Assembly: GCF_964212655.1 (NCBI RefSeq)
Contig: NZ_OZ156465.1
Location: forward strand, 3,782,001-3,846,000
Origin: Candidatus Thiodiazotropha sp. LNASS1
GTDB taxonomy: Bacteria; Pseudomonadota; Gammaproteobacteria; Chromatiales; Chromatiaceae
Reading direction: 5' to 3'
DNA length: 64,000 bases
The stretch's first letter is position 1. Each line of letters opens with the position of its first letter. Positions 1 to 64,000 of the stretch are shown piece by piece. The translations under genes and the position numbers were made by a program. The notes under the pieces were generated by a model, which was given only the letters and a program-made list of their open reading frames with translations, had not been told where the DNA came from and did no database searches.

Positions 1-2
1 AC

Positions 3-506
3 GATCCGGTGGTACATGCGCATGAGGCCTCTCATGGCTGGTTTGGCAATGGTGTTCGTATCGGATGCTGGGAGGATTTCGTGTTATCTGAGGGTATTGC
101 ATCCTATCTTGCGGCTCGGGCTCTCAATGAGGTTGCGGGCGAAGAATATGGTAAGCAAATTTGGGTATCATATGAAAACAAACTCGATCAATTGCAAAAC
201 AGCGATGAGAATAAGATTGCCTGGCCAGAGGGTTGTAATGAGATAGATATCCTGGAGGATGGCCTGTATGGCGCTGCGCCCTATATGAAGGGTGCATTCT
301 TCTTCAAGCACCTTGAGTACAAGTTGGGAAAAGAAGTGCTGGACAGGTTGCTGAGAGACTTTTTCATTATGAACAGCGGACATGCCGTTAACATGCAAAT
401 GTTAATCACAGCAATAAAAGAGGGCAGCACATACGACCCTACGGCCTGTGCCCAGGCGTGGTTGCGTATGGAGTCTGTTGTGGATACTGATGCCTGCATC
501 TACTGA
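3..506 (+). CDS. M1 family zinc aminopeptidase, C-terminal fragment (5' end outside window)
   Basis: The reading frame is open from the window edge, so the N-terminus is missing. The visible part begins at the gluzincin active site: HEASH, then 18 residues, then Glu in the LSEGIASY context. This matches the HExxH-x18-E zinc site of M1 metallopeptidases, and WFGN directly after HEASH is also typical. These enzymes remove N-terminal residues from peptides, with zinc held by the two His and the distal Glu. About 150 residues follow the zinc site before a TGA stop, which is short for a full ERAP-like C-terminal domain, so this may be a compact M1 member. Any internal ATG or GTG start would remove the catalytic motif, so the gene must extend to the left. 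Confidence 0.85.
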   Translation, partial: DPVVHAHEASHGWFGNGVRIGCWEDFVLSEGIASYLAARALNEVAGEEYGKQIWVSYENKLDQLQNSDENKIAWPEGCNEIDILEDGLYGAAPYMKGAFFFKHLEYKLGKEVLDRLLRDFFIMNSGHAVNMQMLITAIKEGSTYDPTACAQAWLRMESVVDTDACIY

Positions 507-1117
507 GTATATGTTAATGTGTTTCTAGTGCGAATGCTTCCCGTATGCGAGCCAGACGAATACCATATCGATATGATTCTCAATTCAGTTACGCTGTACA
601 CTAATCCAGACAAAGTCGGCCTTGATTGATAAATCAAAGATCTGAAGTATGCAAGATCCAAACAATAGGATCTCGAACGTTAAGCGCCAAAGAACCCATT
701 CCAAACCCTCTCTTCGCCGGGCTATCGATAGATTATCCTCGGTGTAATTGTTACAGGATTGTAAACTTTCATTACACTACCGGCCAATTATCAGGTAACG
801 GGTTGTTATAACCCGATTTTCGGTATATTTATAGGTTGCGTTAAGCAGTGTTCATAAAAAGACAAAAACCGGAGCTTTGAATCAAAGACAGCGTTTGCCC
901 GCTTTTATGGTTGAATCGTAAGGATCTATATAATTATTCAGATGAACAGAAAGGGTTAGGGTCCAGGAAACAACGCGTTGGTCTCGGGACTTTTCATGCT
1001 GTGAACCAGGATTGATCTATAACAAAACTTCACTATCGCCAGTCGAAAGACAATGAATGGTTTTGTGCATACTTTAAGGACAGAAGAAGTGAAAATAGTA
1101 AATAATAAATAAATTAT
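507..1117. other. intergenic region, no supported gene
   Basis: About 610 bases without a convincing coding frame. A short hairpin (CGGGTT / AACCCG, positions 799-815) followed by ATTTT could be a weak plus-strand terminator, but it lies almost 300 bases past the upstream stop. The last 60 bases before the next gene are AT-rich and probably hold its promoter. No clear -35/-10 pair can be assigned by eye. Confidence 0.4.
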
Positions 1118-2098
1118 ATGCAGAAATATAATATCGTGTTAAAAGAAGCACAAAAATCAGGATATGAACTATCGAATGCGCAATTGCTTATAATTGATAA
1201 TGACGATGAAAACATCCCAGTCTTAAATCGATTACTTAAGAACGATTACAATACTACGTGCGCCAGTTCCGTTGATGATCTGAAATGTCTGTTAAGTCGA
1301 CAGCAATATCCGGATCTTGTTATATTCGATCCGTTTAAATGCGCAGATGATGGTCTTGATGTCTGCCGGACACTAAAGGAAAATCCGAATACTGCCAACA
1401 TTCCAGTGGTGCTGATTGCCAACAGGCAGGATCCAAATCATGAGATTAAGGCGCTATCTTCAGGGGCGGTAGACTTTATAATAAAACCATTCAGCCTTTC
1501 TGTTATAAAGGCTAGAATCAATAGCCACCTTACCGCCAAATATAGAGCGGATCTGTTGGAACAACTCTCAAATATTGATCCGCTGACTCGTATACCCAAC
1601 CGTCGCAGGTTTGACAATACACTTGAGCTGGAGTGGAGACGAGCAATACGCGGGGGATCGTATATTGCGATACTGATGATCGATTTGGATGGTTTTAAAG
1701 TATATAACGACATGTATGGACACAGTATAGGTGATGAGTATCTGAAGAAGGTGGCTCACTGTCTGTCGGGGTTATTACAGAGGCCGGGTGATATAGTAGC
1801 GCGCTATGGTGGTGAGGAATTTGTTGTTTTACTTCCAGAATGTAACCTGCAAAACGCTTTTAAGATAGCTGAACGTTTCCGCTCGGCTGTAGAACACATA
1901 TCAAGGCAGAACAAAGAAACCGACCAAAAGAATCTAGGCACTGCCAGTATTGGTTGTGCTGCCATGAAAGCCACAATTAACCAATCCGCCAGACAACTCA
2001 TAGTAAAGGCAGATGAGAAATTATATATGGCAAAATCACTTGGGAAAAACAGGGTATGTTGCGGTGATTATCTGTTGGATAGCGTGAGTCAAAAATAA
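1118..2098 (+). CDS. response regulator receiver - GGDEF diguanylate cyclase
   Basis: A cytoplasmic two-domain signalling protein of 326 residues. Residues about 22-140 form a receiver domain with acidic IIDNDD near residue 27, phospho-acceptor Asp71 (IFDPF) and conserved Lys123 (IIKPF). Residues about 150-315 form a GGDEF domain with an intact GGEEF active site at 231-235. An inhibitory I-site RPGD sits at 222-225, five residues upstream, so product inhibition by cyclic di-GMP is expected. The family condenses two GTP into c-di-GMP. The stop codon overlaps the start of the following bacteriohemerythrin (TAATG), which indicates translational coupling. No partner histidine kinase lies next to it. 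I infer an oxygen- or redox-linked c-di-GMP switch from this pairing. Confidence 0.92.
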   Translation: MQKYNIVLKEAQKSGYELSNAQLLIIDNDDENIPVLNRLLKNDYNTTCASSVDDLKCLLSRQQYPDLVIFDPFKCADDGLDVCRTLKENPNTANIPVVLIANRQDPNHEIKALSSGAVDFIIKPFSLSVIKARINSHLTAKYRADLLEQLSNIDPLTRIPNRRRFDNTLELEWRRAIRGGSYIAILMIDLDGFKVYNDMYGHSIGDEYLKKVAHCLSGLLQRPGDIVARYGGEEFVVLLPECNLQNAFKIAERFRSAVEHISRQNKETDQKNLGTASIGCAAMKATINQSARQLIVKADEKLYMAKSLGKNRVCCGDYLLDSVSQK

Positions 2099-2496
2099 TG
2101 CAATATAGACTACAAGGCTGGTCAAAAAAGTATGAACTTGGTATCAAAGAGATAGACCTGCAACACCAGTACTTCTTTAAGTTAATTACCAGACTTGCAG
2201 ATGAGTTAAAAAACAGTAGTGACCTCCCTTACCAGAAGTCCCTCTTCACCGAACTGGGTTTATATACCCATTTCCACTTCGTAAGCGAAGAAAACCTAAT
2301 GCATCGCTCTGGTTATTCGGGCTTGCAAGAGCACAAGAAACTACACAATAAACTCATTGACGGATTGAATAAGAATAAATTACTTTTTGAGGAGGGACAT
2401 ATTGAAGCAATTCAGGTGATAGACTTTTTAGAAATGTGGTTTATAAGTCATACGGTTAAAGAGGATAGGAAGTTTGCGGAATACATAAACGGGTAA
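2098..2496 (+). CDS. bacteriohemerythrin
   Basis: A four-helix-bundle diiron O2-binding protein of 132 residues. All expected ligands are visible: His23, His60 and Glu64 (HFVSEE), His79 and His83 (HKKLH), His118 and Asp123 (HTVKED). There is no signal peptide or membrane segment, so it is cytoplasmic. The start ATG shares one base with the stop of the upstream diguanylate cyclase, so the two are almost certainly co-translated. Hemerythrin domains fused to diguanylate cyclases are known in other bacteria; here the sensor and the enzyme are separate polypeptides. Its role as an oxygen-sensing or oxygen-buffering partner of the cyclase is inference. Confidence 0.93.
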   Translation: MQYRLQGWSKKYELGIKEIDLQHQYFFKLITRLADELKNSSDLPYQKSLFTELGLYTHFHFVSEENLMHRSGYSGLQEHKKLHNKLIDGLNKNKLLFEEGHIEAIQVIDFLEMWFISHTVKEDRKFAEYING

Positions 2497-3161
2497 AATC
2501 TAATAATACTGCAATATCATACCCAAGCGTTGTCCGTACCTGTATTGATTTAAACTGGCCGGAAATAGATCTGTTGGTAGTAGCCACACAGAAGCACGAT
2601 TAATTGCATGCTTCTGATAAAACAAATTTAGTAGTAAGCTCAACCTCCCTTTCCCAGCTGATAACCTGTCCGCTTTCCGTATTGTGGTCAGTCCTGGTAC
2701 TCGTATGTTGAAAACAGTTGGCATAGAACCATTTTATGGCAAAGGGTAAGAGAAACGTTGTCAGTGTAATGACTATAATCATACCGGCATAAACTTCGAT
2801 ATTGAATATGCCGGTTGACCGCCCCAGTTCAGCGTCTTGTCCGATTTTGCCGGCAGCAAGAAGTTTTGTCCGGCACGAAGGGATTGCAATTGATAGAAAA
2901 TGTTTAAGGCATTCATTTGGAGTCGTATATTAGGTAGCCTTATTGCTTGATGAAGCGGCTGACTGATTATGATCTGTAAATGTCGCATTCCTCCATGTTT
3001 ACGGGTATTGTGCTTGGATTCTTGTCTGGTTCGCCCAGGCAGGTGTTTGTTGTATTTGTTGATGTCCATTTACAGTAGCGAATTGTGAGTTGTAAGCGGA
3101 TCTGATCTTGGTAGTTTAAATGGATGGTGTATTACATTGTAAATTGAAAAGGAGAGCATTA
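2497..3161. other. intergenic region, no supported gene
   Basis: About 660 bases. Reading frames of 60-96 codons exist on the minus strand but lack ribosome sites and family-like composition, so I treat them as chance. No repeat or terminator stands out. The last bases (AGGAGAG at about 3150) are the ribosome site of the rhodanese gene that follows. Confidence 0.4.
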
Positions 3162-4142
3162 ATGAGTTTAAGGAGAGTTTTGTTCCCATATTTGGAAGTA
3201 GTCTTGTTATGGATATATTTCAGCAGTATAGAGGCAGCCCAGTTTGATAGCAGCTGGCTGGTGGATTCGGCTCAGTTAAAGGAACTTTTGCAGCAGCAGG
3301 CGAAGGTTGTTTACGTAGTCAAAAACGCGAATGACAGACCCTCTGATGTGATTCCTGGTACGGATATTCGTCGGGTACTTTCCTGGCAGCCAGACAGTGA
3401 GGGTGACTCCTTTGCAATTCGCACATTCAGTAATACGCTGTCTTATCCGGATGGAAAAAAATATCCCAAGGCCATGCCAACTGCGGAGCAGTGGACAGGC
3501 ACTATGCGCAGGTTGGGTATCGATCAAAATGACACGGTTATAGTAGTGGGTAATATGGAATTCGCTACCAGATTTTCCAGAACGGTTGTTGAATATGGGG
3601 GTTCTGCCGTTGTCTACAACGACAGTTCTACTGAAAACATACTGGTGCCATACGCAATGGTTGACGTTGAGCCTGACGAACTGGTGCCAGGTAACTTCAC
3701 GGCAATCAGCAATAGTTCAATAAAGCTCTCATTGGAGAACAACATTGGAACACGCTCTGATTCAACTATCCGGTTCTGGGATATTCGAGAATCAGTATAC
3801 CCAGCCGGGATAAAAACCAAAACTTACGTATATGCACAAGGAACACTGTTGAGTGCCAGTAATGCATTAAAATTTACAGATCTTCTTGATGTCGACGGTA
3901 CCTGGTATCAATCAGCGGATGCTATATCTGAAGTGCTTAATAGTCACTTTGGGCACCCGGGTAGGCAGGAAGACTTCAGGCATGTCATTGTGTGTGACAG
4001 TGAAGGTTTGTCGAATATCGTCATGTGGGTAGCCCGCTCGTTAGGTTATGAAAATGTTTTTGTCTTGGCAGGTGGATTGCACGAATTCACAATGTATGGG
4101 GACAATCATCGATACGTCAACCTGATAAAAAACGTTGACTGA
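3162..4142 (+). CDS. exported tandem rhodanese-like sulfurtransferase
   Basis: I place the start at 3162 because AGGAGAG lies 6-12 bases upstream; an in-frame ATG at 3120 has no such site. The 326-residue product begins with a hydrophobic signal-like segment ending near the EAAQF region, so it is probably periplasmic. Two rhodanese folds are suggested. The second keeps a catalytic-type Cys278 (IVCDSEG) and the typical LGYENVFVLAGG end. The first domain shows no obvious active-site Cys. This pattern, an inactive N-terminal and an active C-terminal domain, is usual for tandem rhodaneses that move sulfane sulfur from thiosulfate-like donors to a thiol acceptor. A role in sulfur oxidation fits the rest of the window but is inference. 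Confidence 0.8.
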   Translation: MSLRRVLFPYLEVVLLWIYFSSIEAAQFDSSWLVDSAQLKELLQQQAKVVYVVKNANDRPSDVIPGTDIRRVLSWQPDSEGDSFAIRTFSNTLSYPDGKKYPKAMPTAEQWTGTMRRLGIDQNDTVIVVGNMEFATRFSRTVVEYGGSAVVYNDSSTENILVPYAMVDVEPDELVPGNFTAISNSSIKLSLENNIGTRSDSTIRFWDIRESVYPAGIKTKTYVYAQGTLLSASNALKFTDLLDVDGTWYQSADAISEVLNSHFGHPGRQEDFRHVIVCDSEGLSNIVMWVARSLGYENVFVLAGGLHEFTMYGDNHRYVNLIKNVD

Positions 4143-4163
4143 CTCTGGGCGGCACTTAATTAC

Positions 4164-4188
4164 GAACCTTTGAAATGATCAGAGGTTC
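4164..4188. repeat. inverted repeat downstream of rhodanese gene
   Basis: GAACCT and AGGTTC arms with an inner TGA/TCA pair form a 25-base hairpin shortly after the rhodanese stop. No T tract follows on either strand, so it may act only as an mRNA 3'-end stabiliser or a weak terminator. Confidence 0.35.
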
Positions 4189-4381
4189 AATAAGTATACG
4201 CATCTATTTCGATACAGCCCGGAATCCATAAAACAGTTCAAAATAGTGTACTGGATTCCGGGTCTGGTCTCTGCTTTGCATAGCGCGATAACATTCCCGA
4301 TCGCTTTTGTATGTCCGGTCTGAAATGCTTTCGTACCAACACGATATAAAGTGATTACGGGTTACATTTAACTGAGTCGTT

Positions 4382-4738
4382 CTAGGCTTCCGTGTCTGAT
4401 GGCAATGGCTTAGGGAGACCGGCAAGTTTGGCAAGTTGCTTGTCGGGGCCATGCGGAAACAGTTGATAGAGGTATTTATCAATCGAGCGTCTGTCCACTA
4501 TCGGGTCCTGGCCTAAATTCCCCGCAATCATATGAATAACCTCTCGAGTTGACGGAGTGTTCTGCTTTTCAAGGTAGAATTCTCTGGCCTTATGAATCAG
4601 CAGTGAGTGTTCCGTAGAAATCTCCAATCCCTCGTTTATAGCCAGATGTTCAGCCACATCTTCGTTCCAGTCCTCCAGATTAACGAGAAAGCCTTCCTCG
4701 TCAAGATTGATCGTCTTACCATTTACAATGATGGACAT
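4382..4738 (-). CDS. DsrC/TusE-family protein lacking C-terminal cysteines (RspA-like)
   Basis: The 118-residue product has the DsrC/TusE fold signature: an N-terminal VNGKTINLDEEGFL strand region and NLEDWNEDVAEHLA, then the ending LFPHGPDKQLAKLAGLPKP. DsrC carries two C-terminal cysteines and TusE one; here there is no cysteine anywhere. The sulfur-relay chemistry of DsrC/TusE is therefore not possible. Cysteine-free homologues have been grouped as RspA and proposed to be regulatory. The start is supported by AAGGAG 7-8 bases upstream. A second cysteine-free homologue lies at 14849-15214. Its neighbours are a rhodanese and a HAD hydrolase on the other strand. Family assignment is strong; function is unknown. 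Confidence 0.85.
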   Translation of the reverse strand: MSIIVNGKTINLDEEGFLVNLEDWNEDVAEHLAINEGLEISTEHSLLIHKAREFYLEKQNTPSTREVIHMIAGNLGQDPIVDRRSIDKYLYQLFPHGPDKQLAKLAGLPKPLPSDTEA

Positions 4739-4890
4739 ACGTTTCTCCTTTTTTATATCATCAAGACAGGCGGTCTTGTCAGTATAGTGTCAGGATGGGA
4801 GGGGACTTGGAATACCACAAAAAATATGTGTATAAAATCAGATGACAATTCAATAATCATATTGCCATTAGCGGTTTGATCGGAATAAAT

Positions 4891-5610
4891 ATGAATGCGT
4901 TCCAGATCTCAATCAACCAGAAAATCATGAAATCACCATACAAGGCCATTTTATTTGATCTTTTCGGCACCCTGATCAGTGTCTCAAAAGCTGCCGGCGA
5001 CAGTGGCCGTTATACGGCTGATATCTTGGATTTGGATCGCGAGGCATGGAATCAGGCGTGTTTCAGCGAGCACCACGATATACTGAGCGAAACCGATCAT
5101 CTAGAAACCGTTAGACGTATGGCGCACAGTCTCGATCCAACCATCCCACTCTCCACAATTCACAAAGCAGCTGAAGCGCGTCAGGTCCGTTTTGATACGG
5201 CATTGACCGCTATAGAACCAGGTATCATAAAAACCCTTGAGACTCTTAGTGAGAGAGGTCTGACACTGGGGCTTATTTCCAATGCCTCGACGGGTGAGGT
5301 GCGTGCATGGTCTGATTCGCCTCTTGCACCACTCTTCACAACGGTGCACTTCAGTTGTAAGCATGGGGTGAAAAAGCCTGAGCCGGAAATCTATCGGATG
5401 GCTCTGGCTGAAATGGAGATTAATTCGAGCCAGGCCCTTTTTGTCGGGGATGGCAGCAGCAATGAACACATGGGTGCAAAAAAGTGTGGTATCGACAGTC
5501 TTCTCGTGACCTATTTCCTGGATACGAAGAATAAAGACGATTTGAAACGCCGCGGTTTAGGTTCAAAGGGTAAAATTTCCCACATCCGCGAGCTGCAATC
5601 ACGGTTGTGA
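4891..5610 (+). CDS. HAD-superfamily hydrolase
   Basis: A cytoplasmic haloacid-dehalogenase-like phosphatase of about 240 residues. Motif I is DLFGTL with the nucleophile Asp, motif II is SNAS, motif III is the Lys in GVKKPEPEIY, and motif IV is the acidic GDGSSNE. A helical cap occupies the stretch between motifs I and II. Three in-frame starts are possible (TTG 4876, ATG 4891, ATG 4927). The conserved domain begins six residues after the last, so the true N-terminus may be shorter than given. Members dephosphorylate small metabolites; the substrate cannot be read from the sequence. It is a single gene divergent from the DsrC-like gene. Confidence 0.85.
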   Translation: MNAFQISINQKIMKSPYKAILFDLFGTLISVSKAAGDSGRYTADILDLDREAWNQACFSEHHDILSETDHLETVRRMAHSLDPTIPLSTIHKAAEARQVRFDTALTAIEPGIIKTLETLSERGLTLGLISNASTGEVRAWSDSPLAPLFTTVHFSCKHGVKKPEPEIYRMALAEMEINSSQALFVGDGSSNEHMGAKKCGIDSLLVTYFLDTKNKDDLKRRGLGSKGKISHIRELQSRL

Positions 5611-5645
5611 TAAAGAGAGACGGCGACACTCACAGTTCAAGTTGT

Positions 5646-6260
5646 TTAGTAGCGGTAACGTTCCTCTACTTCCTCCAAGTTGTTGCGTTCATACGTTACT
5701 CTATCCTGGAGCTCAGTCAGTTTGACCTCCGCTATATCCAACTCGTCACTCAGTTCTTTAACCTCAACCAAAAGTGCTCTGCGTTGTTTACTGCTAATTC
5801 CATCACTGATCAATCTGGCCTCAGAATCCTCAAGCTGCTGGTATAGTGTATCGACCAGTTTTTGCTGCTGTTTCAATCTGCGTTCACTTGCCAACAGTTT
5901 GGATTTGGCGTTATAGACCTCACGCCCATCCTGCCAAGCTTGCTTAAACGCCCTGGTGAGGGGTGGGAGGCAGACGGGATTTAACTTGCTACCGGATTTT
6001 CCAAGCTCAAAGCCATTTTGTCGTGTGCAGTATTCACTCAGACCAGCCAGCCGCCCCTGCTCATAAAGTTCAGCATCCGGTGCTATGCCATGATTTGCAC
6101 AGGCTTTTCGATGATTGCCGAGATAAGAGAGGCTATGACCCTTAGCGCCATCCTCATATCCGATAACGTACCAGTCAGCAACCTGGCACTCATCCTTATC
6201 CATGGTTGCACAGCTTGCCAGTGAAAACAGAACGGCAATATGAACTAAGTGTCTGATCAT
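5646..6260 (-). CDS. DUF2799-type lipoprotein
   Basis: A 204-residue protein with a short signal peptide and lipobox LASC at residues about 14-17, so it is probably anchored to the outer membrane. The first half carries the DUF2799-like features: W-Y-x-I-G-Y-x-D-G, then ACxxHGIxPD, then EYC and GxxxGxSG, with several conserved cysteines. The second half, from about residue 120, is a long charged coiled-coil segment. Function is unknown for the family. It converges with the HAD gene only 35 bases away. Assignment to DUF2799 is by recognition of the motif order. Confidence 0.75.
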   Translation of the reverse strand: MIRHLVHIAVLFSLASCATMDKDECQVADWYVIGYEDGAKGHSLSYLGNHRKACANHGIAPDAELYEQGRLAGLSEYCTRQNGFELGKSGSKLNPVCLPPLTRAFKQAWQDGREVYNAKSKLLASERRLKQQQKLVDTLYQQLEDSEARLISDGISSKQRRALLVEVKELSDELDIAEVKLTELQDRVTYERNNLEEVEERYRY

Positions 6261-6354
6261 AATTTATTCCGATAACGTAGTGTGGTGTAAGAGAGTGTAC
6301 AGTTGAAATCCTATCCGTTGCCAGTTGTTTGATAGAATGTTCCTGAACGTCTAA

Positions 6355-7104
6355 TCATGGCTGGACGTAGAAACTGCCTGGTGCCATGGGATCGAAGGCG
6401 TAGTGGTGATACAGGTTGCTCTCTGCTTCTGACCAACCGCCATAGTCAAGTGTATTACCACCAGGGAAATAATCAGTAAAATCAGAAATCAGGAAACGCA
6501 GTACAACATAATCGTAACCAGGGCCACCTTCACCCATCTCTCCATCTGAGTGACCGAGATGGTGATGTATATCACCATCGGGGAAGCCGTAGTTGGTGTA
6601 GATATAGGGCGGCTCTCCATATTCCAGGGAAAAGGCAAAAAAGAGATCTATACCATCGATACCTTCTCCACCGGCTCCAGTATTGAAATCACCGTCGGAA
6701 TTGAAGTTAACACTGATACCTTGTCCGGTAACTGTCTGAGCTTCGATTTCACCCGAAGCGGTAACCGGAACTGCTGTAGTGGGTATAGGGCCGGCAAAAT
6801 CAAAGCGGATATAGAGAAAGCCGTTATCGATTCCCATCGAAAGTCAGATTACATCAATCGGTAGGTAGCGCACTGGTGTACTGTAGGGAGGCGCGCCACC
6901 CGGTGCCATCTCATAATCGTTGGATGATTCAGATATGGTGGCAGTAAAGACGGCGTTGATGTCACTTGGCCATGGCTCTGAAAAGATGACAGAATTTATA
7001 TATGAATCACCACCTGAATCACCGCCGTTCCCACCTCCACAGCCGAACAGGCAGGACAGGAAGAAAATAATTCCTAGCGGACTCCAATTGATGTGCATGA
7101 TCAT
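6355..7104 (-). pseudogene. secreted Gly-rich lipoprotein gene interrupted by in-frame TGA
   Basis: Two segments in the same frame are separated only by a TGA at 6844-6846. The upstream part encodes a lipoprotein signal (lipobox LFGC followed by GGGNGGDSGGD) and about 60 further residues. The downstream part continues immediately with LSMGIDNGFLYIRFDF and runs to about 160 residues, rich in Gly, Asp, Tyr and aromatics. The first ATG of the second part has no ribosome site, so it was probably not designed to be translated alone. The simplest reading is one gene of about 249 codons with a nonsense mutation. Readthrough of TGA, or a sequence error, would restore it. I do not recognise the family. 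Confidence 0.6.
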
Positions 7105-7640
7105 TCCCGGTGAACTGATACAGGGACTCTGTGGTTTAGCGGCGTTTTAGCGAAATGCTTGAAGCTGGTTGAAACAATGTCGACGTGTATGGGCTGGTTG
7201 CGGGTGCCGACTTAACAATTTAGTACCAGGCCAAGGATACCGGCATTGGTGCATAACCAAATAAGAGGATAATTTAAGGCTCAAGCGCAGGTTAACCCTT
7301 ACCCTCCTTTCCCTCATATGACCTGGAACTCAAATACGGTTGCTAATGTGTACTGACAGTCGTTAAAGAGACAATGGGCGGTGTGACAGATGAGGCTATC
7401 AAGGCCAGTCAATACATCCGGTATAATCATCGGTGTACCGAACAACGAACTTATTTGAAAACAAGAATACAGATATGACTCAAAGCCTATATCCCATCAT
7501 CGTTTTGTTTGGACTCCTGAACAGGCATTTTCTGCCGGATAACAGAATTGTGTGGGTAAAAGCCATATTTCAGAGTACTGTTAAGGATTGCTTCACCCGG
7601 TTAAATTACGGAAAAAAAGGAAAGCCATTTAGTGACAATC
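7105..7640. other. intergenic region, no supported gene
   Basis: About 535 bases between the interrupted lipoprotein gene and the RebB-like gene. A 106-codon plus-strand frame runs across it into the neighbour, but it lacks family-like composition and overlaps the better-supported minus-strand gene. Nothing else recognisable. Confidence 0.35.
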
Positions 7641-7874
7641 TTATTCTCTTCCTGTGGCAAGTTTTGCAACAATACCGTGTAGTGCCACCTCAGCATTCTC
7701 AAAGGCGTCAGAGAGATCATCTATTGTGGCTTCTCCCTGCCTGGCGCCGTTAAGGCCCTTTGCAATATTCTCCATCAGTTCTGCGATTATTGAGAGCGCT
7801 TCATCACCGCCTGCACTATGGGCTTGTATGGCGGCGTCTGTGATTTGGCTGTTAACGGCAGTGGGAAATGACAT
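7641..7874 (-). CDS. RebB-like small protein
   Basis: The 77-residue product opens with FPTAVNSQITDAA, which closely resembles the start of the RebB / killing-trait family (R-body subunits and relatives). The rest is an Ala-rich helix (ELMENIAKGLNGA) and a C-terminal half that I do not recognise. It has no signal peptide. A GAGGT ribosome site lies about 8-10 bases before ATG. Typical reb loci carry several paralogues in tandem; only one is present here, so R-body formation cannot be claimed. Family call rests on the N-terminal motif. Confidence 0.55.
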   Translation of the reverse strand: MSFPTAVNSQITDAAIQAHSAGGDEALSIIAELMENIAKGLNGARQGEATIDDLSDAFENAEVALHGIVAKLATGRE

Positions 7875-8165
7875 TTCAAATACCTCAATTGTTTTATAAT
7901 GATTTTATTAGTAACCAAACCGAATTAAAACTGCCCATATTTAAAGGAATTGTAGGAATTAAAATAACACGAACTATAGATTCCTTTTATTTGTCATTTG
8001 GCTGCAACAGTCAACTCAACCGTCTCATCTGAATGTTATGTTGCCTATAGGGATATACTGCTTCGGTAAACGGGCCACGATCGGGGGAAAATATACTGGC
8101 CCTTATTGATGGACGATTTTTTTAAGAAAAACTGTAGAGAAATACAAGCTGTTTGAGGAAAAACC
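7875..8165. other. AT-rich intergenic region
   Basis: An AT-rich stretch upstream of the RebB-like gene that probably contains its promoter. No motif is clear enough to call. It ends at the hairpin that terminates the neighbouring zinc-ribbon gene. Confidence 0.3.
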
Positions 8166-8207
8166 GGGCGATGTGCTGTTGCAACATCGCCCGCCTGCAA
8201 TGGCAGG
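8160..8207 (-). terminator. Rho-independent terminator for the zinc-ribbon gene
   Basis: On the minus strand a small CCTGC/GCAGG hairpin is followed by a strong GGGCGATGT / ACATCGCCC stem and then GGTTTTT. It lies 27 bases past the stop of the small zinc-ribbon gene, which supports that gene being transcribed. Confidence 0.65.
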
Positions 8208-8233
8208 TAGCGAGGAGAGTTCCTGAAAGCACC

Positions 8234-8425
8234 TTATGGATATCGAAGTGCTTGTCTTGCTAACCTTCCTGACATTAATGCTAAATGATCCTTCCATTGA
8301 TCCAACGTCCTTGTCACCAACTGTGTTCGTCGACAAACCGGGCACTCATAACGCGACTGTTCAATTTTCACATCCTTCTGTGTCTCGATCTCGGCCATCA
8401 ACGAAGAACAGTGTGTGCAGTGCAT
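8234..8425 (-). CDS. small zinc-ribbon-like protein
   Basis: The 63-residue product starts MHCTHCSSLM and carries CPVC about 24 residues later, giving a CxxC...CxxC pattern suited to one structural zinc. The remainder is basic and helical (TLDQWKDHLALMSGRLARQ). Reality is supported by an AGGGG ribosome site 8-12 bases before ATG and by a good terminator just after the stop. No specific family is recognised. Such proteins often bind nucleic acid or a protein partner, but nothing here shows which. Confidence 0.55.
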   Translation of the reverse strand: MHCTHCSSLMAEIETQKDVKIEQSRYECPVCRRTQLVTRTLDQWKDHLALMSGRLARQALRYP

Positions 8426-9117
8426 TTTGTTTACCCCTAATAAAAAGTTTTTAATTCCGTAGTGAATGAATTCGCTCTACTCATACCTCTTCAGGGTCTC
8501 GAGCGCAGCCAAATTCCATAACTCGAAAAACAACATTCCAGAACACTACCTGTTTGAGCCAGGTGTCAAACCTTGCAGAGAAATACCGCTTTTTCTGGCT
8601 TGTCATATGGGCAATATTTCTGGTTATTACGATTGGCTGCAAGAATTACGATGCAAGTGCATTAGCCGAGATAATCTGCTTTTTGCCAACATTAGTCGGT
8701 CTGTCCCCCCGTAACCAGACTATATCGACTAACCATAGCGTAACCCGTCTAAAGATACAAGATATTGTGTTGGTAAGAATCGCGACCACAATATCTGGGT
8801 GTTCATCGGGGTGGTAGTCGTTTTATCTCAGTTCAAATGGATATGCGAGATTGGCAAAGTGGTTTCTCACCTTTTGAAGGTATCTTGTTGAACTAAACCT
8901 GGGTTATTGCACTGCTAGTTCAAACAACTTAAGTAAACCTGAGAACCGGTTTTATCCAGCTTAGGGGGAAACGGGGGGTTACCACCGGAAGTAACCTGAA
9001 TACCTTGTTTTTTATAGGATTAATTCGGCGATAAAATCGTGATTTTATCGTGATAGGCCGGTGAACTTTGCTATTCATATTTAGAACAAATCTAATTGTT
9101 ATGTAGAGGATAACCTA
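8426..9117. other. intergenic region upstream of msrAB
   Basis: About 690 bases. An 87-codon frame with one hydrophobic stretch (from 8554) begins with TTG, has no ribosome site and shows no family resemblance. The last 100 bases include a palindrome listed separately and AT-rich sequence likely to be the msrAB promoter. Confidence 0.35.
9030..9049. promoter_or_regulatory. palindrome upstream of msrAB
   Basis: GATAAAATC and GATTTTATC form a perfect 9-base inverted repeat around GT, 69 bases before the msrAB start. Position and symmetry fit an operator for a dimeric regulator; the protein is unknown. Confidence 0.4.
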
Positions 9118-10272
9118 ATGAAGTTAACTGTGTGGAGTGGCCTGCTGGCATTAATGGCGCTTTTTTCCGGTTGCGCCCAGTCGGTGACTGAACAGGCTGA
9201 GCTGCCTGATGAGATGCTTCAGGGACTGTCGGTCGCGACTTTTGCCGGTGGTTGCTTCTGGTGCATCGAGGCGGGATTTGAAGAGTTGCCAGGCGTCAAA
9301 GAGGCGGTTTCTGGCTATAGCGGTGGTAGGGATAAAAATCCGACCTACCGGAAAGTTGCAAGAGGACGCACCGGGCATACCGAAGCTGTGCAGGTCTATT
9401 ACGATCCTGAAGTAATCAGTTATACGGGCTTGATTCAGGGACTATGGAGGATGATGGATCCCACAGATTCCCGAGGCCAATTCTATGATCGCGGCAGACA
9501 GTACCGCCCGGCCATCTTTTATCACAATCAAAAACAGAGAATGATTGCGGAACGTTTACGCGACGAATTGGCCGCCTCGGGACGCTACAAGAAACCGGTT
9601 ACGATTGAGATTGTTCCGTTCAAATCGTTCTACAAGGCGGAAAAGAAACACCAGGATTATTACAGGAAAAATCCGATCCGGTACAATTTCTATACCTTCA
9701 ACTCAGGCCGCTATCAGTTCGTTGATGAGGTCTGGGGTGAGGAGCGGTTTGTGGATTACACCCAATATCGCGACGAACCAGCTGAGGAAACCGCGCCGGC
9801 CGGGAAGAGTGCCCGCTATAGCAAACCGACTGAAGCAATTATCAGGAGTATGCTCACCCCGCTGCAGTACCGCGTGACTCAGGAGAACGATACAGAACAG
9901 CCGTTCAACAACGCATACTGGGATGAGAAGCGGGAAGGGATCTACGTCGACATAGTGACTGGTGAGCCTCTGTTCTCGTCCACCGACAAGTACAGGTCAG
10001 GGACCGGTTGGCCCAGTTTCACCAAACCGATTCAGCCGGAAGTGGTGACGGAAAACGAGGAGCGTTCGCTGTTTGGTGTGCGTACCGAGATCCGCAGCCG
10101 TATCGGCGACTCCCATCTCGGCCATTTATTTGATGATGGTCCGGCACCGACAGGTCTGCGATATTGCATTAACTCGGCAGCATTGCGGTTTGTGCCCAGG
10201 GCGCAGATGGAATCGCAAGGCTACTCAGAATACCTGAAGCTGTTTTTTGAAATGATGGCTGAGAGTTCATAA
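9118..10272 (+). CDS. msrAB: lipoprotein MsrA-MsrB fusion, peptide methionine sulfoxide reductase
   Basis: The 384-residue protein repairs oxidised methionine in both stereoisomers. A signal peptide with lipobox FSGC (Cys19) places it on the periplasmic face of the envelope. MsrA occupies about 38-205 with catalytic Cys46 in GGCFWC. MsrB occupies about 235-365, with GTGWPSF and catalytic Cys350 in RYCINSAAL. MsrB proteins usually bind structural zinc through two CxxC pairs; none is seen here. Reducing power must reach it from the inner membrane, and an exported TlpA-like thioredoxin lies 2.2 kb downstream. It converges on a gene for an exported protein that is about one-third methionine, a plausible substrate. 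Confidence 0.95.
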
Positions 10273-10332
10273 TTCCGGATCAACAACACCCGCTCAAGCA
10301 TGCTTGAATAAGGAGTTTGAATTTTCAGGAAT

Positions 10333-10376
10333 AAAAAAAACGCATATCAGCCGATCACAATGATCGGCGATATGCG
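10333..10376 (-). terminator. Rho-independent terminator for the Met-rich protein gene
   Basis: A long stem (CGCATATC plus GCCGATCA pairing with TGATCGGC plus GATATGCG, one bulged A, loop CAA) is followed on the minus strand by eight T residues. It terminates the minus-strand Met-repeat gene; the plus side lacks a T tract. Confidence 0.8.
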
Positions 10377-10560
10377 ATTATACAAGACTAGTTAATCTAG
10401 TTTTTTGTTGCACAACTTTTTTTATTTTTTCTCACATCTACCCATTAACAATAAGAGACCTTAACAATGCTGCGTGTCTCTTTACGCTCACTTTTTGTGC
10501 TAAGCGCCAGTCAGTTAGCTGCATATTATTGATATTATTGGTCGTTTTTGTATTGCTCCA

Positions 10561-11160
10561 TTATTGGCCGGACATGCCTCCCATGCCACCCATGCCGGAC
10601 ATCCCGCTCATGCCACCCATGCCGGACATCCCGCTCATACCGCCCATGCCGGACATGCCGCTCATGCCACCCATGCCGGACATGCCGCTCATGCCACCCA
10701 TGCCGGACATGCCGCTCATGCCACCCATGCCGGACATGCCGCTCATGCCACCCATACCGGACATGCCACTCATGCCAGACATTCCAACAGGATAAAGATG
10801 GACACCTTGAGGTGTAACCTTATAGGTACCATACATCCCCGACATACCACTCATGCCGGACATCCCGCTCATGCCTCCCATACCGGACATCCCGCTCATG
10901 CCACCCATACCGGACATCCCGCCCATGCCACCCATACCGGACATCCCGCTCATGCCACCCATACCGGACATCCCGCTCATGCCACCCATACCGGACATGC
11001 CGCTCATGCCACCCATACCGGACATGCCGCTCATACCGGACATCCCGCTCATACCGCCCATGCCGGACATCCCGCTCATTCCTGACTGTTTATCCGCAAA
11101 CGCAACTGATGCACTTGAGAGGGCCAATGAGAGAGTGATGATTGAGGCTAGTTTCTTCAT
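10561..11160 (-). CDS. exported Met-Gly-Ser repeat protein (possible oxidant or metal sink)
   Basis: The start at 11160 is supported by GGAG about 10 bases upstream. Residues 1-23 are a clean Sec signal peptide (MKKLASIITLSLALSSASVAFA). The mature 176 residues consist almost wholly of MSG and MGG triplets, so about every third residue is methionine. One 17-residue island, YGTYKVTPQGVHLYPVG, interrupts the array. Periplasmic Met-rich proteins are known as sacrificial scavengers of hypochlorite recycled by Met sulfoxide reductase (MrpX of Azospira), and as Cu(I) or Ag(I) binders. The convergent msrAB lipoprotein favours the scavenger idea; this is inference. The repeats probably vary in number between strains. 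No enzyme domain is present. Confidence 0.85.
   Translation of the reverse strand: MKKLASIITLSLALSSASVAFADKQSGMSGMSGMGGMSGMSGMSGMSGMGGMSGMSGMGGMSGMSGMGGMSGMSGMGGMGGMSGMGGMSGMSGMGGMSGMSGMSGMSGMYGTYKVTPQGVHLYPVGMSGMSGMSGMGGMSGMSGMGGMSGMSGMGGMSGMSGMGGMSGMSGMGGMSGMSGMGGMSGMSGMGGMGGMSGQ
10567..11085. repeat. tandem 9-bp-unit coding repeats (MSG/MGG array)
   Basis: Degenerate tandem repeats in units of 9 bases, organised into higher-order 18-27 base blocks, split by a unique segment at about 10787-10835. They encode the Met-Gly-Ser array and give long shadow frames on the other strand. Confidence 0.9.
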
Positions 11161-11916
11161 GATTCGATCTCCAAATAGTGTAATTTTAATTTTGTAAGCT
11201 GCTGTTTTAATGTGCCTAATCGGCATAAGCTGCGTGCAAAAAACACACCATGAGACGATTCGGTTTCTGCACCGGGAAACTAAAGTGATGATATGCCCTT
11301 GATTTATAAATAATTTACACAAGAGATTTAGGGTGGGATATGATTGATGGCAGGCAGCTGTAAAAGAATGTTTATTTTTAAATACTTGACAGATTGGCAG
11401 TCTTTACACTGGATACTGACAATTTGTCATATCGAATTAACAAGGATCAGAGTCCCTTGTAGAGATATTTTCAGCATGTGTCTGTCCACATCATACAGCG
11501 AGGCCATCACGACCCACTACAGCATGTCTGCCACTCAATTGGTAAGTCTTGTTCCGACTTAAATCAAATAAATGAAATCATCCATCTCTGAGTTGCTGAA
11601 ACTCTGTACGAGTCATGTACTGCCATCTTACGGCAACTAAATACCGCCTCTGTGATTTTGATTTTGCCAATGGAGCGGCACTTAACCGAGAATGATGTTT
11701 TGGTGTGATAGTCTCTGCTCGCAATCTGATTCATCCCTGTCCGTACAGATCTTTACTAAGTTGTATATAGCCACTTTTTCCAATTATATTGAAACCGTTT
11801 TTCCCTCCGCTGCGTAAGTGATTGTGACGGGAGTATCCGATGCCGTTTCAGAAGAATGCTCCCGGTTGTAGTTCTTATATTTACAAACTTGTTTAACAAC
11901 AGAGGAGGGTACTTGA
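11161..11916. other. intergenic region, no supported gene
   Basis: About 750 bases between divergent genes. It must hold the promoters of the Met-rich gene and of the exported protein at 11917. Short frames here (72 and 85 codons) lack support. No strong repeat was seen. Confidence 0.35.
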
Positions 11917-12351
11917 ATGAAATCCCTATCATTTGGTTGGATTAAAACGGTGTTGCCACTGGCCGCACTTTTTGCTGCGCCCATGTGGGTTAATGCTGAA
12001 ACATTCACTGGTACGATAAATGGCCATGAGTGCGCACACAACGGCGACTCTTGTCCAGTTGAGAAACTTGATCCGCATATCGCGCTCGAGTCCGATTTTG
12101 TCTTGATGGTAGGTGAGGGTGATTATCTCTTCATGCCTAACCTGTCAAGGGATATCAAAGTCAGATACGTTCTCGATAACGTTCAGATCAAAGGTGAAAA
12201 ACATCCGAGATTCAATTCCATCAAGGTTTCTGAATTTAGCGTGAAGAAGGGTGGTAAGTATGTCACGGTGTGGACGCAGAAACAGGCGGATTTCGAATAT
12301 GAAGCGCTCTACAGAGATGGTTTGGCCTTTCCTGGACAGAAAGTCAATTGA
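11917..12351 (+). CDS. exported hypothetical protein
   Basis: A 144-residue protein with a Sec signal peptide ending at about residue 27 (MWVNA before ETFTG). The mature part starts with a small beta segment and a Cys/His-rich stretch (GHECAHNGDSCPVEKLDPH), then alternates strands with many charged residues. The family is not recognised. GAGGAGGG about 8-14 bases before the start is a strong ribosome site. The clustered Cys and His could bind a metal or form a disulfide. A TlpA-like thioredoxin gene follows 82 bases later, so the pair may be one operon and this protein a thioredoxin client; that is inference. Confidence 0.7.
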   Translation: MKSLSFGWIKTVLPLAALFAAPMWVNAETFTGTINGHECAHNGDSCPVEKLDPHIALESDFVLMVGEGDYLFMPNLSRDIKVRYVLDNVQIKGEKHPRFNSIKVSEFSVKKGGKYVTVWTQKQADFEYEALYRDGLAFPGQKVN

Positions 12352-12363
12352 ACCATAGGTTAA

Positions 12364-12408
12364 GCCAATTTGAAATTGGCGCTGGGTTCAGTTTTCAGCT
12401 GAACCCAG
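12364..12408. repeat. two adjacent hairpins between exported protein and thioredoxin genes
   Basis: GCCAATT/AATTGGC (12364-12380) and CTGGGTTCAG/CTGAACCCAG (12382-12408) form consecutive stems without a following T tract. They may be attenuating or mRNA-processing structures between the two genes. Confidence 0.45.
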
Positions 12409-12433
12409 GTTAAGCTGCTTGAGGTGGATTTGA

Positions 12434-12976
12434 ATGAAAAGTTCAATACTTGTTGTGCTCTATCTCATATTTGCCTCTACAGCCTCCTGGTCTGCGGGAT
12501 TAGGTATACGCACCTACTCGGATCCAAAATCTGCGTCTGACTTTTCCCTGCCGGATTTAACTGGGCGGATACACGAAAAGTCCGATTACAGGGACCAGGC
12601 TTATATAATCAGTTTTTGGGCGACCTGGTGTGTGCCCTGCATCAAAGAGCTGCCGGATTTGCAACGGGCGGCTGAGATCCTTGATGAAGAGAATATCACC
12701 GTTCTTACAGTCAACAGCGGTGAAACTCGTGAGGTCATCGAACGGTTTTTAGTGCAACGTTCCGTTACACTCCCCGTTCTCCTGGACCAGGACTCCAGTA
12801 TGCTGCGGCAATGGCGGGTGCTGGCTCTCCCTACCTCATATATCGTCAATGCGAAGGGACAGATTGTGGCACGTGTGGTGGGAGGCATTGACTGGGATGA
12901 GCTGTCCATACTGGCGCATGTACGTGCCTTGGTGGCAGCCAATCAAAACGATGATTCAGATCGTGAATCAAACTGA
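12434..12976 (+). CDS. exported TlpA-like thioredoxin-family protein
   Basis: A 180-residue protein with a signal peptide (cleavage near WSA-GL), acting in the periplasm. The AhpC/TSA-thioredoxin fold is shown by FSLPDLTG, the active site WATWCVPC (Cys66 and Cys69), and the cis-Pro loop LALPTSYIV. TlpA/ResA-type proteins reduce disulfides, for instance in apocytochrome c maturation or as a reductant for Msr. Several c-type cytochromes and an exported Msr fusion in the window are potential clients. GAGG stands 8-11 bases before ATG. The client is not shown by the sequence. Confidence 0.88.
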   Translation: MKSSILVVLYLIFASTASWSAGLGIRTYSDPKSASDFSLPDLTGRIHEKSDYRDQAYIISFWATWCVPCIKELPDLQRAAEILDEENITVLTVNSGETREVIERFLVQRSVTLPVLLDQDSSMLRQWRVLALPTSYIVNAKGQIVARVVGGIDWDELSILAHVRALVAANQNDDSDRESN

Positions 12977-13048
12977 CATATTCTCCTGAGCCATGATATG
13001 GGAAGCTAGAATTAATGGGAACAGCAGTGACTTTGATTCCTTACTATT

Positions 13049-13507
13049 TTATTGCTTGGGTGGGAAGGCGGGCGCTGCCTCGTATTTGTAGTCACCCTGG
13101 TCCGTCATGTAGCCACGCATATCAATGATGATATTGGTCTTGTGACGTCTACCCTCGCGGGCACGAACCGCATCGAAAAAGGTTTTACGCATTTTCCCGC
13201 CGCCTTCCGTATCCTGGTCGATGCTGAAGACGATATGCAGGGGTTCACCCGGTTTCCCCAGCGGGTGGGCGAGGGCATGCACGCGTTCGTTGTGAATTGT
13301 GTAGACCAGGATCTCCATCTTGTCATGCAGGTATGGAATACGAATGGAGAAGCCGGAACCCAAAGCGATATAGGCAATCAACAGGAAAAAGAGGGTGCCC
13401 AGAATATAACCACCATAACGGCGACCTGCAGAGATGATTACCAGTACGCCCCAAATTGCGATGAGAAAAAGAAACAGGTACTTGGCAGTCAGTGGATCGT
13501 TTAACAT
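13049..13507 (-). CDS. membrane protein, third gene of ExbB/ExbD-like cluster
   Basis: The 152-residue product has two transmembrane helices in the first 55 residues (about 9-27 and 32-50) and then a soluble domain with conserved-looking EILVYTIHNERVHALAHP and HIVFSIDQDTEGGGK. The family is not recognised. It begins four bases after the stop of the ExbD-like gene, so it is the last gene of a tight three-gene operon. It could be an accessory or output subunit of the predicted ion-driven complex. That role is inferred from operon position only. Confidence 0.65.
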   Translation of the reverse strand: MLNDPLTAKYLFLFLIAIWGVLVIISAGRRYGGYILGTLFFLLIAYIALGSGFSIRIPYLHDKMEILVYTIHNERVHALAHPLGKPGEPLHIVFSIDQDTEGGGKMRKTFFDAVRAREGRRHKTNIIIDMRGYMTDQGDYKYEAAPAFPPKQ

Positions 13508-13511
13508 ATGA

Positions 13512-14123
13512 TTATTTTTCCAGTCTTCTCAATGTGCCGTGGAAGATTTCGAACGGCTCAAAGGATTTACTCTCCTCTATCAGTTGCCGGTCCCGCATCT
13601 CAAATGAGATGACGCCTTTCTCCTGACCGGGATATTCCAAAGTCATCCTCTCTTCGTAGACGACATGCATAAGACGTCCTTCCCTATATCGAATGGAAAT
13701 ATTGACATCCACCGGGGTATTGCCCATACCGTTGTCGCTGTAGTAAACAATGGAAAAACGGTAGCGTCCGTCCGGGATGCCGCGAGAGAAGATGAACTCG
13801 TAGTTGAGTCCCGAGAAGTCCACATCGCGACCCAGGTCGTCACGTACCAGGTTGAATATCTCTCCGTAGGGTGAGGCATAGCCGACGTTTTCATTTTTTT
13901 TGGGGGCGTTGGCCCAGAGGTCGATATCGGCGGGGCTGTCAGGCGCCCAGGTGATCTCGGCAATCATGTCACCGGCGGCTTTCTCTATCTCGGTCCGGGT
14001 GCTCTCCTGCTGGACCTTGATAAGGGGGATCAGCAACACAACCAGAGTGAGCATCAGCAGTGCCAGCAGAATCAGCAGGTCACGAAAAACAATGGACATG
14101 CTGTCTTCGCGTGGACGGGTCAT
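13512..14123 (-). CDS. ExbD/MotB-like single-pass protein with periplasmic domain
   Basis: A 203-residue protein with a short cytoplasmic N-terminus and one transmembrane helix (about 16-34). Asp15 in FRDLLILLALLML sits where ExbD, TolR and MotB have their proton-carrying Asp (compare PFIDVMLVLLIIF of ExbD). The remaining 165 residues are predicted periplasmic, starting with SPADIDLWANAP and later GIPDGRYRFSIVYYSD. This resembles the beta-sandwich style of DUF2135-like domains rather than an ExbD or OmpA-like end. The gene starts three bases after the ExbB-like gene. I infer an ion-motive stator subunit with an unusual periplasmic output domain. Confidence 0.65.
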   Translation of the reverse strand: MTRPREDSMSIVFRDLLILLALLMLTLVVLLIPLIKVQQESTRTEIEKAAGDMIAEITWAPDSPADIDLWANAPKKNENVGYASPYGEIFNLVRDDLGRDVDFSGLNYEFIFSRGIPDGRYRFSIVYYSDNGMGNTPVDVNISIRYREGRLMHVVYEERMTLEYPGQEKGVISFEMRDRQLIEESKSFEPFEIFHGTLRRLEK

Positions 14124-14126
14124 GAT

Positions 14127-14606
14127 TTACTCTTCCTCAGATACTGGCTCTTCCGATCTGGCGGGGCCGTAGAGCATATCCCGGATTTTGTTCATGGCTT
14201 CCATGATCATGGCCGCAGACAAGCCGATCATGGTGGTGTCGATGGCGAAGGAGACAGACTTCAGAAACTGGCCGATCTCAGCAGAGAGGGTGGCGGCATC
14301 CTGCAGGTCTCTGACATCGATACCGGCCAGGGCTATGGAAAAGCCCAGTACCGTACCGAGCATACCCAGACCGGTTGTCAGCCAGGACCAGAAGTGCGCA
14401 TCGGTCTTTCGGCCGCTAAAGGCGAAGGCCTCCACCAGCAAGACAATGGACAGGATAATGCCGAAAAACCAGAGAGTTAAGGTGTTACCGAGAATACGGT
14501 CCAGATAGCCCAGGCTGTAGAGGGTGAAGATCAGAGCCCCGAACGTGAGGAGAATGGCAAGCTCGAACAGTCTGGCCCAGGGTGCTTCAGGTTGTTGTGC
14601 GTCCAT
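14127..14606 (-). CDS. MotA/TolQ/ExbB-like membrane protein
   Basis: The 159-residue protein has about four hydrophobic helices. The third and fourth (GLGMLGTVLGFSIALAG and SFAIDTTMIGLSAAMIMEAM) carry the Gly-Leu-Gly-Thr and Thr-rich patterns of the MotA/TolQ/ExbB channel family, which pairs with an ExbD-type partner to use the proton or sodium gradient. It is shorter than ExbB or MotA and lacks their large cytoplasmic loop. The ExbD-like gene follows immediately. No TonB, Tol, flagellar or Zorya component is adjacent, so the system served is unknown. Confidence 0.65.
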   Translation of the reverse strand: MDAQQPEAPWARLFELAILLTFGALIFTLYSLGYLDRILGNTLTLWFFGIILSIVLLVEAFAFSGRKTDAHFWSWLTTGLGMLGTVLGFSIALAGIDVRDLQDAATLSAEIGQFLKSVSFAIDTTMIGLSAAMIMEAMNKIRDMLYGPARSEEPVSEEE

Positions 14607-14848
14607 CGTGGTTACTGCCTACAAATAATACGAGTATCGCACGTGGAACGTGTTCTTATCGGAGCCTCGTGCAGCTGTTATTTACTTGTGCGGTACTATC
14701 TTGCCAGTTGATAACTCGACAAGAAATACCCAAAACGTGGCAGCTAAGACAATCCTGACAAAACACTAAAAAGCTGGGTGTCACAACACGGATATGTTGA
14801 TTCATCAGCAGCGTTATTGAAGCGGATGTCCATGTTGTTTGAAGCAGT

Positions 14849-15214
14849 ATGAGTACCAACCCTTACGCTACCCGAGTCGAATACCTCGACGTCGACGGCA
14901 AACGGATAGCCACCGACCAGGAGGGCTATATCCAGGATATGGACGATTGGACAGTGGGGTATGTCTACGCGCTTGCGAAAAAAGAGCGTTTGGAGATTAC
15001 AGAGGATCACTGGGACGTTATCCGTTACATCCGGGACTACTACCAGATGCATAGGGTGCAGGCCCAGGTACGGGACATGATCAAACACTTCAAACAGGTG
15101 TGGGGCCCGTCGCGTGGCAACAACCGTTATCTGCATGACATATTTCCCCGTGGCGGACCACAGAAGCAGGGTAATCGCCTGGCCGGTATCCGCAGGACCA
15201 AAGGAGAGCACTGA
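14849..15214 (+). CDS. second DsrC/TusE-like protein lacking cysteines
   Basis: A 121-residue DsrC/TusE-fold protein. Diagnostic features are DVDGKRIATDQEGYIQD, MDDWTVGYVYALAKKE and the C-terminal LHDIFPRGGPQKQGNRLAGIRRTK. Position by position it follows DsrC to the C-terminal arm, but both arm cysteines are absent and no other Cys exists. It therefore cannot carry a persulfide and belongs with RspA-type homologues. It differs clearly from the copy at 4382-4738. The stop overlaps the start of a SlyD-like FKBP by one base, so the two are co-translated. Function is unknown; a regulatory or scaffold role is inference. Confidence 0.82.
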   Translation: MSTNPYATRVEYLDVDGKRIATDQEGYIQDMDDWTVGYVYALAKKERLEITEDHWDVIRYIRDYYQMHRVQAQVRDMIKHFKQVWGPSRGNNRYLHDIFPRGGPQKQGNRLAGIRRTKGEH

Positions 15215-15759
15215 TGAGAGTCGAGCGGGATAAGGTCGTCACCATCGAATATCGCATGATGGACGCCAAAAATGAGCTTGTCGACAGCAGCGACTACAGC
15301 GATCCACTCTCCTTCATCCAGGGACGCGAGACGGTTTTCCCCGCCATCGAAAAGCGGATTGAGGGTTGCCAGGTGGGAGACAGGCGGGAGTTTGTATTGG
15401 AAGCGGATGAGGCTTATGGTCCCAGAAACGAAGAACTCATTCGTGTGATCCCGCGTGACCGCTTTAACCATGACGGCGAGGTGGAAGTGGGTATGACCTT
15501 CAGTGCCGGTGCGCCGACAAACCGGAAACCGGTGACCGTGATCGAAGTCGATGAGGATGAAATCACGGTGGATGCCGACCATCCCCTGGCGGGGGAGTCT
15601 CTTAATATCGATCTTATCGTGGTCGATGTGCGCGATGCTGTAGAAAAAGAGCTTGCCGATGGTGTGGTGCAGGAGATGGCTGACGTCTATGCGCGCGAAG
15701 TGGCAGCCGAAGAGAGAAACACCACGACATATTCCGTTTTGGTTAAAGGCCCCGTGTAA
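15214..15759 (+). CDS. SlyD-like FKBP-type peptidyl-prolyl isomerase
   Basis: A 181-residue cytoplasmic FKBP of the SlyD type. It shows the N-terminal FKBP strand (VVTIEYRMMDAKNELVDSS), the GRETVFPAIEKRIEGCQVGDRREF segment around the active site, DEAYGPRNEELI leading to the insert-in-flap chaperone domain, and DADHPLAGESLNIDLIVVDV as the closing strand. It lacks the His/Cys-rich metal-binding tail of E. coli SlyD. These enzymes isomerise prolyl bonds and chaperone folding. GGAGAG precedes the start, which shares one base with the stop of the DsrC-like gene, suggesting that it may fold that protein. Confidence 0.88.
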   Translation: MRVERDKVVTIEYRMMDAKNELVDSSDYSDPLSFIQGRETVFPAIEKRIEGCQVGDRREFVLEADEAYGPRNEELIRVIPRDRFNHDGEVEVGMTFSAGAPTNRKPVTVIEVDEDEITVDADHPLAGESLNIDLIVVDVRDAVEKELADGVVQEMADVYAREVAAEERNTTTYSVLVKGPV

Positions 15760-15911
15760 TCCGGTGAATGTCGTTAGTATTGTCTGCCGGCCCGAATTAG
15801 AGTTTTAGTTCGCCATTGAAAATCAATTTCAGGTTCAATCAATTTGCCTCGTCTACAAAGGTTGCTGGACATCGGAGGATGATTGGGTCTGATGTCTTTC
15901 TTCAGTCAGGG

Positions 15912-16133
15912 TTATCTGTTGATTTTTAAATCGGGCAGATTGCTGCTGCCGATTACCTGCAATACGATACCGACGCCCACAAAGAATACAATGCTGGCCA
16001 TCAGACTGGCCGTGACGGGATCCTGGCCTCCCTCTCCGAAATAGAGGGCAGCCGCTCCGCAGAGGATACCGGTGAAATAGCTGATGAATGCAATGGCCAT
16101 CAGGATTTTTTGGAAAGGTGTGCGCTGTTTCAA
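15912..16133 (-). CDS. small two-helix membrane protein
   Basis: A 73-residue protein with two hydrophobic helices (about 9-31 and 43-62) separated by GEGGQDPVT. It starts with TTG at 16133; GGGAT lies about seven bases upstream. No family is recognised and no catalytic motif is visible. It stands alone between the FKBP gene and the CRP/FNR-type regulator. Confidence 0.55.
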   Translation of the reverse strand: MKQRTPFQKILMAIAFISYFTGILCGAAALYFGEGGQDPVTASLMASIVFFVGVGIVLQVIGSSNLPDLKINR

Positions 16134-16277
16134 CTGGTTATCCCGCCTGAGGTAAGAGGTTAGTCTAGAGCAATACTAACTGAATAATGGCCCTATTACC
16201 CCCCCTGGTTCTGTCAACACGCTAAGCGTGTGACGGTTCAGCTTCATTTGTATGATGATAAGCCGGATCTCTATAGG

Positions 16278-17000
16278 TCAGATAGCGATATCCAGATCGA
16301 TAGAGTCCTTGAGGATGCGAATTCGACGCTTTGAATTGACGATATATCCTGCTTTGTCGAGCTTGCCCAGCATTCGGCTGATCGATTCCGGTGTGGCGCC
16401 CAGGTAGCGTGCGATATCGGTTTTTGTCATGGTCAATTTGATTTCGTTTGTCTGATTGCCCTGCCGAACCCTCACACGATGCAGAAGATCGGTCAGGAAC
16501 CCCATCAGCCTTTGTGCCAACAAATGGTGATGGGTGGATAGGGCTTCATGCTCTTTATGTGCGATCACTCGGCCCAATTCGGCTATCAACTGGTTCTGCA
16601 GGTCGGGATATTCCTTCGCCAGGATCGCCCAATTGTCGAAGGTCAGTTCACATACCCAGGTTTTTTCGATGGCCAGGGCATCCGTGGCGAATCTGCGCTG
16701 GTGGATGCCATCCGCGCCGAACAGTTCCCCTGCCATGTAGAAACCGCTGATATGCAGATCCCCATCGAATGTGACCGTCTCTGTCTTGACGGTGCCGGCA
16801 TGGACGACATATAGCGCATTACAGGATTCTCCCGCACGGTAGATATACTCACCGGGAAGATAGGGACCGATATTGGTGGTGGTGGTCTGTCCAGCTTGGT
16901 CTATTTGGTCACAATTGAGTCCGACATTGACGAAAAAACGCCGGAACAGACAGTGGGCACAGCGATGGTGTTGCTTTACTACACGTAGTTTGGGACTCAT
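16278..17000 (-). CDS. CRP/FNR-family transcriptional regulator, FNR-like cysteines
   Basis: About 240 residues from the ATG at 17000; a TTG eight codons earlier is the alternative. A cyclic-nucleotide-binding-type beta barrel spans about 45-150 and a winged helix-turn-helix lies near 190-230 (MTKTDIARYLGATPESISRML). The N-terminus carries Cys14 and Cys17 (CAHC) and Cys30, and Cys117 (WVCEL) sits where FNR has its fourth ligand. An oxygen-labile [4Fe-4S] cluster is plausible. However, spacing between the second and third Cys is 12 residues, not the 5 of E. coli FNR. It may control anaerobic genes here, for example nrdD, which has an FNR-box-like palindrome upstream. Confidence 0.85.
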   Translation of the reverse strand: MSPKLRVVKQHHRCAHCLFRRFFVNVGLNCDQIDQAGQTTTTNIGPYLPGEYIYRAGESCNALYVVHAGTVKTETVTFDGDLHISGFYMAGELFGADGIHQRRFATDALAIEKTWVCELTFDNWAILAKEYPDLQNQLIAELGRVIAHKEHEALSTHHHLLAQRLMGFLTDLLHRVRVRQGNQTNEIKLTMTKTDIARYLGATPESISRMLGKLDKAGYIVNSKRRIRILKDSIDLDIAI

Positions 17001-17324
17001 GGTTAGCCTGTGATCGGAATGCAATGAAGCGGGTTGAAATAGGCTTTCATCGGGTATCGGGCATATATCGGCATCTTCTGGTTGCCGGGATAGTATACGC
17101 GATCATAAGTGTGGAATGTAGAGATATCATTGACAATTTTAAATGGCTCAGGAACCTTTTTCATGTAAAGAGTTGTCTTTTTGAGTGATCATCAGATTGC
17201 ATGTCCAGGCTGATTTTCTCGAACAGGCAGAGTGTGGTGATATTGGGATTGTTACTGATTTCCCTTTTGCCAATGGTGGGGCATTGTCCCAAATACCCAT
17301 TTCAGCCTTATCAGGATAAACATC
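17001..17324. other. intergenic region, divergent promoters expected
   Basis: About 320 bases between the regulator gene (minus) and the Sel1 gene (plus). A 64-codon frame with a hydrophobic start (17201-17395) overlaps the better-supported Sel1 gene and is not called. No operator is clear. Confidence 0.3.
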
Positions 17325-17708
17325 ATGATAATCAGATCAATACTCCTCCTAATAATTTTGATAATGCCGCTCACATCAGCTATTGCCGGATTTGAAGAGG
17401 GTGAGGCGGCGAATCGCAAGGGTGACCGGAATGCCGCCTTTGCCGAGTATCGGGCAGCGGCGTTGGCCGGTGACAGTCGCGCCTATGGGAAGCTTGGCAG
17501 TATGTATCTCTATGGTCTCGGCACCAAGAGGGATTACAGTATGGCCTATGTGTGGTTTGGTTTGAGCAAGGAGTCCGGTGATAAATATGGAGAACGTTTC
17601 CAGCAGACAGCTGCATCGGTGATGTCGGCCGAGGAGGTCCGGCAGGCAGAGGTGCTGCTGAATGACTACCGTATGAAGCTCGCAGGTCAGGAAGAGCAGG
17701 CCAATTAG
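17325..17708 (+). CDS. exported Sel1-repeat protein
   Basis: A 127-residue protein with a signal peptide (residues 1-21, cleavage near SAIA-GF). It is followed by Sel1-type alpha-alpha repeats: EEGEAANRKGDRNAAFAEYR, then GDSRAYGKLGSMYLYGLGT, then DYSMAYVWFGLSKESG. Only about two repeats are present, so it is a small scaffold or interaction protein in the periplasm. AGGAT stands 10 bases before ATG. No partner is indicated by the neighbours. Confidence 0.8.
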   Translation: MIIRSILLLIILIMPLTSAIAGFEEGEAANRKGDRNAAFAEYRAAALAGDSRAYGKLGSMYLYGLGTKRDYSMAYVWFGLSKESGDKYGERFQQTAASVMSAEEVRQAEVLLNDYRMKLAGQEEQAN

Positions 17709-18090
17709 CTGATGCCAGCCCTCTTTTTAGAAAAACCATTGTCCGCACACTGACCGGTGAATTCTGCAGAATGCCGGGCCGGCGTAAAAAATGACTCTGA
17801 CCTGATTGTTCGTCGTGTGCGACACGCCCATGATGCGTAGTCGTCATTATGACGGAATATTTCCAACTCTATACCACAGGTATTTACTCTGATTTATCCC
17901 AACCAAGAGCACTTGATATAGGGTAAGGCGTATTCGGGATTATTTTGTTAAAGAGTGAATAGAGCTGCACGAAAATGGCAAATAGGGTTACCGATTCGCC
18001 TGTTCTGATAGACGAATAAAAGACGTAAGCTATCAAAAAGACAGCTTGGATAGATAATTGCTTAAAGTCACGTCAAGTGGAGAAGTGATT
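17709..18090. other. intergenic region upstream of bacteriohemerythrin
   Basis: About 380 bases with no convincing frame. The AT-rich second half likely contains the promoter of the bacteriohemerythrin. I see no distinct operator. Confidence 0.3.
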
Positions 18091-18492
18091 ATGAAAGATT
18101 TGGTTTGGAACAAAACACTAAGTGTCGAGGTCGATGAGATCGACGAAGACCATCGCAGACTGGTGGATCTGTTCAATATTCTCAATCATGCTGTAGCGGA
18201 TGGGGATCCAGCGGACTATCAAGAGGCGGTATTGGAAGAACTGATATGTTGCACCGTCTGGCACTTCAGGCATGAAGAGCGCTTGATGCTGAAGTATGCC
18301 TATGAAGAATTTGAAGAGCACAAGACGGAACATCGGAATTTAATTGAAAGCGCCAAAGAGCTGCAGCAGAAATTCCTGCAGACAGATAGACAGATCGCGA
18401 ACAAGGATTTTGAGTTTCTGGAGCATTGGCTGACCGAGCATATCCTGGTTGCGGATATGAAGTTGGGCGCTTATCTTGCCGAAGTGATGTAG
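18091..18492 (+). CDS. bacteriohemerythrin
   Basis: Second hemerythrin of the window, 133 residues. The ATG at 18091 is chosen because GGAGAAG precedes it; an upstream TTG would add 11 unconserved residues. Diiron ligands are complete: His21 (EDHRR), His58 and Glu62 (HFRHEE), His77 and His81 (HKTEH), His117 and Asp122 (HILVAD). It has no targeting signal, so it is cytoplasmic. It is monocistronic, unlike the copy at 2098 that is coupled to a diguanylate cyclase. Likely roles are O2 storage or delivery to a membrane oxidase, or O2 sensing. Confidence 0.93.
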   Translation: MKDLVWNKTLSVEVDEIDEDHRRLVDLFNILNHAVADGDPADYQEAVLEELICCTVWHFRHEERLMLKYAYEEFEEHKTEHRNLIESAKELQQKFLQTDRQIANKDFEFLEHWLTEHILVADMKLGAYLAEVM

Positions 18493-18802
18493 TCGTCGTT
18501 TACCAGAGGTTTTTTTACGATAAAGAGGGTCAGAGAGCAATTGACTCTGATTTAATAAGCAATTTCCGCTGACCCCGTTTACGTTCTTTTGAATGGTAAT
18601 ATTCACCTAACAAAATATTTCCTGCTGTATATAGTGGTTGCATCGGAATTCCGAAAATGCCAACCGGGTGGCGAGTAGTGAATTGTGCCGAGTGATTCAT
18701 GGCAGCCGGCCATTTGGATATGTTTTTGCCGATACATGGACAATAAACTGGTTCGTTATGTCTGCAAGCTGAACCAGACATCAGCATAAGGAGATATAGA
18801 AT
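18493..18802. other. intergenic region with dispersed short repeat
   Basis: About 310 bases. It contains one copy of a short dispersed element (GGGTCAGAGAGCAATTG, 18527-18543) also found at 24713-24729, with related forms at about 23935, 26430 and 29350. No gene is supported. Confidence 0.5.
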
Positions 18803-19159
18803 ATGACTTATATTAACCGAGTCGTTCTTTTTACCGGTGCGCTGGCAACAATGATTGTTATATCAAGCGATACAGCCCTGGCAGCCTGTAATGCAACGGT
18901 GAATGGTCGTCCGATGACTCAGCAGGAGTGCGCCTTATCCATGCAGGTCTACGGCTATGTCATTCCGGGAGACTATCTGATGGATGGCTATGGCAACTGG
19001 GTCAATGCCAATAATCCCATGCACCGGGGGAATACCTACAGGGATGCACAAAGTTCACGTGGCGGTTCCTGGGGTGGCGGATCCTACGTCAGCCCCAGTA
19101 CTGTGTATGACTCAAGCGGTGGTTGTGAAGGGGGCGACTGCGTCAATATCATCGATTGA
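18803..19159 (+). CDS. exported hypothetical protein with cysteine pairs
   Basis: A 118-residue protein with a Sec signal peptide (cleavage near ALA-AC). The mature part has Cys pairs at ACNATVNGRPMTQQEC and, at the far C-terminus, GGCEGGDC, with a Gly/Ser-rich linker between. The middle YGYVIPGDYLMDGYGNWVNA resembles short exported proteins of unknown function. GGAG lies about 9 bases before ATG. No enzyme motif is present. Disulfide formation is likely; function is unknown. Confidence 0.7.
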   Translation: MTYINRVVLFTGALATMIVISSDTALAACNATVNGRPMTQQECALSMQVYGYVIPGDYLMDGYGNWVNANNPMHRGNTYRDAQSSRGGSWGGGSYVSPSTVYDSSGGCEGGDCVNIID

Positions 19160-19382
19160 AATTTACCTCATTGCTTATCACAGTTGATTGCATAGCGATA
19201 AACCTGCTGATTGGGGATGCGTCCCGGCCCTGGAACGGTTAAATGGGAACGGATCCGAGTTGAGTGGCTGTCCGGTCGTCATCGCGATGGCATCTGTATG
19301 GGTAATGGGGTAATAGCCTGAATATCATCAACCGTAGTGAGAGCATGTTATTTCGGCCGGTTATTTGTCTACCATTCAACCT

Positions 19383-19652
19383 ATGCCGACGCTCTCGTTT
19401 ACCTCCAATCTCACACGCCACACCCCTTGCCCGGACGCGGCCTTCGAGGCGGCGACGGTGGCCCAGCTCTTCGACTGTTATTTCAGCCAGTGGCCGGACG
19501 TGCGGAGCTATGTGCTGGATGATCAGGGGGCGGTGCGTAACCATGTCATCGTGATGGTGGATGGCCGGGGTCTGCATGACCGGCGGCGATTGAGCGACGC
19601 ATTGGGATCGGAAAGCGAGGTCTTCGTCATTCAGGCACTCTCGGGAGGCTAG
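19383..19652 (+). CDS. MoaD/ThiS-like small sulfur-carrier protein
   Basis: An 89-residue ubiquitin-like protein. The fold is suggested by the initial beta strand, the AATVAQLFDCYFSQWPDVRSYVLDDQG region, HVIVMVDGRGL, and the C-terminal Gly-Gly (QALSGG) that is thiocarboxylated in MoaD and ThiS. It starts with ATG at 19383; an upstream TTG in frame is less likely. It lies just ahead of a beta-propeller gene with which such proteins are often paired. No MoaE, ThiG or E1-like partner is in the window, so the acceptor pathway is unknown. Confidence 0.75.
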   Translation: MPTLSFTSNLTRHTPCPDAAFEAATVAQLFDCYFSQWPDVRSYVLDDQGAVRNHVIVMVDGRGLHDRRRLSDALGSESEVFVIQALSGG

Positions 19653-19655
19653 ACC

Positions 19656-20762
19656 ATGGGTGATCGTTTACTGGTGGGAACGCATAAAGGACTGTTTCGC
19701 GTGGTACGGGTAGGCGAGGGGTGCTGGGAGATCGAGCGGAGCTGGTTTTTAGGTGATCCGGTTTCCACGGTATTGGCGGTGCCGGGCAGCGGTCACATCC
19801 ATGCCGCTCTGGACTTGGGCCATTTCGGCGTCAAAATGCAGCGTTCCCGGGACGACGGCGACAACTGGATCGAGGCATCGGTGCCCGCCTATCCCGACAA
19901 GCCGGACGGTCTGGAGGACAAGGATCCTTTCCGCGGCCTTGAGATCCCCTGGAGCACCCAGAAGATCTGGTCCCTGGCGGCAGGCATGCCCGGGGAACTC
20001 TGGTGCGGTGTCATCCCCGGCGGTCTCTTCCGTTCCACCGACGGTGGCGACAGTTGGACACTGATGCGGGCCCTGTGGGACGACCCTAGACGCAGGCAAT
20101 GGATGGGTGGTGGCTACGACTTCGCCGGCATCCACTCGATCTTGGTCGATCCCCGCGATCAGGCCCATGTCACGGTCGGTGTATCGGTTGGCGGGGTCTG
20201 GACCACAACCGACAGCGGGGCCAACTGGGAACTGATCGGCGAGGGTCTGCGCAGCGCCTATATGCCGCCTGACCAGGCAGCCGATCCACTCACCCAGGAT
20301 CCCCATCGCATCGTGCATTGTCCCGCTTCTCCGGACCGCCTCTGGATGCAGCACCATAACGGCATCTTCGTCAGTGACGACGGAGGCAGGCGCTGGCGGG
20401 AGCTGGAGGATGTCCATCCATCCGGTTTCGGTTTTGCGGTTGCGGTACACCCCACCGATCCCGACACCGCCTGGTTCGTCCCCGCCCAAAAGGATGAGCA
20501 GCGCATTCCCGTTGATGGGCGGCTGGTGGTTACCCGCACCCGCAACGGTGGCGAACGGTTCGAAGTCCTCGCTACCGGCCTGCCGCAGACCCACGCCTAC
20601 GACCTGGTCTATCGGCATGCTCTGGCGGTCGATGACCCGGGTGAAAGGCTCGCCTTCGGCAGCACCACAGGCTCACTCTGGGTCAGCGAGGATCAGGGCG
20701 ACACCTGGCAGGCCATCAGCCATCATCTGCCGCCAATCTTGTGTGTTCAGTTCCTCGTCTGA
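19656..20762 (+). CDS. BNR/Asp-box beta-propeller protein
   Basis: A 368-residue cytoplasmic protein built of repeated Asp-box turns: SRDDGDNW, STDGGDSW, TTDSGANW, SDDGGRRW, TRNGGERF and SEDQGDTW. These mark six blades of a sialidase- or Vps10-like propeller. It has no signal peptide, so it is unlikely to be an extracellular sialidase, and no sialidase arginine triad is apparent. The MoaD-like gene ends three bases upstream, so the two form one operon. Proteins of this type are regularly found with a MoaD-like partner, but their reaction is not established. A radical SAM gene follows 35 bases downstream. Confidence 0.8.
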   Translation: MGDRLLVGTHKGLFRVVRVGEGCWEIERSWFLGDPVSTVLAVPGSGHIHAALDLGHFGVKMQRSRDDGDNWIEASVPAYPDKPDGLEDKDPFRGLEIPWSTQKIWSLAAGMPGELWCGVIPGGLFRSTDGGDSWTLMRALWDDPRRRQWMGGGYDFAGIHSILVDPRDQAHVTVGVSVGGVWTTTDSGANWELIGEGLRSAYMPPDQAADPLTQDPHRIVHCPASPDRLWMQHHNGIFVSDDGGRRWRELEDVHPSGFGFAVAVHPTDPDTAWFVPAQKDEQRIPVDGRLVVTRTRNGGERFEVLATGLPQTHAYDLVYRHALAVDDPGERLAFGSTTGSLWVSEDQGDTWQAISHHLPPILCVQFLV

Positions 20763-20797
20763 CAACCTTGAAAGCTTGCTGATACTATAATCGCCCC

Positions 20798-21685
20798 ATG
20801 TTGTTAAACTATATCGAACCCGTCTTCCGTCCCCCCAGCGAAGCGGAGTCATTGATCCTGCAGGTCACCAATGGCTGTTCCTGGAACAGATGCACCTTCT
20901 GTGAGATGTATACGGAACCGCAGAAGCGATTCAAACCCAACCCCATCGAAGCCATCCGTGAAGAGCTAGCGCAATTTGTTAGCATGAACATTCCGGTGCG
21001 GCGTGTGTTTCTCGCCGACGGCGATGCGATGACGCTCTCATATCGCCGATTGCATCAGATCATGCAGGCCATTAACGAATATCTACCCGATATCCAACGG
21101 GTATCGGCTTATTGCCTGCCGCGCAACATCAAAAACAAGTCAGTCGATGAATTGCAGGCACTGCGTCAGATGGGCCTGGATCTGGTCTATGTCGGTTGCG
21201 AAACCGGCGATGATCTGGTGCTGGAACGGGTCGAAAAAGGCGAGACCTGGCAAACTTCGCTGGATGCCCTGTTGAAGCTGCAGCAGGCGGGAATCAGGCG
21301 TTCGGTGATGATTCTGAACGGCCTTGGCGGGGTACGCTACAGCGAACAGCATGCACTCAATTCGGCTTCGTTGATGAACGAATCGCAACCCGAATATCTC
21401 GCCACGCTGGTGGTCAGCTTCCCAAAGGGGCAGCAGCGTCTGGTGCAGGGTTACGCCGGGGAGTTCGAAGCGTTGAATCTGCGTCAGCTGCTCGAGGAGA
21501 TGGAGATACTGCTATCCGCACTCGAACTCGAAAAAACGATATTCCGCAGCGATCATGCGTCGAATTATCTGATACTCAAAGGCGTGCTGAGTAAGGACAA
21601 GGAGCGGTTATTGAGCCAGGTCCGAAGCGCCATCGCACACCCCGAGTCGATGAGACTTCGCGCGGAATGGCAAAGAGGTTTGTAA
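20798..21685 (+). CDS. radical SAM protein
   Basis: A 295-residue radical SAM enzyme. The cluster motif is C-x4-C-x2-C (Cys27, Cys32, Cys35 in NGCSWNRCTFCEMY), an extended spacing seen in a defined radical SAM subgroup. Further features are GCETGDDLVLERVEKG, typical of HemN/Elp3-like barrels, and FLADGDAM. No extra C-terminal iron-sulfur domain is seen. The substrate is unknown. Its position 35 bases after the propeller gene suggests shared transcription with the MoaD-like and propeller genes, which may indicate sulfur or cofactor chemistry; this is inference. Confidence 0.85.
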   Translation: MLLNYIEPVFRPPSEAESLILQVTNGCSWNRCTFCEMYTEPQKRFKPNPIEAIREELAQFVSMNIPVRRVFLADGDAMTLSYRRLHQIMQAINEYLPDIQRVSAYCLPRNIKNKSVDELQALRQMGLDLVYVGCETGDDLVLERVEKGETWQTSLDALLKLQQAGIRRSVMILNGLGGVRYSEQHALNSASLMNESQPEYLATLVVSFPKGQQRLVQGYAGEFEALNLRQLLEEMEILLSALELEKTIFRSDHASNYLILKGVLSKDKERLLSQVRSAIAHPESMRLRAEWQRGL

Positions 21686-21766
21686 GGCTTTAACCTCAAC
21701 GCTGAAATGGGCTCTATCCGTTGAAAATTGCCTGTAATAAATGCATGCAACCTGAAAGGAATGCGG

Positions 21767-22153
21767 TCACTTATCTGCCAGGGCCTCAACTGAAGCAATC
21801 ATGTAGTCAACTGCCTGGCGAACCTGTTCATCCTTGAGACGGTCATTGCCGCCCCGGGGTGGCATGCGATACTTACCGTCGTCCCCCTTGATGCCGCTCA
21901 ACGCACTCCGATAGAGGGCAGGCGCGCCTTTTTCGATCCGTGGAGCCCATGCGATTGTATCTGTCACAGCCGGCGCACCTGAGACCCCCAGGAGGTGACA
22001 GTTACGACAGGTTCCCATCCAGATACTGCGTCCCTTTGCAAGACGTTTTTCCGCGAAACGCGGCATATCCGGTATTGCCCCGGCTTCCGGCGGCTGCTCG
22101 CCACAGCCGGTGAGCAGATAGAGACAGATTGTGGAAAATAGGACGCGTGACAT
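21767..22153 (-). CDS. c-type monohaem cytochrome lipoprotein (cytochrome c5-like)
   Basis: The ATG at 22153 gives a 128-residue protein with a lipoprotein signal (lipobox LTGC), so it is a membrane-anchored periplasmic electron carrier. One haem site, CRNCH, follows GRSIWMGT. The likely distal ligand is Met in YRMPPRGG. The general layout (haem motif, GAPAVTD, WAPRIEKG, DYMIASVEAL) matches class I cytochromes of the c5 type. The partner oxidase or reductase is not adjacent. A TTG further upstream would hide the lipobox and is less likely. Confidence 0.85.
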   Translation of the reverse strand: MSRVLFSTICLYLLTGCGEQPPEAGAIPDMPRFAEKRLAKGRSIWMGTCRNCHLLGVSGAPAVTDTIAWAPRIEKGAPALYRSALSGIKGDDGKYRMPPRGGNDRLKDEQVRQAVDYMIASVEALADK

Positions 22154-22225
22154 AATTGCGCTTAATCGAAACAGGGAAACAAGAGCAGGAGTATAGATCA
22201 AAGATCTATTATTGGAGGTCGTTCC

Positions 22226-23107
22226 TCAATCCAATTGACGGTCATTGATTGTCACCAGGTCACGGTAAGCGTGCCAGGTGCCATGGGCAGCCAGGGGGAA
22301 TCCGATAATAAAACCGAGAAATGCCGTCATGAAACAGGCATAAATAATAGTGACCAGCATCCCTCCCCATAGCAGCATGGACACCAGGTTGTAGCGAACC
22401 GCGGCCAGGCTGGTACGCATGGCGGATATGAAACTGACAGGACGATCCATCAGCATTGGGATGGAAACCGCACTGAGGGCAAACACCGCGATGGCCACCA
22501 TTCCACCGACAAAGGTGCCTACAGAGAGTATCTGGAGGCCCTCCCAGGAACCTAGGACCACCGATATGTATCCCTGCCAATCGGAAGGAATCTGGCCGTC
22601 ATAAAAAGAGAAGAATATCAGTCTTGCCAGCATAAACCAGACAACAAAGCTGACCAGCAATACCACTCCCATACTGAATAGCTGAAACCTGTTTTGGGAC
22701 CAAGCGAGGCTCGCCACTTTCAGACTGGAATTCTCGTTATGCTCCAGCTGCTGGCTGATTGAGTATGGACCTATACCGATGAATGGCGCGATCAGCAGAA
22801 AACCCGCCAGTAACGGTAGAAGCAGGTAATAGTTACCGGTGACGATGACTCCAACGGAAATCACAATGCTCAGCAGGGTTAGACTGGTGCCGAAGAACAG
22901 GCTCTGGCCAGGTGCCTGTTGAATATCTTTCCAAGCCGCGGCGAGCCACTGCCAAACCTGCTCCGTGGGTATCTCATTTATCCCAATGTTTTCCGTTTTG
23001 TTAATTTTAAGTGTGTAAACTTGTTTCATGATCAAACCAAAAGAACCCGTGGTCAGTAGGAGACCAACCGAGAATAGCAGAAATGGCTGTTCTTTGAATA
23101 CTGACAT
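22226..23107 (-). CDS. DUF2189-type polytopic membrane protein
   Basis: A 293-residue inner-membrane protein with about six to seven hydrophobic helices. The segment VWQWLAAAWKDIQQAPGQSLFFG and the later helices ending in FPLAAHGTWHAYRDLV match the DUF2189 family, whose function is unknown. The first 26 residues form an extra hydrophobic stretch; an alternative start at 23029 (MKQVYTLK) would remove it and agree better with usual family length. The cytochrome gene next to it is on the same strand with a 72-base gap. Confidence 0.75.
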   Translation of the reverse strand: MSVFKEQPFLLFSVGLLLTTGSFGLIMKQVYTLKINKTENIGINEIPTEQVWQWLAAAWKDIQQAPGQSLFFGTSLTLLSIVISVGVIVTGNYYLLLPLLAGFLLIAPFIGIGPYSISQQLEHNENSSLKVASLAWSQNRFQLFSMGVVLLVSFVVWFMLARLIFFSFYDGQIPSDWQGYISVVLGSWEGLQILSVGTFVGGMVAIAVFALSAVSIPMLMDRPVSFISAMRTSLAAVRYNLVSMLLWGGMLVTIIYACFMTAFLGFIIGFPLAAHGTWHAYRDLVTINDRQLD

Positions 23108-23259
23108 CTTACCATCCCAGCGAAGATCTCAGGTGGTATTGCGCATTTAAGTATGGCCCTGGGTTTGTATCGTTAAAGTAGCTGATTCTTATAAAGCACA
23201 TGGGCAATTGATCCGTTAATATGGATTAATGTCGCCTGACTGAGGAGGTGTGACCGAGA

Positions 23260-23853
23260 ATGAGGGGATGGATACTATTTGCTGCGATTGCGGGTCTCGT
23301 TTGGTGGTTGCTGTCCGAGGATCCGATTCGTTATGGGCCAGGCGTTATTGCAGCAAAGCCGCCGATTCAGATTGCCGTCGATGATATGCAGGTCTTCCAT
23401 CATCGGGGTTACTCGATAAAACCTATGGCCCGGTTCGAGATGTCTGCCCGGGTGCTTGGTCGTGAAGATTACAGCTTTGACCGGGAGGCGGAACTGGCGC
23501 CGATCGACCTCGCCGTGGGTTGGGGGCCCATGTCAGATGAACATGTCCTGGACAGGATCGAGATCAGTCAAGGTGGACGCTGGTATCGCTGGCACGCCCG
23601 GGAGATGCCATTGAAGAGGCGGGAGATCCAGTACAACAGCGCCAATATGCATATGATCCCAAAAGACGAGGTTATCGCTGATTTGCTCGATGAAGTGCGG
23701 CTTGGCCATATCGTGCATCTGCGGGGCTACCTGGTAGAGGCCCGCGCACCGGATGGCTGGTACTGGCGCAGTTCATTATCCAGAAAGGACACAGGAGCCC
23801 GGGCCTGTGAACTCATCTATGTCGAAAGCCTGTCGATCGAAGGACCGAGCTGA
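23260..23853 (+). CDS. conserved hypothetical protein with N-terminal membrane anchor
   Basis: A 197-residue protein with one N-terminal hydrophobic segment (residues 4-19) serving as a signal anchor. The mature domain contains many aromatic and charged residues: FHHRGYSIKPMARFEMSARVL, then PIDLAVGWGPMSD, then RWYRWHAREMPL, then HIVHLRGYLVEA. Proteins of this type occur widely in proteobacteria without assigned function. A GGAGG ribosome site precedes the start. It stands alone at the border of the repeat-rich accessory region. Confidence 0.7.
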   Translation: MRGWILFAAIAGLVWWLLSEDPIRYGPGVIAAKPPIQIAVDDMQVFHHRGYSIKPMARFEMSARVLGREDYSFDREAELAPIDLAVGWGPMSDEHVLDRIEISQGGRWYRWHAREMPLKRREIQYNSANMHMIPKDEVIADLLDEVRLGHIVHLRGYLVEARAPDGWYWRSSLSRKDTGARACELIYVESLSIEGPS

Positions 23854-23934
23854 GTGAGATGGTGAGGTGAGGGAAATTGAAGGTAGCAAAGAGCATACAA
23901 GGGATCGTAGAGGAATTGTTTCTTATACTAGAGG

Positions 23935-23956
23935 CAATTCCTCTCTGGCCCCATTA
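23935..23956. repeat. dispersed short repeat, variant copy
   Basis: CAATTCCTCTCTGGCCCCATT is a diverged reverse-orientation copy of the GGGTCAGAGAGCAATTG element seen at 18527 and 24713. A further partial copy (AAATTGTTCTGTGACCCCATTT) lies about 35 bases downstream. Confidence 0.45.
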
Positions 23957-24082
23957 TTCCGAATATAAGAAGAAATTGTTCTGTGACCCCATTTCTTAGT
24001 TGAGCCTTGTAGCGGTGAAGATATAAAGATATATCAAAATAAAATATCAAAACTTAGCATATAACGGTAAACTACACTGATC

Positions 24083-24691
24083 ATGAAAAACAACACATTT
24101 TCTCTTTCTTTGATAGTCACTATATCGTTAATGTTTGCTGCCTGTGGCGATGCTATCGAACCACCTCACCAAAGTCCGTCACAATAACAGCACACCCAAC
24201 CACCGTAAGCCGTTTCGCTGCCACTGAAAAATCCGAGCTTCGAACAGTCTGATCAATACCTTGAAGGCTGGGGGTTTTCACAGCATGCGGGAGAACAGGC
24301 GTACGCAGTATCCATCGACACAACTGACAGTACCGATGGCAAAAACAGTTACCGTATCGAACACAAGCTGGTTCAGGCCTGGGGAATGATCAGTCAATGG
24401 TTACCGCTTGATTATGTCACGGGAAAATCCATCAAACTGACCGACATGATTAAAAGCGAAAACCTGGGTCCGGATGGTTTCGACCTCAATCTGGTGTTTC
24501 GAAAAGCCAAACGAAAAGTCATTGGAAATATCGGTACAGAAGTAATCACAGGCACCAATAGCTGGCAACGGATTGTAGCAACAGGCGTTATCCTTGCCGA
24601 TACGGCTCATTTGCAGATTACAGCAGTGTTGAATGACGCTGGTACTGCTTGGCTGGATGATGTTCGGGTTAGCATCACCGATGAGAACTGA
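24083..24691 (+). pseudogene. decayed lipoprotein gene with two in-frame stops
   Basis: One reading frame runs from ATG 24083 to 24691 but is interrupted by TAA at 24185-24187 and TAA at 24206-24208. The first part is a good lipoprotein signal (lipobox FAACGD). After the stops the frame continues with VSLPLKNPSFEQSDQYLEGW and ends in a beta-rich domain resembling a carbohydrate-binding or DUF642-like jelly roll (NPSFE near the start, AHLQITAVLNDAGTAWLDDVRV at the end). The last 101 codons could be read from an internal ATG but would lack export signal and ribosome site. It is most likely a pseudogene. Confidence 0.65.
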
Positions 24692-25130
24692 TGCCTAGCT
24701 GGAATATAAAGGGGGTCAGAGAGCAATTGTCACAAAAAAAAGCTATTCCTCCCTGGCCTTGTTTTTCTTGAATTATTCAAGGCTATAACTATTCTTCCTA
24801 GGAAAGCATTCTGTACACTTGCTTATTACTATTTAGGGGATTTCTTATGCTCCTTGGGTTGAGGATTTGTTAACAAGAAAATAGGTGTCTGATATATTAA
24901 TACTCCTCGATTGTAGTGGCATACAGCCATGATAATTTGTGTAACAGAAAGTAGATTTACAACTAATTATGGAACAGATCGCATGTTAATAATTATTATT
25001 AATGCGATTGGAGAAATGCGAACAAGAATTTTATGGATCATCAATCTTAATAAAAAGGGGGTCTGTCTCATAAAGATTTACAAGTAATGCATTCTGAAGG
25101 ATTCATATTAATCTAGAGGGAGAATCGACG
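24692..25130. other. AT-rich intergenic region with repeat copy
   Basis: About 440 bases. It starts with a copy of the dispersed GGGTCAGAGAGCAATTG element (24713-24729) and becomes markedly AT-rich before the OMPLA-like gene. No gene is supported. Confidence 0.45.
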
Positions 25131-26276
25131 ATGTTTACTAGTAATGGAGTCAAGTATTATTTGCTACTAATTTTCATTTATTTTTCAATTCATAACGCAC
25201 ATAGCAGAATAACAGATCAATACGCATTTACAGCAGAACCCAGTGAACAACAACAAGACTGCTCTAGTGTTATTGGTGAAGATCGACAAAGGGAGTGTTA
25301 TTGCAAAAAAAGACCCTTTCTTTGTGATGATCGGGAAAGTCGATTCTCTTCATATAAACCAAACTACGCTATAGGTCAAAGCACAGATGGCGATGATGGC
25401 TCCTTCGAGGTTAGATACTCACTTCGTTATAATTTTTTACGCCCACATTGCATGCCGATTAAAAAACCAAAAAACAAAAATGACTATATTCCAGAACTGG
25501 ATTGCCTCAGAGCATATGAAGAAAGGATTGGCGACATATTCTTCACCTTTACAGGCGAATTTGATTTTTTTCTTGGGACAAGAGATTCAAGCCCGGTAAT
25601 TAATAGATTAAGCAACCCAGCATTTAACTTTAGGAAGCATTTTGAAAAAGCCTTATCATATGAGTCACATACTATTGAATGGGTCAATTTAAGCATTGAG
25701 CATAGATCAAATGGCCAAAGTACGAATGCAGATGAAATGATAACGGAACCTGAGTCATCTGATTTTGGAAGATTTAGGGCGCAAGTCGAGCTAGAGGCTG
25801 GAAATCAAGAATACTTCGACTCAATAAGTAGAAGTGCAAATTATATTGCAGTTGAAAGTAAGATTAACTTTGGGACAGGCCATTCAGACAATGTACTGTG
25901 TGATACCACATTTAAATGTGTCAATGCATGGGTGAGTGCAAAGCTTTATCTATCAGATGAATCAGATGTGTTTTGGGGCGATCTATCAGATAAAGGAGTT
26001 AATATAGAAGACTACGATAGAATAAAAATCATAGTTTCAGATACCTTTAATACAAATATATCATCATTCCCCACTTCTGAGATAGGCCTCGAATGGACAA
26101 TTGGTGATGAATTACTTGATACTGACTCGTTTGACTTCTATATAGTTCTACCCTGGGTTCCTAATAATAACTTTAGACTTCCACTTTATCTACGAGCTCA
26201 TTATGGTCCCATGAGTACACTTTCAGATTACACAAAAGATCAAAACTCTGTAGGTATTGGCCTAGTATTTAAGTAA
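25131..26276 (+). CDS. outer-membrane phospholipase A-like (OMPLA) protein
   Basis: A 381-residue protein with a signal peptide (residues 1-24). The OMPLA signature is visible: NYAIGQS, the strand RYSLRYNFLRP, and the active-site motif HRSNGQS with His191 and Ser193 where E. coli PldA has His142 and Ser144. The third catalytic residue (Asn156 of PldA, in SWNR) is not evident; by eye the matching segment is SDFGRF. Several extra cysteines occur in the N-terminal region and an insert. The gene is much more AT-rich than the housekeeping genes around it, suggesting horizontal transfer. It could hydrolyse phospholipids, or have lost full activity. Confidence 0.75.
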   Translation: MFTSNGVKYYLLLIFIYFSIHNAHSRITDQYAFTAEPSEQQQDCSSVIGEDRQRECYCKKRPFLCDDRESRFSSYKPNYAIGQSTDGDDGSFEVRYSLRYNFLRPHCMPIKKPKNKNDYIPELDCLRAYEERIGDIFFTFTGEFDFFLGTRDSSPVINRLSNPAFNFRKHFEKALSYESHTIEWVNLSIEHRSNGQSTNADEMITEPESSDFGRFRAQVELEAGNQEYFDSISRSANYIAVESKINFGTGHSDNVLCDTTFKCVNAWVSAKLYLSDESDVFWGDLSDKGVNIEDYDRIKIIVSDTFNTNISSFPTSEIGLEWTIGDELLDTDSFDFYIVLPWVPNNNFRLPLYLRAHYGPMSTLSDYTKDQNSVGIGLVFK

Positions 26277-26325
26277 AGGGAGTAAAGGGAGTAAAGGGAG
26301 TAAAGGGAGTAAAGGGAGTAAAGGT
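26272..26325 (+). repeat. 9-bp tandem repeat AGTAAAGGG, six copies
   Basis: Five perfect units and one with a final G-to-T change begin inside the stop codon of the OMPLA-like gene and continue 49 bases beyond it. A simple-sequence array at a gene end could change by slippage, but because the stop is in the first unit the protein would not vary. Confidence 0.9.
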
Positions 26326-26375
26326 AAAGAGGTTCACTTTTACCCGAATGTCACTTGCTTATGCCAAGAATTACT

Positions 26376-26450
26376 GTCATCCCGGCGCAGGCCGGAATGA
26401 CGAAAATCCTGAAATTTGTCTTAAGTAAGTGCCATTCTTCTCTGACCCCA
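26376..26450. repeat. dispersed palindromic element, short form
   Basis: GTCATCCCGGC/GCCGGAATGAC palindrome (26376-26401) followed by about 50 bases ending in GCCATTCTTCTCTGACCCC. The whole stretch from 26390 is nearly identical to 29310-29370, so both are copies of one mobile or REP-like element. Confidence 0.75.
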
Positions 26451-26482
26451 TTTCTCACAATTGGATCTGATAGGGTATTGGA

Positions 26483-28048
26483 ATGCCTTTGATTTTCGTA
26501 AGTTATCGTCGCGAAGACAGTGCCGGTCATGCTGGCCGTTTGTTCGATCGTTTGCAAACGCATTTCGGCAAGGACAATGTATTCTGGGATGTTTCCGGTA
26601 GTATTGAGCCAGGCGAGAAATTTGACTTGGCAATCGAACGTGCAGTCACTAGCTGCGATGTGCTTCTTGCCGTGATCGGCAGGCGGTGGTCAGACAGCCG
26701 CGACGTGGATGGTAACCGTCGGTTGGATAAGGACGATGATTTCGTGCGTCTCGAAATCGGCAAGGCGTTACAGCGCGATGTAAAGGTCGTCCCTGTTTTG
26801 GTGGATGGCGCTGAACTGCCCGGTGCCGATGAATTGCCCGAGGAACTCGCGCCCCTCACGCGGCGCCAGGTAATCGAACTGACCGAAACGCGATGGGATT
26901 TCGATGTCACGAAGCTTGTGGAAAGTATCGAACGGAGTTTTGTCGACGAACACAGCGTGGGCCGCAAGGGCTGGATACTGCTAGCCAGTACTACACTGGT
27001 AGTGGCAATTATACTCGGCGTCTGGCTATTGCAGGTCCAGATGGCACCTGATTCGGTGCCCGAAGTCGTGGATGTTCCGCCCAAGGTGTCGGATGGCGTT
27101 ACCTCCAAGCCGGATCGTAGTGCCGTTAGCGGAACGCAAGAACGAGTTCTAGTGCCGGCGTTGAAGGGAATGTCGCTGGATGCTGCCCGCACGCGTCTAC
27201 AGGAGGCAGGGCTGAAGGTGGGTGATCTGACTTTTCTCACTTTGGGCAAGTTCGCAGCCGGTACTGTGTATTGCCAACGTTCGAAAGAGGGAGTATTGGT
27301 GCGAAGCGGATCAGCCATAGGTCTTTGTGTGGAGCGCGAGAAACTTCCCGGCATCCACTTTTCCGGTCAGATCTTCATGACCAACAACCGGGTTTTCGAT
27401 CTAGATGGTGTAACAGGCTCGGCGCGCGGCGGCTTCGACATTCGTTTCGACACGTCGAACCCCTCGCAAAAACTTCTACAACCGAAGGAAGGTGCTGTTA
27501 TGGTCGATATGGAACGTCGAATGGTTGATGCCGAAAAATGCGCGACAGCTCCCCTATCGGACCAACCTGTACGGGTTCTGGTAGGACACACCTATTGCCT
27601 GCGGACCAGTGCCGGACGCTATGCGGCTATCCGCGTCGAGGATATCGCCGAAAAATTGAAGCTGAGCTTCGACACTTATTCTGAAGCACGTGTTAACCGC
27701 GGTTCGATCACGCTTGTGGACGGCGAAAGCTACCACTTCAGCAGCGGTGACAGCGGCCGGTACAGAGGCGGCGATTTTTATGTCACGATAGACGAAAATG
27801 GTGGCATGCAGTTCAATGCCAACAACGCTGGTCAGAAAGGTGTGCTTGATTTGGGAGACATTGGCTTGCTCGATAGCGCCGAAGTCAATACGGCATCATT
27901 ATCCGGTTTTTACAAGTTCGGCGTACCAGCCATTCCGGGGCATATCTACGTTTCGCCCGCACGTGAGGGCGAGGAGGGACACTTCATCATATTTACGGTA
28001 TCCGGGATGACAGAACATTCACTGACCATCGACTACCGTTTCGAGTGA
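26483..28048 (+). CDS. TIR domain - transmembrane - PASTA-like protein
   Basis: A 521-residue protein of unusual architecture. Residues 1-155 are a TIR domain: it opens IFVSYRREDS and has NVFWDVSGSIEPGEKFDLAIE, CDVLLAVIGRRW, and Glu91 in DDFVRLEIGKAL at the place of the NADase catalytic Glu. A transmembrane helix spans about 163-184. A PASTA-like domain follows at about 222-290 (VPALKGMSLDAARTRLQEAGLKVG). The last 230 residues are a beta-rich region I do not recognise. The TIR domain should be cytoplasmic and the rest periplasmic. Bacterial TIR proteins often deplete NAD in immunity; here an envelope-sensing input is inferred from topology. Confidence 0.85.
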   Translation: MPLIFVSYRREDSAGHAGRLFDRLQTHFGKDNVFWDVSGSIEPGEKFDLAIERAVTSCDVLLAVIGRRWSDSRDVDGNRRLDKDDDFVRLEIGKALQRDVKVVPVLVDGAELPGADELPEELAPLTRRQVIELTETRWDFDVTKLVESIERSFVDEHSVGRKGWILLASTTLVVAIILGVWLLQVQMAPDSVPEVVDVPPKVSDGVTSKPDRSAVSGTQERVLVPALKGMSLDAARTRLQEAGLKVGDLTFLTLGKFAAGTVYCQRSKEGVLVRSGSAIGLCVEREKLPGIHFSGQIFMTNNRVFDLDGVTGSARGGFDIRFDTSNPSQKLLQPKEGAVMVDMERRMVDAEKCATAPLSDQPVRVLVGHTYCLRTSAGRYAAIRVEDIAEKLKLSFDTYSEARVNRGSITLVDGESYHFSSGDSGRYRGGDFYVTIDENGGMQFNANNAGQKGVLDLGDIGLLDSAEVNTASLSGFYKFGVPAIPGHIYVSPAREGEEGHFIIFTVSGMTEHSLTIDYRFE

Positions 28049-28233
28049 TTGCTTGGGAGCCTTGCATGGCAAGTTCAGCCATTGGCGTCTCGTTCCCACC
28101 GACTCGTCAATAAGGTAACAGAATCTCCGGGACGAATCTCCGGGACACCCGTTAATTGTTTCGATGCCAATCTCTTCTTCAGTTTATAACCAACTATATT
28201 TTGCGGGTGTGCCCGATTACGGTTGTGGAAAAA

Positions 28234-29025
28234 TCAACCATAGGCTTCACAGGTCTCAAACAGCCTTTTTATGGTATTGCGGTCTTTGCTGAATCCGCAA
28301 GGGACTGCCTTGCGTTTCTCGAAATAACGTCCCGTTGTCTCGGTCCTGGCGCTGCCAATGGCTAGCCAGACAGGGGTATCCGCCCCCTCCTCAGGGCTCT
28401 GGTGACCGCCGAAGCCGAGGTTGTTGCTTAGGGTTGAGTTTACGTCGCCGGGATGGCAGGCGTTGACACAAACTTGTTGGTCAGCCAGACGTTCAGCAAA
28501 GGCGGTGCTCAGGATACGGTCAGCCTGTTTGGACTGACGGTAGGCGGTATCGTTATTGTAGCGACGTTGGCGAAACTCCAGGTCGTCCAGGTCCAGTCCT
28601 CCCGCCCAGTAGCTTGCCACGTTCACCACTTGCGCCCCTCCGGATGCGAGCAGGTATGGGGTGAAGGCTCGGATCATGCGAAAATAGCCCAATACGTTGG
28701 TGGCGAACTGTAGTTCCACCCCCTCCGGGGATTCCTCCCGCCGACGGGGTGTGATGGCTGCGTTGTTGACAAGGATATGCAATGGACCATTCCAACGTTC
28801 AGCGAGATCGCGTATTGCATCGCCCCGGGAAAGGTCGGCCAACTCAAAGCGCACATGGGAATTACCCGTTTCGCGCCGGATACGTTGCACGGCGCGTTCC
28901 GCCTTGTCCTGGTTGCGGACAACCAGCACCACCTCCCGCTCACCATCGGCTGCCAATCCTTTAGCAATGGCCTCACCAATAGCGCCGGTGGCGCCTGTTA
29001 CGATGGCGCAGGTTCGGTACGGCAT
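28234..29025 (-). CDS. short-chain dehydrogenase/reductase (retinol-dehydrogenase-like)
   Basis: A 263-residue Rossmann-fold oxidoreductase. The cofactor loop is TGATGAIG (residues 10-17), followed by the NNAA motif and the catalytic Ser (VNVASYW) and YxxxK (YRQSK). VRNQDKAERAVQRI after the second strand suggests NADP preference through Arg. The layout resembles retinol dehydrogenase/WW-oxidoreductase-type SDRs. The substrate is not predictable. It lies between the TIR gene and the nuclease module, and has a GC content closer to the core genome than the latter. Confidence 0.88.
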   Translation of the reverse strand: MPYRTCAIVTGATGAIGEAIAKGLAADGEREVVLVVRNQDKAERAVQRIRRETGNSHVRFELADLSRGDAIRDLAERWNGPLHILVNNAAITPRRREESPEGVELQFATNVLGYFRMIRAFTPYLLASGGAQVVNVASYWAGGLDLDDLEFRQRRYNNDTAYRQSKQADRILSTAFAERLADQQVCVNACHPGDVNSTLSNNLGFGGHQSPEEGADTPVWLAIGSARTETTGRYFEKRKAVPCGFSKDRNTIKRLFETCEAYG

Positions 29026-29107
29026 CGGTTCCTCACTTGTTTGGAATCAAAGGCTCTTGGATCGAATATAGCAGTATTTAATGACCTGAACGTAAGCAAA
29101 CTCACTA

Positions 29108-29233
29108 CAGTAGATCAGCATCCAGGACGGTTGTGCAACATTATGGAATTATGCGGGTGTCCCTAAATATCAGTAGATCAGCATCCAGGGCGGTTGAACA
29201 ACATTATGGAATTATGCGGGTGTCCCCAAATAT
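29108..29233 (+). repeat. 63-bp tandem duplication
   Basis: Two adjacent 63-base units (29108-29170 and 29171-29233) begin CAGTAGATCAGCATCCAG and end in GGGTGTCCC followed by AAATAT, differing at only a few positions. This is a recent local duplication or a two-copy remnant of an array. Confidence 0.9.
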
Positions 29234-29243
29234 CAGAATCACC

Positions 29244-29370
29244 GTCATCCCGGCGCAGGCCGGGATCCAGAATACTTGATGGTGAGGGTATTCCTGGATT
29301 CCGGCCTGCGCCGGAATGACGAAAATTCTCTGAAATTCGTTTTAAGCAAGTGCCATTCTTCTCTGACCCA
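29244..29370. repeat. dispersed palindromic element, long form
   Basis: A 27-base arm starting GTCATCCCGGCGCAGGCCGG (29244-29270) pairs with 29294-29320 around a 23-base loop. The tail, ending GCCATTCTTCTCTGACCCA, matches 26390-26450. It resembles non-autonomous palindromic (REP/MITE-like) elements common in proteobacteria. Confidence 0.8.
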
Positions 29371-29413
29371 ATCTCTCGATTTCTCGTTATCATTGTTTAT
29401 GTAATAGACTGAG

Positions 29414-29719
29414 TTATCGATCATTGTCACCAGAACACTGCCAGCCCCTCGTTTCTAATTTCTTAATGAACTCGACAGTTTTTCGCTCACAATAACTATC
29501 GTCATTTTCAGCTTTCCATAATGTACGTGGCATTACGTTTTCGTCTGGTTTTGTATAATAGACTTTGCAGGGCAATCTGGCGGGTTCATTTGGATAGAAG
29601 ATAACCATGTTCCTTGTTAGTTCCGCATAGTGACAGGTCCATGAATTTGCGAAACTCTCAGCTGGCATCATAAGAATAGTTAGTAGAAGCATCCAGGATT
29701 TGTAAATCAGATTCTTCAT
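29414..29719 (-). CDS. small exported protein with conserved-looking cysteines
   Basis: The start at 29719 is supported by GGAGAG about eight bases upstream; a longer frame from 29785 has none. The 101-residue product has a signal peptide (cleavage near SFA-NS) and a mature part with four Cys (WTCHYAE, PCKVYY, SYCERK, WQCSG), probably forming two disulfides. The family is not recognised. It lies downstream of the PD-(D/E)xK gene on the same strand, with a dispersed motif between them, so it may not belong to that module. Confidence 0.65.
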   Translation of the reverse strand: MKNLIYKSWMLLLTILMMPAESFANSWTCHYAELTRNMVIFYPNEPARLPCKVYYTKPDENVMPRTLWKAENDDSYCERKTVEFIKKLETRGWQCSGDNDR

Positions 29720-29764
29720 GACATCTCTCCAAATATATTCACACATAGATCCAACTTCAGGTGA

Positions 29765-29782
29765 CGGCCAAAAGCGGACATT
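29765..29782. repeat. dispersed CGGCCAAAAGCGGACATT motif, copy 1
   Basis: Lies between the small exported gene and the PD-(D/E)xK gene. Related copies are at 30375-30392 and, in reverse orientation, at 36956-36974, so the motif brackets the nuclease module and separates its genes. Confidence 0.6.
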
Positions 29783-29799
29783 CAAGGCTATCTTTTATA

Positions 29800-30339
29800 T
29801 TAGAAAGCAACATTCCGTGCTTCTTGCCTAACTCCATTTCCATACTCTTCTAACAAAAATATTCGTGAAGGAATGTCTAGCTCTAAGTAAATACCCAATT
29901 TATAGTTACAGACATGCTCAGGATGAACCAACCCATCTGCTGACCAAACATCATCGAAACTTGACTTCGTTAAGGCTCTTAATCGCTTTCGATCATTATC
30001 TTTTTCTACTTGCGGGCGGCTCGACTTCTTCATTTCTAAAGCAATCAGATTATCATTATTTACGGTGTTACCACGACTATGAAGAATTAAGTCACAATTA
30101 ATTGTAACAACCTCATAATTTTCATCCAGAATCGTTTTAATTTCTCCGTCTTGCTTTCGATTGTACTCAGGGTCTACAAAGTAGTCCTCTAAATCATACT
30201 CCTGTAAAAGATTGCTCATGTGGATGGATAAACGTCCACAAAGATTTCTCTCATTGACATCACCGAGAATACTTTCACGATCAGACTCAATGAATATCTC
30301 GAATGAACGTTTAAACAACTCTTTTAATTTATTTACCAA
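29800..30339 (-). CDS. PD-(D/E)xK nuclease-like protein
   Basis: A 179-residue protein starting with TTG; GGAG stands seven bases before it. The pattern is that of a small restriction-like nuclease: conserved Glu in NERNLCGRLSIHM, then VDPEYNR, then Asp in CDLILHSRG, then Glu-Met-Lys in LIALEMKK, giving D...ExK catalytic residues. Proteins of this layout (ERxLxxRLAxxL, DPEYNR, PDIIxHxRG, LxxExKK) occur next to mobile and defence genes. It has no signal peptide. It is the third gene after the giant protein on the same strand, 128 bases beyond the second. I infer a defence-type nuclease; the target is unknown. Confidence 0.72.
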   Translation of the reverse strand: MVNKLKELFKRSFEIFIESDRESILGDVNERNLCGRLSIHMSNLLQEYDLEDYFVDPEYNRKQDGEIKTILDENYEVVTINCDLILHSRGNTVNNDNLIALEMKKSSRPQVEKDNDRKRLRALTKSSFDDVWSADGLVHPEHVCNYKLGIYLELDIPSRIFLLEEYGNGVRQEARNVAF

Positions 30340-30374
30340 TTAACTACTCCATTACATCTATCGCAGTTTACATT

Positions 30375-30392
30375 CGGCCAGAAGCGGACATC
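30375..30392. repeat. dispersed CGGCCAGAAGCGGACATC motif, copy 2
   Basis: Lies between the second and third genes of the nuclease module, in the same orientation as the copy at 29765-29782. Confidence 0.6.
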
Positions 30393-30467
30393 TGTCAACT
30401 CACGCATATATTGACCATCAGGCCACCTTATACTGTATTCCTTAATAAAAATTGGGAGATTAACATA

Positions 30468-31193
30468 TTAGTAAGTACGCGCCTCAACCAAATACGGCCA
30501 TACCTTCTCCGCTATTTCAAACGGTAATTCATCGCAAACTGATTTCATCGAAGATACCGTAGCCCCCTTAATCTCAGGTGCCAAAGACCATATCCCTGAC
30601 AAAAGCGACCCCTTTTCAGTATCGAGCAGATTATATTCATTACGACTAAAAGTGATCTCATATATAGCATTGACTAAATGAGGCACCGCATCACGAACTA
30701 ATTCACCACCATCATCTGTAAATGCTTGGACAATATTCTGTATTTGCTCTTTTATATGGGATAACCCATCTTCAAACCCGTAAAGTATACATACCTTTGT
30801 AGCGTACGAAATAGAAACGCAGAAAGAGGCATACTCTAGTTTTAGGAGTTCGTAGAAGTCGGTATTTTTAACGAGGTTTTCAAAAGCAACATGCATATTT
30901 TCGGGTAACTTATGATGCGGATATAGGCAAAACAAATTCATCCAAATATTAACTAAATTGTCTTGATAAGAACCATCTATAAGATCCTTGTGGGTTCTTG
31001 CACGCACATCCTTAATTTGTTCCGCATTGAGTTCGTCAGTATTACCAAACCGGCCAAGCACCTCACAAGCATTTTGATCGAAGTAAGTGTTTATGATATT
31101 TGGTGCGATTTCTTGGTCTGCGTAAATATAGAAATGAATTATCTGAGCTCCATCGTGTTCGATAGTTACATGTTCACGAATAACAGACCTCAA
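30468..31193 (-). CDS. uncharacterised helical protein overlapping the giant nuclease gene
   Basis: A 241-codon frame that overlaps the 3' end of the giant gene by 20 bases. There is no ATG at its start; the first possible start is TTG (31193) with no ribosome site, directly after an A8 tract. Losing one A (or gaining two) in the transcript would join it in frame to the giant protein. The product is alpha-helical, with no signal peptide and no recognised motif; conserved-looking Cys and aromatic residues occur in LKLEYASFCVSISYATKVCILYG. It is either a coupled second subunit or a slippage-made C-terminal extension. Confidence 0.6.
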   Translation of the reverse strand: MRSVIREHVTIEHDGAQIIHFYIYADQEIAPNIINTYFDQNACEVLGRFGNTDELNAEQIKDVRARTHKDLIDGSYQDNLVNIWMNLFCLYPHHKLPENMHVAFENLVKNTDFYELLKLEYASFCVSISYATKVCILYGFEDGLSHIKEQIQNIVQAFTDDGGELVRDAVPHLVNAIYEITFSRNEYNLLDTEKGSLLSGIWSLAPEIKGATVSSMKSVCDELPFEIAEKVWPYLVEARTY

Positions 31194-34100
31194 TTTTTTT
31201 TGTAAGGTCTTTAGGGTCTATATTATTTAGGGCATAGCCAATCGACTGAAAAACATAGTTCATCTCATGAATATGTTTTGCATCTGAAATATCGGTAAAG
31301 GTTCGTTTTCCAACAAGGTTTTCGGAAAGTCCTAATTCACGTTCTTTTGACCTAAAAAACTCTTCAATATCATTTCCCGGATCGCCAATTTCCATCAGAA
31401 TGGAAATAACTTTATTTGCATGTAACCACGATATCTTTTGTTTCGTAAGTTTTGACCACTGATGAGTATGAACTGATTTTTCTATATCGTGCGACATCCA
31501 TCTTAGAATCGCAAAAAATGTAGCGTTGAGTTGTCCAATATTCTTACTTGTCAAATATGCTTCGAGGCGCAACAAAGCTTTTTTAGCAGTCTTCTTGTAT
31601 CCAAATTCAATAGCAAGATGTACATAATGCATAAGAGCCGTAAATGATAGTGTTGAATTACCGATATCATTTATCACTTGATTTCTATCTTTTTTACTAA
31701 GCTTACCAAGCTTTGATAAAATCGGGTCTGGCAGGTAACAAGGTAAATTAACATGTCGCTTAATGGCCTCCAACAAGCCATATTCCGCAATTAGTTCTTC
31801 TAATGATAGATTTAAATCGTTTTGATCTTCTTTGATAGGGTCAATTCGTAAGTACTGTGGCAACATTTTAATGCCAGAGCTTATTTCAACTGACGATATT
31901 TTTCCTGTTTTACGAATTTCACTACTGAGGTTTTCATAAAATTTAACAGCGCTATTTCTTAATAAGTCATGCAGGGACTCAATTCTTTCAGAAGGTTCTT
32001 CGCATGTTGTTATAGATTGCAACTTAACCCTTAATTCACGCTCAGAGATGTCTAATATTAGCTTATCCTTTACCAGCCTTTCGATCCTTTCCTTTTCTTG
32101 TTCCAGGAACAATAAGTTCTCAATGCTTGCAAGTCTAAAGGTTTTACTGTCATCAACGTTTTCAAAAATAAATACTGGGTAGCGGCTGTTCTCTTCTTCT
32201 AAAAATTTGACTAAGAATTTCTCCTTATCGTCATATGTACTAACTTCCCTAGGACTTCCTTTAGCAGCTTCAATCAAGTTATGTGCCAGCAGAACAGTTT
32301 CAAAATAATAATTATAAACAGGAAGAAGCGTGACCTCTTCTCCAAACCCAAATTTCCTGCGCACTTCTTTATCCGAAACTAATTCATCTCTAATGTCTGC
32401 TGGACATGCCCTAATAAGCCCCATCATCATTTTCTTATATAATTCAGTTGCCACTTCCTCATCTAGCTCTTCATCTAGTTCTTCTTTAGCCTCCTCTTTG
32501 ATATTCCCCAAAGACTCCATCGTTAGGTATTCTGATAATGTAGATATGAATTTCTTAAAAAGCCCTGCATTATTTTGTAACCTTTTGGAGATTATGGCTT
32601 TGTAACACCAGTCTAAATATTCTTCTTGTAAAGTCCTATCTTCGCTAACCTTCTTAGGCGAATTAAATGCCATTGCGTTGGTGAAATAGTTAACATGCCT
32701 AACAAGCCAGTATTTATCTTTGTCATCTTTAGACTTAATCCATTGTGGAGATATCGGAAAATTTTCTATATATAGATTATCTATTATCCAGTCACATTCA
32801 GCTTTTTTTCTATCAAGGTCTTTATGTGTGTCATCCCATATTGAAAGAATAGCTCGGTTAATCGTTTGGTGATATTGAAGAAGGAACTGTACATCCCCAT
32901 TCTGATTAGGAACTCGTTCTTTCTGTGTTGGGCTTAAAAGACCCGAATTATCTTGAAAACACCCAGAGTAGTACCTTCTCAGAAGTGCTAATTCCGGAGT
33001 TTCCACAATCGCCCCGTTATTAGATCTAGCATCCGTGAGATAGATTTGTAGGCCACTTGACGACAATGGTATAAAACGAGCGTTAGCTTTTCTAAGCTGA
33101 GACACTAAGTCTCGCTTCCTATTTTTGTTTATTTTTCCGTACTCTACTAACGCATCTAGGACATCGAGCACGCATATTGTCGGATTTGTACCAGCATTAT
33201 TGTATCCGTTAATCATCCTATCGTCAGACCAAATCATATATCTTTTTTCATTTGGGATTTTTAGAAGTGAATGCAATATAACTGTTTGAAAGCTTCCTGT
33301 GGCTATAAGCTCTTGATCTTCTGTAGAGTTATTTGCAGGCAATACTGAGTAAATCCCATTCTCTATTTTCTCACTTATGTTTGACCTTAACTCGCCAATC
33401 CAACTAGATAACTCCTGTCTATTTTTGTGTCCCAACAAAGTCTGCTTACAATCTTCAATAAAGAAATTAGTAACAATGATATTGTACGTATCTACAAAAG
33501 AAGAAAGTAAACCGGATATAGCTATCTCTACTAACAGACCATCATCACAATATATATTCTCTCCAGCATGCAAATTGTCTTTACCTGTATCAAATACGCC
33601 TTCCCCACCCAGCCTGTTAATAGCGTCATTTAATGTAGCTTGACTTATTCTCCCCTTCTGCTCCAAATCGCGAGCTACAAAGCTACAGTTAATTCTACAT
33701 TCCAGAGAAACTTTGTTATCGTCATTTGAGATATTTGACCATGTTAAATATCTTGCTCCAAGTTTATCAATTTTCGATATTTTATCAGCGAACTCTTTTT
33801 CATCTATGACAGTAAACGTTCCTTTATCTATTTCCTTGATGATCTCAGTAACTGCCTCTATTCGGTCTGGCTGTCCCTGACTAATATCATTCTTCATATG
33901 ATGAAGAAACTGAGAGGTTTCAAATGGTATTGATATCGGGGAAAACGTAGCTTCTATGTGATCAAGGATTCCCAGATGCTGGCACAGCAAAAGAGATGTA
34001 ATATCCATACATATGTTCCATTCCGTCGGGCTTGCTGGATATTTCTCGAAAACCTGCCTTCCCCCATGTCTTATAAACAGAGGCTTTGTAGTGGCTGGAT

Positions 34101-36720
34101 TTCCTATTTCCTCAGCGACATTCAAGCTAGAATGATACAAAACGGCAAGTGAGATATTCTCCAGTTCTGATACTAAATGTATTGGCGCCTGGCATAGATT
34201 ATAAAAATCTACTTTTTTTTGTTGGCGCGCAGGAGCTGATTGAACCATCTCAATGATTTCATCAAAGCTCTTTAGCTCTACACCGGGAAGTAGACCTTTT
34301 TCAGCATCTGTATAGAACCTTCTCGAAAGGTCGCTCATTTCTGATACTATGCCCAAGGTTAAACATAAATGATGAGCCGCAGCCACCCTTTCACGTTCAA
34401 TTCCTTTTTCGTCGGCAGCTTTCAATAATTCGATCGAAAAGTCTCTATCTTCATTTGACAATAAGAAAGAGTACCTAAGTAGCTGGCCAGCATTTAAATT
34501 AGTAAATGGCCTTAATTTTTTGAGAGTAGAAATAAATTTCGGAATATTGCCTTGAGTAACATATATTTCTGCAAGGCCAATAACATCGTTGGTATCTTCT
34601 GTTTCTTCAGCTAAATCTCTTGCATCTTTAATCGCTTGTGGCAAATGTCCTAGTGACTGTTGGGCAGCAAGCTTTATCCTCCTCACATTTAGTGGCATCT
34701 CTCCTTCACCAAAAACACCCTTATAGGTCTCTAAGATTCCAAATATCGATGAGTATTGAATTTTTTCATATAATGCTTGTAAGACTAGCTCCGTTATAAA
34801 CTCCGTTCCTACTTCGCTGACTATCTCATTGGCATTGTTAGAGATAAAATCTAATTGCTTACCGTAAAAGAGCTGCTGAACAGCATCACTTAATAAATCC
34901 TTAGGTTTGCTCCCATTAAGAATCTCTGATGCAAAACGTTCAAGATCTGTAAAGTCTTTAGATGATATCCCACGCCTAACTGCCTTGTTAAAGTAAATCC
35001 TATCCTTATAAATTGGATCTGCGCTCTCAATTTCTTCGTCGGAAACACCTTCATCACTTGTCTGAACAATCCAGTATTTCCATAAATCTTTCTGGCCTTC
35101 AGATACAAAAATAGCTTTGCTTGATTTTAATACATTAGCAGCCTGATCAACCTCTTCTAGCCTGATTAATATTGAACACAAGCCCAATACACTAGTAACA
35201 TTGGCTTTACCTTCCTTAATCAGGTTATTAAGCGATCTCTTGCTCTTTTGGCATAATTTTTTATCTAAAAGATTTCTTGATACACCCCACGCCAGAGCAG
35301 TCGAATGACAAGGGTTTGATGTTAATAGCTCTATACAATAGGTCTCGGCCTCTTTCCGTTTCTCCATGTCATTACAAAGACATGCCAATTTCCAAGTTTC
35401 GAACGCGCCAGCATCTTCTTCACCCAATTCACACTGAGCTATCAAACGTTCGAAAATGTCGTGAGCTTCTCTTAAAGCATCTATACTCGATTTATTTTTT
35501 TTGATAAGAGACCAATCTACAGGCTCAGGCCACGACAATATATGTTTAGGCACCCCCGAAGGAGAAAGCGCCTTGTAGTAAAGTAGCGCTCCTTTGGTTT
35601 GTAAAATCACCTTATCATTCAAAAATATTTTTTCGGCTTCATTTATCTCGGTTATCGCATCTTTTAAATTCTTCTCATATAAATAGCACCCAGCAAGTAT
35701 TCTATGCTTTTCGGCTCTTTTCTCTCCGTCACAATCGTAATTTGAGAGGACTTTTCTAGCTTCTTCGTGCTTATCTAATGCGGAAAGTAACGTTGCTTTC
35801 AACGTTGTGATATTTTCGTCTGAACTTTCTTTAATTGAGTTGTATGCTTCTTCAGCACCCTCTTTAGTCCATTTTATTAAGGTTCTTAGTTGAGATACTC
35901 CTTCTGGAATAAATAGCTCGTCAGCTTGTGATGCGAGTACTTCGGCTTGCTCTGTATCTTGATATTGTAGGAGCTTTATGTTTGCTTCAATTCTAAGAAT
36001 TTTAGCTCTAGTTTCCCGTTCCATTACCTCCCATCTAACAGTATCAGACTTTATACTATTGATTTCAGATAATGAGGTTCTAAACTTACCCTCTCTGAAC
36101 AACTTCACAACAGCATCAAAATCTTTAGAAGCGTATTTGTTAACCGTATCTATGTAAATATCCCTTGAAATGCTGTCTGGTTGAAACCCTTTAAGTTCAG
36201 CTCCACAAATCTTTTTCAAAAAATGCTCTGGAGGTTCAAAAAACCGAGAAACTATTTCTGGCTGACCTTTCAAATACTGGGTAATATTCCGATCCGACCA
36301 AGGTTCAAACTCAACGCCTTTTTTGGCAAGCTTTTTTCTACAAGCCTCAATAGCATCTTGTCGCTTTATCTGAGATAAGCTACATGCCACTAACAAGTGA
36401 AATGTTTTAACATTTATTTCTGCCCAATGCGTATCCCAGTGAGACAGAAACTCATCCACAGCATCAGTTATTTTTTGAGGACCGAAACTCTGGTAACATT
36501 TGCTTTGCCCTACCTCAATCGCGCCGTCTTTTCTGTCTGCCTTAATATCCATGCCATAGTCTGTCTCGCCACGAACGCCGTATCGGTCAGCCTTTTTTAT
36601 ATCGGGTAAACTATCAATAACGCTGCATGTTAATTCCTCAAATACATCGTCATTTAACCTCCACAACTCAGGGGGCGCTTCTGAGTTAAGTCCTGGCTTT
36701 ACTTTATCCTGATTTCCCAT
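31174..36720 (-). CDS. giant Mrr-like nuclease - helical repeat - PIN-like protein (putative defence system)
   Basis: A cytoplasmic protein of 1848 residues. Residues about 20-165 form an Mrr-type restriction domain: FEELTCSVI, GVRGETDYGMDIKA with Asp58, then IEVGQSK with Gln72 and Lys74 as the D...QxK site. Residues about 190-850 are helical TPR-like repeats. A PIN-like ribonuclease domain is suggested at about 900-1225: Asp906 in CMDITSLLLCQHLGILDHI, Glu934, the pair Asp1166-Asp1167 in MIWSDDRMI, and Asp1186. The last 600 residues are again helical. The gene is AT-rich and starts with ATG but a weak ribosome site. The combination of two nuclease types around a repeat scaffold suggests an abortive-infection or phage-sensing protein; this is inference. 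Confidence 0.75.
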   Translation of the reverse strand: MGNQDKVKPGLNSEAPPELWRLNDDVFEELTCSVIDSLPDIKKADRYGVRGETDYGMDIKADRKDGAIEVGQSKCYQSFGPQKITDAVDEFLSHWDTHWAEINVKTFHLLVACSLSQIKRQDAIEACRKKLAKKGVEFEPWSDRNITQYLKGQPEIVSRFFEPPEHFLKKICGAELKGFQPDSISRDIYIDTVNKYASKDFDAVVKLFREGKFRTSLSEINSIKSDTVRWEVMERETRAKILRIEANIKLLQYQDTEQAEVLASQADELFIPEGVSQLRTLIKWTKEGAEEAYNSIKESSDENITTLKATLLSALDKHEEARKVLSNYDCDGEKRAEKHRILAGCYLYEKNLKDAITEINEAEKIFLNDKVILQTKGALLYYKALSPSGVPKHILSWPEPVDWSLIKKNKSSIDALREAHDIFERLIAQCELGEEDAGAFETWKLACLCNDMEKRKEAETYCIELLTSNPCHSTALAWGVSRNLLDKKLCQKSKRSLNNLIKEGKANVTSVLGLCSILIRLEEVDQAANVLKSSKAIFVSEGQKDLWKYWIVQTSDEGVSDEEIESADPIYKDRIYFNKAVRRGISSKDFTDLERFASEILNGSKPKDLLSDAVQQLFYGKQLDFISNNANEIVSEVGTEFITELVLQALYEKIQYSSIFGILETYKGVFGEGEMPLNVRRIKLAAQQSLGHLPQAIKDARDLAEETEDTNDVIGLAEIYVTQGNIPKFISTLKKLRPFTNLNAGQLLRYSFLLSNEDRDFSIELLKAADEKGIERERVAAAHHLCLTLGIVSEMSDLSRRFYTDAEKGLLPGVELKSFDEIIEMVQSAPARQQKKVDFYNLCQAPIHLVSELENISLAVLYHSSLNVAEEIGNPATTKPLFIRHGGRQVFEKYPASPTEWNICMDITSLLLCQHLGILDHIEATFSPISIPFETSQFLHHMKNDISQGQPDRIEAVTEIIKEIDKGTFTVIDEKEFADKISKIDKLGARYLTWSNISNDDNKVSLECRINCSFVARDLEQKGRISQATLNDAINRLGGEGVFDTGKDNLHAGENIYCDDGLLVEIAISGLLSSFVDTYNIIVTNFFIEDCKQTLLGHKNRQELSSWIGELRSNISEKIENGIYSVLPANNSTEDQELIATGSFQTVILHSLLKIPNEKRYMIWSDDRMINGYNNAGTNPTICVLDVLDALVEYGKINKNRKRDLVSQLRKANARFIPLSSSGLQIYLTDARSNNGAIVETPELALLRRYYSGCFQDNSGLLSPTQKERVPNQNGDVQFLLQYHQTINRAILSIWDDTHKDLDRKKAECDWIIDNLYIENFPISPQWIKSKDDKDKYWLVRHVNYFTNAMAFNSPKKVSEDRTLQEEYLDWCYKAIISKRLQNNAGLFKKFISTLSEYLTMESLGNIKEEAKEELDEELDEEVATELYKKMMMGLIRACPADIRDELVSDKEVRRKFGFGEEVTLLPVYNYYFETVLLAHNLIEAAKGSPREVSTYDDKEKFLVKFLEEENSRYPVFIFENVDDSKTFRLASIENLLFLEQEKERIERLVKDKLILDISERELRVKLQSITTCEEPSERIESLHDLLRNSAVKFYENLSSEIRKTGKISSVEISSGIKMLPQYLRIDPIKEDQNDLNLSLEELIAEYGLLEAIKRHVNLPCYLPDPILSKLGKLSKKDRNQVINDIGNSTLSFTALMHYVHLAIEFGYKKTAKKALLRLEAYLTSKNIGQLNATFFAILRWMSHDIEKSVHTHQWSKLTKQKISWLHANKVISILMEIGDPGNDIEEFFRSKERELGLSENLVGKRTFTDISDAKHIHEMNYVFQSIGYALNNIDPKDLTKKIEVCYS

Positions 36721-37280
36721 AGTGAAACTTATAATTTTTATTTAAAAAGAAGCTATTTTTTCGGGTTCTCGGAATTCTACCGATTTCATCTTAAAACTCG
36801 CTCCACCTTCGTAACATATACTAGGCTTGAAAACAGAAAATATATTCAGTTAATCGCCAATCCTTTTTACCAATAAGTACAATTCAATTGGCCTATCATT
36901 TCCAAATCAATCATCAAGGCATGTAAATTCGGAATTAGAGGTAAACGACTTTAGCAAATGTCCGCTTTGGGTCGGTACCAGAAGTTTGGCCAATTCAGTC
37001 CTTAACATTCACTTGGGTTGCAAAGCAGTAGTTATTTCCATTCAGTTAGCAAGTTTGCACGCAGTATGCGGTGCAATATATACGTGATTTATACGATCCG
37101 AGAATAGGGAATTAAACCGGCTGATCAAAAAATAACTGAATGCAGTGAGTTATGCCTTCCATGGCAAATCCAAAAATATCTATAAGATTATCGAACAAAT
37201 CTAAGAATGGTCATTATGAGTCTAGTTTTAACCTGTAAACATCCAATTTATGGTGAATCCCTGCTTTACAACTTTTCAGT
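36721..37280. other. AT-rich intergenic region upstream of the nuclease module
   Basis: About 560 bases between the divergent border of the accessory region and nrdB. It contains the third copy of the AGCGGACATT-type motif (36956-36974) and is presumably the promoter region of the module. No gene is supported. Confidence 0.4.
36956..36974. repeat. dispersed TGTCCGCTTTGGGTCG motif, copy 3 (inverted)
   Basis: Reverse-complement relative of the motifs at 29765 and 30375, on the upstream side of the giant gene. With them it brackets the module. Confidence 0.5.
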
Positions 37281-38438
37281 TCAGTCCCACTTCAAGGCCC
37301 CACCCGTCTGATACTCCGTAACCCGTGTCTCAAAAAAGTTCTTCTCCTTCCGCAAATGCGCCTGCTCATCCAACCAGGGTAGGGTGGCCTCAGCCCCGGG
37401 AAAAGGCTCATCAATCCCAAGCTGCCTGGCACGCCGATTGGCGATAAACCGGAACTGCCCCACATGGTCCTCCTGGGAGTAACCGAGAATAGGATCGCGC
37501 AGGATGTAACTCGCATAACCGATCTCGGCGGCTTCCGATTCGTCCCACATCTCGCGCAGCACCTGTTTGTCGAGGGTGATGTTCTCTTCCTGGATGATCT
37601 GTTTGACCACCCGGATGCCGAAGGAGGCGTGCAGCACTTCGTCGCGCATGATGTATTGCAGTTGCTCGGCGGTGCCTTTCATCAGGCCGCGGCGCTGCAG
37701 GGCGAAGATGGGGCTGAAGCCGTTGTAGAACCAGCAGCCTTCGAAGATGGCGGCGAAGAAGATGTAGGCCATGACGAAGTTCTGCAGCTCATCCGGGTCG
37801 CGCAGGTCGATGTCGGCGCGCAGGATGGAGGCGAGGCGGCGGTTGGTGATCTGGATCTTCTTGTTGATCTCCGGCACCACCCGGTAGCGGTTGTAGATCT
37901 CGCCCTGGTCGAGGCCGATGGTTTCGATGCAGTGCTGGTAGGTCCAGGTATGCAGCGACTCCTCGTAGACCTGGCGCGCCTGGTAGATCTGCAGTTCGGG
38001 TGCCGACATCTTCTCCATCACCGCCAGGCCGATGTTGCGCATCGCCAGGATGTCGGAGGTGGTGAGGTAGGAGAGCACGTTCTCGTAGACGTGGCGCTCC
38101 TCCAGGGTCAACTTGTGCTGGTAGTCGTGGACATCCTGGGCCATGTTGATGTCCAGCGGGGTCCAGTGATTCTTGTTGGCGTTGAGAAAGTACTCCCAGG
38201 CCCAGGGATACTTGAAGGGCGCCAGCTGGTTGATGTCGGTCATGCCGTTGATGACCCGCTTGTCGTCCGGGTTGACCGGTTCCATGGAGGTCATGGCCTC
38301 GGCCTGCTCTTCAGCCTGTATGGCGCGGGCCGCCTCTTCCACCACATGGGGATGGGCCGGTTGGGTCTCGGTGTTCGCAGGGGCCGGCGTCGATTCGATG
38401 GGCGCCGGCTTCGCGAGTGGATCGTCCCAGTTCAGCAT
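37281..38438 (-). CDS. nrdB: class I ribonucleotide reductase small subunit (R2)
   Basis: A 385-residue protein that makes and stores the radical for NrdA. The first 70 residues are a Pro/Ala/Glu-rich extension not needed for catalysis. The diiron and radical site is intact: Asp in LTTSDIL, Glu and His in EESLHTW, the radical Tyr four residues after that His (TWTYQHC), then FFAAIFEGCWFY and RDEVLHASFG with the remaining Glu and His ligands. The C-terminus (TEYQTGGALKWD) is the usual R1-docking tail. AGAGGAA precedes the start. It follows nrdA by 55 bases in the same operon. Confidence 0.96.
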   Translation of the reverse strand: MLNWDDPLAKPAPIESTPAPANTETQPAHPHVVEEAARAIQAEEQAEAMTSMEPVNPDDKRVINGMTDINQLAPFKYPWAWEYFLNANKNHWTPLDINMAQDVHDYQHKLTLEERHVYENVLSYLTTSDILAMRNIGLAVMEKMSAPELQIYQARQVYEESLHTWTYQHCIETIGLDQGEIYNRYRVVPEINKKIQITNRRLASILRADIDLRDPDELQNFVMAYIFFAAIFEGCWFYNGFSPIFALQRRGLMKGTAEQLQYIMRDEVLHASFGIRVVKQIIQEENITLDKQVLREMWDESEAAEIGYASYILRDPILGYSQEDHVGQFRFIANRRARQLGIDEPFPGAEATLPWLDEQAHLRKEKNFFETRVTEYQTGGALKWD

Positions 38439-38493
38439 CTTGTGTTCCTCTCTATTCTTTTATCGCTTGAGTGGTGGCTTTTCATTGAATCGC

Positions 38494-41376
38494 CTACTGG
38501 CAGGCCTCGCAGTCCGGATCGAGGATGGAGCAGGCCTGGGGCGCTTCGCCGCCGGCGCCGATCAAGTCGACACCACTACCGCTGTCCTCCTGCTTGATCG
38601 AGGTCTTCTCGGCGCCGGTGGCCCCCATGGAGCGCAGATAGTAGGTGGTCTTGAGGCCGCGTACCCAGGCCAGCTTGTAGAGGTTGTCCAGTTTCTTGCC
38701 GGAAGGCTCGGCCATGTAGAGGTTGAGTGATTGCCCCTGGTCGATCCATTTCTGGCGCCGGGAACCGGCCTCCACCAGCCAGCGGGCGTCTATCTCGAAG
38801 GCGGTGGCGTAGACCGCCTTGAGCTCCGCTGGAATACGGTCGATGGGCTGCAGGGAGCCGTCGTAGTATTTCAGGTCGTTGATCATCACCTCGTCCCACA
38901 GTCCCAGCTTCTTCAGATCGTGCACCATGTAGGGATTGACCACGGTGAACTCGCCGGAGAGGTTCGATTTGACGAACAGGTTCTGGTAGGTCGGCTCGAT
39001 CGACTGGCTGACACCGCAGATGTTGGAGATGGTCGCGGTGGGGGCGATCGCCATGGTGTTGGAGTTGCGCATCCCCTGGATCCGGATCTTCTCCCGCAGA
39101 GCGTCCCAGTCGAGGGTCTGGCTCTCGTCCACCTGCAGGTAGTCGCCCCGTTCCGCCTTCAGCAGCTTGAGGGAGTCGATGGGCAGGACGCCCTGGCTCC
39201 ACAACGAGCCCTCGTAGGTGGAGTAGCGGCCACGCTCGGCAGCCATGTCTGAGGATGCCTGGATGGCGTAGTAGCTCACCGCCTCCATGGAGCGGTCGGC
39301 GAACGCCAGGGCCTCTTCCGAGGTGTAGGCGAGGCGCTGTTTGTAGAGGGCATCCTGGAAACCCATGATACCGAGGCCGACCGGGCGGTGGCGCAGGTTG
39401 GAGTTGCGCGCCTGGGGCACGCTGTAGTAGTTGTAGTCGATGACGTTGTCGAGCATGCGCATCGCGGTGGTCACCGTCTTCTCCAGTTTCTTCAGATCGA
39501 GACCGTTTTCATCCACATGGGCGGTGAGATTGACCGAGCCCAGGTTGCAGACCGCGATCTCCTGGTCGTTGGTGTGCAGGGTGATCTCGGTGCAGAGATT
39601 GGAGCTGTGCACCATGCCCATGTGCTGGTTGCTGTAACGCATGTTGCAGGGATCCTTGAAGGTGATCCAGGGATGGCCGGTCTCGAACAGCAGGCCGAGC
39701 ATCTTGCGCCACAGGTCCATCGCCTTGACGGTTTTACTCACGTCCAGCAGTCCCTTGGCCGCCTTCTCCTCATAGGCGAGATAGGCCTTTTCGAAGGCCT
39801 TGCCGGTGAGCTCGTGCAGATCCGGGGTGTCGTTGGGCGAGAAGAGGGTCCAGTCGGCCTCTTCGGCGACCCGCTGCATGAAGAGATCGGGGATCCAGTT
39901 GGCGGTGTTCATGTCGTGGGTGCGGCGGCGTTCGTCACCGGTGTTCTTGCGCAGCTCCAGGAACTCCTCGATATCGATGTGCCAGGTCTCCAGGTAGGCG
40001 CAGACAGCCCCTTTGCGCTTACCGCCCTGGTTGACCGCCACCGCGGTGTCGTTGGCCACCTTGAGGAAAGGCACCACGCCCTGGGACTTGCCGTTGGTGC
40101 CCTTGATGTGGGCGCCGAGGCCGCGCACCCGGGTCCAGTCGTTGCCCAGGCCGCCGGCGAACTTGGAGAGCAGGGCGTTGTCCTTGATGCTGCTGTAGAT
40201 GCCGTCCAGGTCGTCGGGCACGGTGGTCAGATAGCAGCTGGAGAGCTGCGGGCGCAGGGTGCCGGAGTTGAACAGGGTCGGCGTGGAGCTCATGAAGTCG
40301 AAGGAGGAGAGCAGGTCGTAGAACTCGATGGCCCGTGTCTCGCGGTCGATCTCATTGATCGCCAGGCCCATGGCGACGCGCATGAAAAAGGCCTGGGGCA
40401 GCTCGAAGCGAATGCCGTCCTCGCTGTGGATAAAGTAGCGGTCGTAGAGGGTCTGCAGCCCCAGGTAGGTGAACTGCAGGTCCCGTTCGGGCTTGATGGC
40501 GGCGATCAGCCGGTCCAGGTCGTACTGGCCGAGACGGCCGTCGAGCAGTTCCAGCTCCTGGGCCTGCTGGATATAGCGTTTGAAATAGCTGCAGTAGCTG
40601 TCGGCCATCTCCGCCTGGGTGTTGACCGGGGTGTCGAGACCGAGGAAGCCGAGGGCCTCCCGGCGCAGGATGTCGAGCAGCAGGCGGGCGGCGACCTGGG
40701 AGTAGTTGGGCTCCTGATCGATCAGGGTGCGGGCGCTCATCACCAGGGTCTGGGAGACGTCGCTCTCTTTCACTCCGTCGAACAGGTTGCGGCAGGCCTC
40801 CTGCAGGATGCGGCCGGCATCCACCTCGTCCAGACCGATGCAGGCCTCGTTGACCAGGGCCTGCATCCGTTCGATGTCGAGGGGGCGGCTGGAGCCGTCG
40901 GCCAGGGTGACATTGACGATATGCTCTTGAGGAATGCCTTCGACCTCGGCGCGCTTGGCCTCCTCTTCCAGGCGCTTCTGTGACTGGCGCTCGCGATAGA
41001 GGACATAGGAGCGGGCGGCCTTGTGTTCACCGGAGCGCATCAGCGACAGCTCCACCTGATCCTGGATATCCTCGATGTGCACGGTGGCGTTGTCGGGCAG
41101 ACGGCGGGTCAGTGCGCCGACCACCTGGTCGGTGAGGGCCTGGACGGTATCGTGAACACGGCTGGAGGCGGCCGCACTCCCGCCCTCGACGGCGAGGAAG
41201 GCCTTGGTCATGGCAACGCTGATCTTGCTGGGGTCGAAGTGAGTAACCTTGCCGTTCCGGCGGATCACCTGGATGCCGCTGGTGGTGCTGGCGCGCGCGT
41301 GTGTTTGAGGCTCCTGCATCATGGTCGGCTGGGTAACTGAAACGGAAGCGTCGCTATTGGCTGCTTGTGTGGCCAT
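38494..41376 (-). CDS. nrdA: class I ribonucleotide reductase large subunit (R1) with two ATP-cones
   Basis: About 960 residues. The ATG at 41376 has AGGAGAAGAG directly upstream; an ATG 11 codons earlier lacks a site. The N-terminus contains an ATP-cone (VIRRNGKVTHFDPSKISVAMTKAF) and a second cone-like region (VTLADGSSRPLDIERMQALVNEA), so allosteric activity control by ATP/dATP is expected. The catalytic part shows LSSCYL, SSNLCTEITL with the radical Cys and Glu, and CNLGSVNL. The redox tail CEAC at the end accepts electrons from thioredoxin or glutaredoxin. It reduces NDPs to dNDPs. Two NrdR boxes lie about 285-330 bases upstream. Confidence 0.97.
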   Translation of the reverse strand: MATQAANSDASVSVTQPTMMQEPQTHARASTTSGIQVIRRNGKVTHFDPSKISVAMTKAFLAVEGGSAAASSRVHDTVQALTDQVVGALTRRLPDNATVHIEDIQDQVELSLMRSGEHKAARSYVLYRERQSQKRLEEEAKRAEVEGIPQEHIVNVTLADGSSRPLDIERMQALVNEACIGLDEVDAGRILQEACRNLFDGVKESDVSQTLVMSARTLIDQEPNYSQVAARLLLDILRREALGFLGLDTPVNTQAEMADSYCSYFKRYIQQAQELELLDGRLGQYDLDRLIAAIKPERDLQFTYLGLQTLYDRYFIHSEDGIRFELPQAFFMRVAMGLAINEIDRETRAIEFYDLLSSFDFMSSTPTLFNSGTLRPQLSSCYLTTVPDDLDGIYSSIKDNALLSKFAGGLGNDWTRVRGLGAHIKGTNGKSQGVVPFLKVANDTAVAVNQGGKRKGAVCAYLETWHIDIEEFLELRKNTGDERRRTHDMNTANWIPDLFMQRVAEEADWTLFSPNDTPDLHELTGKAFEKAYLAYEEKAAKGLLDVSKTVKAMDLWRKMLGLLFETGHPWITFKDPCNMRYSNQHMGMVHSSNLCTEITLHTNDQEIAVCNLGSVNLTAHVDENGLDLKKLEKTVTTAMRMLDNVIDYNYYSVPQARNSNLRHRPVGLGIMGFQDALYKQRLAYTSEEALAFADRSMEAVSYYAIQASSDMAAERGRYSTYEGSLWSQGVLPIDSLKLLKAERGDYLQVDESQTLDWDALREKIRIQGMRNSNTMAIAPTATISNICGVSQSIEPTYQNLFVKSNLSGEFTVVNPYMVHDLKKLGLWDEVMINDLKYYDGSLQPIDRIPAELKAVYATAFEIDARWLVEAGSRRQKWIDQGQSLNLYMAEPSGKKLDNLYKLAWVRGLKTTYYLRSMGATGAEKTSIKQEDSGSGVDLIGAGGEAPQACSILDPDCEACQ

Positions 41377-41659
41377 CTCTTCTCCTGAATGTGTTCGCAT
41401 CGTAGCCATTACTGCGCCGGGTCTACGGATCTGACTGCCCTGGCTGTCGATTGTCTATAGGTGGTTAAACTATTGTCTTTGTCATGCGGACAGGGTGGCC
41501 GGTTTGCGCGGGTCGTTGCATGCCCTGTCTGCGTCAGGCCTCTTGCCGTGGGGGGCGTCTAACCCCGAGGCCGGTTTTTCTCTCTATGGCCGATTATTTT
41601 TCCGGCCTTATCCTCTGGTCGTTGATGTGGTATCAAAAGCCAGATTATTAATACAGTAA

Positions 41660-41707
41660 ACACAATATATATCCTATTTGGCTGATGTCAACCACAACAT
41701 ATTGTGT
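41660..41707 (-). promoter_or_regulatory. pair of NrdR boxes upstream of nrdA
   Basis: ACACAATATATATCCT (41660-41675) and CCACAACATATTGTGT (41692-41707) match the consensus ACACWATATATWGTGT. Their starts are 32 bases apart, three helical turns, the arrangement bound by the ATP-cone repressor NrdR. Repression of nrdAB when dNTP levels are high is expected. Confidence 0.8.
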
Positions 41708-42030
41708 ATGAAGCTGTGGAAAAGGGTGCTCTCTCTGTGCGTGAATTGTGGATAAGTTATGGATTATTATGACCTTTTCTCAAGAAATCATCGGTTTACA
41801 GTACAGGGTGGTGATTGACCTCGAAGGCCTGTCAGGCGGAGAGAGGCGAAAAAATTATTTCTGGGTGGAAATGGACTTAAGCGGATCGGGAATTTAGTTC
41901 TCCATATGACAGACCTGTTCACTTCCGAACCTGATTATCCATCAGTCTCAGCGATGTGCTCTAGCCTGCCTCATCGTCACTGAGGGCGCTGTGAATACAG
42001 GTCGCAAACAGTCGCATATATGAATAGTGC

Positions 42031-42181
42031 GCAAATGAACGCGAAAAAACGCTATTTTAGCGGTTAATACCATAAGTATCGGTGAGACACCCCCACTAAC
42101 GTCGTGTCGCACAAGCTGCAGGATAGGGTTCATCCAATCTACCCTGTTGAAGAACTAATAAATACGCTTGCGTTCATTTGC
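42031..42181. repeat. inverted repeat element, GCAAATGAACGC / GCGTTCATTTGC
   Basis: Perfect 12-base arms 127 bases apart, with related GCGAA-rich sequence inside. A similar element with different arms follows the CBS gene (42945-43080). They look like dispersed non-coding repeats. Confidence 0.55.
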
Positions 42182-42447
42182 GGACTTAAAACTATTTTGC
42201 GAGCATTCGCGGTTTTCTTATAAAGTGCACGATCACCTTATCGTTGGCCGGGTATCGTGGGTAATCATGTTTCCGAATTAAGCATTGGTTTGCCCATAAT
42301 TCCGATCAGGTTGGGGGAGGAAAAGGGTTGGCAACCAGATCCAGAATGCGTATCGTTAACGGCCTGTAAAACAACGGTATTTGACCAGAGGCCGTTGGAT
42401 TGTCTGAACGGGCCCTGAAACATTCGAACTGACGAGGAGTTTTATAA

Positions 42448-42900
42448 ATGCTGGTAAGCGAAATCATGACAAGAACACCAAAAACGGTGACTCCGGATAC
42501 CAAGCTTCTGGAGGTGGTCTCTCTGATGTGCCTGTTTCGTTACAGCGGCCTTCCAGTGGTAGAGGAGGGTAAATTGTTGGGCATCATAGCGGAAAAGGAT
42601 GTGTTGCATCGCATGTTCCCAACCCTCGAGGAGGTCATGGATGGAATGTCGGCACCTGACTACGACAGCATGATGCTGCAATATAAGGATGTGGTGAATC
42701 TACAGGTGTCCGATCTCATGACGCCGAATGTGATAACGGTCAGCCCGGATATGCACATACTGCGAGCCGCCACGATCATGGCGCGCCACAAGTTCCGCCG
42801 TATCCCGGTTGCCGATGGCGGACAGTTGGTGGGGATGCTCAGCCTGGGCGATATTCACAAGGCGATCTTCCAGGCCAATCTGGCCGAGAGTATCAGTTGA
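42448..42900 (+). CDS. tandem CBS-domain protein
   Basis: A 150-residue cytoplasmic protein made of two CBS domains. The first begins VSEIMTRTPKTVTPDTKLLEVV and has FRYSGLPVVEEGKLLGIIAEKDVL; the second begins VSDLMTPNVITVSPDMHIL and has KFRRIPVADGGQLVGMLSLGDI. Together they form a Bateman module that binds adenine nucleotides and reports energy state. No effector domain is attached. GAGGAG lies about 9-13 bases before ATG. It is monocistronic and flanked by inverted-repeat elements. Confidence 0.93.
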   Translation: MLVSEIMTRTPKTVTPDTKLLEVVSLMCLFRYSGLPVVEEGKLLGIIAEKDVLHRMFPTLEEVMDGMSAPDYDSMMLQYKDVVNLQVSDLMTPNVITVSPDMHILRAATIMARHKFRRIPVADGGQLVGMLSLGDIHKAIFQANLAESIS

Positions 42901-42944
42901 TACCAGGCATTGTGATCCGTTAGGAAAGCCAGCCGCGAATGAAT

Positions 42945-43080
42945 GCTAATCACCGCGAATAAACGCAAATCTATTGGCCTTATAAAGCAGAAGGATTGTT
43001 TGTAAGCCAAAGCATGTTATCGCAAGAACAGAAGCGTAACTGTTTCACAATACCATCGGCGAAAATTTGCGGTGATTAGC
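42945..43080. repeat. inverted repeat element, GCTAATCACCGCGAAT / ATTTGCGGTGATTAGC
   Basis: Arms of 16 bases with one mismatch (42945-42960 and 43065-43080). Additional GCGAATGAA and CATTTGCGG segments lie next to the arms. It belongs to the same kind of element as 42031-42181. Confidence 0.6.
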
Positions 43081-43096
43081 GACCATTTGCGGCCAA

Positions 43097-43606
43097 TCAG
43101 AACTCGCCGGTGGCGCCGGCAACCATCACATCGAGCATTGCCTGGTTGACGCGAATCGCGATCTCCGTGAGCTCGGGCGGCAGCAATTCACTGTTGATCA
43201 GCATATCCAGATTCAACATCATCAGCCAGAGCTGACCGTCCTTATCTTCCACCATGGCGATACGGCAGGGCATGTAGGCGGCGTAGATTGGATCGTGAAT
43301 GATCATCTTCCGCGCATCCTCCGGGTTACAGAACTGGAAGATGTCGAGATAGGGGGTTTTAAGGCCGCGTGCCTCCAGCTCTTTGGATACCTGCTGTCTG
43401 GCGACATATTTCAGATTGATCTCCGCTGCGCGGGACATCAGCGCCTGTACCGCATCATCTCTGGTGACCCCATCCTTGACACTCATCTGCACCACCGTCT
43501 GTTTGATGTCGGTGATATTGATTTCAGGTTGATCACCAGCCAGGGCAGAGGCAGTCAAGAATAGGCTCAGCAGCAAAGCGAGTCCCAGTGCTTGTATCGA
43601 TTTCAT
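43097..43606 (-). CDS. exported DUF302-domain protein
   Basis: A 169-residue protein with a Sec signal peptide (cleavage near ALA-GD), so it is periplasmic. The mature part is a DUF302 domain: it starts QTVVQMSVKDGVTRDDAVQAL, has YLDIFQFCNPEDARKMI and ends PCRIAMVEDKDGQLWLMMLNLDMLI. DUF302 proteins are frequent in sulfur oxidisers and near cytochrome genes; the biochemical role is not settled. It lies 50 bases downstream of a dihaem cytochrome gene on the same strand, so the two probably form one unit. Confidence 0.88.
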   Translation of the reverse strand: MKSIQALGLALLLSLFLTASALAGDQPEINITDIKQTVVQMSVKDGVTRDDAVQALMSRAAEINLKYVARQQVSKELEARGLKTPYLDIFQFCNPEDARKMIIHDPIYAAYMPCRIAMVEDKDGQLWLMMLNLDMLINSELLPPELTEIAIRVNQAMLDVMVAGATGEF

Positions 43607-43656
43607 AGCATTCTCCCGAATGTTTCGGTTTATTGATTTATTGTGAAATTGTCCGT

Positions 43657-44268
43657 TTACTTTTTATTGTTGGGCGCCATCGATGAAATATAGGCAAGCA
43701 ATGCCTCTATATCCTGGTCCGACAATTCGTCAAAGGTTTCATCTTCCGGATCGTCGTCATGTACCCGCTTGTCCCACTGGAACATCTTCATCTGCCGAAA
43801 GAGGTAACGTGGGTATTGCAGCGCCAATGCCGGGATCCCCTTGCGTGATTTTCCCATGCCGTTCTTGCGGTGGCAGCTTTTGCAGTCGCCATTATAGAGC
43901 TCTTCACCCCGTGCCACATTACCGGGCCAGAGCGGGATGTTGTTTAAGATGGGATTGATCTTTTCAAGATTGATACTTTCATAGTAGGCAGCGATGTCAT
44001 CGACATCCTCTTCGCTGATTGAATGCAGGGACGAGGTGACTACCATGCGGGGATTGATCCTGTCTCCCTTGATGTAGGCTTCGATCTGTTTGATCATATA
44101 ACCGGCTGGCGTGCCGGCAAGTCTGGGTGAGGCCGGCCCTGGCGTTCCCTGTCCGTAATGACCATGGCACAGGGCGCAGCTGCGCGCCTGTTTCCTGCCA
44201 TTATCAAGATCGACTGCATGCGCAAACATGGGGATGGATAACAGGAGGGTTATCAGTAGCCTGTTCAT
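43657..44268 (-). CDS. dihaem c-type cytochrome (c4-like)
   Basis: The ATG at 44268 begins a clean signal peptide (MNRLLITLLLSIPMFAHA), giving 203 residues. Two haem motifs, CALCH and CKSCH, each open a class I cytochrome c domain, the layout of periplasmic cytochrome c4. Met ligands are likely in the NPRMVV and RQMKMF segments. Such proteins carry electrons from dehydrogenases, for example sulfide dehydrogenase, to terminal oxidases. A divergent gene encodes another dihaem cytochrome, and fccAB is 2 kb away. Confidence 0.9.
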   Translation of the reverse strand: MNRLLITLLLSIPMFAHAVDLDNGRKQARSCALCHGHYGQGTPGPASPRLAGTPAGYMIKQIEAYIKGDRINPRMVVTSSLHSISEEDVDDIAAYYESINLEKINPILNNIPLWPGNVARGEELYNGDCKSCHRKNGMGKSRKGIPALALQYPRYLFRQMKMFQWDKRVHDDDPEDETFDELSDQDIEALLAYISSMAPNNKK

Positions 44269-44770
44269 AGTTAAGCGGCTCCTTCTTATTAGGATGGTCG
44301 TTAAAAAAACAAGGTATGTATTGGTATATAAACCCAACCGCGAGCCGCAGAAGCCGTGTGCCTCAGTCCGATATGGATTGAGGCAGTGAATAAATCATTG
44401 CTCTTTTGGCACCCCTAGCTGGAGATCTTTTTCAGGATTATTATTCCGGTTTTGTATGGGCCGGTGATCGATTAACACGATCATTTTTATCGTTTCTGAT
44501 TCTCACAAAACTGCCTGTCGCTTTCAATTATTCTTATTCTTTATCAACCCTAAAATAATCAATGGAATTGGGTTGACCTGTGCTTTATTTATTGTGTCCT
44601 GGCAATACCCTGGCTATATTACATCTTACATAGAATAAATACTGAAGCAGTGAAAACTACCTGACCTGTTGCATTTCTTAATTCAGGTATAGCTTGGTTT
44701 GCAGTCTCGATTGAGTGATTTATTTCTGATCGCACTGTACGATGACGATAAATTACATTATGGAGTTTCA
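44269..44770. other. divergent promoter region between two cytochrome genes
   Basis: About 500 AT-rich bases. It holds a palindrome TGATCG-N7-CGATCA (44465-44483), a candidate operator for both genes. No coding frame is supported. Confidence 0.45.
44465..44483. promoter_or_regulatory. candidate operator TGATCG-N7-CGATCA
   Basis: A perfect 6-base inverted repeat around ATTAACA, placed between divergent dihaem cytochrome genes. The size suits a dimeric helix-turn-helix regulator; identity is unknown. Confidence 0.4.
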
Positions 44771-45547
44771 ATGAGAAAGTCTATTTGGGTAACTTCCTTA
44801 TTGTGCGTATTGGCTACGGGGCAGGTGGTCGCACAACCAACCGACGATGCTATGCGTGAATATGAGCAGGCAATGGAATTGACCCCGAACCTGGAGAACG
44901 GAAAAAAGGTATATCGAATCTGCTCCGTTTGTCACACTCCGGAGGGATGGGGCCTCGAGAGTGGCGCCTATCCTCAGGTGGCCGGCCAGTTGCCGACAGT
45001 ACTGATCAAGCAGTTGGCCGATATTCGTGCCCGTAACAGAGACAATCCCACCATGCTGCCGTTCACTTCCCCAAACCTGCTTGGCGGGGCTCAGGAGATC
45101 GCGGATGTGGCGGCCTATATCTCACAATTGCCGATGTCGCCGTACAATGGTGTGGGACACGGGAATGACCTTGTATGGGGTGAAAAACTCTATAAGGACA
45201 ACTGTACCGAGTGTCACGGTGAGATGGGTGAGGGTGATCTGGAGGATCACATCCCCGCCATATACGGACAGCACTACCGCTATTTGCTACGTCAGTTCGA
45301 GTGGATAAAGATTGAACGCCGTCGTAACGCCGACAAAAAGATGGTTAAGCAGATTCACAACTTCAGCCATCGCGATATTCGAGCCGTTCTCGATTATGTT
45401 TCGCGCATCAGACCGCCAAAGGAGAAGATTGCAAAAGAGGGGTGGCGAAATCCGGATTTTCCCAACTTTGCCAGGCCGGCGCACTTGCACTCCGGCGCTG
45501 GTTACGCCATCGATAAACGGCCGGGCAGGCCCATGCGGCCTGAATAG
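44771..45547 (+). CDS. dihaem c-type cytochrome
   Basis: The start at 44771 follows GGAG and opens a signal peptide ending near VVA-QP; a frame extending 24 codons upstream adds no plausible leader. The 258-residue protein carries two haem sites, CSVCH and CTECH, in two class I domains as in cytochrome c4. An extra basic C-terminal tail of about 60 residues follows (RPPKEKIAKEGWRNPDFPNF onward). It is periplasmic. The arrangement divergent to another dihaem cytochrome and next to fccAB points to an electron path for reduced sulfur compounds. Confidence 0.9.
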   Translation: MRKSIWVTSLLCVLATGQVVAQPTDDAMREYEQAMELTPNLENGKKVYRICSVCHTPEGWGLESGAYPQVAGQLPTVLIKQLADIRARNRDNPTMLPFTSPNLLGGAQEIADVAAYISQLPMSPYNGVGHGNDLVWGEKLYKDNCTECHGEMGEGDLEDHIPAIYGQHYRYLLRQFEWIKIERRRNADKKMVKQIHNFSHRDIRAVLDYVSRIRPPKEKIAKEGWRNPDFPNFARPAHLHSGAGYAIDKRPGRPMRPE

Positions 45548-45572
45548 GTCCGTTACGGAGCACGGCAGGGCA

Positions 45573-45606
45573 TAAAAAAAGCGGGGTTTAACCCCGCTTT
45601 TTTATT
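45573..45606. terminator. bidirectional Rho-independent terminator
   Basis: AAAAAAAGCGGGG-TTTA-CCCCGCTTTTTT: a GC stem with A and T tracts on both sides. It lies between the convergent dihaem cytochrome gene and fccB and serves both. Confidence 0.92.
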
Positions 45607-45632
45607 ATGCCGGTCCTTGGCATGCAGTCGGT

Positions 45633-46931
45633 TTACATGAAGATATCATTGGTGATATTGGTAAACCAGCTGTGGGCGTATGCGACTTCGCGCGCACGCA
45701 TCTCCGGTGTTGCGTCGGTTGGCGTCAGACCACCGGATACCTTGGTGATCTTGGAGCCGTCCTCGGCCAGCTGATAGACAGCCGCGACGGAGATACCCCA
45801 ATCCTTGCCAACAATGGAGTAGCAGGTGTTGACATAGGCCGGTGTGCCGGGCTCCTGACCGTTCAACAGGGCTGCCACGCTTGCGGCGCAGACCTTCGCT
45901 TCGGAATTGGCGGCATAACCGGATTTCGGCATACCTTTGGCAATCGAGGCGTCACCGATCACATGGATGTTCTTGTGAATGGTGGATTCGAAGGTATGCA
46001 GGTTGATGGGGCACCAGCCGCTGTCGTTGGTCAGGCCGGCCGCAAAGGCGATCTTACCCGCCTTCTGGTTCGGGATGACGTTCAGAACATCAGCTTTTAT
46101 CGTGTCATCGAAACCGGTAACGACAGATTTCGAGCCGGCATCAACCTTGATCACGGCATTGTCGTTCGAGCCCTGAGCACTGCCACGCCACTCGATCATG
46201 GAGTTGTCGGTCTCATAGCCGTAGAGTGCCTTCCAGCCCTGGGTGAAGAGCCCCATTTTGGAGAACTTAGGCTTCGGATCGAGGATGATGATCTTCGACT
46301 TCGGCTTATGCTGCTTCAGATAGTGGGCTATCTGAGAAGCACGCTCATAGGGTCCAGGAGGACAACGGAAGGGGTTGCCGGGAGGCGCGATAACGACAGT
46401 GCCGCCATCCTTCATGGCTTCCAGTTGCTTGCGCAGGGTAACGGTCTGGGAACCGGCTTTCCAGGCGTGCGGAATCTCCTCAGCCACCTTGGCGTCGTAT
46501 CCATCGATGGTTTCCCACTTGAAGTCGATACCTGGAGCAACGATACAGCGATCGTAAGGGAAGCTCTTGCCGCCGGCTGTCTTGACGGTCTTGGCGTTGG
46601 CATCGATGGCGGTGACCACATCATGGACAACGTTGACGCCGTGTTTGCCGAGTCCGGCATAGCCGAATTTGATGGAGTCGATACTACGGTCGCCGCCCAA
46701 TACCTCGTTGGACAAGTAGCAGGTGTAGTAGTTTTTGTTGGCTTCGATCAGGGTGACTTCGATGGTTGGATCGGCCATGCGCAGATATTTGGCAGCAGTG
46801 GCACCACCGGTACCGCCGCCGACAACAACCACTTTCTTGGAAGCGCCCAAGGCGATATAGGGGGTACCCATCATGCCGATGGCAGTAGCCGCACCCGCGC
46901 CTTTAACAAATCCTCTTCGAGTAATCTTCAT
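45633..46931 (-). CDS. fccB: flavocytochrome c sulfide dehydrogenase, flavoprotein subunit
   Basis: About 432 residues from the ATG at 46931, placed nine bases after AAGGGGGA; another ATG lies three codons earlier. A Tat signal (TRRGFVKG) indicates export of the folded flavoprotein. The FAD site is [17 protein letters not shown]. The redox-active cysteines expected in this family are represented by [13 protein letters not shown] and the C-terminal [23 protein letters not shown] is the second FAD-contacting segment. The enzyme oxidises sulfide to polysulfide or sulfur in the periplasm and passes electrons to the dihaem subunit FccA, encoded just upstream. Confidence 0.95.
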
Positions 46932-46946
46932 ATCTCTCATTCCCCC

Positions 46947-47564
46947 TTATTGCTTGCCCTGGGCGTAGTAGTTGAAGAGCGCCTCGAAGCCGGCATCGCC
47001 CTCTTTCTTGATCATCTGATTGACCTTTTTCTTCATCTTCTTCGTCATCTCACGATCGCCCGCTTTGTAGTCGGCCATTGTGTAGTGAAGATAAGGTATC
47101 AGCTGACCCATCAGAATACCGGAGTCATCCTCTGCCGATGTGCCGCCGTCAGCATGGCATTTCTCGCAGTATTTATCGTGTAGCTTGGCGCCTTTCTTGG
47201 CCAGCTTCGGATCAGAATCCTGCTTGGCAGGAACAAAGGGCTGTTTGGCGAAGAATTCGCCCATGGCCTTAATCTCATCATCGGAATAGCCCTTGGCGAT
47301 CCGTCCCATGATGGTGTTTTTAACCGAACCATCTTTGAAACCCAGCATCACCTCTTCGAAATAGATGGCAGAGATGCCGCCGATGCTCGGGGTTGCCGGG
47401 CCCGCGCTTGCGCCGTTGGTTCCATGGCAACCAGCACAGGTAACGGCAAGCATGTTGGCACTGGCGCCCGTCATCGTCTTGGGCTTGTCAGCAGCGAAGG
47501 CCGCAGATGAAGCACTGATTGCCAGTGCGCCGATCAGGGCTCTCTTTAGTTTTGTGTACGCCAT
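46947..47564 (-). CDS. fccA: flavocytochrome c sulfide dehydrogenase, dihaem cytochrome subunit
   Basis: A 205-residue periplasmic protein with a Sec signal peptide (cleavage near AFA-AD). Two haem sites, CAGCH and CEKCH, lie in two c-type domains with GxxxxIxGxRIAKGYSDDEI between them, the dihaem subunit layout of FccA (cytochrome c553-like). It takes electrons from FccB flavin and donates to soluble cytochrome or the oxidase. An AGGAGG ribosome site stands just before ATG. fccB follows after a gap of only about 15 bases, so they are co-expressed. Confidence 0.93.
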   Translation of the reverse strand: MAYTKLKRALIGALAISASSAAFAADKPKTMTGASANMLAVTCAGCHGTNGASAGPATPSIGGISAIYFEEVMLGFKDGSVKNTIMGRIAKGYSDDEIKAMGEFFAKQPFVPAKQDSDPKLAKKGAKLHDKYCEKCHADGGTSAEDDSGILMGQLIPYLHYTMADYKAGDREMTKKMKKKVNQMIKKEGDAGFEALFNYYAQGKQ

Positions 47565-47750
47565 GTTACCTCCTTTGGTATTAAAAACAGGCTTACATTA
47601 TTTTAGATCAGGGTGCAAAGTGCGCCCTGTCGTATGAACCGGAGCAGCGATTGGAACTGTTCCTGTTGCAGTAGACTCAGATGGGTATCCTCCACGCCTC
47701 GAGAGAGGCAAATATTGGGAAATACTTCCCCCACCTGGGCAATGCCCTTT

Positions 47751-48683
47751 TTATTTTAGAAGGCCCGCAACCTCGACATGCTTTTTCTTTTCAGCGATGT
47801 CCAATGCAGTGTGGCCCTCATTGTCTTTATTCATTTTATTTGCGCCGTGTTTAAGCAGCAGCTTAACCATCGGCTGTGAACCTTTACGGGCGGCTTCCAT
47901 CAACGGTGTGATGCCGTCTGTATCCGCCAGATTGACATCGGCGCCGGCCACGAGCAGCAAGCGTGTGGCCTCGAGCCTATCCTGTCCCACGGCCCAGATC
48001 AGGGCGGTAGCGCCGTCATTGTCTTTGGCGTCGAGATTGGCATAGTGGTCGATAAGCACCGTAACCGCACTGTTATTGCCACTGTCGGCGGCAAGTATCA
48101 ATGCCGTGGAGCCATTCTTATCCCGGCTTTCAATCTCTGCGCCATGCTTCAGGAGCATGGCAGCGGTGTCGGCATGTCCTTTCTCTGCCGCCATCATCAA
48201 TGCGTTGTGACCATGTTTGTCCGAGGCCTTGGGATCGGCACCCTTGAACAGCAGTTGTTCAACCATGTCTGTGATGCCGTAGCGCGATGCGATCATCAGC
48301 GAATCCCAGCCGGCGCGTGTGCGATCATGCAGATTGGCGCCCCGTTCCAGCAGCATGGCCGTCAGGGCGGGATGGCCGTTCTCGGCAGCGAATGTCAAAG
48401 CCGAACAGCCTGCTACGGTCCGCGCGTTCACATCCGCACCCCGGTTCAGCAGTACCACCACGCTTTCGAAATTGTCGTTCTCGACAGCCATCATCAGCGC
48501 GGTTTTACCGAATTTGTTTGCCGTGTCGACCGGGATACCTCTGTCCAACAGGGCGGTTATGGTTTCGACATCACCGATGCTGGCGGCCAAGCGCAGATCT
48601 TTCTCGTCCTGTTTGTCACCGGCATACAGGGGCGACATTAAAAGAAGCACAATGGTCGCAAGGAGCAGTCTGGTGTATTTCAT
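47751..48683 (-). CDS. exported ankyrin-repeat protein
   Basis: The start at 48683 follows AGGAAAG; an upstream frame adds 12 residues ahead of the leader. A signal peptide (cleavage near LYA-GD) directs the 310-residue protein to the periplasm. From about residue 30 it is a continuous array of eight to nine ankyrin repeats, each with the TALMMAVENDNFESVVVLL or GHPALTAMLLERGANL style of helix pair and turn. Ankyrin arrays bind proteins. The flanks are fccAB and a NapC-type cytochrome, which suggests a role in assembling or docking redox proteins; this is inference. Confidence 0.9.
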   Translation of the reverse strand: MKYTRLLLATIVLLLMSPLYAGDKQDEKDLRLAASIGDVETITALLDRGIPVDTANKFGKTALMMAVENDNFESVVVLLNRGADVNARTVAGCSALTFAAENGHPALTAMLLERGANLHDRTRAGWDSLMIASRYGITDMVEQLLFKGADPKASDKHGHNALMMAAEKGHADTAAMLLKHGAEIESRDKNGSTALILAADSGNNSAVTVLIDHYANLDAKDNDGATALIWAVGQDRLEATRLLLVAGADVNLADTDGITPLMEAARKGSQPMVKLLLKHGANKMNKDNEGHTALDIAEKKKHVEVAGLLK

Positions 48684-48762
48684 TGCTTTCCTGTCAAGAG
48701 ACTTAACTTCATATTTCATTGAGCAAAGCCAGTGAATTATATCAAACCCGCTTCAAGAGCGG

Positions 48763-49329
48763 TTAGGACTCATCGTCCTCTTCCGGTTCGTCCGGCTCCT
48801 CGTGCGCGACGCCTTTATGACAATCGATACAGGCCTTGCCCTCATCCATTGCCTTCGGGTGGCGTTTGCGGGCACTGCGATCCTGCTCACTCAGGTCCAT
48901 ATTGGCAAATTCATGGCAGGAGCGGCACTCACGGGAGTCGGAAGCGCGCATCTTCTCCCAGACCCTGGTCGCCATATCCCAGCGGAGGGCCTCATACTTT
49001 TCCTTGGTGTCGATGGTGCCCATGATCTCGTGATAGACATCCTTTGCGGCCATCACCTTTGCGATCATCTTGGGGATGAAAGGCTTGGGTACATGACAGT
49101 CCGCACAGGTGGCCTGCACACCTGAAGCATTCTTGTAGTGAGCTGTCTCCTTGAACTCTTCCAGGTTGACCTTCATGGAGTGACAGGAGGTACAGAAATC
49201 CATCTCATTGGTGAATGCAAGGCCCATACTGAACAGACCGGAAAAGATGATACCACCAATAAAAATTATGCCCGCTAGGATTATAGAAATTTTACCCGCG
49301 GACCTGTAGCCAGCATGCTGTCTGAACAT
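48763..49329 (-). CDS. NapC/NirT-type tetrahaem cytochrome c
   Basis: A 188-residue membrane-anchored cytochrome. One N-terminal transmembrane helix (about 14-36) is followed by four haem sites: CTSCH, CADCH, CRSCH and CIDCH. The first domain has the NEMDFCTSCHSM start usual for NapC/NirT quinol dehydrogenases, which pass electrons from the quinol pool to periplasmic reductases. The C-terminus is very acidic (EEPDEPEEDDES). No nitrate or nitrite reductase gene is adjacent, so its acceptor is unknown. Confidence 0.93.
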   Translation of the reverse strand: MFRQHAGYRSAGKISIILAGIIFIGGIIFSGLFSMGLAFTNEMDFCTSCHSMKVNLEEFKETAHYKNASGVQATCADCHVPKPFIPKMIAKVMAAKDVYHEIMGTIDTKEKYEALRWDMATRVWEKMRASDSRECRSCHEFANMDLSEQDRSARKRHPKAMDEGKACIDCHKGVAHEEPDEPEEDDES

Positions 49330-49518
49330 ACTCCACCCTCGAAATTCTGCAAGGAAAACGTTCTGTATTCCTTGTGTCGTTTGTAGCTATCCCGTCTACT
49401 TCCTGTTAGACCGGGTTATTTTTCTTGACTGGGGGATGTTACGTCAAGTCGAATGTCAATGCAAAAATTACTCTGTAAACAATTGCATGTGACATTATTA
49501 GTAGGAACTAATCTAGCT

Positions 49519-50145
49519 CTAACTGACCTGTTGGACCGGGCGTTCTTGCGGCAAATGACGATAAGTCTGCCACTTATGATTGATCTCACCCAGGGTCTTG
49601 AGTTCCTCTAGGAGGCGGTTTCGGTAGTCTGGATTGTCTATGGCGGGAAAAAGCGTGGTGCGTATTTCATGGGCTACGCCGCTGGCGGCCAACAGGCGGG
49701 CGGAGCGCCAGGCCGACTCCCCGGAATGGCGCGCCCCGGTCAGTGCGGGATAATCTTCCACCAGGGCCTTGATATCCAACCCCACCCAATCGATCAACGG
49801 CAGCAGTTGCTCGAAGCGTTCTGGATAGATACCCGCCGTATGCAGGCCGACCAGAAAACCCATCGATTTAATATCTCTGACGGCCTGTGCGATTGATCGC
49901 TGGAGTGTCGGTTCACCGCCGCTGAACACGACTCCATCCAGTAAACCGATACGGACTGAGAGAAATTCGAGAATCTCCTTCCAGGATGGCCGGTTGTCGT
50001 TTCGTCGCGGCAGTAGCTCCGGGTTTTGACAGTAGTGGCAACGCATAGGGCATCCCTGGCAGAACACCACGGCCGCCAGATGACCCGGGAAGTCGATGGT
50101 GGTCATGGGGGTCAACCCCCCCACCCGAAGCGCTTCGCCCGGCAT
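49519..50145 (-). CDS. nrdG: anaerobic ribonucleotide reductase activating enzyme
   Basis: A 208-residue radical SAM activase. The cluster motif is CPMRCHYC (CxxxCxxC) within VFCQGCPMRCHYCQNPEL, and SGGEPTLQ is the SAM-binding GGE motif. It cleaves S-adenosylmethionine to place the glycyl radical on NrdD under anoxia. It starts two bases after the stop of the small glycyl-radical gene, so it is the third gene of the nrdD operon. It is longer than E. coli NrdG and matches the PflA-like NrdG type seen with the P. aeruginosa-like NrdD. Confidence 0.93.
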   Translation of the reverse strand: MPGEALRVGGLTPMTTIDFPGHLAAVVFCQGCPMRCHYCQNPELLPRRNDNRPSWKEILEFLSVRIGLLDGVVFSGGEPTLQRSIAQAVRDIKSMGFLVGLHTAGIYPERFEQLLPLIDWVGLDIKALVEDYPALTGARHSGESAWRSARLLAASGVAHEIRTTLFPAIDNPDYRNRLLEELKTLGEINHKWQTYRHLPQERPVQQVS

Positions 50146-50147
50146 GA

Positions 50148-50351
50148 TCAGCTGTCGATGTCCACCGTTTCTTCATCCGTGGAGAAATGGGGCGAGGCGG
50201 AGGTCCGAGCCTGAACGAAGTAGCGGCGCTCCGCCTGCTCCGACTGTTTGCCGGGATTGAATGCGGAGATGGGGCGGTGGTAGCCCATCACCCGTGTCCA
50301 GATCTCGCAACGGGTGCGTTCCTCATCTTTCAGTTCAGTGGTGTGATGCAT
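50148..50351 (-). CDS. separate glycyl-radical segment of anaerobic ribonucleotide reductase
   Basis: A 67-residue protein equal to the C-terminal end of conventional NrdD. It carries RVMGY with the radical-bearing Gly23, then HRPISAFNPGKQSEQAERRYF, matching the RVxGYxxPVxxxNxGKxxE signature. The large NrdD (50335-52380) stops just before this point. The small gene has its own GGAG site seven bases before ATG, inside the end of the large gene, and the two frames overlap by 17 bases. It therefore appears to be a deliberate split, with the radical subunit made separately and translationally coupled. A frameshift in a formerly fused gene is the alternative, but the ribosome site argues against simple decay. 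Confidence 0.85.
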   Translation of the reverse strand: MHHTTELKDEERTRCEIWTRVMGYHRPISAFNPGKQSEQAERRYFVQARTSASPHFSTDEETVDIDS

Positions 50352-52380
50352 GGTTGATCTCCTGTTGTTTGCGCAGTATGAGTTCGTGATCGCATTTGGG
50401 ACAGAATTCGTGCTCTCCGTTCAGATAGCCGTGCCGCGGGCAGATGGAGAACGTCGGTGTGATGGTCAAGTAAGGTATGCGGAAACTCTGCAGGGCGCGC
50501 CTGACCAGTTTTGCACACGCCTCGTCGCTGCTGATCCGCTCATTCATATAGAGGTGCAGCACGGTGCCGCCGGTATATTTTTGCTGCAGCGGCTCTTGAT
50601 GCTGCAGAGCAGCAAAGGGGTCGTCGGTAAAGCCCACCGGGAGCTGGGATGAGTTGGTGTAGTAGGGTTTCTCTACACTCCCCGCCTGCAGAATGTCCGG
50701 ATAACGTTTTCTGTCCTCCTTGGCGAAGCGGTAGGTGGTTCCCTCTGCCGGTGTCGCCTCCAGGTTGTAGAGATTGCCCGTCTCCTCCTGAAACGCCACC
50801 ATGGTCTGGCGTATATGGTCGAGGAAGCGATGCGCGAAATCAGCGCCTTCGGCTGTGGTTATGTCCTCCCGGTCGTCCGTGAAGTTACGGATCATCTCGT
50901 TGATGCCGTTGACGCCGAGGGTGGAGAAGTGATTTCTCAAGGTCCCCAGATAGCGTTTTGTATAGGGAAAGAGACCGGCGTCCATATGGCGCTGTATCAC
51001 CTTGCGCTTGATCTCGAGACTGTTGCGGGCCAGTCTCAGGAGTTCATCCACTCTTGCCATCAGGGCAGCCTCATCGCCGGCGTAGAGATACCCCAGGCGC
51101 GCGCAGTTGAGGGTTACCACACCCAATGAACCGGTCTGTTCCGCCGAGCCGAAGAGCCCGTTGCCCCGCTTCAGCAATTCCCGCAAATCGAGTTGCAGGC
51201 GACAGCACATGGAGCGCACCATGTTCGGACTCAATTCGGAATTCAGGAAGTTCTGGAAATAGGGCAGACCATATTTTGCCGTCATCCTGAACAGCCGCTT
51301 TGCGTTTTCACTCTCCCAGGGAAAGTCGGGAGTGATGTTGTAGGTGGGTATGGGAAAGGTGAAGACCCGGCCTTTTGCATCCCCGGCAGTCATTACCTCG
51401 ATATAGGCGCGGTTGATCAGGTCCATCTCATGCTGCAGCTCGCCGTAACAGAAGGGCATCTCCTGGCCGCCGATGACGGGGACCTGGTGGCGCAGGTCCT
51501 CGGGACAGACCCAGTCGAAGGTCAGATTGGTGAACGGGGTCTGGGTACCCCAACGTGAGGGAACATTGAGGTTGTAGATCAACTCCTGTATGGCCTGATG
51601 GACCTGCTCATAGCTGAGGTTGTCTTTGCGCACGAAGGGCGCCATGTAGGTGTCGAATGAGCTGAAGGCCTGTGCGCCGGCCCATTCATTCTGCAGGGTA
51701 CCGAGAAAGTTGACGATCTGGCCGACGGCGCTGCTCATGTGCTTTGGAGGCGCGGACTCCACCTTGCCGGGCACCCCGTTCAAGCCTTCATGCAACAGGG
51801 TGCGCAGGGACCAGCCTGCGCAATAGCCGGCAAGCATGTCGAGGTCGTGGATATGTATATCAGCCGTGCGGTGGGCTTCACCGATCTCAGGGGGATAGAC
51901 ATGATTGAGCCAGTAGTTGGCGATCATCTTGCCGGAGGCGTTGAGGATTAATCCGCCCAGGGAGTAGCCTTGGTTCGCGTTCGCGGAGACCCGCCAGTCG
52001 GTGCGCTGCAGATATTCGCTGACAGAGGCGCTGACATCCAGCAGGGTGCGGCGGTCTTCCCTCAGCTTTTTGTGTTGTTCGCGATAGACGATATAGGCAC
52101 GGGCTGTCTTCAGGTGGTTGGCGCTTATCAGTACCTGCTCGACGATATCCTGGATACGCTCGATGCTAGGGATCATTTTCCGGTAGCCTGTATGGCTCAA
52201 CACCTTGATTACATGGGCGGTCAGTAAACCGGCCTCGTCACCACTGAATTCGCCGCTGGCATCACCCGCCTTGAGGATGGCGTTTTGTATCTTGTCACTA
52301 TTGAAATCGACCTCAGCGCCATCGCGCTTGGTGACCTTGGCGGGCAGCCAGGATTCTCTCTTCAAGGCGTGGGCATGCAT
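50335..52380 (-). CDS. nrdD: anaerobic ribonucleoside-triphosphate reductase, large part without glycyl-radical end
   Basis: A 681-residue class III reductase that converts NTPs to dNTPs without oxygen. An ATP-cone is at the N-terminus (KVTKRDGAEVDFNSDKIQNAI). The barrel contains the catalytic-type motifs SMCCRLQ and VVTLNCARLGYLY. The zinc-binding region ICPRHGYLNGEHEFCPKC lies near the C-terminus. The protein ends at NHASHH with no RVxGY glycyl-radical loop; that loop is encoded by the next gene in another frame. NrdR boxes and an FNR-box-like palindrome lie upstream, so both dNTP level and oxygen probably control it. Confidence 0.95.
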   Translation of the reverse strand: MHAHALKRESWLPAKVTKRDGAEVDFNSDKIQNAILKAGDASGEFSGDEAGLLTAHVIKVLSHTGYRKMIPSIERIQDIVEQVLISANHLKTARAYIVYREQHKKLREDRRTLLDVSASVSEYLQRTDWRVSANANQGYSLGGLILNASGKMIANYWLNHVYPPEIGEAHRTADIHIHDLDMLAGYCAGWSLRTLLHEGLNGVPGKVESAPPKHMSSAVGQIVNFLGTLQNEWAGAQAFSSFDTYMAPFVRKDNLSYEQVHQAIQELIYNLNVPSRWGTQTPFTNLTFDWVCPEDLRHQVPVIGGQEMPFCYGELQHEMDLINRAYIEVMTAGDAKGRVFTFPIPTYNITPDFPWESENAKRLFRMTAKYGLPYFQNFLNSELSPNMVRSMCCRLQLDLRELLKRGNGLFGSAEQTGSLGVVTLNCARLGYLYAGDEAALMARVDELLRLARNSLEIKRKVIQRHMDAGLFPYTKRYLGTLRNHFSTLGVNGINEMIRNFTDDREDITTAEGADFAHRFLDHIRQTMVAFQEETGNLYNLEATPAEGTTYRFAKEDRKRYPDILQAGSVEKPYYTNSSQLPVGFTDDPFAALQHQEPLQQKYTGGTVLHLYMNERISSDEACAKLVRRALQSFRIPYLTITPTFSICPRHGYLNGEHEFCPKCDHELILRKQQEINHASHH

Positions 52381-52413
52381 GATCGGTGACCCTCCAGGTG
52401 ATTTATTTTTAAA

Positions 52414-52460
52414 GCACTATATGTAGCGGTGTATATGAAGTAAAACACTATATATTGTGT
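52414..52460 (-). promoter_or_regulatory. pair of NrdR boxes upstream of nrdD
   Basis: ACACTATATATTGTGT (52445-52460) is a perfect match to the NrdR consensus. GCACTATATGTAGCGG (52414-52429) is a weaker second box starting 31 bases away, the usual spacing. Together with the boxes before nrdA they suggest one NrdR regulon. Confidence 0.85.
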
Positions 52461-52475
52461 TTTCAAGGTAAATAC

Positions 52476-52489
52476 TTGACCCAGGTCAA
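52476..52489 (-). promoter_or_regulatory. FNR-box-like palindrome upstream of nrdD
   Basis: TTGAC-CCAG-GTCAA is symmetric and matches the FNR/ANR consensus TTGAT-N4-ATCAA at 8 of 10 positions. It lies about 100 bases before the nrdD start and just upstream of the NrdR boxes, a typical activator position. Confidence 0.5.
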
Positions 52490-52659
52490 TTGCCCGTAAA
52501 ATCTTCTTCAGATTAGAGCCGTTTTAAGATTCAGGGAGTTAGAATGGGGTGTTGATAAATCACCCTAAGTTCTGTTCAAAATAGGGGAACCCTGCAGGAG
52601 GTGACATGACCCGGCAGCCATCCAATCAGCTGGGCCGATTGGATTAGCGTTGCCAGTCC

Positions 52660-53298
52660 TTAGCAACCGTCGCAGACAAAGGGATTGCTGCGTCGCTCTT
52701 CGCCGAAAGTGGATTCCGGACCGTGCCCGGGGATGAATCTCACGCCGTCACCCAGCGGCCAAAGGCGATTACGGATCGAGTGGATGAGGGTGGCGTAGTC
52801 CCCACGGGGAAAATCGGTACGACCGATGGAACCATTGAAAAGCACGTCCCCGACCTGGGCTATTTGCGAGGCGCGATGAAAGAAAACCACATGTCCGGGT
52901 GTGTGGCCAGGGCAGTGATGGACCTCCAGATGCTCATCCCCAACGGTGATTTCATCTCCCTGGTCCAGCCATTGGTCGGGTTGACAGGCGGTACTGCCGC
53001 CAAATCCGAACATGGCGGCTTGTTGCTGCATATTATCCAGCAGGAAGGCATCTTCACGATGCGGCCCGATTATCGGCAGATTCAGCATCCGGGCCAGTTC
53101 GCCGGCGCCGCCGGCATGGTCGAGATGACCATGGGTGAGCAGAATGCGCTCAGGCACGAGTTCAAGTGCGTTGAGCTGATCCACGATCAGCCGGGTATCG
53201 CCACCCGGATCGATGATGGCTGCATTGCGGGTCTTATCACACCAGAACAGGGTGCAGTTCTGTTGGAAGGGGGTGACGGGAATGATTTTATAGTGCAT
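52660..53298 (-). CDS. MBL-fold hydrolase (glyoxalase II-like)
   Basis: A 212-residue metallo-beta-lactamase-fold enzyme. Metal ligands are visible in THGHLDHAGG (HxHxDH), HHCPGHTPGHVVF, VGDVLFNGSIGRTDFP and the final PGHG. The length and FQQNC near the start match the YcbL/glyoxalase-II-like group that hydrolyses thioesters such as S-lactoylglutathione. The start overlaps by one base the stop of an anchored thioredoxin gene, so the two are coupled. A persulfide- or thiol-related substrate would suit the context but is not shown. Confidence 0.9.
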   Translation of the reverse strand: MHYKIIPVTPFQQNCTLFWCDKTRNAAIIDPGGDTRLIVDQLNALELVPERILLTHGHLDHAGGAGELARMLNLPIIGPHREDAFLLDNMQQQAAMFGFGGSTACQPDQWLDQGDEITVGDEHLEVHHCPGHTPGHVVFFHRASQIAQVGDVLFNGSIGRTDFPRGDYATLIHSIRNRLWPLGDGVRFIPGHGPESTFGEERRSNPFVCDGC

Positions 53299-53669
53299 CA
53301 GGCGAGCTTCTTCAGCATGGTCTCCAATTGTGATTCCGTTTTCGCTCCCAGAGCGACCTGCGTGACCACATTGTCTTTCATCATTACCAGTGTGGGTGTG
53401 GCCCTGATATTGAAGATCCTGCTTGTCTCGGGATCCTCACGGACATCAACTTTTACGATACCCTCGTATTGCCTCGCCAAACGATCGATGATCGGTGTCA
53501 TGGCACGACAGGGCGAGCAGCGTTGGCTGTAGAAATAGAGCATTCGGTTGCCGTTCAGATTACTATCGATCTTTCTGCCGACCAGGCGTTTTGCCGATAG
53601 ATAGCTGAACATCGGCACAAGTATGAGAAAACTTGCAACCAACAGTAACACGATCATTATCCAGGACAT
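53298..53669 (-). CDS. membrane-anchored thioredoxin-like protein
   Basis: A 123-residue protein with one N-terminal transmembrane helix (about 5-22) and a thioredoxin domain. The active site is CSPC (RCSPCRAM), and the cis-Pro loop is IRATPTLVMM. The orientation cannot be decided from sequence; a short basic stretch after the helix (SAKRLVGRK) favours a cytoplasmic domain. It shares one base with the following MBL-fold hydrolase gene. Together they may form a thiol-handling pair. Confidence 0.85.
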   Translation of the reverse strand: MSWIMIVLLLVASFLILVPMFSYLSAKRLVGRKIDSNLNGNRMLYFYSQRCSPCRAMTPIIDRLARQYEGIVKVDVREDPETSRIFNIRATPTLVMMKDNVVTQVALGAKTESQLETMLKKLA

Positions 53670-53838
53670 AGTGAGTGTTTACCTCGTCTCTGCAAATACC
53701 GATTCACAGATGGTTTTTCAGGATCTATTAACAGATCCTGGGCCGGCCGGATACAATGACAGCCTACTTTCAGTGCAATAACGAGTCAAAGCTTGTCAGA
53801 TTCCTATTTCTGGCAGCATGACTTATATCCTTTAAAGT

Positions 53839-54513
53839 ATGGGTCTGCGGATGGATCAGATGACAATTATTTTCGCCGTCGGAGGATTATTGATCCTCAC
53901 CCTGATACTGGCAAGTATTGCCCACCGGTATCATGCTTTCGTGGAGGAACGGCGGCAGCATGTGCAACGCATCCTGAAACGTGTGGAAGAGATCGATGGG
54001 ATTATTCAACGTATGGTTGGCCTGCCCATACCGGTTGAACTGGAACGGCTTTTACGACGGGACATAGTTGCGCGTTTGCAGGCAGTGAAAGGGATCCATG
54101 CCGGATTTAAGGGTATCAACGGAATGATAGCCCAGGCTCATCAGGCCGTTGAACAGGCCGCGGTGAGCGCTGCAACAGGCGATTTGAGCGAACAGCAAGT
54201 AAAGCGTTTTTCACGGCTGACAGGTGAAATCGAGTGGCTGCTGAAGGAGGACAGGTTACTGGTGGGGATAAACGATCAGGAGCGGGAGCGACTGCTGGAG
54301 ATGATCGACACCCGACGGATGGAAACCCTTTATGGCTACCATATGCGTGAAGCCAGCCGCAAGCTAAAGGGCAACCAGCTCCATCAGGCCCAGTGGCACT
54401 GTGAGCAGGTGAAATCGATGCTGTCGAGCCATGGCTTGGAGAATGATCAGATCGAGGACTGGTATCAGGAGGCCGATCAGCTGCACCAGCAGGTTGTCCG
54501 ACGCCTTTCGTGA
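53839..54513 (+). CDS. membrane-anchored coiled-coil protein
   Basis: A 224-residue protein with one hydrophobic helix near the start (about 9-27) and a long, charged, mostly helical cytoplasmic part: HAFVEERRQHVQRILKRVEEI, then ELERLLRRDIVARLQAVK. No enzymatic motif is present and the family is not recognised beyond a conserved-hypothetical type. The ATG at 53839 lacks a clear ribosome site; ATG 53851 is an alternative. It is on the opposite strand from yacG and zapD, which follow. Confidence 0.65.
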   Translation: MGLRMDQMTIIFAVGGLLILTLILASIAHRYHAFVEERRQHVQRILKRVEEIDGIIQRMVGLPIPVELERLLRRDIVARLQAVKGIHAGFKGINGMIAQAHQAVEQAAVSAATGDLSEQQVKRFSRLTGEIEWLLKEDRLLVGINDQERERLLEMIDTRRMETLYGYHMREASRKLKGNQLHQAQWHCEQVKSMLSSHGLENDQIEDWYQEADQLHQQVVRRLS

Positions 54514-54552
54514 ACCTGGCCGGCTGTTCGATTATCAGGTGGGATGCTGTGG

Positions 54553-54744
54553 TTAATTGCCGTTCTCGCCCTCAGGGTGGTCACCCAGGGGTTCCGAAAT
54601 ACGGTGATTCTCATCCAGCCAGTCTCCCAGGTCGATGAGTCGACAGCGTTCACTGCAGAAAGGTCGCCAGGCGGAGTCCGATGACCAGGCGACGGCTTTA
54701 CCGCATGTGGGGCATGGTACGGTTCTCTGATCTTCTTTACCCAT
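54553..54744 (-). CDS. yacG: DNA gyrase inhibitor YacG
   Basis: A 63-residue zinc protein. The four ligands CPTC and FCSERC (C-x2-C-x15-C-x3-C) and the [18 protein letters not shown] core are diagnostic. YacG binds GyrB and inhibits its DNA binding. It lies directly after zapD on the same strand, 20 bases apart, the order typical of gammaproteobacteria (coaE and pilD are often nearby but are not in this window). GGGTAAAG-type purine sequence precedes the start weakly. Confidence 0.95.
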
Positions 54745-54764
54745 GGGATTGGTGTTAACAGGCC

Positions 54765-55532
54765 TTAAAAGATACAGGCGGTGAGTTGGAAATCGATATC
54801 GTGCGTGGTCTGCACTGGCTTACCGGTATCCAACACCTCCATAAAGCGGATACTGAAACGATGCTTGTTGCCGCTGATCTCGGTGAAGATGGCACTGTTT
54901 CTGGGGAGACCGACACGGATCAACTGGGCAGGGGATGAGCTGTCGAGGGTTTTCTGGAAGAAGCCCTGAAGGGCCCGCTCCCGGGTTGGCAGGTTACTGC
55001 CGCGAACCAGGTTCAGTAACAAAACCACTGCTTCACGCACCGGATGCAGCTCCTGCATCCACTCGCTCATTTGATTTTGACGGACCTCATGGGGTTGATT
55101 CAACCAGTGGTGGTATTGGGGCAGATCGAAATTGCAGCCGCCTCCCGGGATGCTGCTGCGCTGCAGAATGGTGGTGAGAAACTCATTATTGCGCAGTTTG
55201 CGGGCGATCTGCCCATCCATGCGATAGACTTGATGAATCGCCTGTTCGAGATCATCCAGTACCTGTCCCAGTGCCTGCATGTCTACACCGGGCTGCTGCC
55301 GTACCCGTTCCAGGCTTGTGGTATGGCGTTCCAACTCTTTGAGAATCTCCGTCTTGAGGTCCGAGCGGCCGAAGACCGTGATAATACTGAGCAGGCCGTC
55401 TATCGCGGCCCGGTTACTCCAGCTGTCCGCCAGCGGGCGGAAATGATCCACGTGAAGAAACAGATGCTCGAGCCGGAGAAAGGTACGAATCCTTTCGTTC
55501 AACGGATGCTCAAAGTGAATCAAATCGGACAC
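54765..55532 (-). CDS. zapD: cell division protein ZapD
   Basis: A 255-residue cytoplasmic protein that bundles FtsZ filaments at the division ring. The start is GTG (55532); an upstream ATG is cut off by a stop. Family features are [19 protein letters not shown] at the N-terminus, [31 protein letters not shown] in the middle and HRFSIRFME near the end. Length matches the family. yacG follows 20 bases later. Confidence 0.95.
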
Positions 55533-55752
55533 GAGAGATCAGTCTTCCATTAGTTATTGTCTGGGTCTGTGATTACATGGGCCTGTTAACGCATTTCGAA
55601 CCGGCCCTGGTAGTCGCAATAACAATCCGGCTGTGAGCCGGTCACAATGTTGCGGTCTTGGACAGCCGTTATTATGTCAGGGCTTGTTGATTACTGCTAA
55701 CCCGGATCGGAGTTATTGACGCTTTTGCTATCGGGTTTGCAACTCTTGATAT

Positions 55753-56763
55753 CTATCCGCGCACACCCGGACTGACCCTGAAGCTGTCGATGATGTTGAC
55801 ATAGTTGATCCGTTCAAAGGCACTCGGATCGGCAACGCTGATCTGACTGACCCTGCCGCGAAACTCGCCAATCGATTCAAATCCCTGCTCTTCCATCCAG
55901 GCTTCAATACCCGAAATGATGGGCTGAATTGCCCCGGGGCCCTGTTCCAGCAGCAGGCTGCAGAGGTGGACCACATCGGCGCCCGCCAGCAGCAGCTTGA
56001 TGGCATCCTCCGAAGTGTGTACACCGCCTGTGGCGCCGAGAGAGAGCTGGGTGCGGCCATGCAGAATAGCGATCCAGCGCATTGCCAGCAGGGATTCGGC
56101 GGAGGTCGAGGTCTGCAAACTGGCGCTGAGGCGCAGATTATCGATATTGATGTCGGGCTGGTAGAAACGGTTGAACAGCGACACGCCGCCGGCGCCCGCC
56201 ATCTCAAGTTGTTTCACCACGTTCGCCAGCGAACTGAAGGCCGGAGATAGTTTCATGTTGATAGGAATTGATATCTGCTGTTTCAGTTGGCTGAGCAGTT
56301 CCACATAGCGCTGTTCGACTTCGCTGCCGCTGACATCGACATCGGCGGCGACATGGTAGACATTCAATTCCAGGGCATCGGCGCCTGCCTGTTCCATCTC
56401 CTCGGCATGGGTGATCCAGCCGCCCGGCGTGGTGCCATTGAGGCTGGCGATGACGGGAATTTCCAGGGCCTCCTTCAAAGCCCGCAGATTCTCCAGATAG
56501 CGCTCCTGGCCGTTGGAGAAGTCATAGTGGTGGGGCAGGAAGCTGTCCGCCTCGGCAAAGCCGGTCTCCTGGTGGTGGAGGAAGCGCACCATGGTCTCCT
56601 CCTCAGCGGTGACGGCCTCCTCGAACAGGGAATACATGATGATCGCGGCAGCACCGGCGTCTTCCAGACGGCGGGCGTCGTCGATGCTGCGGGAGAGGGG
56701 GGATGCGGAGGGCACCAGCGGATTTTTAAGCTGCATGCCCAGATATTGGGTGGTCAGATCCAT
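55753..56763 (-). CDS. dihydroorotate dehydrogenase-like flavoprotein
   Basis: The ATG at 56763, with GAGAGAG just before it, gives 336 residues. The FMN-barrel of the DHODH/PreA type is shown by MDLTTQYLGMQLKNPLVPSASPLS, VIASLNGTTPGGW, DALELNVYHVAAD, INMKLSPAFSSL and the phosphate-binding LGATGGVHTSEDAIKLLLAGA. It has no iron-sulfur domain and no pyr operon neighbours, so a role in pyrimidine synthesis is uncertain. Proteins annotated as DHODH-like occur widely with unclear substrate. Confidence 0.85.
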   Translation of the reverse strand: MDLTTQYLGMQLKNPLVPSASPLSRSIDDARRLEDAGAAAIIMYSLFEEAVTAEEETMVRFLHHQETGFAEADSFLPHHYDFSNGQERYLENLRALKEALEIPVIASLNGTTPGGWITHAEEMEQAGADALELNVYHVAADVDVSGSEVEQRYVELLSQLKQQISIPINMKLSPAFSSLANVVKQLEMAGAGGVSLFNRFYQPDINIDNLRLSASLQTSTSAESLLAMRWIAILHGRTQLSLGATGGVHTSEDAIKLLLAGADVVHLCSLLLEQGPGAIQPIISGIEAWMEEQGFESIGEFRGRVSQISVADPSAFERINYVNIIDSFRVSPGVRG

Positions 56764-57139
56764 AACACTCTCTCGGCGGTTGGCAGGTAAGCATAGTTTT
56801 ACATGTATATAGCATGTAAACGACTTGGTGGCAGAGGTAAACACAGAAATACCAGGTCGGGGTGTGTATATTCATCCCAGACTGGAAAGACCAATTGATG
56901 TTAAAGGGGTGCTTTCCATAAGCCTGAATTTCTGGGAATGTGATCAGGCGTTTCACCTTCGATATGGCTGGCTACAAACTGTTACAGAGCAATACCATCG
57001 GTAACAGGGAGGTTTCGCCGATCGTGCTAATGTAGTGTTGGCAGCGTGGTGTCAGCGCAATAGTCTGTCCAATCATATGCAACAGTCAGTGATGGTGCGT
57101 ACCTCATTGTTGAAAGATGTTTCAGGAGAGTGTCGATCG
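56764..57139. other. intergenic region, divergent promoters expected
   Basis: About 375 bases between the dihydroorotate dehydrogenase-like gene and the response regulator. A partial palindrome ACATGTATATAGCATGTA (56801-56818) is near the former. No gene is supported. Confidence 0.35.
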
Positions 57140-57865
57140 ATGCAGGTCAATACTGAACTCGAAATCACAAAGGTTCTGCTGGTGGAGGATGATGTACAGC
57201 TCGCGGAGCTGGTGCAGGAGTATCTCCAGCGCTATGAGTTCAAGGTGAGTCTGGAGCACCGTGGTGATACAGCTCCTGTGCGGGTGAGGGAGCAGAAACC
57301 AGACATCCTGGTGCTTGATCTGAATCTGCCGGGTCGGGACGGTTTGGATATCTGCCGTGAGCTGCGCATGGAGTTTCCGGGTCCGATCGTGATGTTCACG
57401 GCCCGGGACGAGGATGTAGACGAAATCGTCGGGCTTGAATTGGGCGCCGATGATTATCTCACCAAGCCGGTGGAACCGCGGGTCCTGCTGGCCAGGCTTC
57501 GCACCCTGTTGCGGCGCTATCGCCAGACCGGGAACAATCGGCAGGATGGAGATGAAGGGTTGCAATTCGGAGGGCTCTGTATCGACGCCAGTGCGCGGGC
57601 GGTGACGATCGACGATAAGGGTGTGGAACTCTCCACAGGCGAGTTCGATCTTTTATGGCTGTTGGCCGGCAAGGCCGGCAAGGTGGTCGACCGGGACAGC
57701 GCACTGAAAACCCTGCGCGGATTCGGCTATGACGGCCTCGACCGGTCAGTGGATATCGGCATCTCAAGGTTGCGGCGTAAACTCGGTGACGATGCCAATC
57801 ATCCCTATCGCATCAAGACCGTGCGGGGAAGAGGCTATCTGTTCGTGCCGGATGCCTGGGACTGA
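57140..57865 (+). CDS. OmpR/RstA-type response regulator
   Basis: About 241 residues from the ATG at 57140, preceded by AGGAG at about -13. The receiver domain has EDD near residue 15, phospho-acceptor Asp in LVLDLNLPGRDG and Lys in LTKPVEP. The C-terminal winged helix domain contains LSTGEFDLLWLLAGKAGKVVDRD and SVDIGISRLRRKLGDD and ends GRGYLFVP. It is a DNA-binding activator or repressor phosphorylated by the following histidine kinase. Its target is probably the downstream MipA-MacAB genes, as the six genes run in one direction. Confidence 0.95.
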   Translation: MQVNTELEITKVLLVEDDVQLAELVQEYLQRYEFKVSLEHRGDTAPVRVREQKPDILVLDLNLPGRDGLDICRELRMEFPGPIVMFTARDEDVDEIVGLELGADDYLTKPVEPRVLLARLRTLLRRYRQTGNNRQDGDEGLQFGGLCIDASARAVTIDDKGVELSTGEFDLLWLLAGKAGKVVDRDSALKTLRGFGYDGLDRSVDIGISRLRRKLGDDANHPYRIKTVRGRGYLFVPDAWD

Positions 57866-57869
57866 TTAC

Positions 57870-59450
57870 ATGGCGCGGCTCTACCTCACTCTCTATGGCG
57901 TGCTCTTCATCACCATCGGTTTCTTTTTCGCCAGTCTGAACTGGCTGCCGGAGCTGGTTCTGCACGGCACCATCCAGCGCTATTATGAACGCGCCATGCT
58001 CGGTGCATATGATCTGGTCGAGGCGCGATTTACAGGTAAGCCCGAGTCCGGCTGGGAACAGGTGATCAGCGAACTGGAGCCCCATTTTCGCTATGGACTC
58101 GGTCTCTATAACCTTGAGCAGATCGATGCTTCCGGGAAACAAAAGAGCAGGGTGCAGGCCGGTGAACTGATTTTCCTCGAAGTGGGAGAGCAGACCCGTT
58201 TCTATAGACGAGTATTCGATTCCGATCGCTACCTGATGATGGTGCTGGGGGCCAATCCCGAGCAGGAAGAGCGTGATCAGGTGGAGGGTATCGTCTACCT
58301 GATCGAGTCAAAGTTTCTGGCCAGAAAACCCTCGGATTGGTCATCGGTACTGGCAGAATTGGATCGTGTCTTCGATATGCCCTTGGCGTTGTTCACTATC
58401 GGCGATCCCGCGCTTCCGCAGGAACGGTTGAATGATATTGAAGCGGGTAAGATCGTGATCCTGGGTCTGGAGGAGATGAATGAAACCTATTACAAACGCC
58501 TGGGGGATTCGGATCAGGTGTTTCGAGCGGGTCCGTTTCCGGTGCCGACCCTGATACGTTACTTCAATCCTATCCTGTTCTTTACCCTGGCATTGCTGGT
58601 CGCATTGGCGGTCTATGTCTGGGTGCGTCCGGTGTGGCGCGATCTCACGCGTATCGATCGCGGAGTGCGCAATTTCGGTAGCGGGGATATGGATGCCCGC
58701 CTGCTGGTGAGGCGACGCTCGGCGTTGAAAACGTTGGCGGATACTTTCAACGCCATGGCAGATCGTATGCAGCGCCTGGTCCACTCCCATCGGGAGTTGA
58801 CCGGCGCCGTCTCCCACGAACTGCGGACCCCCATCGCGCGCCTGCGCTTTCGGTTGGATATGTTGGAGGAGCCCTTGCATGAAGGCGACAGGGAACGCCA
58901 TATCGGTGCGATGCGCAGGGATATCCAGGAGTTGGAAGAGCTGGTCAGCGAATCCCTCAGCTACTCCAGGCTGGATCGGGAACGACCCGATCTGGTGCTG
59001 GAGCCGGTCGAACTCAACGAGTGGTTACAGGCCCTGCTGATCGATCTGGAAGAGCTGCAGCCAACCCAGGAGATCCGCTGTGAACTCGTGCCTGGCAGCA
59101 TCGATGCGACGGTGGAACTGGACAGCCGACTGATGGGACGGGCGGTCAAGAATCTGCTGAGGAACGGCCGTCGGCATGCGGCTTCACGTGTCGTATTGAG
59201 CGGTGACCGCCGGGATGGGGAAGCCCGTATCATGGTCGAGGATGACGGTTCCGGCGTACCCGAGCAGGAGCGGGAACGGATCTTCGAACCCTTTGCGCGT
59301 CTGGACGCGGCCCGCGACCGGGAATCGGGCGGTGTCGGCCTGGGGCTTGCCATTGTCAATCAGATCGCCCGTTGGCACGATGGCCGAGTGTGGATCGAGG
59401 CCTCATCCATGGGGGGTGCACGCTTCGTCATCGCCTGGCCTGTTACATAA
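57870..59450 (+). CDS. RstB-type sensor histidine kinase
   Basis: A membrane sensor of 526 residues; an in-frame ATG at 57852, inside the response regulator gene, would add six. Two transmembrane helices (about 8-24 and 232-252) enclose a large periplasmic sensor domain. A HAMP linker follows, then the H-box VSHELRTPIARLRF, N-box GRAVKNLLRNGRRHA and ATP-lid motifs DDGSGVP and GGVGLGLAI. The layout matches RstB. The start lies four bases after the stop of the response regulator. The signal is probably an envelope or cationic-peptide stress; this is inference from the neighbours. Confidence 0.93.
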   Translation: MARLYLTLYGVLFITIGFFFASLNWLPELVLHGTIQRYYERAMLGAYDLVEARFTGKPESGWEQVISELEPHFRYGLGLYNLEQIDASGKQKSRVQAGELIFLEVGEQTRFYRRVFDSDRYLMMVLGANPEQEERDQVEGIVYLIESKFLARKPSDWSSVLAELDRVFDMPLALFTIGDPALPQERLNDIEAGKIVILGLEEMNETYYKRLGDSDQVFRAGPFPVPTLIRYFNPILFFTLALLVALAVYVWVRPVWRDLTRIDRGVRNFGSGDMDARLLVRRRSALKTLADTFNAMADRMQRLVHSHRELTGAVSHELRTPIARLRFRLDMLEEPLHEGDRERHIGAMRRDIQELEELVSESLSYSRLDRERPDLVLEPVELNEWLQALLIDLEELQPTQEIRCELVPGSIDATVELDSRLMGRAVKNLLRNGRRHAASRVVLSGDRRDGEARIMVEDDGSGVPEQERERIFEPFARLDAARDRESGGVGLGLAIVNQIARWHDGRVWIEASSMGGARFVIAWPVT

Positions 59451-59561
59451 CTCAATCCTCTGTTACAGCCTGATACAAATCCCTACAAGCCCACAACAGA
59501 CGGCTGCATCGCCAACCCATAAGCTGAAGTCATCAGTTGAACAAACTTGGGAGATGAAAAG

Positions 59562-60368
59562 ATGACTTCAGGATTCAAACCACGACAGATCGCACGTTCC
59601 CTGCCCCTGTTGGCAGTCGCAACGCTCATGTCACTCACCTCGCATCAGATCGCTGCGGGCGAGTGGCGGGTCGGTGCAAACGTGGCAGGTGGGCGGACCC
59701 CGTTCCTGGGTGAGGACAATCTTGCCGCACTGATTCCCATGGTTGCCTATAAAGGCGAACGATTCTATGCGAATCTCGGTAATCCCGGTCTCTCCTTTTT
59801 CAACGGCAGCTCGAACTTCGGAGGTCTGGGATACCGCGTAGTTAAAGAAGATAACTACAACATCGACCTGGTGGGAAGAATCCGCGCCATGGGCCTCTAC
59901 CCGGAAGATAATGATGATCTGGAGGGTATTGACGATCGGGATCCCGGCTTCGATGTGGGTGTCACAGCCCGATGGCAGACCGGGGTCGGCGAGTTGAATG
60001 CCCAGTTGCTGGCCGATGTCAGTAACACCTCCAAAGGGCAGGAGGTGATCCTCAGTTACGCCTATCCCCTGAAATATGGTCAATGGAGCCTGCGGCCGGA
60101 GCTGGGGATCAGTTGGCAGAGCGGCGATATGGCCGACTACTACTTTGGGGTCGACAGAGACGAGGCCACTGCCCGCCGTGCCGTGTATGAGGCGGGATCG
60201 GCAGTGACGCCCTTTGCCGGGGTCGAGTTTGAATATGCGTTTGATCAAAAGATCGATCTGATCGGCGGTGTCGGTGTAGGCCGGCTCGCGGATGAAATCA
60301 GCGACAGTCCGATTGTGGATGAACGCAATCTGGCCGGCGGTTACCTTGGATTGAGCTACAAATTCTAA
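59562..60368 (+). CDS. MipA/OmpV-family outer-membrane protein
   Basis: A 268-residue protein from the ATG at 59562, with GGGAGA 8-13 bases before it. A signal peptide ends near IAA-GE. The mature part has the alternating strands of a small beta barrel: WRVGANVAGGRTPFLGEDN, VAYKGERFYANLG, the closing GGYLGLSYKF with terminal Phe. MipA/OmpV proteins are often encoded with RstAB- or OmpR-type systems and respond to cationic peptides or osmotic stress. It lies between the two-component genes and the ABC exporter genes. Confidence 0.9.
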   Translation: MTSGFKPRQIARSLPLLAVATLMSLTSHQIAAGEWRVGANVAGGRTPFLGEDNLAALIPMVAYKGERFYANLGNPGLSFFNGSSNFGGLGYRVVKEDNYNIDLVGRIRAMGLYPEDNDDLEGIDDRDPGFDVGVTARWQTGVGELNAQLLADVSNTSKGQEVILSYAYPLKYGQWSLRPELGISWQSGDMADYYFGVDRDEATARRAVYEAGSAVTPFAGVEFEYAFDQKIDLIGGVGVGRLADEISDSPIVDERNLAGGYLGLSYKF

Positions 60369-60379
60369 GGTGAGCGGGA

Positions 60380-61456
60380 ATGAAACCTGTACGCGGCCTG
60401 GTTACCTTTCTTGTCGGGGCGACACTTCTGTCCGTGCTCTACCTGGGATTGATTGAGCGGCCACAGACGGTTGAGACCATCCCCGTGGAAAGAGGTGATC
60501 TGGAACTGGTCATCAGGGTGACGGGAGAGGTGATCAACGATCGTCAGGTTGCATTGACCGCCCTGGTTGATGGCCAGGTGAACCGCATCGACACGGCCCT
60601 GGGCGCCAAGGTCAGGGCGGGACAAGTGCTTGCCTCCATGGATAATCGGGCGGCTGCGGCCAGCCGGCAACGGGCTACGGCCTTTCTGCAGCAGCAGGAT
60701 GTGCGCCGCCGGGAAGAGCGGATGCGATACCAGCGCTTCGAGAAACTTGCCGCCAAGGGGGCTGTCTCCAGCGAGAAACTGGAGCAGGCGAAACTCCATT
60801 GGGAAGCGGCAAGCGCAGCCTGGGAGGTGGCCAGGGCCGATCTGAAACTGGCCGATGTGGCACAGGAGTGGCAGCAGGTACGTGCCCCGTTCGACGCGGT
60901 GGTCATCGGCAAATCGACGGAGGTGGGCCAGTGGGTTGAGGCGGGTACCCAGCTTTTCACCCTGGTGGCCCAGGCGCGTTGGGAGATCGAGGCCCATGTG
61001 GATGCGGTGGATAGCGGACGCGTGAAAACGGGGCAGTCGGTGCTGGTGCGCTGTGACGCCTTCCCCGGATCGGCATGGCGCTCCACAATCAGCTGGATCG
61101 GCCCCAGTGTGGAGCGGGAGAAGGACAAGCGTCTCAATACCTTTCGCGTGCGGCTCGGTCTGGGAGAGGATCCACCCCCCCTCCTGCTGGGACAGCAGGT
61201 GGATCTTGAGATAGCCGTGGAGCGACGCCATGGGGTGTTGCGGGTGCCTTTTGCGGCCCTGCAGGAGCGGGATGACCGAATCGAAGTGGCGCTGATCGAA
61301 GCGGGTCGGCTGCACTATCGAAGTATTGTGACCGGACTCGAGGGTGACGCCCATGTGGAGGTGACCGAGGGTCTCGAAGAGGGCATGCGGATCGTGCGTC
61401 TGGATGGAGCGGGTTTCGATCAGGGACTTCGGGTGAGTACAGGAGTTGAGCCATGA
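60380..61456 (+). CDS. MacA-type periplasmic adaptor (membrane fusion protein)
   Basis: A 358-residue protein with one N-terminal hydrophobic anchor (about 7-23). The lipoyl-like half motifs (VIRVTGEVINDRQVALTALVDGQV and VRAPFDAVVIGKSTEVGQWVEAG) flank a helical hairpin with AAASRQRATAFLQQQDVRRRE. A beta-barrel region completes the adaptor. Adaptors of this type link an inner-membrane transporter to an outer-membrane channel. The stop overlaps the start of the ABC ATPase gene (ATGA). No TolC-like gene is in the window. Confidence 0.9.
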   Translation: MKPVRGLVTFLVGATLLSVLYLGLIERPQTVETIPVERGDLELVIRVTGEVINDRQVALTALVDGQVNRIDTALGAKVRAGQVLASMDNRAAAASRQRATAFLQQQDVRRREERMRYQRFEKLAAKGAVSSEKLEQAKLHWEAASAAWEVARADLKLADVAQEWQQVRAPFDAVVIGKSTEVGQWVEAGTQLFTLVAQARWEIEAHVDAVDSGRVKTGQSVLVRCDAFPGSAWRSTISWIGPSVEREKDKRLNTFRVRLGLGEDPPPLLLGQQVDLEIAVERRHGVLRVPFAALQERDDRIEVALIEAGRLHYRSIVTGLEGDAHVEVTEGLEEGMRIVRLDGAGFDQGLRVSTGVEP

Positions 61457-62115
61457 TCGAGATCCAGGGCTTGAGAAAATCCTATTGGCGGGGCGGGGTG
61501 GAGCTGGTGGTGATTCGGGATGTGGATCTCCATGTTGCCCGGGGTGAGTTCGTTGCCATCATGGGGCCGTCGGGGTCCGGCAAGAGCACCCTGCTCAATA
61601 TCATCGGTTGCCTCGACGCGGCGGACCGTGGTCTGTACCGTTTGAGCGGTGAGACGGTGGATCATGCCATACCGTACAGGCTTGCACGCTTGAGGGCGTG
61701 TTATATCGGCTTCATCTTTCAGTCTTTCAACCTGATCGCCACCCGTAACGCCCTGGAGAATGTGGCCCTGCCGCTCCTCTATCAGGGGGTATCCGGTTCC
61801 GATCGTCATGAGCGGGCAATGTCTGTCTTGGACCACGTGGGTATGGCGGATCGTGCCTCCCACCTGCCGAGTGAACTCTCCGGTGGTCAGCAGCAACGGG
61901 TTGCGATCGCCCGCGCTCTGGTCAATCGGCCTTCGCTGTTGATAGCGGACGAGCCCACCGGCGCCCTGGACAGTCGTAACAGCGGGCAGGTGCTGTCCCT
62001 CTTCAAGACCCTGCATGCCGAAGGGCATACCCTGCTGATGGTGACCCACGATTCCGCCGTTGGCGAGTGCGCCGACCGGATCGTCAGGCTGCGCGATGGA
62101 GCGATCGCATCATGA
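61453..62115 (+). CDS. MacB/LolD-type ABC transporter ATPase
   Basis: A 220-residue ATPase. Walker A is GPSGSGKST, the Q-loop is FIFQSFNLIA, the signature is LSGGQQQR, Walker B is LLIADEPTGALD, and the switch His is in VTHD. It belongs to the LolD/MacB subgroup of mechanotransmission transporters. It overlaps the adaptor gene upstream and the permease gene downstream by four bases each, so the three are translationally coupled. It powers the FtsX-like permease. Confidence 0.95.
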   Translation: MIEIQGLRKSYWRGGVELVVIRDVDLHVARGEFVAIMGPSGSGKSTLLNIIGCLDAADRGLYRLSGETVDHAIPYRLARLRACYIGFIFQSFNLIATRNALENVALPLLYQGVSGSDRHERAMSVLDHVGMADRASHLPSELSGGQQQRVAIARALVNRPSLLIADEPTGALDSRNSGQVLSLFKTLHAEGHTLLMVTHDSAVGECADRIVRLRDGAIAS

Positions 62116-63356
62116 AGGGGTTGCGCGTCTCCATCGAACTGATCAAAGAGGCCTTGCGGGCACTGCGGGAGAATCGCCTGCGATCCTTGTTGAGCGTGGT
62201 GGGTATCGCTATCGGCATCGCAGCCGTGATGACTGTCAGTGCAGTGAGTAGTGGCGGCAAGGCCTTCGTCATGAAGGAGCTGGAGACCTTCGGACTGCGC
62301 TCCGTCTGGGTCTTTCGCGACTATAACGACAAGGACCCCAACCGGCGGATACGCACGGGATCGGGTTTGCTGGAAAAGGACCTGGCTGTGTTGCATGGTG
62401 ATTGCTGTCCGGCGGTACGCACGATCAGTCCGGTGTTGCTGGTGGAGAAACAATCGATCATCCAATGGGGCAATCGCTACAGCAATGCCTCGATCAAAGG
62501 GGTGAATGCTGAATTTCTGACGATCAATAACGATCGCCTGAAACAGGGACGCGGTTTCAGGGGACAGGAGGTTAAGGCCCGACGTCCCGTGGTGTTGATC
62601 GGAGAGACCGTGGTGAAGGACCTGTTTCCACAAGTGGAAAATCCCGTCGGCCGGTATCTGCGTATCGGCGGAAGAAAGTTCCGGGTGATCGGCGTCCTGC
62701 AATACAAAAGCCGCGATCTGCTGGCAAGTATCGGTTCGGAGGGCGGCGAGGATGCGAATAACCGGATTCTGTTGCCCTATACCGTGGTACAGCAGATCAA
62801 CGGCAAGCGGGAGATCAGTTACCTGCAGGCGGAGGCGGTCTCGCTGGCCCAGGCAGAGAGGGCGGCGGCTCAAATCAAGCAGGTATTGCAGCGTCGTCAT
62901 CGCGACACCTATCGGTATAACCAGGTGACACTCGCCTCCTATCTGAAGACCGTGGAGCGGATCCTTGGAGGGATAACCGCCATGGGCGTGGTGGCGGCTT
63001 CCACCGCCCTGTTGGTGGGCGGTATCGGCGTGGCGGGAATTATGAGCACCGCGGTGGTGGAGCGAATCCGCGAGATCGGCGTGAGGATGGCGATCGGCGC
63101 GACACGCAGACAAATCCTTTTCCAGTTCCTGGCGGAGGCAGTCCTGATCAGCGTCATCGGCGGTTTTACCGGCCTGGGGGTGGGTTTGATCCTGGGTGGC
63201 CTGCTCGATCTCGTCACCGGATTTCCGCTGATACCGACAACCGGCGGCATCCTGATCGGCTTTATGGTGTCGGTCCTGGTGGGTTTGGCGTCCGGTTACT
63301 ATCCGGCGCGGCGGGCTGCAGGCTTTTTGCCGGTTGAGGCACTCAGGAGAGAGTAA
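62112..63356 (+). CDS. MacB-type ABC transporter permease (FtsX-like)
   Basis: A 414-residue membrane protein with the MacB topology: one helix near the start (about 23-45), a large periplasmic MacB-PCD domain, and three C-terminal helices (VVAASTALLVGGIGVAGIM, FLAEAVLISVIGGFTGLGVG, GILIGFMVSVLVGLASGYYPA). EIGVRMAIGATRRQI and YPARRAAGFLPVEALR are family motifs. With the adaptor and ATPase it should export a peptide, lipid-linked or drug substrate from the periplasm or membrane. A plausible function is defence against peptides sensed by the RstAB-type pair. Confidence 0.93.
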   Translation: MKGLRVSIELIKEALRALRENRLRSLLSVVGIAIGIAAVMTVSAVSSGGKAFVMKELETFGLRSVWVFRDYNDKDPNRRIRTGSGLLEKDLAVLHGDCCPAVRTISPVLLVEKQSIIQWGNRYSNASIKGVNAEFLTINNDRLKQGRGFRGQEVKARRPVVLIGETVVKDLFPQVENPVGRYLRIGGRKFRVIGVLQYKSRDLLASIGSEGGEDANNRILLPYTVVQQINGKREISYLQAEAVSLAQAERAAAQIKQVLQRRHRDTYRYNQVTLASYLKTVERILGGITAMGVVAASTALLVGGIGVAGIMSTAVVERIREIGVRMAIGATRRQILFQFLAEAVLISVIGGFTGLGVGLILGGLLDLVTGFPLIPTTGGILIGFMVSVLVGLASGYYPARRAAGFLPVEALRRE

Positions 63357-63361
63357 GCATC

Positions 63362-64000
63362 ATGCTGAATCGACATGACATGGCAGAGGGTAAACGCGTT
63401 GGGGGTGGGCGGGCCAAGAATCTGACAAAAGCGGACATTACCGACCTTATCGAGCAAGCAAGGCACGATCACAATATTCCTGCCTTTGCGGTGGTCGTGA
63501 TGGACGCTGTGCGTATCATCGCATCGGATATCCAAGGTAAAAGGGTCGTCGGTTCAAATGCGGACGCTTCACTGAATGATTTTTTTCATATCGGTTCTTG
63601 CTCTAAATCGATTTTGGCGGTGATGGCGGGAAGGCTGATTGAGCAAGGCAAACTCAATTGGGGTACGAAGTTCTTTGCAATATTCCCGGAGCTGAAAAGG
63701 GTGGCAAGAAACGAGTATCGTGATATCACACTAGAGGATTTGCTGTTATGCCAGGCCGGCATATTGCCCTATACCAAGGGAGACGAATTCGCCAGTCTGG
63801 ATGCCTCCGTATCTCAATCAAGGGAGACATTTATAGCTTATCTTTTACAGCAGAAACCTGCTGCGAAAAAGAGGGCAAAGGGACGCTTTAAACACCTCTA
63901 CTCGAATGCGAGTTACACCATGGCCGCCGTGATGTTGGAAAGGGTTGCCGGTGTTTCCTGGGAGGATTTAATTCAGCGGACCCTTTCTGATGAGTTAGGG
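63362..64000 (+). CDS. serine beta-lactamase-family protein, 3' end outside window
   Basis: The frame is open to the window end, giving 212 visible residues. The ATG at 63362 follows AGGAGAG. The penicillin-binding fold of the class C beta-lactamase/esterase family (PF00144 type) is shown by SxxK in FFHIGSCSKSILAVM and by the YxN motif in HLYSNASYTMAAVMLERVAG. The third motif (KTG or HxG) would lie beyond the edge. No signal peptide is visible, so a cytoplasmic esterase or peptidase is as likely as a true beta-lactamase. It lies six bases after the permease gene, so it may share the operon. Confidence 0.85.
   Translation, partial: MLNRHDMAEGKRVGGGRAKNLTKADITDLIEQARHDHNIPAFAVVVMDAVRIIASDIQGKRVVGSNADASLNDFFHIGSCSKSILAVMAGRLIEQGKLNWGTKFFAIFPELKRVARNEYRDITLEDLLLCQAGILPYTKGDEFASLDASVSQSRETFIAYLLQQKPAAKKRAKGRFKHLYSNASYTMAAVMLERVAGVSWEDLIQRTLSDELG

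What the first reader, a model, noticed from the sequence alone, without database searches (positions are those of the whole stretch)
29800..36720. Putative undescribed nuclease defence module built on an 1848-residue Mrr-TPR-PIN protein
A three-gene minus-strand set in an AT-rich repeat-flanked region. The giant protein has an Mrr-like D58...Q72xK74 nuclease end, hundreds of residues of helical repeats, and PIN-like acidic residues (D906, E934, D1166/D1167, D1186). A 241-residue protein overlaps it, and a PD-(D/E)xK protein follows. Two or three different nuclease folds around one scaffold, next to a TIR protein, looks like a phage-response system that I cannot match to a named one.
Basis: partly seen in the sequence, partly recalled or inferred. 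Interest (0 to 1): 0.85.

Follow-up and report, generated by a model that had tools for sequence, protein, structure and literature searches.

The report
Giant nuclease-scaffold phage-defence protein, split
A bacterial DNA insert encodes one very large protein, here split into two reading frames, that joins a DNA-cutting end to a predicted RNA-cutting centre and belongs to a rare, poorly described branch of a predicted anti-virus protein class; the neighbouring 'third gene' looks like a separate nuclease.

Summary
The 1848-aa ORF is real and belongs to a rare, scattered family (cyanobacteria, rhizobia, Azospirillum, acidobacteria, gammaproteobacteria). A three-gene system is not supported. In 20 of 24 relative loci the gene is a single ORF of 1969-2274 aa, and the 241-aa 'second gene' matches those proteins' C-terminus (E 1.1e-7): it is the detached end of the same protein, after a frame break at an adenine tract. 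The 179-aa ORF resembles PD-Lambda-3_A and has no counterpart in 29 loci searched.
Architecture: Mrr-like nuclease, TPR, HTH, unusual split/double PIN, GreA/B-C-like region, helical repeats. The N-terminal effector is exchangeable (Mrr, caspase, esterase-like; elsewhere perhaps a separate upstream gene). This is the logic of the predicted TPR-GreA/B-C-PIN conflict system (PMC8195603), with different domain order, length and domain types: a variant.
The block lies downstream of nrdB with inverted repeats at its ends; one congener carries there, between similar repeats, a different defence-like operon (SIR2, SMC-ATPase, HD-CE/HATPase). A defence role is well supported by context, without a control; the mechanism (transcript cleavage, then DNA damage) is inferred.

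The parts
36196..36663 (-). Mrr-like restriction-endonuclease domain (giant residues about 20-175; D58, Q72, K74)
   Evidence: Profile of 15 relatives' N-termini gives 167 bits, best of 2000 shuffles 9.2; 6 of 16 N-termini scanned match Pfam Mrr_cat, the window's own does not; catalytic columns
34321..36153 (-). TPR-type helical repeat scaffold (residues about 190-800)
   Evidence: Pfam TPR_19 25.1 bits, cut-off 25, and ANAPC3 below cut-off; ANAPC3 in 10 and TPR_19 in 5 of 18 proteins scanned
34057..34266 (-). HTH upstream of double PIN (residues 819-888)
   Evidence: PF24407, 35.5 bits, cut-off 27; 13 of 18 proteins scanned
32941..34035 (-). Split/double PIN nuclease region (residues about 896-1260; D906, D1166-D1167-R1168, D1186)
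32116..32343 (-). Region at the place of the permuted GreA/B-C domain (residues about 1460-1535)
   Evidence: Position of PF24388 hits in relatives: L022 8.5e-13, L013 1.1e-7, L004 0.0014 and L024 0.029 (the last two below cut-off); no Pfam hit in the window itself; family profile 15.3 bits, E 0.0024, best shuffle 6.6; beta-rich in the model
31201..32088 (-). C-terminal helical region carried by the giant ORF (residues about 1545-1840)
   Evidence: Family profile for 1550-1838: 105 bits, best shuffle 5.2; helical in model
31174..31201 (-). Frame junction: adenine tract plus the overlap of the two frames
   Evidence: Sequence; tract positions; 20 of 24 relative loci continue as one ORF
30468..31193 (-). 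241-aa ORF = detached C-terminus of the giant protein
   Evidence: Profile of 20 relatives' C-termini: 28.4 bits, E 1.1e-7 among 2001 sequences, residues 83-240 collinear to the end
29800..30339 (-). Separate 179-aa PD-(D/E)xK-like ORF, PD-Lambda-3_A-like; passenger rather than partner
   Evidence: PADLOC PDLC03986 E 1.1e-7; no match at E <= 1 in 29 loci
36957..36986 (+). End repeat (nrdB side) of the variable block
   Evidence: Inverted repeat; similarity with congener L074 ends exactly here; similar repeat there
29753..29782 (-). End repeat (far side) of the variable block, inverted
   Evidence: in L074 similarity ends at window 29719, some 35 nt short of the repeat, and the L074 copy lies about 260 nt further on
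30375..30391 (-). Further repeat copy, between the 241-aa and 179-aa ORFs

Best explanation
It is one giant stand-alone conflict (anti-phage) protein of about 2,090 residues, split in this genome into 1848 + 241 codons by a frame break. The constant core (TPR, HTH, split/double PIN, GreA/B-C-like region, helical C-terminus) is proposed to sense infection, perhaps at a phage-occupied RNA polymerase, and to cut RNA with the PIN. The exchangeable N-terminal effector, here a Mrr-type DNase, is proposed to be released as the killing step. SHOWN by comparison: one gene in most relatives, exchangeable effector, PIN-like fold with conserved acids, foreign composition and patchy distribution, variable location. 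INFERRED: RNA polymerase as target, RNA cleavage, DNA cleavage, order of events, activity of this split copy.
For: Single ORFs of 1969-2274 aa in 20 of 24 relative loci and the C-terminal profile match of the 241-aa ORF. Exchangeable N-termini: of 16 scanned, 6 match Mrr_cat, 1 Peptidase_C14, 1 DUF676; three cores lack the domain (L022, L023, L024), and upstream genes carry PNP_UDP_1 (L022) or pentapeptide repeats (L023), none recognised in L024; an alpha/beta-hydrolase-like gene precedes the core in L048. PIN. Permuted GreA/B-C in relatives. Variable site with a different defence-like operon between similar repeats in one congener. Patchy: 3 of 369 class genomes, own included, at E <= 1e-10; 15 of 72,556 plasmid records. 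Published sister system and mechanism: PMC8195603 section 7. In the one-protein system DS-3, whose PIN is split between N- and C-terminus, catalytic mutants lose phage defence (PMC13092281, passages).
Against: No PADLOC model matches the giant. The window's own GreA/B-C region has no Pfam hit, its N-terminus no Mrr_cat hit, PF20698 is below cut-off, and Foldseek alone gave nothing at E <= 0.001. The window copy has a broken frame, G at 1223 where 20 of 20 relatives have E, and R at 1017 where 19 of 20 are acidic, so it may be failing. The repeat-bounded arrangement was seen in one congener only; with up to 4 mismatches the repeat was absent from five of the six other loci read (L073, L075, L076, L077, L079) and stood once, away from the site, in L078. 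Defence genes around relatives were not measured against a control.
Confidence: 0.7

Rival explanations
1. A three-gene operon of separate nucleases on one scaffold.
For: Same strand, 20-nt overlap between ORFs 1 and 2, close spacing.
Against: The 241-aa ORF is homologous to the C-terminus of the giant's own relatives; the 179-aa ORF has no counterpart in 29 loci, and a repeat copy separates it from the rest.
Confidence: 0.04
2. A canonical member of the TPR-GreA/B-C-PIN system.
For: Variable effector + TPR + PIN; partial PF20698 match; a same-genus genome holds a 1345-aa protein with GreA_GreB (786-860, below cut-off) and PIN (977-1112, over cut-off).
Against: The 8 PF20698 positives among 249 phylum genomes have ORFs of 1103-1469 aa; of five proteins of that type scanned, two show GreA_GreB (below cut-off), both before the PIN. 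Here the order is reversed, the PIN is double/split with its own HTH, the GreA/B-C type is permuted in relatives and undetected in the window, and the protein is at least 600 aa longer.
Confidence: 0.15
3. A decaying former defence gene: the frame break and the lost conserved acids mark a pseudogene (compatible with the best explanation for the family, not for this copy's activity).
For: Frame break; G for E at 1223 and R for an acid at 1017; no match to the block in a same-species assembly.
Against: All 1848 + 241 codons are otherwise open and related to the family through to the end; the break is at an adenine tract, where an assembly error or slippage is also possible; in Agrobacterium L013 the protein is encoded as two ORFs overlapping by 4 nt.
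Confidence: 0.3
4. A non-defence RNA-turnover or transcription-quality protein that happens to be horizontally mobile.
For: PIN-like fold near exosome and ribosome-processing PINs; GreA/B-C-like domain in relatives.
Against: Mrr, caspase and esterase-like domains swap at the N-terminus; rare and scattered; sits where a congener carries a SIR2/SMC/HATPase operon.
Confidence: 0.1

Closest known systems
TPR-GreA/B-C-PIN conflict system (Kaur et al. 2021, eLife, PMC8195603; section 7 read whole, other passages seen; Pfam PF20698)
   Same: Stand-alone gene, one of many N-terminal effectors (REase among them), TPR repeats, PIN, GreA/B-C; rapid evolution
   Different: About 2,100 instead of 1,103-1,469 aa; HTH + double/split PIN lies before, not after, the GreA/B-C-like region; GreA/B-C is of the permuted Pfam type in relatives and not detected in the window; long extra helical C-terminus; caspase and esterase-like effectors seen here
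Pfam HTH_upst_double_PIN (PF24407) and Permuted_GreAB-C (PF24388) proteins
   Same: Same protein family by Pfam domain (13 and 2 of 18 proteins scanned)
   Different: Only domain models; no paper describing the system was found in searches of the held library
DS-3 of DefensePredictor (PMC13092281, passages seen)
   Same: One-protein anti-phage system with a PIN split between two parts of the chain
   Different: Parallel in the paper's words only; sequences were not compared
PD-Lambda-3 (PADLOC PDLC03986; listed as PD(D/E)XK in PMC10952713 and called abortive infection in PMC13190303; passages seen)
   Same: The 179-aa ORF matches the model PD-Lambda-3_A (E 1.1e-7)
   Different: No other PD-Lambda-3 model was hit among 14 window proteins scanned; not part of the giant's system

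Membership tests
TPR-GreA/B-C-PIN conflict system | Exchangeable N-terminal effector domain | tested here: met
   Mrr_cat, Peptidase_C14, DUF676 among 16 N-termini; three cores without one, with a candidate upstream gene in two of them
TPR-GreA/B-C-PIN conflict system | TPR repeats | tested here: met
   TPR_19 at its cut-off in the window copy; in other members
TPR-GreA/B-C-PIN conflict system | GreA/B-C domain | tested here: inconclusive
   Permuted_GreAB-C in relatives at the same place; window region without Pfam hit, family profile 15.3 bits against 6.6 for the best shuffle
TPR-GreA/B-C-PIN conflict system | PIN domain of the PF20698 type | tested here: inconclusive
   23.4 bits, cut-off 27.8, 906-987 only; fold is PIN-like
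TPR-GreA/B-C-PIN conflict system | Order: effector - TPR - GreA/B-C - PIN | tested here: not met
   HTH 819-888 and PIN about 896-1260 precede the GreA/B-C-like region about 1460-1535; in L051 and L040 GreA_GreB precedes the PIN
TPR-GreA/B-C-PIN conflict system | Mostly stand-alone gene | tested here: met
   Single ORF in 20 of 24 loci; in L022 and L048 a preceding gene overlaps it by 4 nt, so not without exception
HTH_upst_double_PIN proteins (PF24407) | Score over Pfam's gathering cut-off | tested here: met
   35.5 bits, cut-off 27
Mrr-type restriction endonuclease domain | D...(Q/S)xK core | tested here: met
   D58, Q72, K74; 14 of 20 relatives alike; the motif as a defining feature is recalled
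Mrr-type restriction endonuclease domain | Pfam Mrr_cat hit in the window protein | tested here: not met
   No hit for the window copy; 6 of 16 N-termini scanned hit
PD-Lambda-3 | Component A together with a further component | tested here: inconclusive
   179-aa ORF hits model _A; no other PD-Lambda-3 model hit in 14 window proteins; that a B component exists is recalled, and the rest of the genome was not searched

The most novel reading that the evidence does not exclude
A distinct class of giant immune protein in which two interleaved PIN halves build one composite RNase site (D906 from the first half, D1166/D1167 from the second) on a TPR scaffold tied to RNA polymerase through a permuted GreA/B-C domain, with a swappable killing domain in cis or in trans, and with its C-terminal part switched by slippage at an adenine tract.
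Probability: 0.1. Interest if true: 0.8.

Novelty: new variant of a known kind. Interest (0 to 1): 0.5.

Why it matters
If right, it adds a second, much larger architecture to a class of predicted immune proteins thought to act on hijacked RNA polymerase, gives a clean test of the 'RNA first, cell death second' idea (two separable active sites in one chain), and points to the place next to nrdB as a variable site with defence-like cassettes in this genus, which can be mined for further systems. It also corrects a likely error of annotation: the apparent second gene is the protein's own end.

Tried and rejected
Single-sequence scan of genome contigs with the giant found none; an alignment-based scan found 10 loci. 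PADLOC, NCBIfam and PHROGs gave nothing useful for the giant. PDB sequence searches with N-terminal and core profiles gave no credible match, nor did the 179-aa ORF. Fold search with the 1041-residue model was filled by helical repeat proteins; the smaller PIN model was needed. The viral structure library gave no match at E <= 0.001. Phage records hold no relative of the giant or of the 179-aa ORF, and the viral-contig scan confirmed none of 49 candidate stretches. Pairwise BLAST of the 241-aa ORF with three relatives gave one weak collinear match, E 0.014, and two chance-level results; the profile settled it. The end repeat is not a common genome-wide element: with up to 3 mismatches 11 places against 5 for the reversed control pattern; of the five places with 0-2 mismatches three are in this block and one elsewhere in the window. 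An empty site was not shown: in the same-species assembly G711 the contigs end near the site. The split-PIN idea rests on alignment ranges, as model coordinates were not at hand.

Rows dropped before counts: the script kept only loci whose longest ORF exceeds 1900 aa and left out L015 by name, so of 24 loci (L004-L027) four are not in the 21-row alignment used: L011 (in pieces), L013 (two ORFs), L015 (a different 1365-aa protein that shares the Mrr end) and L021 (cut by its contig). The 20 kept are not independent (several close cyanobacterial and rhizobial copies). The 29 loci include L015 and overlapping pairs (L026/L049, L027/L050 and, by equal contig length, probably L022/L047); flanks vary and some are short.
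Full report
What is there. The three ORFs are at the stated places. The block looks foreign by composition: giant GC 0.376 and GC3 0.33, 241-aa ORF GC3 0.36, 179-aa ORF GC3 0.33, against nrdB GC3 0.85; other parts of the window are also moderately AT-rich.

One protein, not two. A protein search found relatives in 15 of 72,556 plasmid records, a search of 369 genomes of the class found 3 including the window's own, and an alignment-guided scan of the genome collection gave 10 loci. Of the 24 loci L004-L027, 20 hold a single ORF of 1969-2274 aa (the script kept ORFs over 1900 aa); of the other four, L013 has two ORFs, L011 is in pieces, L021 is cut by its contig and L015 is a different protein. 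So the 1848-aa ORF lacks about 250 C-terminal residues. A profile of the 20 relatives' C-termini matches the 241-aa ORF with 28.4 bits (E 1.1e-7 in a set with 2000 shuffles; the two shuffled alignments printed score 5.8 and 4.2 bits), collinear to the end. The junction lies at an adenine tract, one of three 8-base tracts in the giant ORF. Whether the break is an assembly error, slippage or decay cannot be told here. The copy also has G at 1223 (20 of 20 relatives E) and R at 1017 (19 of 20 relatives acidic). In Agrobacterium L013 the protein is also encoded as two ORFs, overlapping by 4 nt, at another place.

The third ORF is a neighbour. The 179-aa ORF matches PADLOC PD-Lambda-3_A (E 1.1e-7). 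It has no match at E <= 1 in 29 loci. Three plasmid records hold a relative; the one on a Pukyongiella plasmid sits near qatC and qatD.

Exchangeable effector. N-termini include a caspase domain (one member, by annotation Leptolyngbya L007) and a DUF676 esterase-like domain (Agrobacterium L013). L022, L023 and L024 lack the Mrr part. In L022 and L048 a preceding gene overlapping the core by 4 nt encodes a phosphorylase-superfamily (PNP_UDP_1) or alpha/beta-hydrolase-like protein; in L023 a pentapeptide-repeat gene ends 9 nt before the core; the gene before L024 has no Pfam hit (ORF starts are mechanical). The same core with different killing domains, in one chain or perhaps in two, is the strongest sign of a conflict system.

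Place in the genome. Downstream of nrdB the congener G009 (NrdB 99% identical) matches the window down to 36957 and again at 29414-29719; between these it has another block of about 8.3 kb with similar inverted repeats at its ends, the nrdB-side repeat being the exact end of similarity, the far-side one not. That block encodes SIR2_2, a 207-aa protein, an SMC/AAA_15 ATPase, an HD-CE + HATPase protein and a C92 peptidase (PADLOC hits are partial). Three congeners (L075-L077) have about 2 kb between nrdB and a relative of the 123-aa ORF; in a fourth (L078) the distance is near 10 kb and includes a Schlafen AlbA_2/HATPase protein. These loci do not carry the repeat at the site. The same-species assembly G711 has no match to the block, only to its flanks; beside nrdB its contig carries a Mutator-type transposase. 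So this is a variable site that has taken up defence-like cassettes. How they move is unknown. Genes near relatives on annotated plasmids include a multiubiquitin/ThiF set (L007), VapBC and an HsdR-like gene (L013), a serine/threonine kinase and phosphatase (L014), transposases and integrases, and others with no evident link to defence; type I restriction lies beside L015, which shares only the Mrr end in the search. I had no control for this, so it is description only.

Known or new. Kaur et al. 2021 (PMC8195603, section 7 read in full) predicted a stand-alone conflict protein with EAD10 or one of 13 effectors, TPR, GreA/B-C and PIN, acting on RNA polymerase. Proteins over the PF20698 cut-off had ORFs of 1103-1469 aa (8 of 249 phylum genomes). 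Of five proteins of that type scanned, two (L051, L040) show GreA_GreB, below cut-off and before the PIN. L051 is from same-genus genome G006, so both architectures occur in this genus. The window's protein differs in order, size and domain types, so I file it as a variant, not a member. PF24407 is rare: 4 of 190 relatives and 3 of 398 phylum genomes, own included in both. Pfam already has models for its HTH and permuted GreA/B-C, so curators know these domains. I found no paper that describes the variant in searches; the library lacks most subscription journals.

Mechanism. Most likely the core senses infection and cuts RNA, perhaps at the polymerase, and the Mrr end attacks DNA as a last resort. 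This follows the published prediction for the sister system. Nothing here tests it.

Noticed in passing
L074 (G009:C18:30000-46000) 5487-13838: A different defence-like operon (SIR2_2, 207 aa, SMC/AAA_15, HD-CE + HATPase, C92 peptidase) between similar end repeats at the same site in the closest congener.
   Followed up: partly
window 26483-28048 (+): TIR-domain protein with a likely transmembrane helix (read by eye) and a PASTA domain; the matching stretch of congener L074 lacks it, so it is also in a variable place.
   Followed up: partly
window 29414-29785 (-): 123-aa ORF with a likely signal peptide (read by eye); similar copies near nrdB in congeners and two copies in L074. It marks the far side of the variable site.
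   Followed up: partly
window 25131-26276 (+): Phospholipase A1-like protein (PLA1 E 1e-4, below cut-off), followed by a 9-bp tandem repeat at about 26272-26333.
   Followed up: no
window 29235-29329: 36-nt inverted-repeat element (CCGGCGCAGGCCGG type) with a further copy near 26367; looks like a dispersed repeat.
   Followed up: no
window 16278-17024 (-): 248-aa ORF with a weak PADLOC match to a Pycsar cyclase (2.8e-4).
   Followed up: no
L051 724-4761 (-), same-genus genome G006: TPR-GreA/B-C-PIN type protein of 1345 aa; part of it resembles window residues 48-312 (E 4e-4).
   Followed up: partly
L007 2636-5002: Multiubiquitin / ThiF / DUF6527 set next to the caspase-bearing relative in Leptolyngbya.
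   Followed up: no
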